From contig NC_003076.8 of assembly GCF_000001735.4 (NCBI RefSeq), positions 15,255,835 to 15,319,834 of the forward strand: a stretch of DNA of 64,000 bases, read 5' to 3'. This document shows positions 1 to 64,000 of the stretch, in pieces. The notes under the pieces are model-generated. The model was given only the letters and a program-made list of their open reading frames with translations. It did no database searches and was not told the DNA's origin. Within the stretch, counting starts at the first letter, position 1, and the number at the start of each line of letters is the position of its first letter. The position numbers were made by a program, and so were the translations under genes. The DNA is from Arabidopsis thaliana (taxonomy: Eukaryota > Streptophyta > Magnoliopsida > Brassicales > Brassicaceae).

Positions 1-408
1 ATCCAAAAAAAAAATTAAGCAGAAAATAATTAACTACTAAAGTGGGCCAGAGAAAATTAATTACATACCACTCAAAAAATTTAGATTTGATCTGAGGAAG
101 TTGTTAACCAGACACAACGTATATGAATTCGATTCATTTCCTCATTTAACTCTTTTCATTTTAAAATTCACCAAAAATCTTTACCCAAAAACAAAAATAG
201 TTTTATTAATTATAATATATATCTTTATCCATTCTAATTCCAGTATAGTCAGCAACTTAATAAGACCTGTCCCCTTCTGTATTCCTTCAAAGCAACAACT
301 AAAAAAAAAAAAACCGTAATTTATAATTTTAAATTAGGAAAAATAGTCAGAAAATAAAATAAAATAAACAACGAAAATCCAAGTCGGCTTTAGCCTCTCT
401 TTGGTCAC
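1..408. other. Upstream flank, no gene seen
   Basis: AT-rich DNA with short poly-A runs. The one open frame at 101-319 is low complexity and has no recognisable domain. The last part is presumably the promoter of the amidotransferase gene that follows. Confidence 0.6.
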
Positions 409-415
409 TATAAAT
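409..415 (+). promoter_or_regulatory. Probable TATA box of the amidotransferase gene
   Basis: TATAAAT lies about 134 bp before the chosen ATG at 549 and is followed by a CT-rich stretch typical of a plant 5' leader. Position and sequence only. Confidence 0.5.
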
Positions 416-548
416 TCGCCTTTTGCTTCTCTCTATCTCTATCACGAGAACTCTCTCTGTTAACGTTTCACGTCACCATCAAATCTAACAAACACACATA
501 AACTATTTTTTTTGTTATTTGCTTTTTCATTTTCTAGGTACAAATCAA

Positions 549-2640
549 ATGGGAACAATAGATATGGATCCAAAGTTGAATGATCTCTCTCAAATCCTCC
601 CTCGTGTCCTCGTCGTATCTAGACGCACCGTTCGTAAAAACAAATTCGTCGATTTCGTTGGTTAGGACAAAACAAAACTCTACCTTCTTGTTCTGTTTTT
701 TTTTGTCTTAATCATGCATGGTTCTGTTTTTTTTTGGCTTAAAATCGAAACTTTTGGATGTTTCTTCTTCATAATGCAAATGGGTTCTCTTTATATTGTG
801 GTTTTGTGAAATTGTGGGGTTTTTCTTTTTCAGGTGAATACCATCTTGATTTGATAGTACGTTACGGATGTGTACCAGTGATTGTACCAAGAGTAACGGG
901 TGTTCACATGTTGCTTGAGAGTTTTAAACCAATACATGGAGTTTTACTTTGTGAAGGAGAAGATATTGATCCTTCTCTTTATGAATCTGAAATATCTTCT
1001 CTTTCTCCTGAAGAGCTTCAAGAGATTAGAGAAACACATGCTAGTGATACAGCTATTGATAAAGAGAAAGATTCTATTGAGTTAGGTCTTGCTAAGCTTT
1101 GTCTTGAACAGAACATTCCTTACTTAGGAATCTGTAGAGGATCACAAGTAAGTCTCTTTTTGAGTTTATGTCTTTTGGTTAGAACATAAAATGTTAATGA
1201 TGATGATAAGTTTTGTTTTGGCAGATTTTGAATGTTGCTTGTGGTGGGACTCTTTATCTAGATTTAGAGAAAGAGCTAACGAATAAGTTACCAGAAGAAC
1301 GAAGAACGATGCATATCGATTATGATAATTATGATGGTCATAGACATGTTGTGAGGATTGTTGAGAACAGTCCACTTCATTCCTGGTTTAAAGATTCATT
1401 AGATGGTGAAAATATGGAGATTTTGGTTAATAGTTATCACCATCAAGGTGTGAAGAGACTGGCACAAAGATTTGTGCCAATGGCTTTTGCTGCTGATGGG
1501 TTAATGGAAGGTTTTTACGATCCGGATGCGTATAATCCTGAAGAAGGGAAGTTCATAATGGGTTTACAGTTTCATCCAGAGAGAATGAGACAACATGATC
1601 TTGATGAGTTTGATTATCCTGGTTGTCCTGCTGCTTATCAGGTTTGTGTGATTTTGAAGATTGTTGTTAGTTAAGTAAGTTGTGAAAATTGAGTTCTAAT
1701 GTGATTTTGATTTAATTTGTAGGAGTTTGCAAAGGCGGTGATTGCGTACCAGAAGAAGCTGAATAGCTCATTGTCTGTTCCAAAGACATTGAAGCTTGAT
1801 AGTGAAATGGAGAATAAAAGAAAGATGCTTGTTAGGAGTTTCTCACTTGCTAAGTATATGTATGTTAGAGGAGCACCAGGGAAGAACCCATCAAAAGAAT
1901 CAGAACTTGAAGTTGGAGCCGAGTTCCTTGAGGTAAATGATCACTAAATCTCTCGACTTAACTTTACAAAATCTTGATCACATTTGATTGCAAGAGGCAA
2001 AATGGTTTAGACACTTGCTTGGCCTTTCGTTATCTTAAGAGTTACATAGTGCAAGCCAGTTTTTTTTTTTTAATATGCATAGCATTCATTTTAGATGATG
2101 TCTATGGTTGTTGTGATGGGCCAAAGCGCCTCGGACCAGACCAGCCCATTTTATGCCGGTTCTGATTTCGGCTTGTGGGAAGCAAACATGCATGTGGGAC
2201 ATAACATGCATGGTGGGTTTTGATTACTTGAAAACGGATATCGTTAGGCCCGGCTCACGGGATTTTGGCCCACCAGGCCACCACAACAACCTTAGTGATG
2301 TCCTACTATTTTGACCCACAATGTTTTTATCAAAGATGAATTATTATTGTATCTTTTGCTAACTTTGTTCTTTTGTGTGTAGTCGAACACGGCGCTAAGC
2401 GCAGAGCAAGAGATGAGGCTGAAGGAGATGGGAGCGACGGTGAGGAACGGAGGATCATATATGAAAAAGTTGAAAGTGGACGAGGATAAGCAGAGGATGG
2501 CGAGGAACATGATGAAAAAGATGAACATAGAGCAACTCTCAGAGCTTATGGCGTTTTATCATTTGATGGGTAATATATGTGGAGAGGTTTTGGACCGAAA
2601 GCTTCAAGGCAATGTCAATGAATGCTTGAGGGACCTATGA
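549..2640 (+). CDS. Class I glutamine amidotransferase (peptidase C26 type)
   Basis: Five exons, 549-660, 834-1147, 1225-1641, 1723-1932 and 2383-2640, give a protein of about 436 residues. All introns are GT-AG and phases agree. The C26 / gamma-glutamyl-hydrolase-like fold is indicated by the nucleophile elbow GICRGSQ, whose Cys is split from the rest of the domain by intron 2, and by FHPE, which supplies the His and Glu of the Cys-His-Glu triad. The family removes the gamma-amide or gamma-glutamyl group from small substrates; the plant substrate is not known to me. The start is the first ATG after the leader ([10 protein letters not shown]) and joins in phase with exon 2 (GEYHLDL). No transit or signal peptide is obvious, so it is probably cytosolic. 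The C-terminal 85 residues are charged and probably helical. The last intron holds a small inserted element. I recall it as At5g38200. Confidence 0.9.
2102..2295. mobile_element. Small non-autonomous DNA element in the last intron of the amidotransferase gene
   Basis: A 194-bp insert has imperfect terminal inverted repeats: CTATGGTTGTTGTGATGGGC on the left and the complement of CTAAGGTTGTTGTGGTGGCC on the right. Identical TGATGT duplications flank it at 2096-2101 and 2296-2301. It is more GC-rich than the rest of the intron. Superfamily is uncertain; a 6-8 bp duplication would suit hAT. A degenerate relative of its subterminal sequence lies near 3226. Confidence 0.75.
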
Positions 2641-3225
2641 GTTTCATGTGAATGAATCGCATGCAGAGGATGCTTTAAGGAAAAGCGACTTTGTAAATTT
2701 GCTTTTTATATTTTTTGGTCAGAGGATGGAAAAAATGGTAACGTGTGTGTGGTCAGTTTAACAGTCATAGGTTATATGATGATTTTACCAACAAGTTTTT
2801 TTATTACAAATATTTTCATGATTTGCTTTAGCCAATATTGCTGATGTAGATCCAACAATGATTTCAATGTTTTGTGAAACTAGCACATTTGTTATAAATT
2901 ATGGAATAAATACTATCTGGTATAATAATGGTGTACAAAATTAAAATGAATAAATTTAATTTTATATAATAATAAAAAAATAGATAAATTGGCACGAAAT
3001 ATTTGTATCCAACAACATAGTATCACTTATCTAAACATTACTCAATCAAATAAAGTTGTTGACAAAGCAAAAATCTTATGAAAAAATGAAGGATTCTCTC
3101 CATTTTAATCGTCTCTTCGTCTTGCATGTTTAATCGATAAGACGATAACGATTAGAGTGACGTTAATTTCACTTATACATGAGTCTCCAAGAGAAAGAGA
3201 TGCTATATTAAATCAAGCAGCTCTT

Positions 3226-3290
3226 GTTCTGATGGGGCAAAGAGGCCTCGACCGGCATATTCCAGTTTAAGCTAGGAGCCTTGATTATTC
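3226..3290. repeat. Degenerate relative of the intronic element
   Basis: The stretch from about 3226 (GTTCTGATGGGGCAAAGAGG) resembles the left end of the element at 2102 (GTTGTGATGGGCCAAAGCGC). The similarity fades after about 40-60 bp, and no right end or target duplication is visible. Confidence 0.4.
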
Positions 3291-3365
3291 TATAGGCAGG
3301 TGATAGGAAAAAAGATTGTTAGGTATATATCAAGTATAATATTGTATTTCTAGGTACATATCGTA

Positions 3366-3515
3366 CATGGCAGGCCCTGAAATTTTGGGGGCCTAAAATT
3401 TTTAAGAAGTTTGTTGTAGTTTCTAAAATTGGGGGCCAATTTATAGGAAAAATCAATTGGGGGCCTTTTTGTAAAGAAAAAATAACTAAAATTTTGGGGA
3501 CTACAGTCAATTGTT
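3366..3515. repeat. Remnant of a GGGGGCC-ended DNA transposon
   Basis: It starts with CAGGCCCTGAAATTTTGGGG and repeats GGGGGCC three times in 100 bp. The same end, in the opposite orientation, lies at about 24145-24185. The ends resemble those of plant hAT-like MITEs. The copy is degenerate and its borders are approximate. Confidence 0.45.
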
Positions 3516-3590
3516 TCTTCTTGCTCTGCTTAGTTACGACACTATATGTATGACTATATGTATTAACTATACGATGTAATGTGTTTTATA

Positions 3591-4588
3591 CCATAGACAT
3601 ACAATTCCGGTACGCTATTTGACTAGCTTCGACGTTAACCAACATTGACCAACAAAAATATTTAAGAAATTATTTTATTTACTTTTTAATATTAAAAAGA
3701 AAATATATTTTTTTGTTGGGTGTTGTATAATAAAAAACACATTCTATATTCAATATCAATATATTTTGTATATATATTTTTAATGCATTAGAACCTATAA
3801 TAGTTAAAAAAAATTAATTTCAAAACTAAACTAAAAGTGTAATAAAAACATTATTAAAATTTCAAAATATTAAAATTTAAATTAAAAACAAAAAATCTTA
3901 TTAGAATCAATCAATATATTCTATATACTTCACATAACTTTCGTGAAGAATGTGATTATCGAAGTCATTGTTGTTCATGTGTGTATTGCGATTCACCATG
4001 CATTACTAAAATCATGGATCCCACTTATTTTGTTTGCGGGTAGTGCCCTTAGCACCGTTGTTTTGACTTTCATAGATTGTGTCTTCAAGAAAATATAAAC
4101 TGGAAATACGCATTATTATTAAAAAATTTATTACAATTTCCTTACATAATTGATTCTAAGAAGATTATGAAATCATTAATAAAGTTATTTTTTGTATAAT
4201 ATCTTGTTTACTTTGTAAAAAAAATTATTAAAAACATTCTCGTAATAACACATAAATAACCAAAAAATTTGCAGTGTTTCCTTTTAATATAGAAAAGATA
4301 GAATCATTAGCTTTAATTTGACTTTTAATATTTTAAAATTTTAAAAATATTTTTATTTCGCTTTTAGTTTAGTTTTGAAATGAAAAAAAAAACTAACTAT
4401 TGTAAGAGTTAATGATTTAAATGTATACATATAAAATATATTTATGTTACAGAAAGAATGTATTTTTATTATACAATACCAAATAAAACTATTTTTTCTA
4501 ATATTAATATAAATAATAAAAATTTGTTGGTCAATGTCGGTCAGCGTTAGAATCAATCAATCGGTGTACCAAAATTGTATTTCTATAG
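3591..4588. mobile_element. Long-terminal-inverted-repeat DNA element (MULE or foldback type)
   Basis: The left arm, about 3591-3895, and right arm, about 4310-4588, are inverted copies of each other over nearly 300 bp with gaps. Shared blocks include CATTGACCAACAAA, TGTATAATAAAAA and TTTCAAAACTAAACTAAAAG. The middle is about 400 bp of AT-rich DNA with no transposase frame. Long arms suggest a non-autonomous Mutator-like or foldback element. I found no clean 9-bp target duplication, so the exact ends are uncertain. Confidence 0.65.
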
Positions 4589-5200
4589 TATTAACCATAT
4601 GATGTTGGATAATTTATATATATGATCATGCAATATATTTACTTTGTGTAGTTGAAAACACAATATTATACTTATATGTGTGAACATGCATTCTTATATA
4701 TTTATTTCGTCTAGCTATCAATTTTTTTCTTTAATTTTATATAATTAGCTGCAATTTTTTTTTTTAACTCCAATTTTATACTTCAATGACGTATAATATT
4801 TTATAGTTGTTGGCCTATCTTTGTATAACCTAACGTAAAATGCTATTTCAATATAACAAACCTTACAAATTACAATTACGAACCCTATTTTATCACTTTT
4901 CTTCCTAAGAAAGATTTTTCTGAACTCTGAAATAGTTTTTCTTATACGTTAACAAGATTTTCCACAGTGAATGACTTACAAATAAAACGAGAAAAGTCTT
5001 CCAAAGTCAACTAACCAAAGACGTGTCATTTAGTTCTCCAAGTCTATGAGTATCTGTCCTTCTCAATATTGACTTAGTCGTGGTTCGACCATTCCACTAG
5101 CTCTTTTCTGTCTCCACTTGGTTTTTTTTTGTTTAATCATTTATCATCTACTCTACTTTAAACACAAACCAAAAAAGAAACTACTTTCCAGATATCAATC
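4589..5200. other. Intergenic, presumed promoter of the ectodomain gene
   Basis: AT-rich DNA with no gene. TTGACT W-box cores occur near 5070, but there is no clear TATA box. It leads into the leader of the ORF that starts at 5201. Confidence 0.4.
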
Positions 5201-5989
5201 ATGTTCTCTCCAGTACTCTTCAGATTCTCAAAACCTAATTCTTTTCTGGTCCTTCTCTTCTTCTTATCCTATATTCACTTTCTTCCTTGTGCTCAAAGTC
5301 AACGAGAACCATGTGACACTCTGTTTCGTTGTGGGGATCTCACAGCCGGTTTCCCTTTCTGGGGAGTGGCTCGGCCCCAACCTTGTGGTCATCCATCTTT
5401 AGGACTTCACTGCCAAAAACAAACAAATTCGACTTCTCTAATCATCTCAAGTCTGATGTACCGTGTTCTCGAAGTAAATACCACTACTAGTACTCTTAAA
5501 TTAGTAAGGCAAGACTTTTCAGGTCCATTCTGCTCGGCTTCATTCAGCGGAGCAACGTTGACTCCTGAACTTTTTGAGCTTTTGCCAGACTACAAGACCC
5601 TCTCCGCTTACTACCTCTGCAACCCTAGTCTTCACTATCCTGCGAAATTCATATGTCCAAATAAGGGTGTTGGCTCAATACATCAGGATGATTTGTATCA
5701 CAATCACTGTGGTGGGATTTTCAACATCACTGTTCCCATAGGTTATGCTCCAGAGGAAGGAGCTTTGAATGTAACCAATTTGGAAAGTGTTCTTAAAAAA
5801 GGATTTGAGGTGAAACTTAGCATCGATGAGAGACCGTGTCAAGAATGTAAAACCAATGGTGGAATCTGCGCCTACCATGTTGCAACTCCGGTTTGCTGCA
5901 AGACAAACTCGTCATCAGAAGTCAATTGCACTCCAATGATGCCATCTGGATCTAGTGGTATGTTTCTGAACTATCAGCAAATTTCATAA
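5201..5989 (+). CDS. LRK10L-2-type receptor ectodomain without a kinase
   Basis: An uninterrupted 262-residue frame. Residues 1-32 form a hydrophobic signal peptide ending near CAQSQ. A GUB_WAK galacturonan-binding-like domain follows, opened by CDTLFRCGDLTAGFPFWG and CGHPSLGLHC. After that comes the PTI/WAK-associated Cys-rich half (FEVKLSIDERPCQEC). Five or more N-x-S/T sites fit an extracellular protein. The sequence resembles the ectodomains of the minus-strand kinases at 21.4-26.9 kb more than the next gene's. No transmembrane or kinase exon follows before the next signal peptide at 7053. A GTATGT donor at 5958 would allow splicing onward. It could be a secreted receptor-like protein, a decayed kinase gene, or a first exon of a double-ectodomain receptor such as I recall for At1g66880. 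Confidence 0.6.
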   Translation: MFSPVLFRFSKPNSFLVLLFFLSYIHFLPCAQSQREPCDTLFRCGDLTAGFPFWGVARPQPCGHPSLGLHCQKQTNSTSLIISSLMYRVLEVNTTTSTLKLVRQDFSGPFCSASFSGATLTPELFELLPDYKTLSAYYLCNPSLHYPAKFICPNKGVGSIHQDDLYHNHCGGIFNITVPIGYAPEEGALNVTNLESVLKKGFEVKLSIDERPCQECKTNGGICAYHVATPVCCKTNSSSEVNCTPMMPSGSSGMFLNYQQIS

Positions 5990-7052
5990 GCATAACATAT
6001 ACATTTCCCACTTGCCAAATTTGGGCAGTATTACCACAGTGCAACCAGGCAAAAATAGACATGTCGATCCACATCCTCTATAAGTTCTGCTATGACACAT
6101 ACCACAACTATTATCCCCTAGGTTGCAAAAATTGGTAAGCCCCAAGCATATAGAACATGCTAATCACCAAGAACCGCAGCTCATACTTTGGTGTTCTAAA
6201 TTATACAAAACAAAACCATTTTCTGCAATGTCTCTAACCAAGTCACACAGTTTTCTTTTTTTCCAGTATCTCTCGGTCAGTTTTAGCAGTGTTAAGATAT
6301 ACCTTAGTCCCTAGTGAGCTCAAGAGAGAAGGTAGAAACTTGAGTGGTCTAAAAAGTCTTTATCTGTTTCCAGCAACTAGACATACACAATTTCAATTCA
6401 AATAAGTCATTTTCAGGGTATGGAAGTCTTCCTTACCAGATTCTGTCATCTTTATCAACATCGTTCAGTTTCCGAGGTAAATACTAAAGAATCTTTTTCT
6501 TGTTCCAGTCTTCATTCTGTCCACATACCATTTGATGCCTTCACATTTATCTGAAACTGAATAAGAAAGTTGAGAGTAAAAGAAGGGCCAACAACGGTCA
6601 AGTCTTTCTTCATAGTCGATTTTTAACCCCTTTGGAGATTTTCTTCTATAGTCTAGTTTTATCTCCTTTTCTACTTTGCCTGGCTTTTCCAAGTAAAGTT
6701 CTTGTGCCGGCACTTGTTTAGGTCATCCTACAAACATAAAAGAAATTAATTATTTAATAGCAACCACTCAAAATTTTTTTTTTTTTATTGAATATCTTGA
6801 TTGTCTATTCGAAGACTAAGTCCTCCTAACCCACCTAATTCCAAAGAAATTTCCCATTGAAAATATTATCAGATAAACAACAAAGAAAAAAAGAAACCTT
6901 AATAATATTTTCTTTCTTTCAACTCATATAAAACTATGACTTAGACAAACACAATTCACCAATTCCTAATCTGTCTTTTACCTCTTATTCTTTGTCTTCA
7001 TTTTCTTGTTCATCTCCAAGAAAAAAAAAAAAAACAAACAGAGGAGATCACC
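5990..7052. other. Spacer between the ectodomain gene and the receptor kinase
   Basis: About 1 kb with no convincing exon on either strand. I looked for a transmembrane or kinase exon belonging to the upstream ectodomain and found none. The last 150 bp are CT-rich and serve as leader for the ATG at 7053. Confidence 0.5.
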
Positions 7053-9542
7053 ATGATCAATCTTTCTCTGTCTCTGACAAAATCTTGGTCCAATACAATC
7101 ATATGGATGCTCTTTGTGATCCCCTCTTGTGTTTTCTCAGTTGTTGATGAGCAACACAAACACTGCAGTCCTAGGTTTAAATGCGGAAACCAGTCAGAAC
7201 TCTATTATCCCTTTTGGATATCTGAGAGAAAAGAGTGCGGTCACCCAGATTTCGAGGTCAACTGCAGCGGAGATTTTGCAGAGCTTACTGTATCCACAGT
7301 TAAGTTCCAAATCCTTGAGATGAACTATGAGTTTGAAATCATAAGACTAGCCAGAATGGATTATCGCAACAATCTTTGTCCTCAGCATCCTGCGAATGCA
7401 TCTATCAACCATGATGTCCTTCCATTTTCTCCCGACACCAAGCTGTCAACTTTTTATCACGACTGCCAATCAACGGTAGATGTACATCCCAATGATTACA
7501 TTAAACAGCTTAACTGTGAGGATTATATCGGTGGGAAAAGTTACTTTGTCTCGTCCTCTTCACATTCTGGGGATAGAGCTACCTTAGCTGCATTGAGTGC
7601 ATCGTGCGAAGGGGTCGATATTCCAGTCTCTCGGTCAGCCTTGAAGACAGTAGAGAAAAATCAGAGTCTGGAGGCTATGAAGAAGGCTATTGATGAGGGT
7701 TTCGAACTTGGCTTCAACAATGAATGTTCCCAATGCGCAATATCAGGGGGCGCTTGTGGCTTTGATCAGAGATTGAAAGCATTTGTTTGCTATTGTGCGG
7801 ATGAGCCTCACGAGAGTACTTGCTATTCTGAAATAGTAAAGAAGAGTAATGATTCATCTTTATCTGCTTTACTGAATACTTTAGCTGACCTAAGTTAATC
7901 TGATCCTAAATTCGTCTCTGAATCTAATTGGCTAATGTCCTTCCATAAGAACCAGATCTCTTATCTTCCTCAGAAACTCTCTTGACTTTCAAACTATGTT
8001 TTATGCACCATTCTAAAATTCTGTCTTAAATTTTAACTGATATTATTCTCATGGTAGCTCATGCAGGTCTCTCCAAAAAAGGGAAAATAGGTATGTGTCC
8101 ATCCTTTTTCCTTTCAAGGAAACTAATTTCAGTAGAACATACCTACGTAACCGCATCATAATACGAACATCTTGTCTTTCCGTTTATCTCTAGGCATCGG
8201 ATTCGCTTCTGGATTCTTGGGTGCCACACTTATCGGCGGATGTTTACTCTGTATCTTCATCCGGAGAAGGAAGAAACTAGCAACACAATACACAAACAAA
8301 GGCCTATCAACAACAACACCTTACTCAAGCAATTATACAATGTCAAACACTCCAACCTCCACAACAATCTCTGGCAGCAATCACTCTCTTGTACCTTCAA
8401 TATCTAACCTTGGAAACGGAAGCGTCTACTCTGGAATTCAAGTCTTCAGCTACGAAGAACTCGAGGAAGCCACTGAAAATTTCTCCAAAGAACTCGGAGA
8501 TGGAGGCTTCGGTACTGTCTACTACGGTACACTAAAAGACGGACGAGCAGTAGCTGTGAAACGACTCTTCGAAAGATCACTAAAACGCGTGGAACAATTC
8601 AAGAACGAAATCGATATCTTGAAATCCCTAAAACACCCGAACCTAGTGATTCTATACGGATGCACAACAAGACATAGCAGAGAGTTACTCCTAGTATACG
8701 AATACATCTCCAATGGCACACTCGCTGAACATCTCCATGGAAACCAAGCACAATCTCGCCCTATTTGTTGGCCTGCTCGACTCCAAATAGCCATCGAAAC
8801 CGCTAGCGCCTTGTCCTATCTCCACGCCTCAGGTAACACATACTGAACACACACACATGACACATACACACAATGAGATTAGTTTACTAATGATGAATTC
8901 TCTGATTCAGGGATCATACACAGAGACGTTAAGACTACTAACATTCTCTTAGATAGCAATTACCAAGTCAAAGTAGCTGATTTCGGACTCTCACGGTTGT
9001 TTCCGATGGATCAAACTCACATCTCCACTGCTCCACAAGGTACTCCAGGATATGTAGATCCTGAGTATTACCAATGTTACCGATTAAACGAGAAGAGTGA
9101 CGTTTACAGCTTCGGAGTCGTACTCTCCGAACTAATCTCATCGAAAGAAGCTGTTGATATCACCAGACACCGCCACGATATTAACCTCGCCAACATGGCG
9201 ATTTCGAAAATCCAAAACGACGCCGTACATGAGCTCGCGGATCTATCACTCGGATTCGCGAGAGATCCTTCGGTGAAGAAGATGATGTCGTCGGTTGCTG
9301 AATTAGCATTCCGATGTTTGCAACAGGAGAGAGACGTACGGCCATCGATGGATGAGATCGTTGAGGTTTTGAGAGTGATTCAGAAGGATGGGATAAGTGA
9401 TTCGAAGGATGTGGTTGTGGAGATTGATGTGAACGGTGGTGATGATGTTGGATTGTTGAAGCATGGTGTTCCTCCGCCGTTATCGCCGGAGACTGATAAA
9501 ACGACGGCGAGTAGTTCGAATACTACGGCGAGTTCGTTTTGA
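7053..9542 (+). CDS. LRK10L-1.3: LRK10L-1-type receptor-like kinase
   Basis: Exons 7053-7815, 8067-8090 (a 24-nt micro-exon), 8194-8832 and 8911-9542 give about 685 residues. Order: signal peptide (about 1-30), GUB_WAK domain (CSPRFKCG, YYPFWISE), Cys-rich WAK-associated domain, micro-exon linker, transmembrane helix ([16 protein letters not shown]), Ser/Thr-rich juxtamembrane stretch, then a kinase. The kinase has the glycine loop GDGGFGTVYYG, VAVKRL, catalytic loop IIHRDVKTTN, DFGLS and GTPGYVDPEY, so it is an RD kinase with every key residue present. Only the 7815 donor (GTACTT) reaches the micro-exon in frame; the stronger GTAAAG at 7833 would lead to a stop, so this border needs transcript support. 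An AATAAA lies about 50 nt after the stop. The family acts at the plasma membrane in pathogen and ABA responses. I recall it as At5g38210. Confidence 0.88.
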
Positions 9543-9929
9543 AGAGAGTAGGAAGGAGACTCTAGTTCTGAAGGAAGGTTCGTTTTGTCAGTAAATAAAA
9601 AAAATCATTTTTCATTTTTGCCTTTTGAAATTTTTTTTTATAAATCTTGTCGTTAACCTTTTGACTTTTTTTTTTTGTCGACACCTTTTGACTTTTTTCA
9701 TCGGTTCCGATATTTTATCCTTTCTATATATTATTTTTGTATCGGAATTTTTATTTTATCCTTTTTTAAAATCATATATTACCAAATCACAGTGAACAAA
9801 TAGTGCTTAATCTTTGGAAGATGCATGCAAATTAAAATATAACAATAATGCTAATGGGAATATTGCTAATTGCTATATTAAAATGAAGAGATGTAGAATA
9901 CTATTTTTATAATACATCGTCATGGTGTA
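9543..9929. other. 3' flank of the receptor kinase
   Basis: 3' UTR with AATAAA near 9594, then AT-rich DNA with poly-T runs. No gene seen. Confidence 0.5.
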
Positions 9930-10445
9930 AGGATGGGCATAATATCTAAAACTTAGCATCCAATCCGAAAAATTCGATCTAAATCCGAATTGAAAATCTC
10001 AAAATATTCGAACGGGCTTTATACTTCCAAACCCGAATCCAATCTGAACCGATATTCGAATAGATATCCGAACATATCCATAATTAAATACATAGTAGTA
10101 ATATATTATTAATATTTATATTTGTGATAATTTAATTGTCAAAATATGCAGCTTTCCGATATTTAAAATATATTTAGTATTTAATCTACTTTTGAGTAAA
10201 AATATTTAAAGTTTTTAGATATTTTGTGTATTTTCGAGTAGTTTAGATAGATTTGATTATAAAAATTGATTTTTGGGAACTTCGGGTACTCCGAATCTAA
10301 ATCCGAAATATCTGATTCGAACCCGATCCAAATCTGAAATCTTGAAATATCCGAACGGGTTCTATACTTTTAAATTCGAAAATTCAAAAACACAAACTAT
10401 TTGATCCCAATCCAAACGGATATCCAAACGACCAGACCTAATGGT
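9930..10445. repeat. CCGAA-rich dispersed repeat with two internal direct halves
   Basis: From GGATGGGCATAATATCTAAA to about CCAGACCTAA the sequence is built from variants of ATCCGAA and ATATCCGAAC. The left part (about 9970-10080) and right part (about 10290-10400) are direct copies of each other, sharing ATCCGAA, AAATATTCGAACGGG and TATACTT. It looks like a non-coding transposon derivative. No target duplication was recognised. Confidence 0.5.
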
Positions 10446-11140
10446 TCATACCGTTGGTTAATATAATGTTTTTTTTTTCGAGTTTAGAAGTGAAAGTCTT
10501 CATATGAAATTTACACTGATTAACCGGCAAAATCAAACCGATTAACATGAATTAAATATCATTTTACTTCGAATAGTTCGGCTCGGTCAAACCATAAATA
10601 ATTACATTGATAAACAAGATTCTTCAATTAACTTAAATGTCTCCACAAACAACTATCATCTGGATTATATGGAGATGTTGGATGCCACTAACTTGTATTT
10701 GCTCCGTTAACGTGAATTCATATCCACTACCCCCACAAGTCACCACAGCTCACAATAATTCAAAATACAAATTTTACAACTCCACCATCGCCACAAGCCA
10801 TTGGAATATAGAAGAGAGAAAACGAATATAGAGAGGTGTTTTGAAAATTGTATTGTAACTTGTACGTTATCCTATCTATCATCTACTCCAATTGGTAGCT
10901 CAAAAATTAATTTGTGAAATTTGTATTTTGGATTATTGTTAAAAGGAAAATTATGTAGTCTTCATGCATCTAGTTTAATATTAAACATATGATATTCAAT
11001 CTCGAATTGTAGCATTAATGTTGTTTAGATTAGAATGTTTGGTAGACAAAGAAAAATAGGTTTGTTATCAAAAATATTTATTAACAAAATAATAATAATC
11101 TATGATTTAATAATTATAATTTAACATGCTTTAACTATAT

Positions 11141-11493
11141 AAAGGGTGGTTTTGTGCAAACAAAACTCTCAAAGTTGCCAATATTTGTAATTTTACTCTC
11201 CACCTTAAAAAAGTACAGAATAGTTTTATAAAATCTAAAATAATAATTATTATACCCATTTCGCTATTGTCAAGTTTATAAAATTTTGAGAAATAATATA
11301 TTTAATCGAAGTCCTCGAGACGAAAAGTTCAAATCTACTTTTAGAATTTTAAAAATCCAATGTATGTGATCCTGAAAACATTTACAATGTATATATGTAT
11401 AAAGACTATACTACGTTTTATTTTGGACTTATATAATTATTCTGTATTTTTTAAAGTGGAAGGTAAAATTGTAAGAATTGACGACTAACCCTT
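11141..11493. mobile_element. Small inverted-repeat element
   Basis: The left end starts AAAGGGT and continues through GTAATTTTACTCTCCACCTT. The right end is its imperfect complement (GTGGAAGGTAAAATTGTAAG, ending ACCCTT). The arms are about 90 bp, around 180 bp of AT-rich DNA. This suggests a MULE-like MITE. The flanks show no clear duplication. Confidence 0.5.
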
Positions 11494-13177
11494 ATGTAAA
11501 GTATACAATATGTAATTTAATCATATGATTTCTATTTTTTGTATTAATAATTATGATATAAAAAATTATAATGAAAACCATTACATGACTAGAAAATATG
11601 TTACATCTATGATTTCTATGATTATTAGTATATAAATATAGGTTAACAAAGAATATTATTATATAAATCTAGATCCACAGATTTTGAAGATGCTATTTTG
11701 TTAGTCATATTTTAATGAAAATATTAGTAATATAGTTTCTTAATTATAACACCAAAATGACATAAGCTTCAATAGTTTATTACTTTTTCTTCTTTTTTCA
11801 TTATAACTATGTTGTTTGAAATTTGTTTAAAAATAATTATGTTTAACTATTTTTATTGCTAATTTATGTTATTTTCGTATATGCTATTATGTAGTTAATA
11901 AAGTTATATTCATTTTATTAATTATATTTGTATAGTTAGATTCACTTTTGATTCAAATATCAATTATATTTTTTTCATGTATAAATCTTTTTATCTATAT
12001 ACCCAAGTTTCTAAAATTTTTTAACTATCATGAAATACTTACATCAACAATATGATACAATGGTATGCAATTATGCTACTTATTTGGTTTGAAAGTTATC
12101 TAATTTGATTCTAAGCAAATAATTTCTTGTTCCATGTATTCTCTCCTAATCTAGTATTCCAATCACATCATGATAGGCTCATGGCTAAATATTGGATTGA
12201 CATAATTTGAATAACAAATATATAAACTACTCATTTGCTTTAAAAGTTTTCATATGAAAAAAAAAAATCATAAATTAAATAGTCTTTTGAGTCAACACTT
12301 TTAGGTTTCTCTCTTTGCATTTGCATATATTCATATTAGAGAAAGGATCGTATATTGAACTTTTTGGTATATCTAACATCTCAAAAGATCACTATTTAAC
12401 AAAAGATACATGTCAATATTAATGTTACCAATTTATCATAAACATACAAAAAAACCATATCATGTAAACAAAAAAATATAATAAAAAGAAAAGACTAAGC
12501 TAAAATTACTAAACTAAAGAAGGTTAAGTAACAAACAGTTAAGTTGTAATACACGAAAATTTTTAGTCATTATCAAATAATGACTATTACAAAAATAATA
12601 AAAATAAGAAAACTAAAATGAGAGTAGTGTTTGATACATTAACATGATTTTTGTATTTTTTCTTGGCCAAATTTCATATATGATTTCTCAAATGCGAACT
12701 CAGTTGATTTTTTTTTTTTTACTCATAACTTACTTAATTTCTTATGAAAAAAAAAATATTTGACAAACAAGAAATAAAATATCAAAACTATAAGTTTTTG
12801 TTTGTTTTTTAGAAAAGAAGTGAAAGCTCCGTTTGACAACCGCCATTTAGAGAGAAGCGCGACATTTTACTTTTCGACTTTCGTGTTTCTCCAGTGGAAT
12901 TCTTTTCAATATACACGCGCCGCTTATTATCCCTCACGCGCCACCGTCGTGTAAACCATAAAAAATCTCAAATCTAAACTCTTTCATTTTCAACTTTTCC
13001 TTTTCTTCTTCTTCTTCTTTATCTTTCTCACTTCTCCTTTCTCCATCGTTCTATCATTTTCTCCTTTCCTTCACCTCAAGATCTCAAAAACACAAAAAGA
13101 GAAATCAATCAAAACCTTAGGGTTTTCTACTAATTTATCTGTGTGATGTTAAGAGAATCATCATCATCTTCGTCGTC
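11494..13177. other. AT-rich intergenic DNA and hydrolase promoter
   Basis: No gene seen. The last 350 bp turn CT-rich, as in a leader, with GGGTTTTC just before the ATG. Earlier sequence is over 75 percent A+T by eye. Confidence 0.5.
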
Positions 13178-15306
13178 ATGGGAGGAGTAACTTCATCAAT
13201 CGCTGCAAAATTCGCTTTTTTCCCGCCATCACCACCGTCTTATGGATTTGTTTCCGACGTTGACCGATTATACATAACAGAAGTACCTCGCCGTGATGAT
13301 GTAGATGTATTGAAGCTAAAGACTCGTCGTGGTAACGAGATTGTAGCTATTTATATTAAACATCCTAAAGCTAATGGTACGCTTTTGTATTCACATGGTA
13401 ACGCTGCTGATTTGGGTCAAATGTTTGAGCTTTTTATCGAACTTAGTAATCGTCTCCGACTTAATCTCATGGGGTAAGTAACTTTTTTCTTCTTCTCTAT
13501 CTCTGTTTTTGTATAAAGTTTCGATTTTTGAGGATTGTTGTGAATGATACTGTTAATTTAGGGGTTTCCATGAAAAAAGGAGGAAACTTTCCAAAATTGG
13601 TTCGTTATCTCGTTGATGTTTTTAAATTTGAATTGAAGATTTGGTTTTGGATTGGTTATTAATGGCTTATAGTCCTGAATATAGTGACAAAATCTATGTG
13701 AAAGTCAGAGACTTTAGCCAAAATTTTCTGGGTCTTGTTGACCCCTCAAGACATTTATTCATATAGTTTTTGAAATTTCTATATAAATAATTTGACTTTT
13801 GTGAAATGTTGTGATGCAAGCATTTCATTGCAACTGTTTTCAATCATACTTCTCCTCTGTGGTAGAAGAAGAATTTAGATTCTGAGAATGCGATTTCGCA
13901 TATCTTCATGCGTACTTGCTTAGGCCTTGTACTCAATTTTAACGACTGTGAAGACTGTAAATTGGTAATTAGTAGCAAAAGTTTCTCCACTTAAGTTGTG
14001 TTATTGCGGTAGTTACGGTCTATAATCCAATGATGAGTAGGTTATAATAGTTCTATAATCTCTTCTTTGGTTTTCTTTTTCCAGGTATGATTACTCTGGT
14101 TATGGTCAGTCTACTGGAAAGGTTGTATTCTGAGCTTCTAACTTTATAAAAGTGTATCTGACCGTCTTGTTATGTGTTAGAGAGTCCAGGGATTGTTTTT
14201 GATGGATTTAAGTTTGTTACTTGAATCAGGCAAGTGAATGTAATACCTATGCTGATATAGATGCAGCATATACTTGCCTCAAGGAACATTATGGTGTAAA
14301 AGATGATCAACTGATATTATATGGTCAGTCTGTTGGTAGTGGACCAACGATTGATTTAGCTTCACGCACGCCTAATTTGCGAGGAGTGGTTTTGCACAGC
14401 CCTATTCTCTCTGGGATGAGAGTTTTGTATCCGGTTAAACGTACCTATTGGTTTGACATTTACAAGGTAATTTAGCAAACATTCAGCTATGTTTGTTCTG
14501 GTTTTCATGTGTTCATGCTTACACGCACAATTCTTTGTTTCAGAATATTGACAAGATCGGTGCAGTTACCTGTCCTGTCTTAGTAATCCATGTGAGTAAA
14601 TGATTATTCCTCTTTCATTATTGTCTCTTTCACTTTGCCTTTGATCTTCTCATTATTGGTGGAATCTTGTTGTCATTTATTGCCTCCACAGATTCTTGTA
14701 ATGAATTAAAACTTGTAGGTTAACTGGACCATTTGACAAGAAAATGTTTGGTGAAACTCAAGTTGTTGAAATTTATGAGATATTTATTGGGTAGCCAACT
14801 TGAGTATTTCTCCAATAAGAATCATTGTCTTGTGCCTTAAAAACAGATTAGTGACATTAGTCTAAATTTAAATCACTTAAGAAGGTTTTTAACTCTCTTG
14901 TTTGGTCTGGTAGGGGACTGCAGATGAAGTGGTTGATTGTTCTCATGGAAAACAACTTTGGGAACTTTCAAAAGAAAAGTATGAGCCTTTATGGGTATCT
15001 GGAGGAGGACACTGCAATCTAGAACTCTATCCAGAGTTCATAAAACATCTGAAGAAATACGTAATTTCTATTTCCAAGGGACCAAGAACTGGTTCGAACA
15101 AGACTGCAACGACGGATGCAGCCAAAAAACAGAGCAAGCCTGCAGAGAACGGGCGTGCTGATACGTTTCAACTTGGCTGTTGCCTTCCAGAAGTTTCTAG
15201 AAACAGTGTAGACAGTCAGCTGGAGAAATCTAAGAAGACTAGTAAACCCGAGAAGTCTCGTATGAGCATTGATAGGTTTAGAAGGAAAAAAGGTTCAGTC
15301 TGGTGA
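13178..15306 (+). CDS. Alpha/beta hydrolase (ABHD17-like)
   Basis: Exons 13178-13473, 14085-14121, 14230-14466, 14544-14591 and 14914-15306 give about 336 residues with consistent phases. The protein opens [17 protein letters not shown], then shows [14 protein letters not shown] for the oxyanion region, the nucleophile elbow [10 protein letters not shown] (Ser), GTADEVV (Asp) and GGGHCNLE (His). A complete Ser-Asp-His triad therefore spreads over exons 3 and 5. The C-terminus has a Cys-Cys motif (LGCC) and a basic tail ending RRKKGSVW. Animal ABHD17 relatives remove palmitate from proteins; that substrate is an extrapolation here. The first intron is 611 bp and unusually long for this gene. 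I recall it as At5g38220. It sits between receptor kinases, as its relative does in the chromosome 1 duplicate. Confidence 0.9.
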
Positions 15307-15565
15307 CATATAAAGGTCCATCGACAAAACAGGTTATTTGTAACTCCTGTTTCTGTAATTCATATGTTTCTGCATAAAATTATGACGTGTGGTTTTGTTT
15401 TTTTCTTTCTCAGGTTTGTGTATGTATTTTCTAATAGAAACAGATCAAACTCAAAAGTCTTGATTTCATATTTGGTTGTAACTTTGTCATGGTACAAAAC
15501 TTGTAATCACTGACAAGTTTGATTTTAGTTTGGACTTGCTTTTCTCGAAACTAAAAACGCATATA

Positions 15566-16132
15566 CAGTAAAACCTCTATAAATTAATAATGTTGGGAGC
15601 GAGAAAATTTATTAATTTAAAGAGGTATTAATTTATCGATAAATTAATAATTATTAATTTATAGAGAGATTTTACAAATTTTGTATTTTTTTTTTTTACA
15701 AAACTTCGATAGAAAAGTAGTTTTTCTTTATAATTAATAATTTTTTCTAAAACTAATTACAAGGAAAAAACAATGATTAAGTTTAAAAAATAATACAAAA
15801 TTTTTTCGACGTAATAAAAATATTAGAATTAAACTCTACAAATAATTAATAGAAATTGAAGAAAAAATAATATTAGAGTCATATTTCAATAAATATTTTA
15901 CATATAATATTGATATATATATATATGTGTATATATTTGTAAATTTATATAATTATTAATTTATAATATTGATGGGACCATATATTTATATAAGATTTTC
16001 GAAAAAGTTATTATCTTATTAATTTATCGATTTATATCAATTTTTACATTGGTCATAACTCGGGACGGGAATAATTTATTAATTTATAGAGGTTATTAAT
16101 TTATCGAGTATTAATTTATGGAGGTTATACTG
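15566..16132. mobile_element. Emigrant MITE (pogo/Tc1-mariner type)
   Basis: The left end is CAGTAAAACCTCTATAAATT; the right end is its near complement, closing in TTATACTG. TA dinucleotides at 15564-15565 and 16133-16134 are the target duplication. The 567 bp contain no transposase. End sequence, size and TA target match the Arabidopsis Emigrant family, mobilised by Lemi1-like pogo transposases. An inverted second copy lies at about 46799. Confidence 0.88.
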
Positions 16133-16143
16133 TAGTTTATGAC

Positions 16144-17466
16144 TATTTAAGAAATTAATTATGTAATTAGCATATAGTTTTCCATTAAAAAGCGCATACA
16201 ATAAATCTCCAAATCAACTAAAAAATATTAACAAAAAATAAATCAGCTGCCGGACTTTGAACCGGGAATGAGCAAGGATCAAACAGATCATTGGAGCTTA
16301 AATAGCTTTTGTGCTACAGCGGATTCTTTGATACTACATGAATTTATATTGTACATATATATTAATGTGTGGTTTTCATTATAAACTTAATATTTTGTTA
16401 ACAAATTTTAGGGCAACTTTACATATATATTTTTTATTTTTTAAGAACTCAATTATGTAATTAGTATATAGTTTTCCATTAAAAAGCGGATACAATAAAT
16501 CTCCAAATAAACTAAAAAACATTAACAAAAAATAAATCTGTTGCTGGGCTTTGAACACGGAATGAGCAAGGATCAAACAGATCATTGGAGCTTAAATAGC
16601 CTTTGTGCTACAGCGGATTCTTTAACACTACATGAATTTATATTGTACAATAGATTAATGTGTGGTTTTCATTATAGACCTAATATTTTGTTTGATAAAT
16701 TTTAGGGCAACTTCGCATATATATATATTTAATTTTTTAAGAAATCAATATGAAATTAGCATATAGTTTTCCATTAAAAAGCGCATACAAGAAATCTCCA
16801 AATAAACTAAAAAATAATCCCGCTGCCGGTATTTAAACTCGGAATGAGCAAGGATAAAACAGATCATTAGAGCTTAAATAGCCTTTGTGCTACAGCGAAT
16901 TCTTTGATACTACGTGAATTTATATTATACATATGGATTAATGTGTGGTTTTTATTATAAACTTGATATTTTGTTTAACAAATTTTAGGGCACCTTTACA
17001 TATATATTTTTGATTTTTTAAGAAATCAAATATGTTATTAGCATATAGTTTTCCATTAAAAGGCGCATACAATAAATCTACAAATAAACTAAAAAACATT
17101 AACAAAAAATAATTTCGCTGCCAGGCTTTGAACCCATAATGAGCAAGGATCAAACATATCATTGGAGCTTAAATAACCTTTGTGCTACAGCAGATTCTTT
17201 GATATTACATGAATTTATATTTTACATATAGACTAATGTGTGGTTTTTATTATAGACTTGATATTTTGTTTAACAAATTTTAGGGCAACTTTGCATATAT
17301 ATTTTTTATTTTTTAAGAATTCAATTATGTAATTGGCATATAGTTTTTCATTAAAAAGCGAATACAAATAATCTCCAAATAAATTACAAAAATATTAACA
17401 AAAAATAATTCCATTGCTAGGTTTTGAATCTGGAATGAGCAAAGATCAAACAGATCATTAGAGCTT
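16144..17466. repeat. Tandem array of a ~290-bp unit (about 4.5 copies)
   Basis: Units start near 16144, 16437, 16734, 17016 and 17309, each with TTAAGAA, then CATATAGTTTTCCATTAAAA and AATGAGCAAGGAT, and later GTGCTACAGC. The last unit is cut at about 17466. Copies differ by substitutions and small gaps, so the array is not young. On the minus strand each of the first four units carries TAGCACAAA and, about 50 bp later, a variant of GGTTCAAAGCC. These resemble tRNA A and B boxes. The array starts 12 bp after the Emigrant end. Confidence 0.8.
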
Positions 17467-18491
17467 TTAGATTCAGATTTGAAAAGTTTACATTACGTTG
17501 TGTTATCACTATGTTAATATTAATTATTCTATATATATATATATATAGATGTTAGCATCTTGTATCAAACACAGCAATATTATAGAACAACTCAAATTAT
17601 ATTCTATAATATTTATTACCATTTAGTGCCCACAAGCGAAACAGTAAGGTTTATTGTCGTCAACTCATTGTGATATTTTGACCCGTTTCAAATTTTTCGC
17701 TTATTCATTGGTAATTCTAGGGTTTATCGCTAGGTCTATGTATTTTTTTTGCTAGTCTAGGTTTTGGCTTTCATGAATCTGAAACCGGATAAAGTCGTTA
17801 GTACACCCCAAGTCAAGAACCCACCGCAGGCTCAGGAAATGAGTAAACCACAAGGCAAAAGATGATCAAAGAAAGAAGGGATCACCTCAGGTCAAACGGG
17901 TTTAATGGACAAGGATGGAGGCGACAGCGTAAATGAGAGAGAGACAGAGATAGATTAGGAAAGTATTCATTTCATTAGGTTTTCCGAAATGGCAAAGTGC
18001 CTTACAAATACTTAGCTAAACCGGCAGTAAACCGATTAAATGTTTCAGTACCACAAACCGGTACAATAAACCATAAAGACATAATTAAACCAGGATGAAT
18101 TACAATCATGCTGTAGCAGAATCTATGTTTAGTTTGGTCTGCGTAGAAGTAATTTTTTAATCTGCTCCGATAGAATAATGTGCTATAGACTCCGGATGGT
18201 CTTGCCGTGTTGGGGGTTATGTAGCTTCTTTGTTTCTATATGTATCTTGGGTTTAGATTTTGGAACCCTTGTTTATGGAGAAACTAAAGTTTCATAGTTT
18301 TAATTTTGATCTTTTGGATTCGGTGATCGAAGTTTGATTTCAGCATGGTTATATGTCTTAACATATTTATGGAAGATGGTTATCACTTCTCAAAAGTGAA
18401 AACTGAACATGCCAATATGCCATGGTGTTGTATTCTTATTTCTATTTTAAACCGTATTTAATTTTCTTTTCATCTTTTTTTTTTTTGTAGG
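17467..18491. other. Spacer with no clear gene
   Basis: Contains a short TA microsatellite near 17532 and some less AT-rich sequence (17780-18180) that looks like decayed coding or transposon DNA. I could not assign it. It may include the lost left part of the CACTA element. Confidence 0.4.
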
Positions 18492-18773
18492 ATGATTTCC
18501 ATAGAGGGTATGAGTATTCTTGATGCGATCTTTCACATCAAGAACCAAATAAACATTGTCCAGAAAGAAATCGATTCATTAGGCCACGCGGAAGCAAAGT
18601 TCCCAATGTCTATGTCTTTTCTCAGTGAAGCAAAATCCAAGCTGCAACAAGAGCTCAATGATCAGGAAAACAAGGCGAGACAGGCTTGCAAGGACATCGG
18701 ACTTACTACTAGGGAAGACTTCACAATGCTTTGCAAGAAGTGGTCGGAATTCCACATAGGAAAGAGTACCTAG
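18492..18773 (+). CDS. Hypothetical small coiled-coil protein
   Basis: A 93-residue frame with regular heptad-like helices (IKNQINIVQKEIDSL, EAKSKLQQELNDQ) and no signal peptide. I do not recognise it. A CAG-like acceptor just before the ATG (TTTTTTTGTAG) suggests it may be an exon of something longer. It lies 300 bp before CACTA-type coding sequence in the same orientation and may belong to that element. Composition is less AT-rich than its flanks, which supports real or recently real coding. Confidence 0.35.
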   Translation: MISIEGMSILDAIFHIKNQINIVQKEIDSLGHAEAKFPMSMSFLSEAKSKLQQELNDQENKARQACKDIGLTTREDFTMLCKKWSEFHIGKST

Positions 18774-19075
18774 CAATGCTCAAGCCGTACATGTTTGCTT
18801 TCAAACAACTTATTCAGATTGAACTAGTTTTTGTATGGAATGAAATAAAATTTACTTAACCACATACAAGTCCTTTATAAAAAAGATTTTTTTTTTACTG
18901 TTTACCATCTTAGTTTTAAAACCATCCATCATGAATGCAAAATCATGTGACGCATTTGAAGCCAAACAGAAAAAAAAATTATATTTGGAGGCATATTAAT
19001 GTTTATACTTGGATAATATTACAGGGAAGATTCAATATAAATGAAGGATGACAAAAAGATTCTGTTTTTAAGCAG

Positions 19076-20932
19076 ATGAGCTGTGTGTGGCGTGCTTCTA
19101 AGTCCAAGCTTCTAACTAAAGTACGAAAGACAAGCAAGACACAAATACATGATTTAAAACCAGCAAACATCCAATCTGTTGCAGCATGGAAAAATTGGGT
19201 GAAGAGTAGGACTAGCGCAGAATTTAAGGTTGTGTTTTTAACTCTTTATTTCGACAGTCATGTTTCTGTAGAAAATGAATTCATGACTTTTAACACTTTT
19301 GTAGGTTAAAAGTGACAAGTACAGAGAACTCAGGATGGCTCAAATTCCCCACACCACCAGCAAAAAAGGAATGCTTAGACTAGCTCAAGAGATGGTATGT
19401 GTGTTCTGTTCCATTTTAAGGTATGCTTAGGTTATTCTGAAACTTGAATTGGACTGTTTTTCATGCTTGTAGAGGAATAAGAGTTCTGAGCCTAGTAATG
19501 TGACTAAGAGTAAAGTATGGGTAGCAGGACATACACATTCAGATGGACGACCTGTTAGACAAGAGTTTGCTGACACAATTGTAAGTGAAATGGGATAAGG
19601 AACTGATAATGTAGAAGTAGCTTTGATTAGAGTTCCTATCTTCCTTTAATTCTGTTGAAATTTTTGTATCAGGAACAAATCAAATCTATTGACAGTGAAA
19701 TAGGTAGCTCAGATGGATGTAGCGTTAGAGATGATGCTGTGAGTCAAGTGTTAGGAAAAGACAAAGCAGGAAGAGTGAGAGGGATGGGAAGAGGGATTAC
19801 AGCTACCAATTAAGCTAGCGTTCCTTCAAGCTAGAGACACACATGTACAGAAACTTGAAGCACAACAGGCAGAATTGGTCAACAGGATTAATGATCTGCA
19901 AAATGAAGTTCGAGGCTTAGCTAAAGGAAAACAGGTTAGTTCATCTAATTCATTGTCTTCTTGTGAAAACAGTCTAGTGAACACAATCATGCCAGTTTGT
20001 ATATTATTACCAATTTTATTGTCTTCTTGTGAAAACAGCCTAGTGATGATGTTTCTATATCGGAGACTAGTAATGCTAGCAAAGTAGTAAGATGTCAACT
20101 ACTCGATTGGTGTTCAAAGGATGATGTTGTTGTTGGAGAAGGAGATTTCTGCTCAGCTGAACCAACTTACAAGATTGGTCGAATTCCACTTGGTCAAAAT
20201 GCAGCTGCTGTTATTGTAAAATCTGTATCAAACAAAGATGCATATGTCTGGAGGCCAACAACGACGATTTTCTCACTTGGGGAAGCTGTGGATGCTAAAA
20301 TTGCATGGCCAACTGATAAAATCATTTTGGACAGTGATCTGAACTCATCACCAACTAATCAAACTGCTGGATCATGGGTAATTCTCTCTTAGTACTTATT
20401 ATGTGAACTATGAAATTTATACATGCTCTATTCTAAGCATATAAACTCTTATGCATTTGATAGGCAACACCAAGGGAACCACCTACAAGAGCATCATCAC
20501 ATAAAGAATCATCACATGCGGTACCCCTTCTGTTCCTGTATTAGTTAATTAGTGAAATTTGTGTTAGAATAGGACTTATCTTCTGTTCTTGTTGTAGCTA
20601 GGACTTGTGTTATTGGACATCTCATGAAATTTGTGTTTGAAATTTGTGAGTTGCAGAGTGGAAGTAGCATGAGATCAAATGAACAAAAAAGGTGCATGTT
20701 GTTAGATTGCGATGGCACAGGAGAAATTGTGGCAGAGGGTCGAGTATGTTCAACGAATCCAGAAGATAAGGTTCATTTCATTCCTTTAGGACCTGATGCT
20801 AGAAAAGTATGGGTACAAGTAATAAAGATTGGATGTGCAAAAGTGTGGAGACCAAATTCAGAGGTTGAATTCGTTTCTGATGCTTTAGGAACAACAGTGG
20901 CATGGCCTAATAATAAACTTCAGTTTGTGTGA
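19076..20932 (+). pseudogene. CACTA-family (Ptta/En-Spm) element protein, decayed
   Basis: Exon-like blocks at 19076-19228, 19305-19394, 19473-19580 and 19673-19812 read through good GT-AG sites into the conserved Ptta/En/Spm transposase-associated domain: RMAQIPHTTSKKG, KVWVAGHTHSDGRPVR, DAVSQVLGKDKAGRVRG, GRGITAT. A coiled-coil part follows (HVQKLEAQQAELVNRIN) in a different frame, so at least one frameshift separates them. After an intron come two tandem copies of a C-terminal domain (I think DUF8039): one at about 20088-20330, with RIPLGQNAA and AYVWRP, the other at 20690-20925, with FIPLGPDAR and KVWRP. The catalytic DDE transposase is absent, so this is the accessory (TNPA-like) gene of a defective element. 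Confidence 0.75.
19953..20038 (+). repeat. 66-bp tandem duplication inside a CACTA intron
   Basis: TTGTCTTCTTGTGAAAACAG occurs at 19953-19972 and again at 20019-20038. The duplicated block carries the intron's 3' splice acceptor, so two equivalent acceptors 66 bp apart now exist. Confidence 0.6.
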
Positions 20933-21404
20933 ACTTGGAATTTGGAAGATTGGTGTAAGATCGATTGTTGAATTTGGAATTATAAGAGTTTGTTGTAAGA
21001 GATTGTTGACTTTGGAGTTATGTATGAATATTTTCAGTTATTAAGAGATTGTTGGGATTGAATTATTTATTTGTTTTCTTAACTTTTTATTCAGGGTAAA
21101 ACAAGATTTATAAGAATAGAAAAGAACATAACATGAACCCAATGCTATATTTGACAATTACAAAACGCTGTTAATTAAGTAAATAATAGCATAACAGTAA
21201 CGTTATTGTAGTTATAATACAGCTGTATATAAAACGCTACGATAATACCCATAAAAATAGCAAACAAAAAAACCGTTATCTTATGTGTTTAACCTATTAT
21301 CGCGGACGATGATATAGCGCTTCTTAAACCGCTACGGTATTAATTGATAGCGTTTTACGGACGCTATTAATAACTGTTTTTCTTGTAGTGCAAGAGTCAA
21401 GGGA

Positions 21405-23483
21405 TCATACTTCTGAGTAAATTGAGCTGTCCTCCTCTGATGGCTGAGATGATTCTGCATTATTATTTTGCATTGGCATATGCAAAAGAGGCTTAGGAGG
21501 GGGATCAAGAGAATCCAAATTTCCTTCCATCATCCCTACAACTTTGTTCATTGATGGACGGTCTGATGGGCGGAACTGAATACACCATAGACCCACCAAG
21601 ATCATCTTTTTCGCAATATCTTCTTCCTCTCGGGTTAGTCCATCGGCAAGAAGCTTTACGTAATCTCCATTTTCAAGATCCTTAAAGATCCAATCTGGAA
21701 AGTAAGCTGAGCTATTGTTCGAATCAGCATTTTGGACTCTTTCTTTGTTCCTTGCTCCAGTCATCTCAAGAACCAACATTCCATAGCTGTACACATCCGA
21801 CTTGTGAGATACATTCCCATACACTCTTGAAAACAACTCTGGAGCAATGTATCCTATAGTTCCTCTCGTGTCAAGCAATGACAATATGCTTTCTTGCTTC
21901 TCACAAAGCTTAGCGAGGCCAAAATCAGCAACTTTGGGTTTGAGATTTTCATCTAATAGTACATTCTGTGGTTTAATGTCAAAATGCACAATCCTTTTTT
22001 TGCAGCCAAAGTGCAAGTACTCTATTCCCCGAGCCACGCCTAGCGCGATTCCATAAAGTGTACTCACATCAAGATTCGAAGACTGATCTAGAGACCCATT
22101 CTCTAGAAATTCATACACAATCGCTCTTTTGGATTTTTCAAAGCAAAAACCAAGTAGAGAAACAATGTTAACATGAGATGTTTGGCTTATGCTTGCAACT
22201 TCGTTGATGAAATCTTCGCAATTTCCATTTGAATCCTTCAAAATCTTCACGGCTACTTTACGACCATCGCGTAAATTCCCTTTATATACAGTTCCAAATC
22301 CTCCTCGTCCAACTACTTCTGTAAATGATTTTGTAATTTTCTTGATTTGTCTATAACTATATCGTCTCGAGGTTACAAGCGCCTCGAGGTTCTGCTTTCT
22401 CAGATCATTTACTTTTTTTCTCCTCCAGAACAAGAATGCTATAATCATCACCACAATTATAAATACATGGAACCCTACAACTGAAAAATACAATAACAAT
22501 TTAGTTACATAACAAAGTTAGAAAGTTTAATACAAGTCTAAACAGTAATTCTAACCTTGTCCAATTGTTATCAGTATGGAGCGAGTGTTAGGGATTATCT
22601 CTGCAACAATTAAAGGACTGATGAAAAACATTGCAAACAACAAGATCATGGATTCTTACATTGAAAATACCAAGTTAGTATTGTTTATGATCTATTGATT
22701 ACGTGAGATTCAAGATTAGGCGAGTTTACCACGTAATAAATCTCCTGTATCACCACCGCAGGTCGTTGTACGATCATGATATTTGCAGCAAGATCCGGCA
22801 AGAAAGAGGCAATTTGCACGAGAGGAAAAACATTCTAGTGGACAAGGTATCTCATCTATATTAAGCTTCACTTCAAATCCTTTTCTAAGAACACTCTCTA
22901 AATGGGTCAAATCCAAAACTTCCTCCTCCGAAACAAAACTCGTAGGAACTGGAACACTGAAACTCCCATCACAAAGTATACCATATGTAGAGTTTTGAAT
23001 AATAGAGCCAAGACCTTTCACTGGACATGTGAAATTCCCAAGGAAATGGCGACGAGGGTCACAAGCGTAGAACACAGTGAGGCTTTTGTAAGATGGTAAA
23101 TTCTGGAAGAGACCTGAAGATAAAAGTGTGGAGGAGAATGAAGCAGAGCAGAAAGGACCTGAGAAATCTTGTCTTGAAAGTCCAAGAGTGACGGAATTGT
23201 TGTTGTTGTCTATATAGAGGACAGTGTAGTTGTGGCCTGAGAAGATAAGAGAGGTTGTGTTTGAGTGTTTGTTGCAGTTTAGTTTCAGAGAATGGTGACC
23301 GCAAACTTCACCGCGAATCCCTCCCAAGAAAGGAAAACCAGCTGTGATGTTTCCACACCGAAACGGAGTACCACAGCCCCATAAATCATCTTGGCTTAGA
23401 GCACAAGGAAGATAATAAAACAAGAATAACAAGATCAGACAGAACCTAGCTGTTTGAGATCCCATGGAGGACAAATAATCCAT
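21405..23483 (-). CDS. LRK10L-2-type receptor-like kinase, non-RD (first of three)
   Basis: Exons, in transcript order, are 23483-22730, 22600-22556 and 22480-21405, about 624 residues. I start at the ATG of [10 protein letters not shown] because the upstream in-frame codons (to 23648) lack signal-peptide character and include the TATA box. Order: signal peptide ([15 protein letters not shown]), GUB_WAK domain ([16 protein letters not shown]), Cys-rich region, a 15-residue linker exon, transmembrane helix ([14 protein letters not shown]), kinase. The kinase keeps [22 protein letters not shown] and IAPE, but its catalytic loop is VHFDIKPQN: Phe replaces Arg of HRD, so it is a non-RD kinase like many immune receptors. 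About six residues after GSLDQ are missing compared with the third kinase. The 3' UTR runs into the CACTA element. I recall At5g38240. Confidence 0.88.
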
Positions 23484-23558
23484 GACGTGTGAGAATAAGT
23501 TTTCTGTGAACAAATATTTAGAACACTTGTTTGATAAGGCTACAGAGAAATGGGAGAC

Positions 23559-23564
23559 TTTATA
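23559..23564 (-). promoter_or_regulatory. TATA box of the first minus-strand kinase
   Basis: TATAAA on the minus strand, about 76 nt upstream of the chosen ATG at 23483, within CTTATAAAGTC. It falls inside the upstream open frame, which supports the downstream start. Confidence 0.5.
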
Positions 23565-23648
23565 AGGGGGAGAGACTTTTCTTACAACAGGTGTATGGAT
23601 CTTGACCATATCTTTGTTTCTTCTGTTCACACTTTGTCTCTCAATCAT

Positions 23649-24808
23649 TATGATATTTGGAACTCCTGTTTCTTTACCTTCTTGTCGTTTCTACCATCTT
23701 TAATTAAAAATGATTTTAATTCATCCAAGAGTACATCCCTATTCATAAAGTAATTTGGTAATCCACAAACAAAAGGTTATACACATGGTGCTTGGAAAGA
23801 TCCTAATTGCATAAACATCCTCTGATCTGATTTCTCTATAGGTTAGAAATGGAACACATATACCAAAATCCACAAGTCTCTTGAAGTCAAAACGACCGAC
23901 ACACAATATCTCATTATAAGTTCTTAAGAGCAAGTAAGAAGAAGTTATTATCAAGAGTCTTTTTTTTTTGTTATTAACTAAATCACAGAAGCTTTCGAGA
24001 GAAAAAAATCGAACTAAAGGAAAATCAAAAAGGGAAGTCTAGATCTGCATGTGGCATGTGGGTACCCAAACTTTTTTAGTAATGACTTTCATTTAAGTTT
24101 CAGTTTATAAATTTTGAAAAGTAAATTTGTTTAATATTTACCCTTAGAAAATTTTTAGGCCCCCAAAATTTCAGGGCCGGCCACTTACAAGTCACAAGTA
24201 GAGCTGTAGTCGTCAGTTAAAACTTTATCCCGACCAAACCCGAATTAAGCATGCTCGTTTAAACTCGAATTTTAAATGCCAACTAGTACCAACAGTGTAA
24301 GCAGAAAAGATAAAAGAAAGGAAAAAAACTAGCAGGTTCCATCTCTGCAAACTTTTTTAGTTATCTTGTAATGACTTTAATTTTAAGTTTCAGTTTACAA
24401 ATTTGAAAAGTAAATTTGTTTAATATTTGGTTTTGTAAGAGACAAATTATTAAATTCAATCAATCATCATCTCCTTTCTACACCTAAATGCCTAATTCGC
24501 CAACGACACAAACAATCTCAGTTCAAGTTCCAATCATACCTAATTTGCCAACAACACAAACGATCTCAAGTTATAATCTTAAATCACAAACAAATATCTT
24601 GTATGAAAACAGAGATTGCCAATTCATAAGCACAACAATTTTACATTATATATTTCTTGATTTATTACGATTCCCTAGCATTTTTACATGATCTTTCTTG
24701 ATAAACGCAGTTTGAGACACACGTTACTGTTTAATATATTTTCCAATGCAAAATTGACCTATAAATGTGAAATATGATTGGTTTTACATATATTCCCAAG
24801 TCATGGAA
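23649..24808. repeat. Intergenic DNA between the first two minus-strand kinases, with a direct repeat
   Basis: No gene seen. Two direct copies of about 75 bp, at about 24069-24145 and 24352-24435, share AAGTTTCAGTTTA and AAAGTAAATTTGTTTAATAT. Between them lies a GGCCCCCAAAATTTCAGGGC-type transposon end at about 24145-24185, which matches in reverse the remnant at 3366. The duplication may have arisen around that insertion. Confidence 0.5.
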
Positions 24809-26875
24809 TCATACTTCGGAGTAAATTGAGCTTTCCACTGATAGCTGAGATGATTCTGCATTATTGTTTTGCATTGGCATATGCAAAAGAGGCTTAGGAG
24901 GGGGATCAAGAGAATCCAAACTTCCTTCCATCATCTCTACAACTTTGTTCATTGATGGACGGTCTGATGGACGGAACTGAATACACCATAGACCCACCAA
25001 GATCATCTTTTTCGCATTTTTTTCTTCCTCTCGGGTTAGTCCATCGCCAAGAAGCCTTGTGTTATCAAAATTTTCAAGATCCTTGTAGATCCAATCCGGA
25101 AAGTAAGCCGAGCTATTGTTCGGATCAGCATTTTGGACTCTTTCTTTGTTCCTTGCTCCGATCATCTCAAGAACCAACATCCCATAGCTGTACACATCTG
25201 ACTTGTGAGACACGCTTCCGTACATTCTTGAAAACAACTCTGGAGCAATGTATCCTATTGTTCCTCTGGTATCAAGCAATGATAAGATGCTTTCTTGCTT
25301 CTCACAGAGCTTAGCGAGTCCAAAATCAGCAACTTTGGGTCTGAGATTTTCATCTAACAGTACATTCTGAGGTTTAATGTCAAAATGCACAATCCTGGTT
25401 TTGCAGCCATAGTGCAGGTACTCAAGTCCCCGTGCCACGCCTAGCGCGATTCCATAAAGTGTACTCACATCAAGATTCAACGACTGATCCAGAGATCCAT
25501 TCTCTAGAAATTCATATATGATCGCCCTTTTGGATCCTTCATAGCAGAAACCAAGCAGAGTTACAATGTTAACATGAGATGTTTGGCTCATGCTTGCGAC
25601 TTCGTTGATGAAATCTTCACAGTTTCCCTTTGAATCTTTCAAGACCTTCACGGCAACCTTTCGACCATCGCGTAATCTCCCTCTATATACAGTTCCAAAT
25701 CCTCCTCGTCCAACTACTTCTGTAAATGATTTTGTAATTTTCTTGATTTGTTTATAATTGTACCCTCTCAGGGTTCCAAGCGCCTCGAGGTGCTGAATTC
25801 TCGCAGCCTTTGCTATTCTTCTCTCGTTAAGATAAAATGCTAGAAACAGCACCACACATACACATAGTATTGACCCTAGAACTAAAAAAATTGAAAACAA
25901 CCTTAGTTTCAGTCCCGCAAAAGTTCAATACAAGCTGAAGTTGAAGCAGTAACTCTAACCTGTTCCAATTGTTACCAGGAAAGGGCGATTATCGCTGTAA
26001 GTTCCTGCAAAATTTAATGTCTTTTTGAGCAAGATTGCATCCAAAAAATGATGGATTCTAACATTGAGAATGTAAAATTAGTGATGCTTATGATCTATGG
26101 ATTAGATGAAATTCAAGATCAAGTGATAACCATTATTCATAGTAGTTATTGAAGTAAGGCAACTGATTTCTGGTCCTGATACGTTCGTGCAGCAAAACCG
26201 TGTGAAGCCAGAGTTTCCATCAGTGGTTACACATTCTTGACCAGACATCTCACTTATCTTCAGCTTCACCTCTAACCCTTTCCTCAAAACACTTTCCAAA
26301 TGTGTCAAATTCAGAGCTTCTTCCTCTGGAACATAACTCGTAGGAACTGTGACGCTAAAACTTTTATCACAAAGTTTACGATACGTAGAGTTCTGAACCA
26401 CAGAGCCAAGACCTTTCACTGGACATGTGAAATTCCCAAAGAAATGGCGACGAGGGTCACACATATAGAACACAGTGAGGTTTCTGTAAGGTTGCAAATT
26501 CTGGAAGAGATCTGAACGCAAAGGTGTGGAAGAGAATGAAGCAGAACAGAAAGGACCTGAGAAATCTTGTCTGGATAGGCTAAGAATGTTGGATTTGTTG
26601 TCTATATGGAGGACACTGTAGTTGTGGCCTGAGATTGTAAGAGAGGTTGTGTTTGAGGGTTTGTTGCAGTTTAGTTTCAGAGAAAAGTGACCGCAATCAC
26701 TTTGGCGATTCTCTCCCCAGAAGGGAAAACCGACGGTGATGTCGCCACACTGAAAAGGTTTACATAACCTACTTCGTTCTTGCTGGCTTGGAACACAAGG
26801 AAGATGATAAAACAAGAATAACAAGATCAGAAAAAAACTAGCTGTTTGAAATCCCATGGATGATAAAGAATCCAT
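24809..26875 (-). CDS. LRK10L-2-type receptor-like kinase, non-RD (second of three)
   Basis: Exons, in transcript order, are 26875-26131, 26004-25960 and 25881-24809, about 620 residues. Order: signal peptide ([15 protein letters not shown]), GUB_WAK domain ([27 protein letters not shown]), Cys-rich half, 15-residue linker exon, transmembrane helix ([14 protein letters not shown]), kinase. Kinase motifs are [26 protein letters not shown] (non-RD), DFGLA and IAPE. It shares the short deletion after GSLDQ and the C-terminus SSIYSEV with the first kinase, and the two kinase exons are close at nucleotide level. They look like a recent tandem pair. Plasma-membrane receptor; ligand unknown, cell-wall pectin suggested only by the domain. 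I recall At5g38250. Confidence 0.9.
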
Positions 26876-26958
26876 GAGGTGTGTGAATACTACTGCTCTG
26901 ATTAGAAACCGAAAAAAGAGAGAGAGTGATTAAAGCTATAGAGAAAGGGGAGACTTAG

Positions 26959-26970
26959 TTGACTTTGACA
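26959..26970 (+). promoter_or_regulatory. Paired W-box cores upstream of the second kinase
   Basis: TTGACTTTGACA places two TTGAC cores, the WRKY-factor target, back to back about 85-95 bp before the ATG at 26875. Defence-related kinases are often WRKY targets. This is suggestive only, as the core is short. Confidence 0.35.
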
Positions 26971-27469
26971 AATGATGGAGAGCCATAAAGACTCGACTTA
27001 AGTGACTTTTCTTACGACAAGTGCATGGATCTAAATTGATTCCTTCAGTGATTTTTCCATATTTTGTTTCTTCTGTTCGGTCTATTTAGAACGCTTGTTT
27101 AACTCATCGTCGGTCTGACCAAGTTGTGTGATAGGTGATCCCTCCTCATAGCTAAGAGATGTGTTTATGTGTAACACAAGACTAAGTACCTAAAGAGATA
27201 AACTATGTTTTGTCAATTTTTCAAGTCTTAGCTGATGTTTAAATACACCAAAATAAAAGAAACAAAGTAACGCAACGTGAGTAAGTGGATATGCAATCCC
27301 ACTGTTAGACCCAGTCAACTAACAGAACAGAAACAGAGGACTTGGCGTATGGAGCAGTTTCCTGCTTACTGACTTAAATTTCTGATTCTTTTCTTCTTTT
27401 AATATCTCTTCGTGCTACACAAAAAAATTCTTACGTTTCAAAAATTGATGGATCCTGCAACACTCTTAG

Positions 27470-27895
27470 GTTTTTTTTTTGTTGATATTGTCCATGTTCC
27501 TTCCTTGTACTCTAAGTAACCTGCCCATCCCTCTTCTCACATGACTCTGTTTTCGAGTGTGGAAACATCACAGCAAACTTCCGTTTCTGGGAGCAGATCG
27601 TGGTTATCCTTGTGGTCATCCATATCTGAAGCTTAGCTGTGACAGAGTTTCAAACAAAACCTCTTTAACATTCCCCAACGTCTCATATGATGTTCACCAA
27701 ATAGACAATAAACTCAACACTCTTTACACTTGTCAGGCAAAATTCTTCTTCAATAATATTTTGTTGCACGATTACATAAGCCACAAGGTATATGATGGAG
27801 TCTGTGAACCTATAAATACCTAAGATGTTTACAGATATGGAGTGTCCAAATAAGTTTTCAACTTGTGGATCCTATAAATACCTCAGTGTAGATTG
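27470..27895 (+). pseudogene. LRK10L ectodomain relic, opposite to its neighbours
   Basis: Fragments of an LRK10L-2 ectodomain lie on the plus strand between two minus-strand kinases. They include a signal-peptide-like run (LSMFLPCTLS), SVFECGNITANF, GADRGYPCGHPYLKL, NKTSLTFPN and VHQIDNKLN. The frame shifts inside the domain, and the Cys-rich half and kinase are absent. The motif CCTATAAATACCT occurs twice (about 27807 and 27873). The end of the relic overlaps, antisense, the last codons of the third kinase. Confidence 0.65.
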
Positions 27896-30003
27896 AATTC
27901 TCTTCTGAGAAAGAAGACAGTTGCGGAAGAGGCTCTGCAGAATAATGTATAGAAGGCTTAGGAGGGACTTCAAGAACATCCAAACTTCCTTCCATCATCT
28001 CAACAATTCTGTTCATCGGTGGACGATTTAATGGAGATGGTTGTATACACCAGAGACCCACCAAGGTCATCTTCTTTGCAACCTCTTTATCCTCTCTACT
28101 TATCTCATCACCAAATTTCCATGTATCCTCTCCATTTTCAAGATTTTTATAGATCCAATCTGGAAAATAAGCTGAACTAGAGTTAGAAGCAGCAGTTTCC
28201 TCTATTTCTTTGTTCTTTGCTCCGATCATCTCGAGGACTAACATTCCATAGCTGTAAACATCTGACTTGTGAGAGACTCTTCCATACATTCCTGAAAACA
28301 CCTCAGGTGCAATGTAACCTATTGTTCCTCTTGCGTCTAGCAAGGACAAAATGCTTTCTCTTTTTTCGCAGAGCTTAGCAAGGCCAAAGTCTGAGACTTT
28401 AGGGCAGAATGTGTCATCTAATAGTATATTCTGAGGTTTGATGTCGAAATGAACAATCCTTGTTTTGCAGCCATGGTGCAAGTAATCAAGTCCCCGGGCA
28501 ACACCTAGAGCGATTCTGTATAGCGTACTTACATCTAGATTCAGTGACTTCTTTTCAGAGAGGAATTGATCCAGCGACCCATTCTCTAGAAACTCATACA
28601 CAATAGCTCTTTTGGACCCTTCATAGCAAAAACCAAGCAAAGAAACAATGTTAACATGAGATGTTTGGCTCATGCTTGCGACTTCATTGATGAAGTCTTC
28701 ACCATTACTCTTAAAATCTTTCAATATTTTCACTGCAACCTTACGACCATCGCAAAGGTTTCCCCCATAGACAGTTCCAAATCCTCCTTTCCCAAGCGTG
28801 TGAGAAAATAATTTTGTAATTTTCCTCACTTCGGCATAACTGTACTGTTTCAGTTGTACTAGCCCCTTTAGGTTATTGTCTCTTGGTCTTAGATGATGTG
28901 AAGTTCGTCTCTTTTGGAAAAAGAAACAGAGCAAACATACGGTAATAAGAGTGGCACCCAAAAATCCACAGCCAAGTCCAATGCCTAGAAACAAACAATA
29001 AGACAAGACCTTCATAAGTTTATGCTGTTAATAATTAGGTCTGTTCCACAAAGATTATTTTCATTGAATCTTGGAAGGAAAAGGATTAAACATATACCTA
29101 TTTTTGCTTTTTTGGAGACCCCTGCATGAATAAATACCATGAGAAACATTTCAGTTCAAACGCAAGACAGAACTTAGAAGCGTACTTAAAAAAAACACTT
29201 GAAACTCACAAACCTATACCCATCTTTCCACATGTATGCTCGTGAGGCTCATCTTTACAATAACAGACGAATGCTTTTGAGCTCTGATTAAAGCCACAAG
29301 CACCTTTTGATGCTACGCATAGGGAACAATCACTGTTAAAGCCAAGTTCGAAACCCACATCAAGAACCTTCTTTATAGCCTCGAGACTCTGATTTGTCGC
29401 TGTTGTCTCCATGGCAGATCGAGAAACAGGGATATCGACGTTTCTTTCACACGATGCACTTAACCCATCTAAGATAGCTCTATTCCCAGGATGTGAAGGG
29501 GACGAGACAAAGTAACTTTTCCCACCAACTTCTTCATCACACCCAAGCTGTCTGATGTAACCATTGGCAAGTTCGTCTACCGTTGGACCAGAGCAGTTGT
29601 AATAAAAGGTTCCTAGCTCGGTGTCTTGAAGAAATGGAAGGACTTCTTGGTTGATTGATCTGTTCTCTGGATGCCAAGGACAAAGATTGTTGAGATACTC
29701 TGTTCTTACAAGTCTTATTATACGAGACTCATAGTTCATCTCGAGGACGTGGAACTTAACCGTGGATATAGTAAACTCTGCGAAATCTCCGCTGCAGTTG
29801 ACCTTGAAAACCGGGTGACCGCACTCTTCTCGGTCAGGTGACCAAAAGGGATAATAGAGATCTGTCTGCTTGCCACATCTAAACGTAGGAGAGCAGTGTT
29901 TCTGTCGCTCATCAACTGACAACACACAAGAGGGAATCACAAAGAGCATCCATATGATTGTATAGGACAAAGAATTTGTCTGATATAGAGAAAGATTGAT
30001 CAT
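27858..30003 (-). CDS. Chimeric LRK10L receptor-like kinase, non-RD (third of three)
   Basis: Exons, in transcript order, are 30003-29220, 29121-29098 (24 nt) and 28984-27858, about 644 residues. The ectodomain ([36 protein letters not shown]) is clearly closest to the plus-strand gene at 7053 ([28 protein letters not shown]). The 24-nt micro-exon and transmembrane helix ([17 protein letters not shown]) are shared with that gene too. The kinase, however, is the LRK10L-2 type of the two neighbouring minus-strand genes: [26 protein letters not shown] (non-RD), DFGLA, IAPE, with no intron, whereas the 7053 gene is RD and has an intron before its catalytic loop. So the two halves have different parents. 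It keeps FLSEKK after GSLDQ. The C-terminus extends six residues past SIYTEV. I recall At5g38260. Confidence 0.9.
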
Positions 30004-30654
30004 TGTGCTCTCCTCTGATTTTCTGGAAACTAATAACTATGAAGGATAGATAAGAGGAGCACATGATCATCTTTTACTAACTCAACTAAGACGAATTGTT
30101 TGTCCAGTTCACGATGATAGTTGAACTATTTTAACTAATAAAAAAAGCAAAGGCAAAAAGACTTTTTCTTCACTGGAAATGAGAGTTATTAGACAAATTA
30201 ATAATCTCACAACAGAAACTTCCGCACAAACTTCGTAACACTTCCCATATCATAAAGACTTGGTCATATCTTGAGACTTGAATGAAATTAAACTATATGT
30301 TGGAACAAAATTAAACCTAACACCCAAAATATCTATTTCATAGTATCATCTAGTTAATATTTAATCTAGTTATATAGTTTGAGTTAGCGGGTTTTTAAGA
30401 CCTCTCAATAGAGTTTCTCACAGTTAAAAAAAGTAAAAATAATAAAAAGGAAAGAGAGAGTGTAGAAAATTTCTGAAACTCTTAGATACTCTCTACATCC
30501 CATCATGACATTTTTCTCTTTTATATTGGTTCAATTTTTTCATTAAAATAAATTTTTTTATCGTATAATCAAATTATAATTAAATTTTATTTTTTTTTGT
30601 TTGTTTGAGAAACTCTTTTGATTTTTCCTTGATAGAGATGTCACTAGGCATCAA
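30004..30654. other. Intergenic, promoter side of the chimeric kinase
   Basis: AT-rich DNA with no gene and no clear TATA box for the kinase at 30003. Confidence 0.4.
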
Positions 30655-31105
30655 ATATATTAAAAAGACAATATCATACTAAAAGGTAGTTACAATGGGC
30701 TTGGAAAGCCCGATATATGGTATCAGAGCCTACGTTAAAATAGTGGACCTAGGATTATAGGTTAAAGTTCTTTTGGGAGAAGCTCTTGAATGTGACACGA
30801 TAAGAAGGTGTCTCAAGAATCTTGCAAATAAGAAGGTGTCGAGGAATGGTGCCAAAGTTTCGCTCGAGGGGAGGCCCAATGTTCGTGGTCCTTGGTTTGA
30901 AGGGGAGATTGTTGGGTACAAACCAACGTCCCACATCAGAAGTTTAGAAAATAAGTTTCTAATATATAAGCCAAGTCTAACTCCAAATAGTATGAGGCTT
31001 TTTGGGAAAGAACCCAATAACAAATCTTTGCGGGCTAGAACATGTAGGTCCAAAGAAGACAATGTCATACTTAAAGGGAGTTAGAATGGGTTTAAGGTTT
31101 TGATC
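30655..31105 (+). mobile_element. TRIM retrotransposon fossil (Katydid-like)
   Basis: A short LTR element without coding capacity. Parts: the 3' end of a left LTR (about 30655-30716), a primer-binding site TGGTATCAGAGCC at about 30718 (initiator tRNA-Met type), a short internal region, a purine tract GAAGGGGAGA, and a right LTR from about 30910 (TGTTGGGTAC) to about 31105. The two LTRs share their 3' ends (AGACAATATCATACT against AGACAATGTCATACT). The left LTR is incomplete, so it is broken, and LTR divergence suggests it is old. Confidence 0.65.
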
Positions 31106-31124
31106 ATGTTGTGTGTATATGAAA

Positions 31125-31965
31125 AGGTATTGGAAGATAAATTGTTGTTTACATTTTCAAGATAAATTTTGAGAGTAACACATGGGAAAGTATATATATT
31201 CTATTGGAGATGATGTGATGTTGATCTTTGGTCATGTGGTTACAATAAGTAGAGCTGTCAAAATAGGCGGGCGACCCGTGGGCTGTCCGTGTCCAATGCT
31301 TAATGGACCGGTCATGGACAAGCCCATTATGAAACGGGCTTTAATGGTCATGGTCGTTAATGGACATGGGCTTTAGCGGACTGGACATGATGGACATGGA
31401 CAGCCCAATGGTCTTAAAATGTTAGGTTAAATCAATCGAAAAACACTAATTGAAACTTTTTTCTCGATTTCTCGAGCAATTATTTCGGCGATTTTCTTTC
31501 TCCGGCGATTACTTTTTTCTCGATTTCTTCGGCGATTTAATATTTTTAAAGTATTAGACTTTTGACTTTTGTGTTGATTAAAATATAAAGCAAAAACTAT
31601 TGAAATTTGGTTATGTTATGCCCATTGGACAACCCATTTAGATTAATGGACATAGGCGTTAATGAACATGTGCGTTAATGAACATGTGCCTTAGTGGACA
31701 TGGATTCCATTTGTCCAATATCAAAATGAACATTATTGGACTGGACTAATGGACATGGATAGCCCGCTTTGACAGCTCTAACAATAAGAACACCCGTTCA
31801 AGATGTTAGTGATGATGAAATCAAGAGTGGTTCAATTTGTTTCGTTAAAGATGACATATGGCCAGTATCTTATTGCGCTGTTTCTGATGGTGGTGTCTTT
31901 GATCTTCCCACAAGTATAATCAACTGGCCTCAGAATTTATTTTTCAATACCAGAGTCTTTTAGTT
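31125..31965 (+). pseudogene. 3' relic of the F-box/DUF295 gene, split by a hAT element
   Basis: About 300 bp resemble the C-terminal end of the F-box gene at 33198. Before the insert: GGAGATGATGTGATGTTGAT. After it: CCCGTTCAAGATGTTAGTGA, then SGSICFVKDD and a GVFDLPTSIINW-like end. The F-box and most of the protein are absent. The following 3' flank also matches that of the intact gene, so it is a truncated duplicate of the whole 3' end. Confidence 0.8.
31250..31780. mobile_element. hAT-superfamily element with perfect 8-bp target duplication
   Basis: A 531-bp insert is bounded by ACAATAAG at 31242-31249 and 31781-31788. The ends are TAGAGCTGTCAAAATAGGCG and the complement of TAGAGCTGTCAAAGCGGGCT. 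The interior repeats ATGGACATGG-like motifs and has no transposase, so it is non-autonomous. The duplication is still exact, while the host relic has decayed. Confidence 0.88.
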
Positions 31966-31969
31966 AAGG

Positions 31970-32640
31970 TAGTTTTCTTCATTTTTAATGGAAGTATATT
32001 GGTTTGTTACATTTTTCTTCTTTTTTGATAAACGGTTGTTACAATTTCTTGGGGCTTAAAGAATTTTGTCACGTAACCGTTGCATATTTGGCACAAACGT
32101 TACTACAAAGTACAAACAATTGAATACCTGTCTCTTTTTTTTTTTTTTTGGCCAAAACAACTGAATACCTATCTACTTGTAAGATTTTATCAAAAAATAA
32201 AATAAGTAAGTTCGTTAATTAATATCTTGGCTACACACACCTTTTCTTAGCTTTGTTTGGCGGATTTTAAATTTACGTTGCTCTCTTCCAAAGCATAATG
32301 TACCAATTCCAAGAAAAAACAACAGAAAATTGTCTCCATTAACCAATGCAATGATGTGAGTGTTTGCGTCAATAAATATCATTTAATAAGCTTAGATTAT
32401 ATAAACACAATTAATCAAATCCGAAGAATACCTCAAGATCTTAATTGGTAAATTTTAAGAGATCCACTTTTGTGTTGACTTTAGTTTAGGAGGACCTTGA
32501 CCTATGTTGACTCACTTCAACAGTTTGTTGAATCACTTCTTTGGAAAAGTGTAAAGCATCTTCACTAGGTGAGAGGGTACCTCTTTCCAACTGGGTTGGG
32601 TTAGAGATGTTTGAAGTTTCATTATTATCTGACTATGCTA
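31970..32640 (-). pseudogene. 3' end relic of a PR5K-like kinase
   Basis: The DNA matches the 3' flank and last codons of PR5K (37100-37600). Shared blocks include GTTGACTTTAGTTTAGGAGG, GGACCTTGACC, CATCTTCACTA and GTACCTCTTTC. Only the last few dozen codons of the kinase side remain. It follows directly on the F-box relic, tail to tail, which is probably the ancestral arrangement of the two genes. Confidence 0.65.
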
Positions 32641-33197
32641 ATGGTGTTTTAGGGTACTATTAAATATTAAATAAATTATTATGAGAATCTTATACATCTT
32701 TTTTTGGTAATTAGAATCTTACATATTTTAAGTTTAGAGTAAAGTAACGTAATTTTAACTTTTTATTTAAATGATAAACACATTAGGATAAAAGTATCTC
32801 TCAGATATGTTTTTAAAATAATGATATACTCATATACATAATTAAATCTAGTGAAATTAAATAATGATATTTTTTGTTAAAAAGTAAATAATGATTTTAT
32901 GATAAAATGGAAGAAGATCCATATCACAAAGAGAGATGTCATGTGTCATCTTGTGAAAATATGAATATTTAGAGAACCTTACTTGAATATATAGTATAGA
33001 TTTTAAAAATAATGATTTACATAGCTAAATCTATTGAAATTAAATAATGATATAATTATTTTGTTATAAAACTAAATAATGATTTGGAGATAAAATGAAA
33101 GAAGACCTTGAGAATTAAACTAAACCTCGATACTTTTTTTTTTTTTTTTTTTTTTCCATCTTTAACCAAGTTAGAGTGCTCGGCAAGTAAGTGCAAC
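32641..33197. other. Promoter region of the F-box gene
   Basis: AT-rich, with two imperfect copies of AAATCTAGTGAAATTAAATA (about 32845 and 33027). A poly-T tract at 33130-33155 precedes the chosen start. No gene. Confidence 0.4.
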
Positions 33198-34418
33198 ATG
33201 TATACGCCAAACGATTCGATGAGAGAAGAGATAAGCCTAAAAGTGTTTGTAAATCACGATTGGTCCAAACTTTGTCCCGATATCTTACGGTCGATCCTCG
33301 AAAGCTTGAGCTCTACTGATTTTCACCGAGCAAAAACTGTTTGCTCAGATTGGTATTCAAATTGGAAAACATGCGTGAAGCCTCTTTGTCCATGGCGGAT
33401 CATGTACGTAAAAGATTCATTGATGTTGTTCAAACCCGGAGAAGACAAGATTTACAAAGGAACAAACGTTGGACTCTCCAACGACAGCTATTATATGGCT
33501 AGCTCCGGAAACTGGCTCTTGATGGTAGATTCTCATCTCGGTTTCTACATTTTTAACCTGTTAACGAGCAAAAGAATTGATCTTCCATCAATGGAGTCTT
33601 CAATTCGCGGTGGAAAAGTGAGATTCGAGCAAAACCACGAGCATGGATTCAACTGGGGACACTTTGTCGAACCTTCTCGTAAGGTTACCGTGTCAAAAAT
33701 AACCATCACACGGGAAAGTAGAGCTGTTCTGTGGATAGACGAGAGAACAGGAGATTTTGTGGTTGCTTGGATTTTTAACTATCGTTACTTGTTCTCATAC
33801 AAGAAAGGAGATGATTCGTGGTGGAACTGGAATAACCATTGGAATATGGAAAGCTTGAATTTAAGTTTTTTGGATTTGGCTTACAGAAACAGCAAGCTTT
33901 ATATCTACATTACTAAGAGTCACATCAAAGTTGTTGATTTCTCTGGAAATGATCCCATAGAAGTAATCGATAAAAACCCGTATTGGGAACATCCGTTTCG
34001 ATACTTAACCAAAAAAGGGGAATACATTAATAAGAGGAGAATAGCGATTCAGAAATCAGGAGACGTTTTGATTATCTTGAGTGTATTAGCACAAAGATCA
34101 AAAGAGAAAGTTTTATTTTACATCTTTAAGATGAATCTTGCGAGTAAAATATGGGAAAGAGTAGAATCTATTGGAGATGATGAGATGTTGATCTTTGGTC
34201 ATGGGGTTACGATAAGAGCACCGGTTCAAGATGTTGGTGATGGAATCAAGAGTGGTTCAATATGTTTCGTCAGTGACGTATGGCCACCATATTATTCTCC
34301 TGCTGCTACAAATTGGGGTGTCTTCGATCTTGCAACAAGTATAATCAAATGGTCTAAGAAAGACAGTTTTAATAATAGATATGTTCAAACTTATTTGTTT
34401 TTTCCAGGATTTGCTTAG
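33198..34418 (+). CDS. F-box protein with DUF295 (KIB1-like) domain
   Basis: A single-exon gene of about 406 residues. I start at the ATG of MYTPNDSMRE, because upstream in-frame codons are a poly-T tract reading as a run of Phe. An F-box lies at about 18-60 (DWSKLCPDILRSILESLSST, then VCSDWYSNW), the SKP1-binding part of an SCF ubiquitin ligase. The rest is the plant DUF295 beta-propeller-like domain, with LSFLDLAYRNSKLYIY and, near the end, SICFVSDVWP and WGVFDLATSIIKW. The substrate is unknown. DUF295 F-box genes are numerous and fast-evolving in Brassicaceae. A truncated duplicate lies 1.3 kb upstream. I recall At5g38270. Confidence 0.88.
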   Translation: MYTPNDSMREEISLKVFVNHDWSKLCPDILRSILESLSSTDFHRAKTVCSDWYSNWKTCVKPLCPWRIMYVKDSLMLFKPGEDKIYKGTNVGLSNDSYYMASSGNWLLMVDSHLGFYIFNLLTSKRIDLPSMESSIRGGKVRFEQNHEHGFNWGHFVEPSRKVTVSKITITRESRAVLWIDERTGDFVVAWIFNYRYLFSYKKGDDSWWNWNNHWNMESLNLSFLDLAYRNSKLYIYITKSHIKVVDFSGNDPIEVIDKNPYWEHPFRYLTKKGEYINKRRIAIQKSGDVLIILSVLAQRSKEKVLFYIFKMNLASKIWERVESIGDDEMLIFGHGVTIRAPVQDVGDGIKSGSICFVSDVWPPYYSPAATNWGVFDLATSIIKWSKKDSFNNRYVQTYLFFPGFA

Positions 34419-34641
34419 TCTTTTGGTTAACTAGTTTTCTTGAATTTTGATTAAAGTATTTTCTTTTGTTACGAGTTTCTCTAATATTAGATATTAACCA
34501 TCAGTATAGTGCGGGCCTATTTTTTATTAAAAATTTTTTTTTTTTGTTTTTAAGATGATCTATAAATATATGCTATTATTTTGTTAAATTTAAATGTATG
34601 CTACAGCACGAGACGATATTTTATAACTAAAATTTTAAAAT

Positions 34642-35105
34642 TTTAAGTTGTATTTGTTTGGTTAATATTGTTTATTTTGTATAGTGTTTAAGGTTGTATA
34701 TTATTTTGATTGTTAATATCACCCGTAGTATACAATCATGTATTAATATCGATCTAACCGTAAATTTAAGGATTTCATCCTTAGTATAAAGTTCAAATGT
34801 TTATAATATTTAAACTTCTGATAAAAGAATCGAGATGTCTTTCTTAAAAAAAAAGTTTAAGTTATATTTTTTTGTTAATATTGTTTATTTTGTTTAGGTT
34901 TAACATTGTATATTTATATTTTTATTGCTAATTTTAAGATTTCATCAATAGTATACTGCCTCATATTATTATCGATCCAAATCCGTTAATTCTAAAATTT
35001 TATTTTTAGTATAAAGTTTAAATATTATAAAATAATTGAGATGCATTTAAAAAAACAATTTTAAGTTGTATTTGTTTTGTTAATATTGTTTGTTTTATTT
35101 AGTAT
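34642..35105. repeat. Direct tandem repeat of ~210 bp (about 2.2 copies)
   Basis: Copies start near 34642, 34856 and 35060 with TTTAAGTTGTATTTGTTT-like sequence followed by GTTAATATTGTTTRTTTT. The first two continue through GATTTCATC and TAGTATAAAGTT. The third is cut after about 45 bp, where the thaumatin relic starts. AT-rich, no coding potential. Confidence 0.6.
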
Positions 35106-36410
35106 TTCAGAACTCCACTGCTTTGAATTTCTGACAAGCGTTCATGCAAGCGATTGGCTCTTCCTCGCTGGAGCTTCCCATAACCTGAAGCTCCGACAGA
35201 CACGTCTTGGTCAGATTGACCACACAACCGATGCTAACGCATGCCTGGCAAGTCTACGTTAGTTGTGGGACCACCACTAACCACTAACGGAAGGTTGTAA
35301 CCGTCTACGAGGCTTATATCATAGAAGTCTTGACCGTTGAAACTGTTGAGGGTAAACTCGATCGGCTAGAGTCGTTGGAGGCGCTGCGCCTCCAGAGTGA
35401 AGATGCAGAGTTCAATCAATCAGCTGATGGCGATCAGAGCGTTGATGGATTTCAGGAAGCTGCATTGAGTTTCATCAGCCGCTTGAATTGCAGACGTGGC
35501 AAGCTAAGGCGGATGATGTGAAGAGCCAAGGATGGAAGCTGACTTGGCGTGGTGTCAGAGACAAGAATCACCGAGAAGATATGGAAGATATCGTCTCGAA
35601 GATTTAGGAAGGAATAAGCTTGGAGAAAACAAGAAAGATTCCTTAAAACGAGATTCTCGGAGATCCTAGGTTTAAGGTTCTGGAGAGTAGGTATAAGTAT
35701 TCTAGAACTTAGGGTGAGGAGTTCTTTGAGCACTCTAGAATACTGTTATACGATTGTAAACTTCAGAGCATTGCAAAAGCTTGAAGGTGAGTGTGTAGTT
35801 CTCTTTGTCTTCACGTGAGAGTGATAAGAAACAGAGAAGAGAATTAGGCTTAGTTATTCTTAGTCGGGTTTGATCTTTTGAGTAGAATAGATCAAGTAAT
35901 CTCCGAGATAACACTTGTAATCAGTTTGTTATCAATAAGAATATAGTTATAAGCTATTCTCTATGTTGTGTTGATCTCTATACCCTCTTACAGAGCACTC
36001 GATTTTTCCAGACCCGCAGTCTCCCGTAGCGCAGAAGAAGTTCCCTGTTGAGCTGGTGGAGCAGAGAGACCTACCCCAAAAACGACCAGTCCATGACAAC
36101 GGCACGTTGATGACACGCGACTGTCCTTTCTTGAGTTCGAAGCCGGTGGTTGAGAGCCAAACCGTCACGCTTAGAACTCCCGGCCAGACAGTATAATCGC
36201 ATTTGTTCTCTATATTAAAGTTTCTTGACGTTACTCCTGCGGTTAGAACAATTAACAATTAAGAAAATATCACCAACTATGTTCTTAGCGCCGGGACTAA
36301 ACCAAAAATGTTCTCTGAAATTATGGAAACGACAGTACGTGAGACGAATAAAAGTGAAACAAGGAAGAACATCAATAACAACCCTTTAACCATTGGCTCG
36401 AAGAAGACAG
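35106..36410 (-). pseudogene. PR5K-like thaumatin-domain relic
   Basis: A minus-strand copy of the PR5K ectodomain. Its N-terminal half lies at 35993-36250 ([40 protein letters not shown]), a signal-peptide exon trace at about 36375-36405, and more C-terminal parts at 35106-35395. The two parts are separated by an inserted LTR-type sequence. No kinase exon remains next to it. It is a tandem duplicate of the neighbouring PR5K ectodomain, with several breaks. Confidence 0.85.
35398..35992. mobile_element. Probable solo LTR of a Copia-type element (fossil)
   Basis: The insert in the thaumatin relic starts TGAAGATGCAGAG and ends CCCTCTTACA, so it has TG...CA borders, with LTR-like polyadenylation sequence (ATCAATAAGAATATAG) in its last 70 bp. 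It carries no recognisable gag or pol. I see no clean 5-bp target duplication, so the borders are approximate. Judged to be a solo LTR by structure; the family is not certain. Confidence 0.5.
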
Positions 36411-36760
36411 TATACGATAAATAATTTGAAAGAACTCTAGCAAAAGGAAGAACTAGAAACTAGAACTACCCTTTAATTTGTCTTCTGATTAGGAGGAATT
36501 TTCCGAGAGAAAAACCTTGACAAGGAAGAAAGAAGTACAATAAATTGGATTTTTCTGAGGCTAAAAAGTATCTTAAAAATAATAGTATGTTTTTTGTTCA
36601 ACTGAATAAGAAAGGCAATAAACAAGAGAATGTCCAAAAGTAAAGAATCAGGCCAAAAGACTTTCAATCAAAAACAGAACAACAAGAATCAAGAATTTAG
36701 TTTATCCAAATTTTTATTTGCAGCGGAATTGGCTTTTTTCGGTCTCTAATTTGTTTTTTC
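36411..36760. other. Spacer, no gene seen
   Basis: A-rich sequence between the thaumatin relic and a LINE fragment. No convincing frame. Confidence 0.4.
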
Positions 36761-36930
36761 CCTTCATTTAGTATTAGATTTCTTCCTCGTAGTCTTAATA
36801 CTCGAGCAGATAATTTAGCTAAGAAAACTCGGGCACGAAAATGTCTTTTTTTCCCATCTAAGCAAATCGGTTCCTGAATGGCTTTCTTTATAGGAAAATC
36901 TCTTTCTGATAACTTAATATAAATAGTGTT
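36760..36930 (+). mobile_element. LINE fragment, RNase H end
   Basis: The plus strand reads PRSLNTRADNLAKKTRAR, the conserved end of the RNase H domain of plant L1-type LINEs, followed by a VPEWL-like tail in another frame. Only about 170 bp remain. Confidence 0.55.
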
Positions 36931-37490
36931 TGGTACAAAAAAGAAAAAAATAGTTAGAAATTAATTAAGTTGTATACACTCATATACGTAAATCGTGAAA
37001 ATGGCATATATGCAATTATCCAAATAATTATTAACATGTGGTCAACCACTTGATCAAGGAGACCTACACCCTGAACATTACTCAATCCCACAAAATTTGA
37101 TATATATCTCCAAATGGTTAGAATTTTCCTTTTTCTCTTTGCTAAACGGTTAAATTTTTTTGGGGTTAACGAACAAGAACATTAAATTTGGCGCAAAAGT
37201 TACTATAAACAATTGAACGCCTATCGTAAGATTTTATCAAGAAACACAAAAGAATTTTATTGATATCTTAACATTGTTTTGGGGAGTTTATATTAACGTT
37301 TCTCTCTTTCCAAGAGAAAAACAACAGAAAATAGTCTTCATTAACCAACAATATTGAGTGCCTGCGTCAGTAAACATCATCTAATAAGCATAGAAACACA
37401 CTATTAAGTCAGAAGTTATTAAAAACTAATCGAGAAATAGCTAAAGATCATGACAAGTTTAAAGAGATCCGCTCTCCGGTTGACTTTAGT
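36931..37490. other. 3' flank of PR5K, duplicated elsewhere
   Basis: From about 37100 this flank matches 31990-32440, next to the F-box relic. Shared stretches include TAAGATTTTATCAA and AAACAACAGAAAAT. No gene. Confidence 0.55.
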
Positions 37491-40004
37491 TTAGGAGGAC
37501 CTTGACCCATGTTGTAAAACATCTTCACTATCTAAGAGAGTACCTCTTTCAAAATGACTTGGATTAAAGAAGGTTGAAGTGTCATCACTATCTTCAAGAG
37601 TGTCTGGAACCGTTTCCTCGGGTGAAAACAAGAGAGGATTAGGTGGTACTTGAAGAGCCTCTAGATTCCCCTCTAACATCTCAATGACTTTGATCATTGG
37701 TGGACGGTCTGATGGATTCATCTGTATACACCATAGAGCAACCAATACCAATTTCTTTGCAATTTTCTCTTCTTCATCAGTTATACTATCTCCAAAAATC
37801 CTTGTGATTTCTCCCTTCTCAAAATCTTTATAGACCCATTCTGGAAAGTACATTGAACCATTGTTAGATCCAGAATATTCAACCTTTTCTATATTCTTTG
37901 CTCCAATCATCTCAAGAACTACCATCCCATAACTATAAACATCTGACTTATGCGAAACTGCTCCAAAATTCTTGGAAAACATTTCAGGGGCAATGTATCC
38001 AAAGGTCCCTCTCATGTGTAGCATTGATATGATGCTCTCCTTATTTTTGCAGAGTTTAGCAAGACCAAAATCTGAAATCTTAGGACAAAGATTTTCGTCC
38101 ATCAGTATGTTCTGCGGCTTTATGTCGAAATGGACAATCCTCGTGACACACCGATTGTGTAAATACTCTAGGCCGCGAGAGATACCTACCGCAACGTCGT
38201 ATAATCTTTCCCATTCCATCTTTGTTGACATATTCGCAGAAATATACTTGTCGAGGGACCCATTCGGCATGAACTCGTAGATTATAGCTCTCTTGTTCTT
38301 TTCATAACAGAATCCAAGCAGAGAAACAATATTGACATGAGATGTTCTACTCATGCTTGCTACTTCATTAATGAACTCTTCTCCATTACCCTCTGACACC
38401 TTCAAGATCTTAACTGCGACATCCCGACCGCTATCGGCTAACTTTCCTTTGTAGACAGTTCCAAATCCTCCTTTACCGAGAACATGCGCAAATGAGTTTG
38501 TCATCTTCTTGACTCTTGTATAACTGTATCGTTTCAACATTGCAACTGCTTCAACGTTCTGATCATTCCACTCACTATTTCTCATATTCTTTGTTCTCAC
38601 TATTATTACGACCACAATTAAGATCATCAGGGTCAAAGCTGCTGAGACTCCTGGAATAAGATAATTAAGAAGAATTAAAAACGAGGTGTTTTTCGTATAC
38701 AAAAGTACTATGGATTGAGCGAGATATGGTACCAACTATGAGTTTTAACTTCCATGATGACTTTTCTGTAAGAACATTCAAACAAAAAGTCTTTTAAGCA
38801 AAAATTAAAATAACATAAGGTATGAAAAAGTAAATAAAATAAACTTACGTTTCGTTCCTCCATTAGTTTCCTTGGATGGTTGAGACATTGAACTTATGTC
38901 GTTGCTATCCAACAAGTGACATTATTACATATTAGTTTCATAGTTTGTCCGAAAGACCAATGTTTTAAAAATCAATAGGCACACGCTAGCTAATCAGACA
39001 TTAGGGTAAATCTCAGCTATAATCCCCACACGCATTGCAATTATTGATTATTTACATTACCACATTCTAGAAAATATAACTAGAGTAAATGGTCAAAATT
39101 AAAGCTGTAGGATGTCTTTGACGAAATAGAAAGTTACTAGAGGAGAGTTATATACGAGGACTTACGGGCAAAAGGTGATGACATAGTTAGGTGAGTTTGA
39201 GCATCTGAAGGTGTTGTTTTCATTGTCATAAGCATAGCTATAAGCGAGTGGACACTCGTTCTTGAAATTCGTAGAGTAAAGCGTCGGTTGACATTTTGCA
39301 GGTTTACCGTACTCACCGTAGCAGCAGAACTCCGGCAACCCGAATTTCTGACAAGCGTTCATGCAAGCAATGGGATGTTCCTTGTTAGAGCTTCCCATCA
39401 CTTTAAGCTCCGACGGACAAGTCTTGTTCAAGTTAACCACACAACCAACGTTGCTACATGTCCGGCCACTCCCTAGACGTTGTGGGACCACAACCAACGG
39501 AAGGTTGTAACCATCCACGACGCTTACATCGTAGAAGTCTTGACCGTCGGTAGCGTCAAGGGTAAAATCAATTAGCGTCGTAGGAGGCCTTGCTCCGGAA
39601 TCGGAGCACTCGATTTTTCCGGAGCCGCAGTCTCCCGTGGCACATGAGAAATTCCCTGTTGAGCTGGTGGAGCAGAACGATCTACCCCACAAACGACCTG
39701 ACCATGACGGTGGCACATTGATGACACGTGACTCCCCTTTCTTGAGGGAGAAGCCGTTGGTGGGGAGCGAAACCGCAGTAGTCATGGTTAGGAATCCCGG
39801 CCAGACAGTGTAATCGCATTTGTTCTCTATAGTAAAGTTTCTCGACATTACTCCTGCCATTAAAACAAAATTTTAAAATAAGAAAGAAAATTCATCAAAT
39901 AGCGACTAAACCAAAAATTATACTTATGTGGAAGTGACCGTACCTGAGACAAAGAAATGTGAAACAAGGAGGAACATCAATGACAATGAGAACCCTTCAA
40001 CCAT
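37491..40004 (-). CDS. PR5K: PR5K receptor kinase (thaumatin ectodomain)
   Basis: Five exons, in transcript order 40004-39944, 39853-39166, 38904-38849, 38765-38733 and 38650-37491, give exactly 665 residues, the length I recall for Arabidopsis PR5K (At5g38280). Residues 1-21 are a signal peptide ([20 protein letters not shown]). About 24-250 is a PR5/thaumatin domain with its many Cys ([37 protein letters not shown], ending PNYVITFCP). A spacer and a transmembrane helix ([13 protein letters not shown]) follow. The kinase has [26 protein letters not shown] (non-RD), DFGLA and IAPE. The thaumatin part relates it to antifungal PR-5 proteins. PR5K-type kinases act at the plasma membrane; ligand unknown. 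Its kinase belongs to the same family as the LRK10L-2 genes upstream, so the ectodomain has been exchanged. Confidence 0.95.
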
Positions 40005-40230
40005 TGGCTTGTAGAAGACTGAAGATATAAGACTACCCTTTGTCCTCTTAGAGCCGGTCCAACGTTATTGAAGGCCTATTCAGGATTAAAATTTTGAAAT
40101 GTTATAAAGTCATAGACAAAAGGAAGATATATGACTACCCTTTATAAAAGCAACAAACATCTTTGTAATCCAATTAATGCGACATGAATCTGATGTACTG
40201 AATAGTAACCTATCTACCGAGTAAAACATA

Positions 40231-40465
40231 CTCCCTCTATTTCATATTGGTTGTAGTTTAAGGTTTTTACAAACGAAATCATAAAATCTCATTTAATCTA
40301 CCTCTTTTATATAAAAACATCATTTATTATAAAAATCATTTATTACATCGTTGTCCTTATTCTTTTAAATTTTTTTGCGTCCCCTAATTATTTTCATATA
40401 TTAATTCTTGGGTTTTGATTTAATAGGAAAAAAAATCATTAGTGAAAATGAAAGTTTATTTTTTA
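40231..40465. mobile_element. Stowaway-type MITE, right end missing
   Basis: After TA at 40229-40230 comes CTCCCTCTATTTCATATTGG, the usual plant Stowaway/mariner end, then GTAGTTTAAGGTTTTTACA. The same interior lies in the complete copy at 44887. I see no matching right end, and a hAT element starts 9 bp after the last similarity. Confidence 0.6.
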
Positions 40466-40473
40466 CATAAAAG

Positions 40474-41213
40474 CAGTGTTTTCACGCCCGACCCGAACCG
40501 TCCGGTCCGACCGGTTAACCCGTGACCCGAACACTTTTCCGGTTTGGGTTTAGTGCTAAAACCCAACAAGTTCAAAACCGAAAAAACCCACAAAAACTCG
40601 CAATTAACTCGTGACCCGGTGAACCGGTTGAACCGGCCGGGTGTGGGTTTTAAAAAGTTCTCTTGATTTTATAATAAAATATGAGATTTTAGAATTTATT
40701 CAATTATTTTTAAAAGTTTTTTCAGTTCTTAAATTCATTTGATGTTTTAGATTTTGGTGAAGACTTTACAATACCGCCTTAAAATTGAATTGAATGGTGA
40801 GAGAGACAACCGAGATTAGTTGTTTGAATTCACAATGTTTTATTAATTTATTTCTGTCATTGATGATCTTCTAATATATTTGTTACGGTGTTAGACATTT
40901 AGTTGGATTTCAAATTTTTAACCACTTTATTATTATTGTTTGATTTTTTCTATATATATTTGGGTGTAAATGATTTTATATTTTGTTAAACATAATATAA
41001 TTTTATATTTGATTAAATATGATATGATTATTTTTGTTTTATATTTATAATACTAAATTTTTTTTTTTATAAAATACTCTAAAATTTCTATTAATATTAA
41101 ATTTATTAAATAAATTTTAACTAATTAATTCGTGGTCTAATCCAGTTGACCCGATGACCTGGTGACCCAAAAGGTAGTCCGGTTCATCGTCCGGATCGGG
41201 TTTCAAAACATTG
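40474..41213. mobile_element. hAT-superfamily element with 8-bp target duplication
   Basis: A 740-bp insert flanked by CATAAAAG at 40466-40473 and 41214-41221. The left end is CAGTGTTTTCACGCCCGACC and the right end is the complement of CAATGTTTTGAAACCCGATC. The subterminal 150 bp are rich in ACCGG/ACCCG motifs; the middle is AT-rich. No transposase, so non-autonomous. Confidence 0.85.
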
Positions 41214-41221
41214 CATAAAAG

Positions 41222-42115
41222 AAATCCTAAAAACATGGTTTCATGCAAAAAGAAAAAAAAAAGTTTAAAAACAGAAGCATAAACTATTCGAGATTGATTC
41301 AATGCATCGACTAAGCTCATGCCAAGAAGATGTATTGGACTCGATCTACAGACTCCCCTAAGCAAAAACCGAGACACTAAACAAGAGCAGCAAAGGGAAC
41401 AAGATAAGCTTAAGATCAACATCAATTCTTTTCATATTTGGTTTACCTTTTAAAGTTGTAGCCTCTCTCTTTTGACCAATGATTCCAAGACCAAGCCTGT
41501 GATTCAAGTTTATGAATGAAAAAAACAATTGAAATTTGAAGATGCGTTATGGAACAACAACAAAATTTGTTGACTCCACGAAGAGAAGTAAGGATTAGAC
41601 TCGCTCTAAGAAGTAGCTTAATTGATCTCAGATGAATCAATTAGTGGCTTAATTGATCTCAGATCCATTCTCTCTCTTTACTAAGAGTTGATGAAACCTA
41701 TGAAAAAACTTTCCTTTTCATTCTTTTTTTTTTTGGTTAATGGATTGTATGGGTCATGTCGAATTTTTTTGTCTTCTTTTATGTCGTCGATTCAAGCGCG
41801 TCTTCTTTGTAGTTTCTGCATTTGTTTATTTCATTTTTTTGCATTTTCTATTTTTTTAACCCCTTGTTACTGTTATGCGCTTAATCATTATAAAAACATG
41901 TCTTATTGACTTGAACTTTTGGCTACAAGAAGATATATAGTGGAAACTCCTTGACCTTTTAAACCTTTTACATGAAGTATGGGATTCGTTTTTTAGTTGT
42001 TGATTGTTAATTGTCTATGGGAGGTTCCAGTACTAAGAGTACTATAGGTAGTGTCGTTCGTCATGTATCACAGGATTAGCTTGTTCAACGTATGTCGTAC
42101 ATATATGTACGTTGT
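41222..42115. other. Spacer with no clear gene
   Basis: Contains a short direct duplication (GCTTAATTGATCTCAGATC-like, about 41613 and 41648) and a poly-T-derived open frame at 41688-41909 that I do not believe. No domain seen. Confidence 0.4.
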
Positions 42116-42133
42116 AGACAGGCTCTGAATTTT

Positions 42134-44824
42134 TTTTTTTTTTTTTTTTTTTTGGCTCAACAACAACTTTATATTATCCAACGTTCGATTACACGGATTC
42201 TAAAACCACAATGTGTTTGATCCAGTCTGGCATAACAGAATACAAAATGAGATCATAATTCACTAAAGAAAGAGATTCCCTTGCAATTCTATCGGCCACT
42301 CTGTTTCCTTCACGCCATATGAATTGAAACCTGACTTCATCAAAGTGATGGAGGAGATTCCTAATGTCTTGGATCCTTGAAGCTAGGCTTGGATGGTCTA
42401 TATTATTCTTGATCAAAGACACTAAGAACTGAGAATCCGACTCAAAGATCACTCTTTTATAATTGAATCTGGACAATGAAAGGATTGCCCATCTCAGGGC
42501 TTCAAGCTCAGTTTCCAGCATCGACTGCACTCTTGGTAAGGCCCTTAGCCCCATCCACAACACCTCTCCAAACTGGTTTCTCAGCACCCATCCAACGCCA
42601 CAGTTCGGAGCTACATCAACCCAGGCACCATCTGTGTTGCATTTCACCCAACCGTAGCTTGGGGGTTGCCATCTCCTGCATTGCATGCCTGGCGGTTGAG
42701 GGAGAACTTTTTGTGGCTGCGGTTCCTTGCGGTTATTCCATTCCTCCAAATCTTCTGTAGCCTTAAGGATCACCTGTTTGGCTGAGAATTCTATTCCTTT
42801 GAACACTAGATCATTCCTGTTTTTCCACAATCTCCAAAGAATCTAGGGTACCATCTCATGAGAGTCAGCCTTGTGAGGCTGAGACTGATTGCACATGAGG
42901 ACATGAGACATGTTTGAATATAGAGAGTCAACCCATTCACCCCCTGGAGGAGCTGGGAAGGGAGAGATTGCCCAAATAAGCCGGGCAAAGGTACATTTAA
43001 AAAGCAAATGATTAACTGTCTCTCCTAGGAATGGGCATCTAACGCAGCCCTTATCTCTAGCCAGGTGTCTGTGGGCAAGGTTTCCAGCAACAGAAAGACA
43101 GTTACTCAAACATTTCCACAGAAAATGATGAATTTTAGGTGGAACCTCTAACCGCCAAATCTGTTGGAAAATTGGTTCCAAGCTTGGTTGAAGGACTTCT
43201 TGAGGTGCACTCCTTTTATTGATAATCTCAGCCATGACCCAATAACCTGATTTCACCGAGTAGTGACCGGAGCGACTAAAGTCCCAAGCGTACCTGTCCT
43301 TTGTATCCTTACCCCCTGGCCGGAGACCCAAGATTTTCCTCTGATCCTCCTCTGTAAACAGCATTTTCACTAGAGTGTTATTCCATCCTCGTCCATCCAA
43401 CGACATTACGTCTTTAACACAGTTAATAGCACTAGCCGCTTGTTGACTGTCCAGAGGAATTCTTTTCATCATTTGGATAGCCTTTGCCGGTTTAGAATCG
43501 ATCCAAGGATCCGTCCAGATATTCACAGAGACTCCATCTTCAACCACTGCCCTTGCACCTTGTCTAATAAGCACTTGTGCTTCATGAAAACTTTTCCAGG
43601 CAAAGGATGGTCGCGAACCTAAGGGAGCATTAAGAGGATCAGATTTACTAAAATACCTACTTTTGAACCCCTTCGCCATTAAAGAATCTTTTTCAGTAAG
43701 CATCCTCCAAAGCTGCTTCCCCAAAAGAGCTATGTTGAAGGCTTCGATCTCTTTAAATCCCAGCCCTCCCACAGCTTTAGGCCTGCTGAGATGGCTCCAA
43801 GCTTTCCAATGCATGCCTCTACCGTTCCGCTTGTTCTTCCACCAAAACTCTGCCATAACTGACTCTATTTGTTGACACACTGTTTTTAGGATTTTAAAGC
43901 ACGACATAGTATAGGTGGGGAGGGCCATTGCCACAACTTTAAGGAGTGTCTCTTTCCCACGGGGGAAAGGAATCTTGACTGTCATCCCAATACCTTCTTG
44001 CTCAGGCGTTCCTTTAAATAGCTTAAAATAGATACTTTTGACCCCTGAAACGATTCAGGCAAGGCCAAATACACTCCCTCTCCTCCCTCTTTCTTAATTC
44101 CCAGCTTTTCTTTCACAAGAGCTCTCCTTTCCTCCGGGATGTGCTTTCCAAAATAAACACTCGATTTAAGGTAATTAACACGTTGGCCTGAGGCTAAGTT
44201 ATACTCCTCAATGATCCTTATAATCTGACCAAGCTCTTCATTGTTTTCCTTACAGTAAAACATACTGTCATCTGCAAAGAGGAGATGAGAGATAGGAGGA
44301 GCCCCCCTTGCAACTTTGAGGCCAGTTATGAGCTGCTTTTGCTCTGCCACCTGGAGCATCTTTACCAACATCTCTGTACAGATTACAAAGAGATAAGGAG
44401 ATAGGGGATCACCTTGCCTTAGTCCCCGAGTTGGGGTAATCTCTCCATGGGGAGTACCATTTATCAGCACTTGGTATCTAACCGATTTGACACATTCCAT
44501 GATCAGCTGAATCCAACTCTCTGCAAATCCCAGCCTCCTCATTGCATTCTCTAGAAAGGGCCATTCAACTCTATCATAAGCTTTAGAGATGTTAGTTTTG
44601 ATTGCAATGAATTCCTCAGAGCACTTATTATTGGAGCTTAAGGCATGGAGCAACTCATGAGCTATCAGGATATTATCACTAATTAGTCTGCCTTTAACAA
44701 AAGCTGCCTGAGATTCAGAAATTAAAGATGGGAGAATCTGCTTTAATCTGTTTGCTAACAACTTCCCAATAATCTTGTAAATAACATTACAGGGACTTAT
44801 AGGCCTAAAGTCAGTCATTCTTTC
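42134..44824 (-). mobile_element. 5'-truncated L1-type LINE
   Basis: A minus-strand LINE of 2.7 kb, with its poly-A tail seen as poly-T at 42134-42153. It is flanked by an 18-bp duplication AGACAGGCTCTGAATTTT at 42116-42133 and 44825-44842. In element order: the reverse transcriptase from its second third (44818-43982: MTDFRPISPCN, GLRQGDPLSPYLF, LLFADDSM), the zf-RVT region (43985-42843: WTDPWI, CVRCPF, LLFKC), and RNase H (42830-42189) with its D-E-D-D residues (NTDGAWV, ETELEAL, FESDSQ, NRVADRIA). ORF1, the endonuclease and the start of RT are missing. A frameshift lies near 43983 and an in-frame TAG at 42843-42845. Motif A reads KTNISKAYD, where relatives have KTDMSKAYD. The exact duplication suggests a fairly recent insertion. 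Confidence 0.9.
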
Positions 44825-44886
44825 AGACAGGCTCTGAATTTTATGGGACTAAAAACATTTTCAAATTTTATGGTCAATAATTTATA

Positions 44887-45143
44887 TTCCCTCTGTTTCA
44901 TATTAGTTGTAGTTTAAGGTTTTTACACACAAATTAAGAAATCATAAAAATCTCATTTAATTAGCTCTTTTATATAAAAACATCATTTATTATAACCAAT
45001 TCAACCAATAAAAAAATAGATGATTAAATATTATTGGTTAAAGAATATTAAATACATTTATTATTTGCATAGAAAGTTGAAAACAACATTTAAATTAAAA
45101 AAAAAAAATCCCTTAAACTACATTTATATAGAAACAGAGGGAG
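44887..45143. mobile_element. Stowaway-type MITE, complete
   Basis: TA at 44885-44886 and 45144-45145 flank 257 bp with ends TTCCCTCTGTTTCATATTAG and the complement of CTCCCTCTGTTTCTATATAA. No coding. It shares its left 90 bp with the copy at 40231. Confidence 0.8.
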
Positions 45144-45234
45144 TATAAAAATAAGTTCTATAATTTTGGGACCAAATTATCTATATTTATTAGCACTTAA
45201 TTTTGTATTAATTTTTGTGATTTATATTTTCAAT

Positions 45235-46730
45235 AATTCTAACTGAAATTTGCTCAGATTGACTCTAATTTTAACAAAAATAACTAGAATGACTCCTCTT
45301 GGCAATGATTAACTAAAATGACTCTAATTTTAAGTAAAAAGACCAATTAACCTTAATCAACCTTAATACCATATTTTTAGCAAAAAAAAACGAATTATAA
45401 ATCAAATAAATTAAAAATATAAATGAATAAGATCCCGAAAAAAACTGGATCTTATTGATATGAAAAAATATAAATTAAGAATATAAATTGAAAAATATAA
45501 ATTAAGATTATATTAAAAATATAAATTAAAAATATAAATTGATAAAAAGAAACGCAATCAAAAGATCTTATTGAAATAGTTGATATGTGTAGAATAAGGA
45601 AAAAAACCAAAAAATTTGATTTTAGAAAGATATACACTTTATTGTCAATTTAATGCATTAAACATCAAATATGGAAATAACATAAACAAATCTGCCGTAA
45701 GAAAACCCTACGCGTTACGAGAATATTCCTTGACTCAAATATGGTAATATTTCGGAAAAATCTGTCAGCTAATAAAAGTCTGTCGTAACGTTTTCAAAAA
45801 AAAAAAAAAAAAATCTAGTCAAACCGGATTTAACATACAATCAGACCGGGAAATAATTTAATTGAGGGCTAGCTAATAAATCTCATATAACAAAAAATTT
45901 CGAAATTTTAAAAATAAATCTGCCAAAAAAAGTCTGTTATTACTAAAAAGGTTATTCTAGTCATAAACAAATCGGCCATAACATTGACATGAGTAAATCT
46001 GTTATGCTTTGACACTGAAAAACAAAACTGTCATCACTAAAAACAAATCTGTTATCACTATGTGACTGTGTAGTAATTTTTTTTTTTAACAAAAATCTGT
46101 TGTAAAACACCAGATTTGTTAACAAGTTAATTAAATCTGTGATTACACAAAACAACTCTGTCATGCCTATATAACATTTTTCGAGGTTAACAAATCTGTT
46201 ATAACACAACAGATTTTTGGGTGCAAATAGAAAATCTGTTGCCACCATAAAGAAAAATCTGTGGTCCGGAAAACAAATCAGTGACAGATTTGGTTTCAAC
46301 ATTCTTACTTTTGAAATTTAAATAAAATCTGTGGAGACTATATGAAACAAATCAGTCACGGTTAAAAAATCTGCGAAAAAAAAAAATCTGGCGTAACATA
46401 ACACAGTAAAGTCTGTGGTACAAGACAAGTCTGTTGTAAAAAATCTGTGGTTGACCAACAAATCTATGATCGATAACAAATCCGTCGCAACAAGAGCCAC
46501 AGATTTACCAAAAACGACGATGGCATTTTCGTAAATAAATGTGGTTTTATTGCCTTGCTGGAATTAAATAGTAATGGCATTTCTGTAATATTGTTTTTCT
46601 CTGCAAAGGAAAACAAGGATAATTTAGGTATAATTATTACTCAAATAACTCATATTTTTAGCATTCCTTTTGGGTCATTATGTATAAAATATGGGTTACT
46701 CTAGTAAATTTCCCTAATTCTAAATCAATT
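45235..46730. mobile_element. Possible non-autonomous VANDAL/MULE-like element with a motif cluster
   Basis: The ends are weakly inverted: GAAATTTGCTCAGATTGACT near 45247 and the complement of GAAATTTACTAGAGTAACCC near 46718. Between about 45750 and 46510 a short motif, AAATCTGT and close variants (AAGTCTGT, AAATCAGT, CAGATTT), recurs more than 25 times at 15-40 bp spacing. No transposase or accessory gene. Classification rests on end style and repeat structure, so it is uncertain. Confidence 0.45.
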
Positions 46731-46798
46731 TTATTTGTCTTAAAATGTATCTTCCTTTGATTCTTTTGAAACAATTCTTTTTCCTAAAAAATCCATTA

Positions 46799-47292
46799 CA
46801 ATAAAACCTCTATAAATTAATACTCGATAAATTAATAACCTCTATAAATTAATATATTCTTTCGATCCCGAGTTGGGACCAGTGTAAAAAGTGAAACAAA
46901 TCGATAAATTAATAAGATAGTAACTTTTTGAAAATCCTATGTAAATATATGGTCCCATCAATATCATAAATTAATAATTGCATAAATCTATCAATTATGT
47001 ATGTATATGTAAGAAATTTCTTTGAAATATATTTTTAATATTTTTTTGCTTCAATTTGTATTTTTTCTTATTTGAAATTTAGTTATACTATTTTAATGTA
47101 TCAAAAACTTTTGGTGTTGTTTTCTAAACGTGATCTTGTTTTTACTTGTAATTGATTTTAGAAAGATATTTTCTATAATGAAAAAAAAAATTATAGAAAT
47201 TTTTTAGAAATTACCAAATTAGAAAAATTTCTCAATAAATATTAATTTATCGATAAATTAAAACCTCTCTAAATTAATAAAATTTTGCAGTG
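46799..47292. mobile_element. Second Emigrant MITE, inverted relative to the first
   Basis: Starts after TA at 46797-46798 with CAATAAAACCTCTATAAATT. It matches the complement of the right half of the copy at 15566 (ACTCGATAAATTAATAACCT, TCCCGAGTT). The far end (TTTTGCAGTG) is eroded, so the second TA is not clear. Confidence 0.75.
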
Positions 47293-47304
47293 GAATAAAT
47301 AGAG

Positions 47305-47308
<4 letters not shown>

Positions 47309-47342
<34 letters not shown>
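47309..47342. repeat. (TA)n microsatellite
   Basis: About 17 uninterrupted TA units directly after the second Emigrant copy. Confidence 0.9.
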
Positions 47343-47346
<4 letters not shown>

Positions 47347-47468
47347 TATTACATTTAAAAAGTTAATTAGTTAAATTCAATCCTAATATAATCCAAAACC
47401 TGATCTCTAGACTTAGTAAAATCTCAGATATTTTTATTTTAACTTCTATTCTAAATGAAAATCAATGT

Positions 47469-47555
47469 CTTAAGAGAGGATAAGCCAAATTTTCTGAGAG
47501 TACTTAAAGATGATAAGTACTGTACTGTACTGTCTAATGTCTATCCTCTCTTAAG
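47469..47555. promoter_or_regulatory. Perfect 14-bp inverted repeat upstream of the peptidyl-tRNA hydrolase gene
   Basis: CTTAAGAGAGGATA at 47469-47482 and its exact complement TATCCTCTCTTAAG at 47542-47555 could form a stem with a 59-nt loop. The loop has a second short inverted pair (AGTACTT...AAGTACT) and a GTACT triplet repeat. It lies 214 bp before the ATG, within the likely 5' transcribed region. Role unknown. Confidence 0.5.
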
Positions 47556-47768
47556 GCTTCGTTTCAAATTCTTCAATCGTCCTTTAGAAATCCTCAAAAT
47601 ATCCACAATTTTCCTCTCTTTACCCAGAAGATTTCATCAGAACCTCTTCGCCATTAATGGGTTAGTGTTACTTTCCCCAAATGTAGAATTAAGGGTTTAG
47701 GGTTTTTAGTTCCAAATTCAATTCTTAACGAAGCAATTTCAAATCTTTTTTTCATTTCAGTTACAGCG

Positions 47769-49547
47769 ATGTTTTGTGCATCATCTTCTCCAATTACATC
47801 TCCTCTCTACCCAAAAGCTTATAAATTTTCTCAAACAAAATCGAATTCGAAGAGATTTTCCTCTCTGCGTGCTTCGTTGCCTGTTTCTGATAACAAGCTT
47901 CTTAAATTTGAATACACACCATGGCTTATTGTTGGACTTGGTAACCCTGGATTAAAGTATTACGGAACAAGGCATAATGTATAAATTTCACTCTTTTACA
48001 TTCAATTTTGATGTTTATGAATCAAAGTTCTCTTCTTTTTTGTGATTCTTGATCTGTTTTTGTTATGTCTAGATTGGTTTTGAGATGATTGATCATATAG
48101 CTCGAGCAACGGATATTTCTATGAACACAATTCAGTCCAAGGCTTTAGTTGGGATAGGTTCTCTTCTCACCAGTTTCTTGCTTTTGTTTCATTTAGTTTC
48201 ACCTTTTTGTTTGTTTATTTGGGATGATTCACTATGTGACCAGAACAGGTTCTGTTGGAGAAGTTCCGATTTTGTTGGTTAAACCTCAAGGATACATGAA
48301 TTTCAGTGGTGAATCGGTTAGTCTTTCTTCCTTTGTTCTCAAGTGTCTTCTCTACTTGAGATTTTTGACAAGCAAGGCTTTGGCTTTATACTTGAAATGG
48401 GAGTGTACTTATATTTGATTTCTTCGTCTACTTACGTGTTTTGAAGGTTGGGCCGTTAGCTGCTTACTACCAAATACCCTTACGTCACATTCTTATGGTT
48501 AGTACTGTGTCTTATTGCTTGCTGTGTGATGATGATGATAATGGCATTAATCAAAAGATTGTGTTTGCCTCTATGGTGTAGATATATGATGACATGGGTT
48601 TGTCTAATGGTGTCTTGAGACTTCAACCAAAAGGTGGGCATAGCCAACACAATGGGTAAGTAATATCTCTGAATTGGGAAGTGATGTATATAGGTTCTAT
48701 TGGTTTAGGGAGTAAACAAAAACTGTGTCTTTGCTTATAAAGTTGCAAGGAACAGACTCCTGCAATCTTATTTCCGAGTGACTGTTGAATTTGTTCAACT
48801 TCTAAACTTAGTACTTACTCTTGAGGAAGAGAGATGCTATTTTGAAAGGACACAAAACTTCAAGATCCAAGGTTTATGGATAATGATGAATAGAATCGAA
48901 TTCAAATAGTATAAAGCATTTTTTATATCTAGGAAGCGCATCACACTGTGACGAAAGTAATACATCTTCGTCATTTATGATTTCTAATCAGAACTAGAAC
49001 AATATAACCATTTCTTGTGCTTTTTCTGAAAAGGATTATAACTTCTTTTGCTATGTACCAGATTGAAGAATGTGACAGAACATTTAAATGGTTGTCGCGG
49101 CTATCCCCGCTTATCAATCGGTTTGTGTCCTGTTTCACCTTGAAGTCCTGTTCCGCCAAATACCCTTTTGGCAATCGTAGTAAAATTGTCTGTTGCGCTG
49201 CAGGAATTGGAAATCCACCAGGTAACATGGACATGAAAGCGTTTCTTCTCCAGAAATTCAGCCCCTTGGAGCGCAAACAGGTAATACCCTTGCATTAACC
49301 TAAGTTCACCAGTCTGTAGTCATATGATCTCTGCAAGTCTAAAACTTTTTGGACTAACGATATTGTATGACTATTTTCATCGAATTTATGTTGGATTTTT
49401 AATGGATTCGTTGTACTGAATTATGTTTAGATGGATGAGGGACTGGAACAAGGTGTTGAAGGTGTGAAGACACTTGTTGAAGAGGGGTTTAGTGACTCAA
49501 TATCTCGATTCAATTTGGGACAGAAATACAAGTTTCATAAAGTTTGA
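47769..49547 (+). CDS. Peptidyl-tRNA hydrolase, chloroplast type
   Basis: Eight exons: 47769-47978, 48073-48157, 48249-48316, 48447-48497, 48582-48655, 49062-49120, 49204-49280 and 49431-49547, giving 246 residues. The enzyme cuts the ester between peptide and tRNA on drop-off peptidyl-tRNA, recycling tRNA in organelle translation. Family motifs are present: IVGLGNPG with Asn59, GTRHN with catalytic His69 just before intron 1, VKPQGYMNFSGES, IYDDMGL-like IYDDMGLSN with the catalytic Asp, GGHSQHNGLKNV, and IGIGNPPG. The first 45 residues are rich in Ser, Lys and Arg with few acids (MFCASSSPITSPLYP...), a typical plastid transit peptide. The C-terminal half lies after a 406-bp intron, the longest in the gene. 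I recall it as At5g38290. Confidence 0.93.
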
Positions 49548-50187
49548 TTCCTTGACATTTGCCTCATCGTGATACCTGTCACAGTAACAGTAGCAACACC
49601 CATAGTCCAACATTGTTCATTTGTTCTTATCCTTGTGGTCTTTGTTTAGCTGATAGGTAATATTGTAACATTTGTATTCTCTAAGATCAATTTTATTGAT
49701 TTATATTTTGTTAATGTGTGTTATGTGAGTTTATTGATGAATAAGTTCCAATTCAATCAACAGTTATAAAATAATTAAATATGAAATAAAAATTAGCCAA
49801 ATTAATCCATGTTGAAATGATGGAATTTATTTGGCCTAAACATGGATGGGTAAAAAATAATAAATCAGATACGTATAATGGTTGTTAAAACAAAACAAAC
49901 CAACGATCAGATAGATTAATGATGATTAAGGAAATTAATGACCGTCGATCAAAGATTTACTGGGTCCCACACTACCAAAATAAGACCGTTAGACGTAAGC
50001 AAAGAAAAAAAGAAGAAGGGTAAAATCGTCAACAGAAGAAAATCTCTAAAGAATCTCTCTAATTTTTCTATGAGACCGTTGAGAAACCCTTTTTACCATT
50101 AAATAAAGTCTTTTTGCAAACAACAAAATCTGGTTAACCAAAATAGCTCTCTCTTTTACTGAAGAAGTGATCGAATTTTATTCAACG
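49548..50187. other. Intergenic, promoter of the repeat-containing protein gene
   Basis: AT-rich with no gene. ATTAAATAAAG at about 50098 could serve as a TATA-like element for the ATG at 50188. Confidence 0.4.
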
Positions 50188-50979
50188 ATGGCGGATATAA
50201 TCTCAAATCCGACCATGGAACAACTCTTCTTCTCTGTAGATCCGATGTCTCTTATACTCTCTCAAAACTCCGACACACATCAACTTAAACTCTTGTTAGA
50301 CGGTTTCTCCGGATTCGAAAGAGGTCCAAGATACGATGAATACTCGAGATTACGTGAATCGAAGCTTCGCATGAAACGTGATTTTCAGAAATTCCTCGAG
50401 GAAGAAGACGAAGTAGAAGAGCCGAGGATCAAAAAACAAGTCAGATTCGAGGGTAATTCTGTAAATTCGCAAGAAGGTGATAAGTTTTCTCCGGAGAAGA
50501 AGAAACAGAGTCGGTTCGAGGGTATTTCAGTAATTTCACAAGAAGATAGGTTTTCGCCGGAGAAGGTGAAGAAACAGAGTCGATTTGGGTTTTCTCCGCT
50601 GAAAAAAGCTGTTCCGTCTTCGTTGGCACAATCAGTTCCTGATTTCTCTGCTGTGATACGTAAAGAGAATCGTCGTCCGGTTAATATCAACACTATTACT
50701 CCGCCACCACCGACTTCGAAGAGTAGAAACGGCGGCGTTTTGACGGGATCGGCTTCAAGAGGGAGCAAGTCGGCGAGTGCTGGAGAGAAGAAGAGTAAAG
50801 GGATGATGATGATGGGAATGGCACGTAAGAGTTACGCTAATGTTGAAGATCTTAAGAAGATTTCAATGGCGGCTGCTTCTGCTATTAATGGCGGTGGCGG
50901 TGGAGGAGGAGGAGGGAGAAAAGTTGGTGACTGTGGTGGTGGTCGTCGGACTATTCTTGGTTACAGACAAATTTACTGA
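50188..50979 (+). CDS. Plant-specific protein with internal KKQxRF repeats, unknown function
   Basis: A single exon of 263 residues. I start at MADIISNPTM; the ATG 21 nt upstream lies in poorer context. Residues 1-60 (EQLFFSVDPMSLILSQNSDT, LLLDGFSGFERGPRYDEYSR) look folded and conserved. Residues 82-137 hold three short repeats built on KKQ-x-RF-(EG), then S-V-x-SQE and FSPEK. The remainder is low complexity, with Ser/Lys stretches, a MMMMG run, a run of eight or more Gly near 235-245 and a basic end (GGRRTILGYRQIY). No signal peptide or membrane segment; probably nuclear or cytoplasmic. I recall At5g38300 being described only by weak homeobox-protein similarity, which I do not see here. Confidence 0.8.
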   Translation: MADIISNPTMEQLFFSVDPMSLILSQNSDTHQLKLLLDGFSGFERGPRYDEYSRLRESKLRMKRDFQKFLEEEDEVEEPRIKKQVRFEGNSVNSQEGDKFSPEKKKQSRFEGISVISQEDRFSPEKVKKQSRFGFSPLKKAVPSSLAQSVPDFSAVIRKENRRPVNINTITPPPPTSKSRNGGVLTGSASRGSKSASAGEKKSKGMMMMGMARKSYANVEDLKKISMAAASAINGGGGGGGGGRKVGDCGGGRRTILGYRQIY

Positions 50980-51803
50980 TTTCGTTTATCAAAAGCTTTG
51001 ATTTTTACACGATTTTATTAGTTTTTTGTGGGATTTTGATTGATGAGAAACAATTCTTGGATTTGATTGTTGATTTGGGTTTTTGTGGCTTTTTTTGGTG
51101 TGTTGGTGATTTTGATTTGTTTGTAAAAAATAAAGCATAAATTCTTGATATTATATAACTCGTGTGATTCTTTCATATCATTTTGTCACATTCGTTCATG
51201 TACAATGTGATGTGACCATGAAGATTATAGACCAAAGAGTCATAATTTGTTATGTGTCATCCGTTTGTAGATGACACCTTGACACCAAGTACACTTACTG
51301 AAAATTCATTTGGAGAGAACAAATTATTTTATTTCGAAATATTGTTTTGAGAATTTGTCAATGCATCATGAAACATTAAATATGATTTTAGACCAAGAAA
51401 AAGTCCGTTTAAAGAATTCTCTTTTTATTTTTAATGTAATGTTAAATTATATTTAAAAAGAAAAAATAAACGTTTGTCCAATTAGTGTAACGTTTGGTTA
51501 ATAAAGAATGGTTGAGACGAAAAAAATTAAACTTCCTAAAACTTTCTAAACCGTTTAAAGAATTCTCACAAGTTTAATTAAAATAGTGGTCGTAATTGTT
51601 CTAGGTTAATTTAGGTTCTGTTGCTGTCGGATCCGAACATTGAGTTTGGATTCAACCGAAAATTGTCATATCAGCATAAAGTTAATAAAAAGCAAGGTCA
51701 ACTAGAAGTTAACACCGAAGCAAAGTAAAGCTTCGTAGTCTATAAGTGAGGAGATCCACAAAAGATACAACAGTTCGGAAGCGGGTAATGGGCCGAACAT
51801 TAA
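50980..51803. other. 3' flank, no gene seen
   Basis: AATAAA at about 51127 may be the polyadenylation signal of the gene ending at 50979. The rest is AT-rich spacer. Confidence 0.4.
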
Positions 51804-52057
51804 GAGCACGTCCAACGTGGATCTCTTTATACAGGCTCATCCACTTAAAAATAACAAAAATATTTAAAAAGTAAAAAAGGGATGAAAGAGAGTTTCTGAA
51901 AGTCCTCATTTAAGGGATGTTCCCACAAACATATTTGCACGTGTAATCTTATTAATGGTCAATTTGTATTAAAAAACTAGAATATAATTAAAATAATAAA
52001 ATATTATTACTTTTTTTTTTTTAGGAATTTTGACCGTCCCAACCATTGTACATGCTC
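51804..52057. mobile_element. PIF/Harbinger-type MITE
   Basis: A 254-bp element flanked by TAA at 51801-51803 and 52058-52060. Ends are GAGCACGTCCAACGTGG and the complement of GAGCATGTACAATGGTTGG. TAA target and GAGCATGTCCAA-type ends suit the PIF/Harbinger group. No coding. Confidence 0.7.
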
Positions 52058-52171
52058 TAATAACCTATAAAAATGAATAAAAGAATTCAAATAGGAAACG
52101 AAATCCCAACCATTGTACATGCTCTAATAACCTATAAAAAAGAATAAAAGAATTCAAATAGAAAACGAAGA
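52038..52171. repeat. 67-bp tandem duplication including the MITE end
   Basis: 52038-52104 and 52105-52171 are near-identical, each starting CCCAACCATTGTACATGCTC and carrying GAATAAAAGAATTCAAATAG. The unit takes in the last 20 bp of the MITE plus its flank, so the duplication is younger than the insertion. Confidence 0.85.
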
Positions 52172-52514
52172 CATTTAAGAGAATTCGTTCTATTTAATAG
52201 TTAGTGATTGTTAATCATATACTACATAGTTTCCAAATATATGGAGGAACATTCATTCTTATTCACAAAGCTAATATTATACTAATTCTACTCATTCTTA
52301 TTTACATCCACTCACAACTTTACTTATCGAATTTGTATTATATGTTGATATTGAGAACTTTAATTCCTATAAAGCCTAAATAAATATTTGAGTGTGCAAA
52401 TCATACATCCACAAGCTATGAGTTTTTTTCATGGTTAATTTTTTTTTTTGGATAAGATCATGGTTAATGTTTTGAACTATATCATAGCAGAAATATATTA
52501 GTTTTTATTGTCTT

Positions 52515-52805
52515 TTTTTCTTTGCGCGCACTGCCAAGAAGAAAAATCTAGCCTACACCTCTTCTTCAACTGCCCTTTTGCTGGCAAAATTTGGGAGGCA
52601 GCACTTTTTAAAACCCCTTTCAACCCTTCACGAATAACAAGCTTGAATGGGCATTGAACGGTCGAAATTGTTGGTGAATCTTCCACCATCTAGAATTGGG
52701 ATTGAACTACTGATCTTGTGGTTCTTATGGACTATTTGGACTTGCCGTAAGAAGAAGATATTCGATAAGAACCAGGTCTCACCCACGGAAATTTTGTCCA
52801 GCTAG
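52515..52805 (+). mobile_element. LINE fragment (zf-RVT region)
   Basis: The plus strand gives CQEEKSSLHLFFNCPFAGKI-like sequence and WEAALFKTPFNP, then in other frames a WFLWTIWTCRKKK-like part, the zinc-binding end of plant LINE reverse transcriptases. A poly-T run follows 60 bp later but is in the wrong orientation for its tail. Only about 290 bp remain, with frameshifts. Confidence 0.6.
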
Positions 52806-53364
52806 TTGTAAATCAACAAGCCTAAAAAACAAAATGCTTATCAACACATTCTAATAATTTTTTTTTTTTTTTTTCCAATTGGTGGTTGTTTGGTTATTGA
52901 TTTCTTTAGAAAAAGTTCCAAAATTATTTATTTTTGTGTAATAATTATGTTGGACTAAATTCTAGAGGAATTCAATGTTCTTTCAATTATTTGGACGCTG
53001 GTTTTTGGCTTTCAAAAATGGGACTAGTCCGACTCTTTTGACCATGGATTAGTATATATATTTCCTTCCAAATAAAATCAAATGAAAAATCCAAATACCT
53101 TGCTATTTGCCTATCTTTATACATTTACACAAAATATATGACAACAAATGAAAAATCCACAGCTCATTAGCTGCTTGTTCATTCTTTACAAGCCAGACCT
53201 GCTCCTTCTTAGTCTATACCTCGGGCCTACTCACTTAATAGCACATGGATGCCAATAACACATGGAACTTTAAAATGTTGTGTACTGTGTACATGCATTA
53301 GCCTCTGGGATTCACTGATAAGACCAAAACCAAACAATATGTCTTTTATGTCGAGACCAAACAA

Positions 53365-53515
53365 GCCTCTCGGACATAAAACATATATAAGGTCTACACT
53401 TCACGCAAATTTAAAACACTTCGGTTTCGTTCAAAGTAGATGTGATCTCTCCTTCCTTATAACGTTTCAGGAAAAATATGTTGTCTATCTTCTACTCTTC
53501 GTATATAGCTGACAT
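53365..53515 (+). mobile_element. Possible Copia reverse-transcriptase fossil
   Basis: A short frame contains HFGFVQSRCDLSFL and VVYLLLFV, resembling the stretch just before the YVDD box of Copia reverse transcriptases. No LTRs are visible nearby. A small, old and broken fragment. Confidence 0.4.
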
Positions 53516-54846
53516 TACTCTCAAAATCTCGACTCAAATATTATTTGAAGACGATCATTTCCAGCTAGCTCTAGGTATCATATGATGGACCTAAAAAAAC
53601 TACACTCTTCCTTGGCATATATATGTAATTATTTTCCCGCCAATGTAACTATGTTGCAAACGTTTGCATTACGCAGAAATGGCTGACTCTAACCCTTGTC
53701 TCATACTAGTTGACTCAAAGAAAAGTTTGGACGACAATTCCTGTCTCTAACCCATTTTACATGTCTTCCTTATATAAAGTGGTCTTTATTCGACCACCGA
53801 GCTTGTGGTACTTGGCGTTCAAATTTAGAATTTTGTGTCGTCTTAATTACCGGCAAAGTGCTTCCACAATCTTAGACTTTCAAGCAACAATACACATAAG
53901 TGGACGAAGTTTTTTGTTTAACTGTACAAGAATGCATTCATTTTAGCAAACTCTTAAAATACATCAATAAAGAGTTCAGTACGATGAAGCGTGTACATGG
54001 ATCAATCGTACACGGTAAGGTTGGAAAGATTAGGTCCTCACATTTTATTTTATTTTTTTGATAAAAGGTTAAATTAGATCATCACATATTTTTATAGAAG
54101 AGAAAAGTCCAACTGAATAAAAAAAAATTAAGAGAAAAACAATATTTTCATTAATAAACCTTAAACCGTTCTTAAAACCTTCTAAAAATTACTTTAACAA
54201 CAGAACAAGACCACCTAAAAATGACGCATCATTATTTTTTTATTTAACTTTCTCATTGACTGTTCATATTACATATGTAGAGGATGCTTAATTTTCTAAA
54301 CACAAGTTACGTCGTTTTATATCACATCGAACAATATTAATATGTAGCAAAAATCCACGCCTAAAGTTTTTGGAAAACTAATACGACAATACAAGTAAAC
54401 AGTCAACTTTATTCTTTAATCACATTATCAGTCAACTTGGTCAATATTATTAGTCAAAGGTTTTAAATTCACATGTTTAATCAATATATGTGTACCGTTT
54501 GACTAGTACTTATACTATTTGATCATTTGTCGGTTTGATGGTTTTTTGCCGGTATAGTTTAACCATTTCACAAAATAGTACAGTCTATTTCTTTCTATGA
54601 AATGTGAAAATTACATTTCTATATTACGTACAACCAACGTATATGTTACATCAATGTACAAACAAATCAATAACATGAAAAAACTCGAATTAGATTCTTA
54701 GTTATGTTTGAGTATGACGATCCGAATTAAGATTCTCATTTTTCCTTTCTCCAAATTTCTAGCTTAGCTTAAACCAATCATACACCTAACTCTTCACATG
54801 TTCCAGAAACTAGGTCAGGATCATGGTTATAAGATAAGAGCACACT
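53516..54846. other. Intergenic, no gene seen
   Basis: AT-rich DNA. Short frames at 53710-53946 have no domain. Several TTGAC cores occur near 54400-54500. Confidence 0.4.
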
Positions 54847-55413
54847 TCATTTTCTACGATCACGGCTACCGGAAAAAACAGGGCCTAAGCAAAATATATC
54901 AGCCAATGGGACATTCAACGCCGGACTATTCATGGATCTTGAAGCTCTAATCTCTGTAGAATTCATTTTCTGCAAACTCTTCTTCTTCTTCTTTTTATGT
55001 GGATCACTATTGCTCCGTTGATATTCCGAAGAAGAATTTGTTTTCTTGTTTCTCATTGAGTACCCAACAGATTTGCTTCTTACAAGCCAAAAACCACACC
55101 CAAAACTTGGATCATCTGAATCAGAATCTCTTGTGTCGGATTTCGCAGCTAGGGTTTGAAGATTGCTTCTCGGAGAAGTAATCTCGGTCTTCTTCGAAAT
55201 AGTGTCGGTGGCCGTGTGGGAAAGGTTTTTCCAGTACGAGAAGAGCTCGTCGGCGTGAGAAAACCGTTGTTTTGAGTTCTGACGGAGACAAAAGTCGAAC
55301 TCTGGACTTGAATTCAGACATGACTGGTCTGAATCTGATCGGAGAGGGACTCTTTCTTCCGAATGATGAAGATTGTGTGAAGATGTTGAGGTAACTCTGC
55401 TTTTAAGACTCAT
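54847..55413 (-). CDS. Ser/Lys-rich plant protein of unknown function
   Basis: A single exon of 188 residues on the minus strand. It opens MSLKSRVTSTSSHNLHHSEE and is mostly hydrophilic and Ser-rich. An aromatic block (SHADELFSYWKNLS) lies at about 52-66 and a short ordered block (FGCGFWLVRSKSVGYSM) at about 102-118. A run of six Lys sits near 137-143, and the conserved-looking end is PLADIFCLGPVFSGS. No signal peptide or membrane segment. The Lys runs and phospho-prone Ser pattern would suit a nuclear or membrane-peripheral regulator, but I cannot name a function. A TATA box lies about 103 nt upstream. I recall it as At5g38310. Confidence 0.75.
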   Translation of the reverse strand: MSLKSRVTSTSSHNLHHSEERVPLRSDSDQSCLNSSPEFDFCLRQNSKQRFSHADELFSYWKNLSHTATDTISKKTEITSPRSNLQTLAAKSDTRDSDSDDPSFGCGFWLVRSKSVGYSMRNKKTNSSSEYQRSNSDPHKKKKKKSLQKMNSTEIRASRSMNSPALNVPLADIFCLGPVFSGSRDRRK

Positions 55414-55515
55414 TGTGACGATAATTAAAAAAGGCTACCAAATAGTATGTTTTTCACGAATGTCTTAATAAACAAATTGTGAGGTATAGAAAAGAAGAGC
55501 AACAAGGTAGATAGA

Positions 55516-55523
55516 TATATATA
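55516..55523 (-). promoter_or_regulatory. TATA box of the Ser/Lys-rich protein gene
   Basis: TATATATA, self-complementary, about 103 nt before the ATG at 55413 on the minus strand. Confidence 0.45.
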
Positions 55524-58225
55524 CGACTATACGAAGAATGTCTAGACAACAATTCACCTACCATTATTGACTATATGCAAAAAGTAATTTTTTGTTTTTC
55601 TTACTTTTTTACATTCTTTTCTTTCTTTATTCTTTGGAAAAAAAAATTCTCATACATGAATTTTCTGCTAGATCAAACGAAAACGTATTATTTTTTAGTC
55701 ATACAACATATCCCGGTTTACAATTTTATGTTTTTTTTTTGTTGGCTTTGTTAAACACAATTTTATGCTTTTACATGAGATTACATATGCAAAACCGAAA
55801 AAAAAAAGTAGAAAAGAAAGATCTAACTTGGCATTTAAGTTTTTTTTTGCTTTATTGGGTGTAGGAAAGACTTTGACTTCAGCACTGATATTTGTTAGAC
55901 TTTGAAGCATTGATTTTTTGGTCGACTTTGAAAAAAGTTGTAGGGAAGGGAGAAGACTCCACATCTCAATTTGTTGAACAGAGAATTATTCACCTAATTT
56001 ACAAATTATGAACATGTCACTAGTATTTATAATAATCAATTAATCATTCTTTCTCTAATACTAATAGTTGTATTAATCACTGAGAATAATTCTGCAGTAC
56101 TTTGTTTTTTGTTTTGTCAACTATCGGCCTTGGAGGAACAATGAAGTCATCCTATGATAAGGTATATGAATATGTATGTATAGTACTTAAAAAAGTTTAG
56201 GAGGGTTTACTAGTTCATGCATATTTAAAGCATCTAACAATTTAAATTAATTTACTTAATTTTCAACACATTTTAATGTCTATATGAATTTATTTTATTT
56301 TATATGAAACCCCCAATATATAGGTTATAGCTTTTAGATGTGTTTCTAGAAAACGTCAAAGATTTGTGTCTTTAGTTTGCTCAGCCGAACGTACAATCAC
56401 ATTGACAACGGTATCATTTGATTTTATTTTCAAAGTACGATTTACAATATGTGGAAAAAACGGAATGGAAAAAAGCACCAACATCCCTATAATACTTCAC
56501 AACAGCTCTCTCGAATCAGAGGTTAAGCCATAAGCTCATTACGTCACGCTCCCTGACTCAAGGAATGGTGGTATGTTGGATAGATGGATTGCCATTCGCC
56601 GATGATGTTCTGTTCTCGACTTCGTCTCTGTTTACTATTATAAACTTTGTTTACTACTTCTGTTTTAAGTTGTTTAATCCATTTTTTGATCTTTTGATGC
56701 ATCACTTAGCTTGTTTTTTCTTAGGGGCAAACACTTAGCTTGTTTTTTGCTGTGAAATATTCAAAAGCAATATTTATATACTTAGCTTGTTTACATTTTC
56801 ACAAACACTAAAATGCATGGTTAAGTCTAATATAGCAGAACCACACCAATTGCTATCTTCTAATGCTTAGGATACTCACTATTTTTGTAATGGTTTTTTG
56901 GCATTTCATAGTAACATTTGGTTACTTTCGATAAATTATCTCGAATATTAACTAATTAAGAATTATGATCTGCTCTATCGATTTTTAAAGTATTTTTGAA
57001 CCATATCCAAATATTTTGGCTCATATTTCTTAGTAGACTATATGGATCGAGGATTCGAGTTTGGACATGAATTTGGGTATTTGTGTATTTAGGACCAATA
57101 TACTTATACATTGGTTTAAAATTACATGTATTTCGAATCCAGTCCGATCAAATGAATATTGAAACATCCATTACCGCTTTCCAACCAGACGACCTCCATA
57201 CTCATTAATGTTAGAGTAGAATACGAACACCAAATGTTTAACATGTGTATTTTCTCAGTCCTACCAATTTATATCATTTCATTTTCAAGGAGAATTAGTC
57301 TTACCAAATTCAAGAACTCAAAAATTCTAACTATATTTTTTCGTTTAGCTATTAAATTTTCTACTGGTATATGGTTCACCAAACCCATGAAGATGATTTT
57401 CTTAGCATAAAAGTCTAAAGTTGTATAATGTTATAATACTTTTGGACGTAACTTCAAATATCAGTATACCATTAACAAACACAGAGAAATAATTTGGTTA
57501 ACGAAACGCATGATAAATTTTAAATAAGGGATACCAAACTGTCTGTCAACCGACAATATTTTTTTGGCGATGATCCAGTGAATAATTTCAAAGAACCAAT
57601 TCTAAAAACTATTCCAAGAATTATTTCTTTACACGTAATATATTTATGTTAATAATCTAAGATATATGGTATCGACTCTTGACAATTCCCTTTTCATAAA
57701 TACATTACATTTTATACTTTTCAAATGTAAAAGAAATTAATGGTACTCATTTAATATAATCAGATTTCTTACTTCAATTTTGAAATTCTTTTTTTAATGT
57801 AAATGTGAAAAAAAGAACAAGAATATAAATCCATACTTGAGTTTCTTCTAAATATGTTTAGAGGTATTGTTCTGTATAAATCCAAGAAAAAGTGGAAAAT
57901 AATAATGAAATCTTGCATAAAATCTTGCCTAAAAAATAGTATGGAATTGTTTTTATTAATTTTGAATGATATAGATTTCATGGAGTGATGTAATTATTTT
58001 ATTGGTTTAGAATCTAATTTTCTCTTTACATAACATCTCTTTTAATACAAACTCAGATTTTGTAACCCATGATAAGTATTCATGGATGAGAAATTAAAGT
58101 CCGTATCTTCTAATTGTTTTCTTCTTAGCTTGTTTCTAAATACATGAACTAACCTAATAACTTACAATCAAATCTCTTACAGAGAGACATTAAGAAGAAA
58201 ACTAAAACAAAGTGAAAGTATTTAT
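55524..58225. other. Long intergenic region
   Basis: No gene recognised in 2.7 kb. From about 57810 onwards the DNA is duplicated upstream of the second defensin-like gene (61470-61620), sharing TAATAATGAAAT, AAATCTTGC and TTATTAATTTTGAA. So the promoter was copied with the gene. Confidence 0.5.
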
Positions 58226-59392
58226 ATGGAGAGGATAACTTCACTTGTATTCTTTGCTAGCTTCCTTATTATATTTGTCTCAGGTATATTATATATTTTG
58301 TATATCTTTCAATTGTTATGGTTCTTTACTTTATTCGATTTCTTTAAACGTTTCAAGTATTTTAAATATAATTATACGTTCACAATAATCAAATTTTGAT
58401 ATTGCCAGTTTATGGACAGTTGACAAAACCACTTCTGCTTGACATTTTCTAGTACAACGTAGATGAATTATCATATGTCCCATGGCAATGGATGAACAGA
58501 ACATAAACAAAATAGTATGATATAGTAATGTGATTATTTCATATAAAAGTATTGGTTCTTATAATGATAACATAAATAAGACTTACTATGTCTAATCATA
58601 AATGTACAAATGCAAGAACAAATTAAAGTGAATTAGATATATGCCAACAAATTTAAGAAAATAGCAATGGCGTGACTTATTTTCATCAAAACATTAAATT
58701 TTGACATTGTCAATAATTTAACATTACGGGAAACATGATTTTTGTGTAACGTTATTTTCATTATGTGAACGTCTAATTTATCAAAATGAAGCAAAATTAA
58801 ACCGTAAAACCCAAAATTTTAAACTCTAACCTCTGTTTAATAAATTAGATGTTTACATAAGAATAACATATTTTGGGAGATACATATAGTTGCATATTCC
58901 ATAAAACTTACAGAAGAGTAAGATTTTTTGAAAAGTCTTCTCATTGTTATTATTGCTTGTACCTTATTTCTCTATAGAGTGTAAATACTCTTAAGTTTGC
59001 TATATTAAGAGTACTTTATTTCTATATTAAGTTTAATAAGGTATACGTATATATACAATGCTCTAGGTGTTAATCAGACAAGAGCAGATTCATGCGATGA
59101 AAGTCTAGGCCTTTGCGAAACATGTGACGAAAGATGCCAGGCCAAACACGGGCCATCGTGCATAAGCAAATGTGACGGAGAGGTTGGGATGTTGTCGTGC
59201 ACGTGCACTTACGAGTGTGGACCACCTTTACCCCCCAAAGGTAACGTTTGCAGCGGTGGGACTGGTATGTGCAGTGGAAAGTGTCCATATAAATGTTGTG
59301 ATACCAGTTGCGCACAAAAGTATAATGGTGGACGTGGATTTTGTAACTCCTTTGGTAATTATAATTTTTGCCAATGCGAATACCCTTGCTAA
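58226..59392 (+). CDS. Double-domain defensin-like secreted peptide
   Basis: Two exons, 58226-58283 and 59067-59392, give 127 residues. Exon 1 encodes the signal peptide (MERITSLVFFASFLIIFVS); the intron, 783 bp, follows directly, the usual arrangement in plant defensin-like genes. The mature part has 19 Cys in two similar halves. Half one has nine, spaced C-x6-C-x2-C-x3-C-x7-C-x3-C-x8-C-x-C-x3-C. Half two has ten, spaced C-x6-C-x3-C-x3-CC-x3-C-x10-C-x8-C-x-C-x3-C. The intron-to-exon border carries the phase-1 Gly (G|VNQTRA). Such peptides act outside the cell in defence or in pollen-pistil signalling; which applies here is not visible. I recall it as At5g38317. Confidence 0.88.
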
Positions 59393-60325
59393 AACATGTT
59401 AGCATAATTTGTAAACCTGTACTTACTTGGCTTTCTTTTGTTACTAACAAGGCTTGAACTTTTATATGATTTGATATCAAGACATAGAAGGTTTTTATAA
59501 CGTTCTACAAGGTATTTTTTGTTTCAAAATAAGTCTCGTTTTTAAATTACACTGATTATTTAATCATAAATACATATTTTAATCCTACTCAAAACTAATT
59601 TAACATAAAATAATTTTAAAGTCAAGTGTTTTTAACCCTACTCAAAATGAGATATTTATTGAAACAATAGTAGTAAAATATAAAAGCTCCATACAAATTA
59701 ACAGAAACATGAAGTACATATATAAGCTCATTACCGAATGCAATAAACGTCCATAATGTTGAATTGTTGATATATCACACCTTAGGTATTGACGAGTAAC
59801 GAGTTTGATGAGTGATGACTATACATAACATGATAAGATCGACGATAAAGGTATGTTTAATGTTAATGCCTTGTTTTTTCATTTTCCTTTATAGCATTAA
59901 ATATCTAGACACACCATGTAAGACAAAGACTTTTGACAAAAAAAAAGAAACTAAAAATGATGGGAAACATATTCAAATGAATAACGGAGTAGGACAAGCT
60001 TGAAATGGAATTGGTTACTTGTCACTTGACTTGTCGAACTTTCTAATTGTCTTCAATAACAAATTTATCATTATTTGTGTAAACAAAATACAACCAAATT
60101 TCTTTGTATTGTCAACGAAGCTAGGTTTTATTTGCATTCCATGTGGAAGTTCTGCTCTAACTCGAGCAATGGGGATTATTAATAAAGAAACGATTTATTT
60201 AGACGTTTATAAACAATTCTTTATGGATTAATTAAGAGAAATGATACTTATTCTGAAATACAAAAGTTAAGGAAACATAGAAGAGAATAAAACACTAATT
60301 CACTTAACTCCACAAAAAGTCATTC
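59393..60325. other. Spacer between convergent genes
   Basis: AT-rich spacer between the convergent defensin-like gene and the minus-strand gene. The short frames at 59812 and 60019 have no support. Confidence 0.4.
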
Positions 60326-60964
60326 TTACCAATAGAAAAACATTGATCGTATCTTGTTTTTGTTTCTTCCACCATCAAAATTTATCGAACCTAACCCAAA
60401 CAAATTCCCCGAAGGTACCATATCCAGAAATGAGCTCACCCTAATCACACCTCCATGTCCCTTGTAGTTATAACCTCCATGGTTGTTCTTCAATATCGGT
60501 TTCGGAAAACTACCGTTAAAAGAAGAAGAAGAAGAAGACGAAACCTGACTCTTGATAGAATTCGAACCGGTCGAGTTATAAGGAAGTAATGGCAACTTTA
60601 CCTCATATTCTTGGTCTCCAATTTCTTCTATTTCAAGAACCGGTTCAAAATCTTCGATTGGAATTATCTCAGGTCTGGGTAAACCGGTTTTATATTTATC
60701 TGTTTTACTACGATATATGGGTTCCGGGATCTTTTTCATTTCTATAGGGAGGATTTTGCCGTCGTTGAAGAACTCTTCCGCGGACCAGGAGCTCTCGCCG
60801 GAGATTGCACCGCGGGGTATTGAAAACTCCAAAGGAAAGCCCCAATAGAAGTTGGAGATATCATACGGAGATTGTGATGTACGCTGCTCGATTGGTATGG
60901 ACTCGTGGTGGCAAAAATCGTTAGAAAATGAGATTCTTGGACTTTCATTAGCGTTTTCGGGCAT
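60326..60964 (-). CDS. Plant-specific protein of unknown function
   Basis: A single exon of 212 residues. It opens MPENANESPRISFSNDFCHH and has a WGFPLEFSIPRGAISGESSW block (about 42-62) that contains the ordered-looking F/W residues. An acidic middle (PIEDFEPVLEIEEIGDQEYE) and a run of Ser (about 145-152) follow. The conserved-looking C-terminus is VIRVSSFLDMVPSGNLFGLG. Mostly hydrophilic; no signal peptide, transmembrane helix or known domain. The SFSNDF and C-terminal blocks faintly recall membrane-associated kinase regulators, but I cannot claim that. A TATA box lies about 63 nt upstream. A decayed copy of its first third lies at 63120. I recall At5g38320. Confidence 0.75.
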   Translation of the reverse strand: MPENANESPRISFSNDFCHHESIPIEQRTSQSPYDISNFYWGFPLEFSIPRGAISGESSWSAEEFFNDGKILPIEMKKIPEPIYRSKTDKYKTGLPRPEIIPIEDFEPVLEIEEIGDQEYEVKLPLLPYNSTGSNSIKSQVSSSSSSSFNGSFPKPILKNNHGGYNYKGHGGVIRVSSFLDMVPSGNLFGLGSINFDGGRNKNKIRSMFFYW

Positions 60965-61026
60965 TGTTATTAATGTTCTCGAGAAAATATTAGAGGGTTT
61001 GAAGAAAATGGTGATGGTAAAACTCT

Positions 61027-61034
61027 TTTTTATA
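61027..61034 (-). promoter_or_regulatory. TATA box of the gene at 60964
   Basis: TATAAAAA on the minus strand, 63-70 nt upstream of the ATG, in good sequence context. Confidence 0.55.
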
Positions 61035-61064
61035 CGTGAAGATTATGTATAGGGGAATTAAATG

Positions 61065-61932
61065 AAGGAGTGGTTATTTTCAAATGTTTGGTAAAGTTTG
61101 GTTTATATTTGATTTTCTATGTGAGGGACCATTCTTGGTTGTGTTCTGTCTTCGCAAATGGGCCTAACGTCTCTTGGGTTAATGTTTTAGTTGATTGAGT
61201 TTGGCCATCTTCTCTGTTTCTGATGTCTTCTTGCTCACATGACTTTTGAAATCTCTTCATGTCAATCCATTTGCCAATAATCCAATCTGCTTTGTTATCA
61301 TTTTTTTTCTTTGTTTCAACTTTCAATGCTAAGTTGATTGTTGTCATGTAGTATGTTTTTAATAGTTGAAAACTAATTGTTACTTTCAATATATTTTAAT
61401 GTCAACAACCTTTTTTTTGGGTCCACAATCTTTTATTTTTTACCTTTTTTGCTTAAATATTAAGAGGAAAGGATGTAAACCCATACTAGAAAATATTATC
61501 TATCAAGGTATTTTTTTCTTCCGAATTCAATAAGAAAACTGAAATAATAATGAAATTTTTCAAAAAATCTTGCAAAAAGATAGTATGCCAATTTTCTTAT
61601 TAATTTTGAAATATTATAGTTTTTTTTTTAGTGTTGCTAAGCATTTTATTGGTTTCGTACATCATATAATTCTCTTATAGAACATTATATTTAGTAAAGA
61701 ATAAGATTTCATTACTCAATGCACTTTATTGGCCGTAACAATTTTAGCCAAAAATTTGTGTATATGGAAAAAAATCATATGATAATATTAATGGATAGTC
61801 CATTTATATCCTTGTAACATTTCAAGTTCGTTGACTGTGAGTCCTCGACTTGCTTTTAAATAGATTAACTAAATGCCACAATAACATAAAAACCATTATC
61901 TTAGAGAAAAGTTTAAAAGAAAACGTGAAAGT
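61065..61932. other. Intergenic, promoter of the second defensin-like gene
   Basis: No gene seen. 61470-61620 matches the promoter region of the first defensin-like gene. TTTAAATAG at about 61855 could act as TATA box. Confidence 0.45.
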
Positions 61933-62611
61933 ATGGAGAGGATACCTTCACTTGCATCCCTTGTTAGCTTGCTTATCATATTTGCCACAGGTATTATAAT
62001 TTTTTGTACACCTTTCAATTTTCATGTTAAATATATTTTTTTAAAAGGTTATTTTCTTCTATTATGTGAACAAAAACTAAACAAAAAATCTCAAAGTCTA
62101 ACCTTAGTTTTTATAATTTAGACGTCCACATAGAAGATTAATGTTATGAGAATTAAGAAATACATATTACAGATATATATATTTTTTTTCTTAAGTCTTC
62201 TTGTAGCTATTTTCTTGAATTCCTTGTACTTAATTTCTATAGAGTGAATATATTCTTATATATCTGTTAAGTTTAATAAAGTATATATACAATGCTGTAG
62301 TTGTTAATCAGACAAGAGCAAGTATCTGTAACGACAGACTAGGCCTTTGCGATGGTTGCGATCAAAGATGTAAGGCCAAACACGGGCCATCGTGCGAAAG
62401 TAAATGTGACGGGCCGGTTGGAATGTTGCTGTGCACGTGCACTTACGAGTGTGGTCCAACAAAGCTTTGCAATGGTGGGCTTGGCAATTGCGGTGAAAGT
62501 TGTAATGAACAATGTTGTGATAGGAATTGTGCACAAAGATACAATGGTGGACATGGATATTGTAACACCCTTGATGATTTTAGTTTGTGCTTATGCAAGT
62601 ACCCTTGCTAA
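61933..62611 (+). CDS. LCR80: Double-domain defensin-like secreted peptide
   Basis: Exons 61933-61990 and 62301-62611 give 122 residues. The signal peptide (MERIPSLASLVSLLIIFAT) differs from the first copy at about six positions, and the mature part keeps all 19 Cys at nearly the same spacing. Shared blocks include QTRA, LGLC, AKHGPSC, CTCTYECGP and CAQRYNGGHGYC-type sequence. The linker between halves is five residues shorter, and the intron is 310 bp rather than 783. Composition and layout indicate a tandem duplicate still under constraint on its Cys. The length of 122 and the position agree with my memory of LCR80 (At5g38330). Predicted extracellular; receptor or target unknown. AATAAA lies about 65 nt after the stop. 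Confidence 0.88.
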
Positions 62612-62699
62612 AACAAGTTGACAGAATTTGGAAACCAATTAGCTTTCTTTGTAACTGTAACTGCGATAATATGGTAATAAATTTCCTTTTGATAAAAAC

Positions 62700-63119
62700 A
62701 TTACGTTTATTTGCATGTAAGGTAAGTGAGATAAGATAGAGACATTCATGACTTGATAATATTTTTAATTTTTTTTACAATCTATATTCTTGATTTATGC
62801 AGTTGGTGAATAATTCTTCGGTGAACCGTGCCTACGGTTTTAGAGGCCTACGACAATATTTAAGAATGTGAAATTTTAGATTATCAAACAAAGAGTAAAA
62901 TGTACATAAACTTAAAATCTGAAAAACAAATCTTTAAAAAGCATTAAAAATAGAAAAGCTTCTAATAAATGAGTTAAGTATCAGTATTGGTATGAATAAA
63001 ACCTTTGGAATATTGATCACAAGAAAAAATAATTGAGTAGTTAGAAAGATAATTTCTATCAAATGTGGCTTATGAATGAATTATATTTAGTGTAGCCTAA
63101 GGCATTTGCCTTTTTTCTA
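62700..63119. other. Spacer after the second defensin-like gene
   Basis: AT-rich DNA, no gene. Confidence 0.4.
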
Positions 63120-63355
63120 TAAGGGGAGGCTCGGCTATGCGCGGGCGGTGATTAAGGCGTCGGGAATTTAGAACTCCGGAGGGAAGCCCCAATAAAAGTA
63201 GCTGAAATCTTGGACTGTCATTGTCATGAGAATTTTCCGGAATTGTTAGAAAATTAAGGAGGGGATGAACAAAAAATGGAATAGTATAAGAGAATTTAAT
63301 TCATGTAATATCAAATGTTCGGTAAGTTTGGTATATGTATTTGATTTTCAGAGTT
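63120..63355 (-). pseudogene. Decayed copy of the 60964 gene start and promoter
   Basis: GGAAGCCCCAATAAAAGTAG matches GGAAAGCCCCAATAGAAGTT of the gene at 60326-60964. It continues with CTTGGACTGTCATT and, beyond the start, TTTGGT plus TATTTGATTTTC from that gene's upstream region. The coding blocks between are deleted and the ATG region is altered. It holds the same position relative to LCR80 as the intact gene holds to the first defensin-like gene. Confidence 0.7.
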
Positions 63356-64000
63356 TATGTAAATTTTATAGAAATTATTTTCGGAGTAATGTCGATTCAT
63401 TTTCCAATGATCTTATCACTTGTCTCTTCATACAAGCCAAGATGAGTCGACAACTTGGTTTTATCCTTCTTTCTTTTCTAGTTTTCTTCTATGTAAACGA
63501 AAACAAATTTCACATGTAACGATTTTTTCTAATATTAAGAAATAAATACGTTTAGAACGTCTAAAATATTTATACACCAAACATTAAAGATCAAAACTAT
63601 TAAAGAAAAACTGTTAGAAACAACACAATTCCAAAAGATTTAGATCAACATCTTTATTCTCATTTTTATCAGCTTCATCATGCCTCCAAATCTGATTAGT
63701 CCAGAAACAGGTTATCAAAATTAAGTTTTCTAAGATTAGTTCTCAAAAAATTATGGTTTTTTGTGTTTACAAAAATTTGTGTTTTATGGACAATAGATTT
63801 CGGAAATTCGCAAACCTAGATTTTCACAATTTATCTATATTATTATCATAGCTAAAAAGAAGCTCCATGAATGTGTTTACGCAAAATCAAAATAATATCT
63901 TATAAGAGCTATACACCTCATTATGAATTTTCAATTTTGTTTAACCTTACTGTGTCTGTACTTATTGAGAGTCTTTCTTAAACTATAAGTTTAAGAGCAT
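63356..64000. other. Right flank, no gene seen
   Basis: AT-rich sequence. The frame at 63265-63519 has no recognisable domain and begins inside the relic. Confidence 0.4.

Follow-up and report, generated by a model that had tools for sequence, protein, structure and literature searches.

How does a receptor kinase come to join the extracellular part of one neighbour to a kinase of another subfamily? The question is raised by a gene on the minus strand of Arabidopsis thaliana chromosome 5 (27858-30003 of the 64,000-nucleotide stretch analyzed here, chr5 15255835-15319834, hereafter the window), which we take to be At5g38260 and label 38260. The other gene numbers used below (38210, 38240, 38250, 39020, 39030, 66880-67000, and 18390) are likewise presumed, as are the subfamily names LRK10L-1 and LRK10L-2, which we apply to RD and non-RD genes, respectively. 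The two types of receptor kinase, RD and non-RD, probably differ in how they signal, and the non-RD type has been linked to immunity. The gene was analyzed by searches of the genome (119.7 Mb, 7 contigs), and all comparisons were made within this one A. thaliana genome.

The 38260 gene encodes an intact non-RD receptor kinase

The gene model, built from the DNA sequence alone, predicts an open 646 amino acid protein with GT/AG splice sites. Exon 1 (29214-30003) has a signal-peptide-like start and the Pfam domains GUB_WAK_bind (4.6e-13; 49.8 bits, cut-off 29.4) and WAK_assoc (1.1e-23; 84.4 bits, cut-off 27), that is, a WAK/LRK10L-like ectodomain, which falls in the class that we call B. It is followed by a 92-nt intron 1 (29122-29213), a micro-exon of 24 nt (29098-29121), intron 2 (28985-29097), and exon 3 (27858-28984), which encodes the transmembrane (TM) helix, a juxtamembrane segment, the kinase (Pfam, 5.4e-47), and the stop, all on the minus strand. 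The catalytic residues VAVK, IVHFDIK, SDFGL, and IAPE are intact, which, with the open frame and the splice sites, rules out decay of the gene. The kinase has HFD, not HRD, and is thus non-RD and not of the RD type of LRK10L-1.

A total of 27 kinase matches were found at E 1e-50 or better, 13 of which were taken as LRK10L-2-type kinases; left out were two fragments (chr1 25009173-25009550 and 13432379-13432786) and 12 distant kinases at 35-45% identity, and the kinase fragments in genomic stretches L014 and L015 were also excluded from the counts. IVHFDIK is present in all 13, and 38260 lies inside their clade, which is separate from four RD kinases of LRK10L-1 (branch support 100/100).

Upstream of 38260, a dispersed repeat of ~210 bp (window 30400-30620) matches at least 42 stretches genome-wide, counting the query itself. 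One copy also sits upstream of 66880, and the 80% upstream match of these two genes is this repeat, which discards a common promoter. At E 1e-5, a plus-strand search matched the upstream flank of 38260 to none of those of 38210, 38250, 39020, and 39030. A short remnant of a class-A ectodomain (27545-27820, plus strand) sits between 38250 and 38260, opposite in strand to both, and its sole other genomic DNA match found is in 38240. Farther along the window we noted, by eye, LINE-type reverse transcriptase-like open frames with RNase H (42189-44848, minus strand) and a pair of similar small cysteine-rich ORFs (59009-59392 and 62243-62611, plus strand).

The extracellular part of 38260 matches an RD receptor on the opposite strand

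In the genome-wide search, the ectodomain nearest to that of 38260 was that of 38210, with 69% identity; the next full-length matches reached 50% and 49%, and a fragment on chr3 61%. The 38210 gene (7053-9542, plus strand), which holds the genome's closest match to the ectodomain-to-TM region of 38260, lies some 18-20 kb away and encodes an RD kinase (IIHRDVK). Its exon 1 (7053-7845, with the donor site as chosen) is 82% identical in DNA to that of 38260 and is followed by an intron 1 of 221 nt by the model used, a micro-exon (8067-8090; 83% identity to that of 38260), and a TM exon starting at 8193. A string of 12 residues and the motif GFLGATLI are common to both proteins. The likeness extends to noncoding DNA: alignment z scores against shuffles were 8.2 for intron 1 and 10.8 for intron 2, next to 8.1 for the micro-exon and 12.8 for the initial 72 nt of the exon with the TM helix, and fell to 0.0 over the next 120 nt. 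Because the introns are shared, convergence of the two ectodomains is excluded. The match of ectodomain, micro-exon, and TM helix to the 7053 gene, and the joining of this RD-receptor part to a non-RD kinase, had both been pointed out in a first-pass annotation and are borne out here.

The result is a bounded tract of high similarity, ~1.1 kb long, inside genes that are otherwise diverged. Its 3' edge is sharp and falls, by eye, at 28905-28925 (minus strand), after the TM helix, between FFFQKRR and TS; from RTSHH on, the juxtamembrane segment of 38260 resembles that of the non-RD genes (by eye). The joint thus lies between TM helix and kinase as had been proposed, within a narrower interval than the 30-40 codons then allowed. 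The 5' edge of clear similarity (30003-30020, minus strand) is given by the start of the blastn tract at 30020 and 7036, ~17 nt before the ATG. The blastn end makes this edge look sharper than it is, since the 150 nt upstream of both genes, taken as a whole, give a z of 4.4 in a gapped alignment, and a weaker similarity may run farther upstream of 30020.

Ectodomain and kinase trees are in conflict

Trees were built from 17 kinases (13 non-RD and 4 RD) and from 20 ectodomain rows. The ectodomain of 38260 groups with that of 38210 (96/100; 98/98 with the chr3 fragment added), and holding it with 66930 and 67000 instead was rejected (p-AU 1.5e-4), as was a constraint uniting all four class-B ectodomains of non-RD genes (p-AU 4e-109). 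In the kinase tree, 38260 is placed in the non-RD clade and its grouping with 38210 was rejected (p-AU 2e-69), in agreement with the conflict expected from the first-pass annotation. Trees restricted to the first two codon positions gave the same picture for these groupings. Site patterns point the same way: in the quartet 38260/38210/66930/66880, 82 ectodomain sites favor 38260 with 38210 (12 and 9 for the alternatives), while 254 kinase sites favor 38260 with 66930 (7 and 9). This flip from 82:12 to 7:254 was as extreme in none of 2000 shuffles, and the pattern flips in six class-B quartets (two of which are the same four genes), again with 0/2000 shuffles as extreme in each. The 38260 gene is therefore a mosaic of a 38210-like ectodomain-to-TM region and a non-RD LRK10L-2-type kinase.

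Within the non-RD clade, the 38260 kinase is sister to those of 39020 and 39030 (100/99; 70-71% identity), two malectin receptors located 335 kb from 38260 (stretch L019:909-3356 and 4016-6484; chr5 15.617-15.622 Mb), which we take to be MDS3 and MDS4. The ectodomains of these two are 64-68% identical to those of their neighbours in stretches L028 and L029 (presumably MDS1 and MDS2), and their kinases only 32-41% identical to the kinases of those neighbours. The group of 38260, 39020, and 39030 then joins 38240 and 38250 (95/90).

The exchanged tract is younger than the kinase lineage and the segment duplication

The first-pass annotation derived the 38260 kinase, in the same event, from the non-RD genes 38240 (21405-23690) and 38250 (24809-26929), both on the minus strand and presumably At5g38240 and At5g38250. 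In favor of such a one-event assembly, all the genes concerned are neighbours, and the kinases of the two are 69% and 68% identical to that of 38260 and share a chr5 clade with it. However, relative ages, calculated as Ks (Nei-Gojobori with Jukes-Cantor correction, bootstrap intervals), do not agree with it: Ks is 0.35 [0.24-0.46] between the ectodomains of 38260 and 38210, and more than twice that between the kinases of 38260 and 38250 (0.88 [0.68-1.19]) or 38240 (0.83 [0.63-1.12]), with intervals that do not overlap. An exclusive kinase grouping of 38260 with 38240 and 38250 was also rejected (p-AU 0.0028), its sisters being 39020 and 39030; this sister relation rests on the trees, since the kinase Ks to 39020 (0.84 [0.64-1.15]) is not below that to 38240, and that to 39030 is 0.71 [0.55-0.95]. 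Assembly in one event from these neighbours is thus very unlikely, and the data are better explained by replacement of the ectodomain of a non-RD receptor that already existed. As for other details, a 19-residue kinase string of 38260 that had been given as shared has a differing counterpart in each of the two neighbours, and their description as intron-less holds for the kinase exons and for those exons only.

The chr1 cluster that holds 66880-67000 lies within a duplicated segment in which a flanking gene, the RD receptor, and a hydrolase-like gene are colinear with chr5 (tblastx). The flanking gene, with two ORFs (743-1674, plus strand), corresponds to chr1 24942376-24943364 (Ks 1.56 and 0.88), and the gene at 13121-15306 (plus strand), presumably hydrolase-like, to chr1 24959605-24961222 (Ks 0.70 and 1.16). 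Over these two gene pairs (four exons) Ks ranges from 0.70 to 1.56, and between the kinases of the RD pair 38210/66880 it is 1.12 [0.81-1.59]. Since the ectodomain Ks of 0.35 is below all of these and below the kinase Ks values, the common ectodomain is younger than both the segment duplication and the kinase lineage. If 7e-9 changes occur per site per year, the exchange would date to some 25 million years ago, with wide error, and would be expected in A. lyrata and perhaps also in Capsella.

Ectodomain classes are reshuffled among related kinases

With the nearest ORF upstream of each kinase taken as its ectodomain, the 13 non-RD kinases had four class-B, three class-A, two malectin, three thaumatin, and one GDPD ectodomain; the kinase at chr1 26.45 Mb is one with a thaumatin upstream ORF. 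Class B is therefore neither general among LRK10L-2-type genes nor rare, and the mosaic is not unique, given also a pair on chr1, 66910 and 66880, that looks similar. Class B comprises 38260, 38210, the last module of 66880, 66910, 66930, 67000, and the chr3 fragments; class A comprises 38240, 38250, 66920, 66940, modules 1-3 of 66880, and an ORF upstream of the 7053 gene (5162-5986, plus strand; Pfam GUB_WAK_bind and WAK_assoc, class A by the tree). In the RD gene 66880 (L009:1734-6698), the kinase is preceded by four consecutive modules in the order A, A, A, B, and in 66930 and 67000, too, class-A modules lie ahead of class B, two of the four class-B non-RD genes having a class-A ORF farther upstream. 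The chr3 fragments, near 9.10-9.12 Mb (L022:2177-2464 and L023), contain stops, and no kinase match was found beside them in the two stretches examined.

Three chr1 class-B genes (66910, 66930, and 67000) are non-RD as well, and the combination of class B with a non-RD kinase may thus predate the segment duplication. Under such an old fusion, later conversion would have homogenized the ectodomains of 38260 and 38210, a view to which the uneven Ks along this pair (0.18 to 0.58), which may reflect more than one event, also lends itself. However, the closest kinase relatives of 38260 (38240, 38250, 39020, and 39030) carry class-A or malectin ectodomains, and the TM exon is unlike those of 66930 and 67000 (z of -0.2 and 0.8). 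We regard a homogenized old fusion as unlikely, and replacement of the ectodomain in a non-RD receptor remains the preferred reading.

Direction and process of the exchange

A sister pair by itself has no direction, and the RD receptor 38210 could have received its ectodomain from 38260. The TM exon offers a clue. Against the RD gene 66880 it scores z 4.5 in 38260 and 6.1 in 38210, and against the mosaic 66910 5.1 and 6.2; values to the RD gene 18390 are intermediate (2.8 and 2.5), and neither exon resembles those of the non-RD genes 66930, 67000, 66920, 38250, and 38240 (z -1.2 to 1.9), in a test that left out 39020, 39030, 66980, and the thaumatin genes. A TM exon nearer to 66880 than to five non-RD genes favors transfer from RD to non-RD, and class B or B-like modules precede RD kinases in 38210, in 66880, and, distantly, in 18390. 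Both points speak against the reverse transfer, which we consider highly improbable; one short exon, together with parsimony, suggests that the tract moved from the RD to the non-RD gene.

In each of the two clusters, donor and recipient are encoded on opposite strands; simple unequal crossing-over between tandem copies was therefore discarded, and the likely process is ectopic gene conversion, with a short inverted copy as the alternative. The course of events would then start, after the segment duplication, with an intact non-RD LRK10L-2-type receptor kinase. Once its kinase had split from its nearest chr5 relatives, and after the chr1 and chr5 clusters had been duplicated, the ~1.1 kb tract with ectodomain, micro-exon, and TM helix would have been overwritten by a copy from 38210. 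The wall-facing domain, perhaps pectin-binding to judge solely by its family name, would probably have retained the input of the RD receptor, which the non-RD kinase would relay to a defence route. Taken as a whole, replacement of the ectodomain tract of the non-RD gene 38260 by that of 38210, probably through ectopic gene conversion, is in our judgement the likely explanation of this locus. Ka/Ks is 0.59 for the ectodomain pair 38260/38210 and 0.19 for each of the kinase pairs 38260/39030 and 38260/38250; the ectodomains are less constrained, and the ligand of 38260 may already differ.

A probable parallel exchange on chr1

The non-RD gene 66910 (minus strand) and the RD gene 66880 (plus strand) share a 1.1 kb blastn match (79.5%) that starts before the ectodomain ORF and stops shortly after the micro-exon, short of the TM exon; intron 1 and the micro-exon are common to both, and an extra 106-nt upstream match lies, in 66880, at the end of module A3. 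The ectodomain Ks is 0.31 [0.23-0.41]. Support for this ectodomain pair is 82/88 (87/92 with the first two codon positions). The two are not paired in the best tree of eight rows, where holding them together cost 0.05 log units and was not rejected (p-AU 0.398); nor was holding 66910 with 66930 and 67000 (p-AU 0.067). By these alignments and trees, 66910/66880 is probably a parallel exchange, a weaker case than that of 38260.

In the kinases of 66910 and 66920 (L010:5137-6354 and 8913-9998), Ks is 0.00-0.11 in 6 of 10 windows and reaches 0.93 and 0.68 in those at the two ends. Near-identity in the middle with divergence at both ends is a mark of conversion, which thus occurs in this family, and the kinase core of these two genes is likely a conversion tract.

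Exchange thus seems to be a habit of the chr1 and chr5 clusters. More tentatively, the RD receptor in each half of the duplicated segment (38210; 66880) could be a reservoir from which modules were copied repeatedly onto non-RD kinases (38260; 66910; possibly 66920, 66930, and 67000), while other kinases of that non-RD lineage are joined to malectin, thaumatin, and GDPD ectodomains. If this somewhat doubtful reading were true, input and output would be separate, interchangeable parts in evolution, and modules would pass mostly from RD to non-RD genes. Related ectodomains on both kinase types would allow one to ask whether one ligand class can feed two signalling routes, and chr1 offers a probable second pair for that question. 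A classification of receptors that looks solely at the kinase, or solely at the ectodomain, misplaces mosaics such as 38260.

Comparison with known receptor exchanges

The GDPD gene, whose kinase lies in the chr1 sister clade, is presumably SNC4. Defence is reported to be activated by snc4-1D, a gain-of-function mutation that alters the SNC4 kinase (PMC4261838); by this kinship, and by it only, 38260 may be an immune receptor. Its mosaic nature was not found described among the matches listed in the literature searched, with subscription journals and the founding receptor-kinase surveys mostly outside that search. The processes themselves are already in print: ectodomain conversion in a receptor array (PMC3136440) and kinase exchange between receptor types (PMC6368629).

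In the first of these, on the tandem array of OAK and At5g59670 in A. thaliana, an identical 2.7 kb tract spans the extracellular part, beginning 13 bp before the start and reaching 60 bp into the kinase sequence, and its authors considered gene conversion most likely (Smith et al., 2011; PMC3136440). The 38260 tract likewise covers the ectodomain, from ~17 nt upstream to just past the TM helix. The OAK tract joins closely related genes of one array and is recent and found in one accession (PMC3136440), whereas that of 38260 links an RD gene with a non-RD gene on the other strand and is old (Ks 0.35). In the CRK (DUF26) family, ectodomain and kinase trees are in conflict and kinases were exchanged between receptor types (PMC6368629); 38260 is similar in its tree conflict and differs in ectodomain and subfamilies, and it is a single gene with donor and edges mapped.

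Closer to 38260, MDS3 and MDS4 (At5g39020/At5g39030) join an LRK10L-2-type kinase, the nearest to that of 38260 in our trees, to the ectodomain of another subfamily, which is malectin-like, unlike that of 38260. Two reports list LRK10L-2 with malectin-like domains (PMC5002434) and describe a small ORF beside the MDS genes that resembles the kinase region of MDS3, MDS4, At5g38260, and At1g66 genes (PMC6093868). At1g66910/At1g66880 resemble 38260/38210 in that a non-RD gene and a nearby RD gene have ectodomain DNA, intron 1, and micro-exon in common, and differ in that the tract ends before the TM exon and the kinase core was probably converted recently with 66920; the At1g66910 group is listed as shell in one study (PMC12382012). 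Set beside these systems, 38260 is one more well-bounded exchange, here crossing the line between RD and non-RD kinases, with a probable parallel on chr1.
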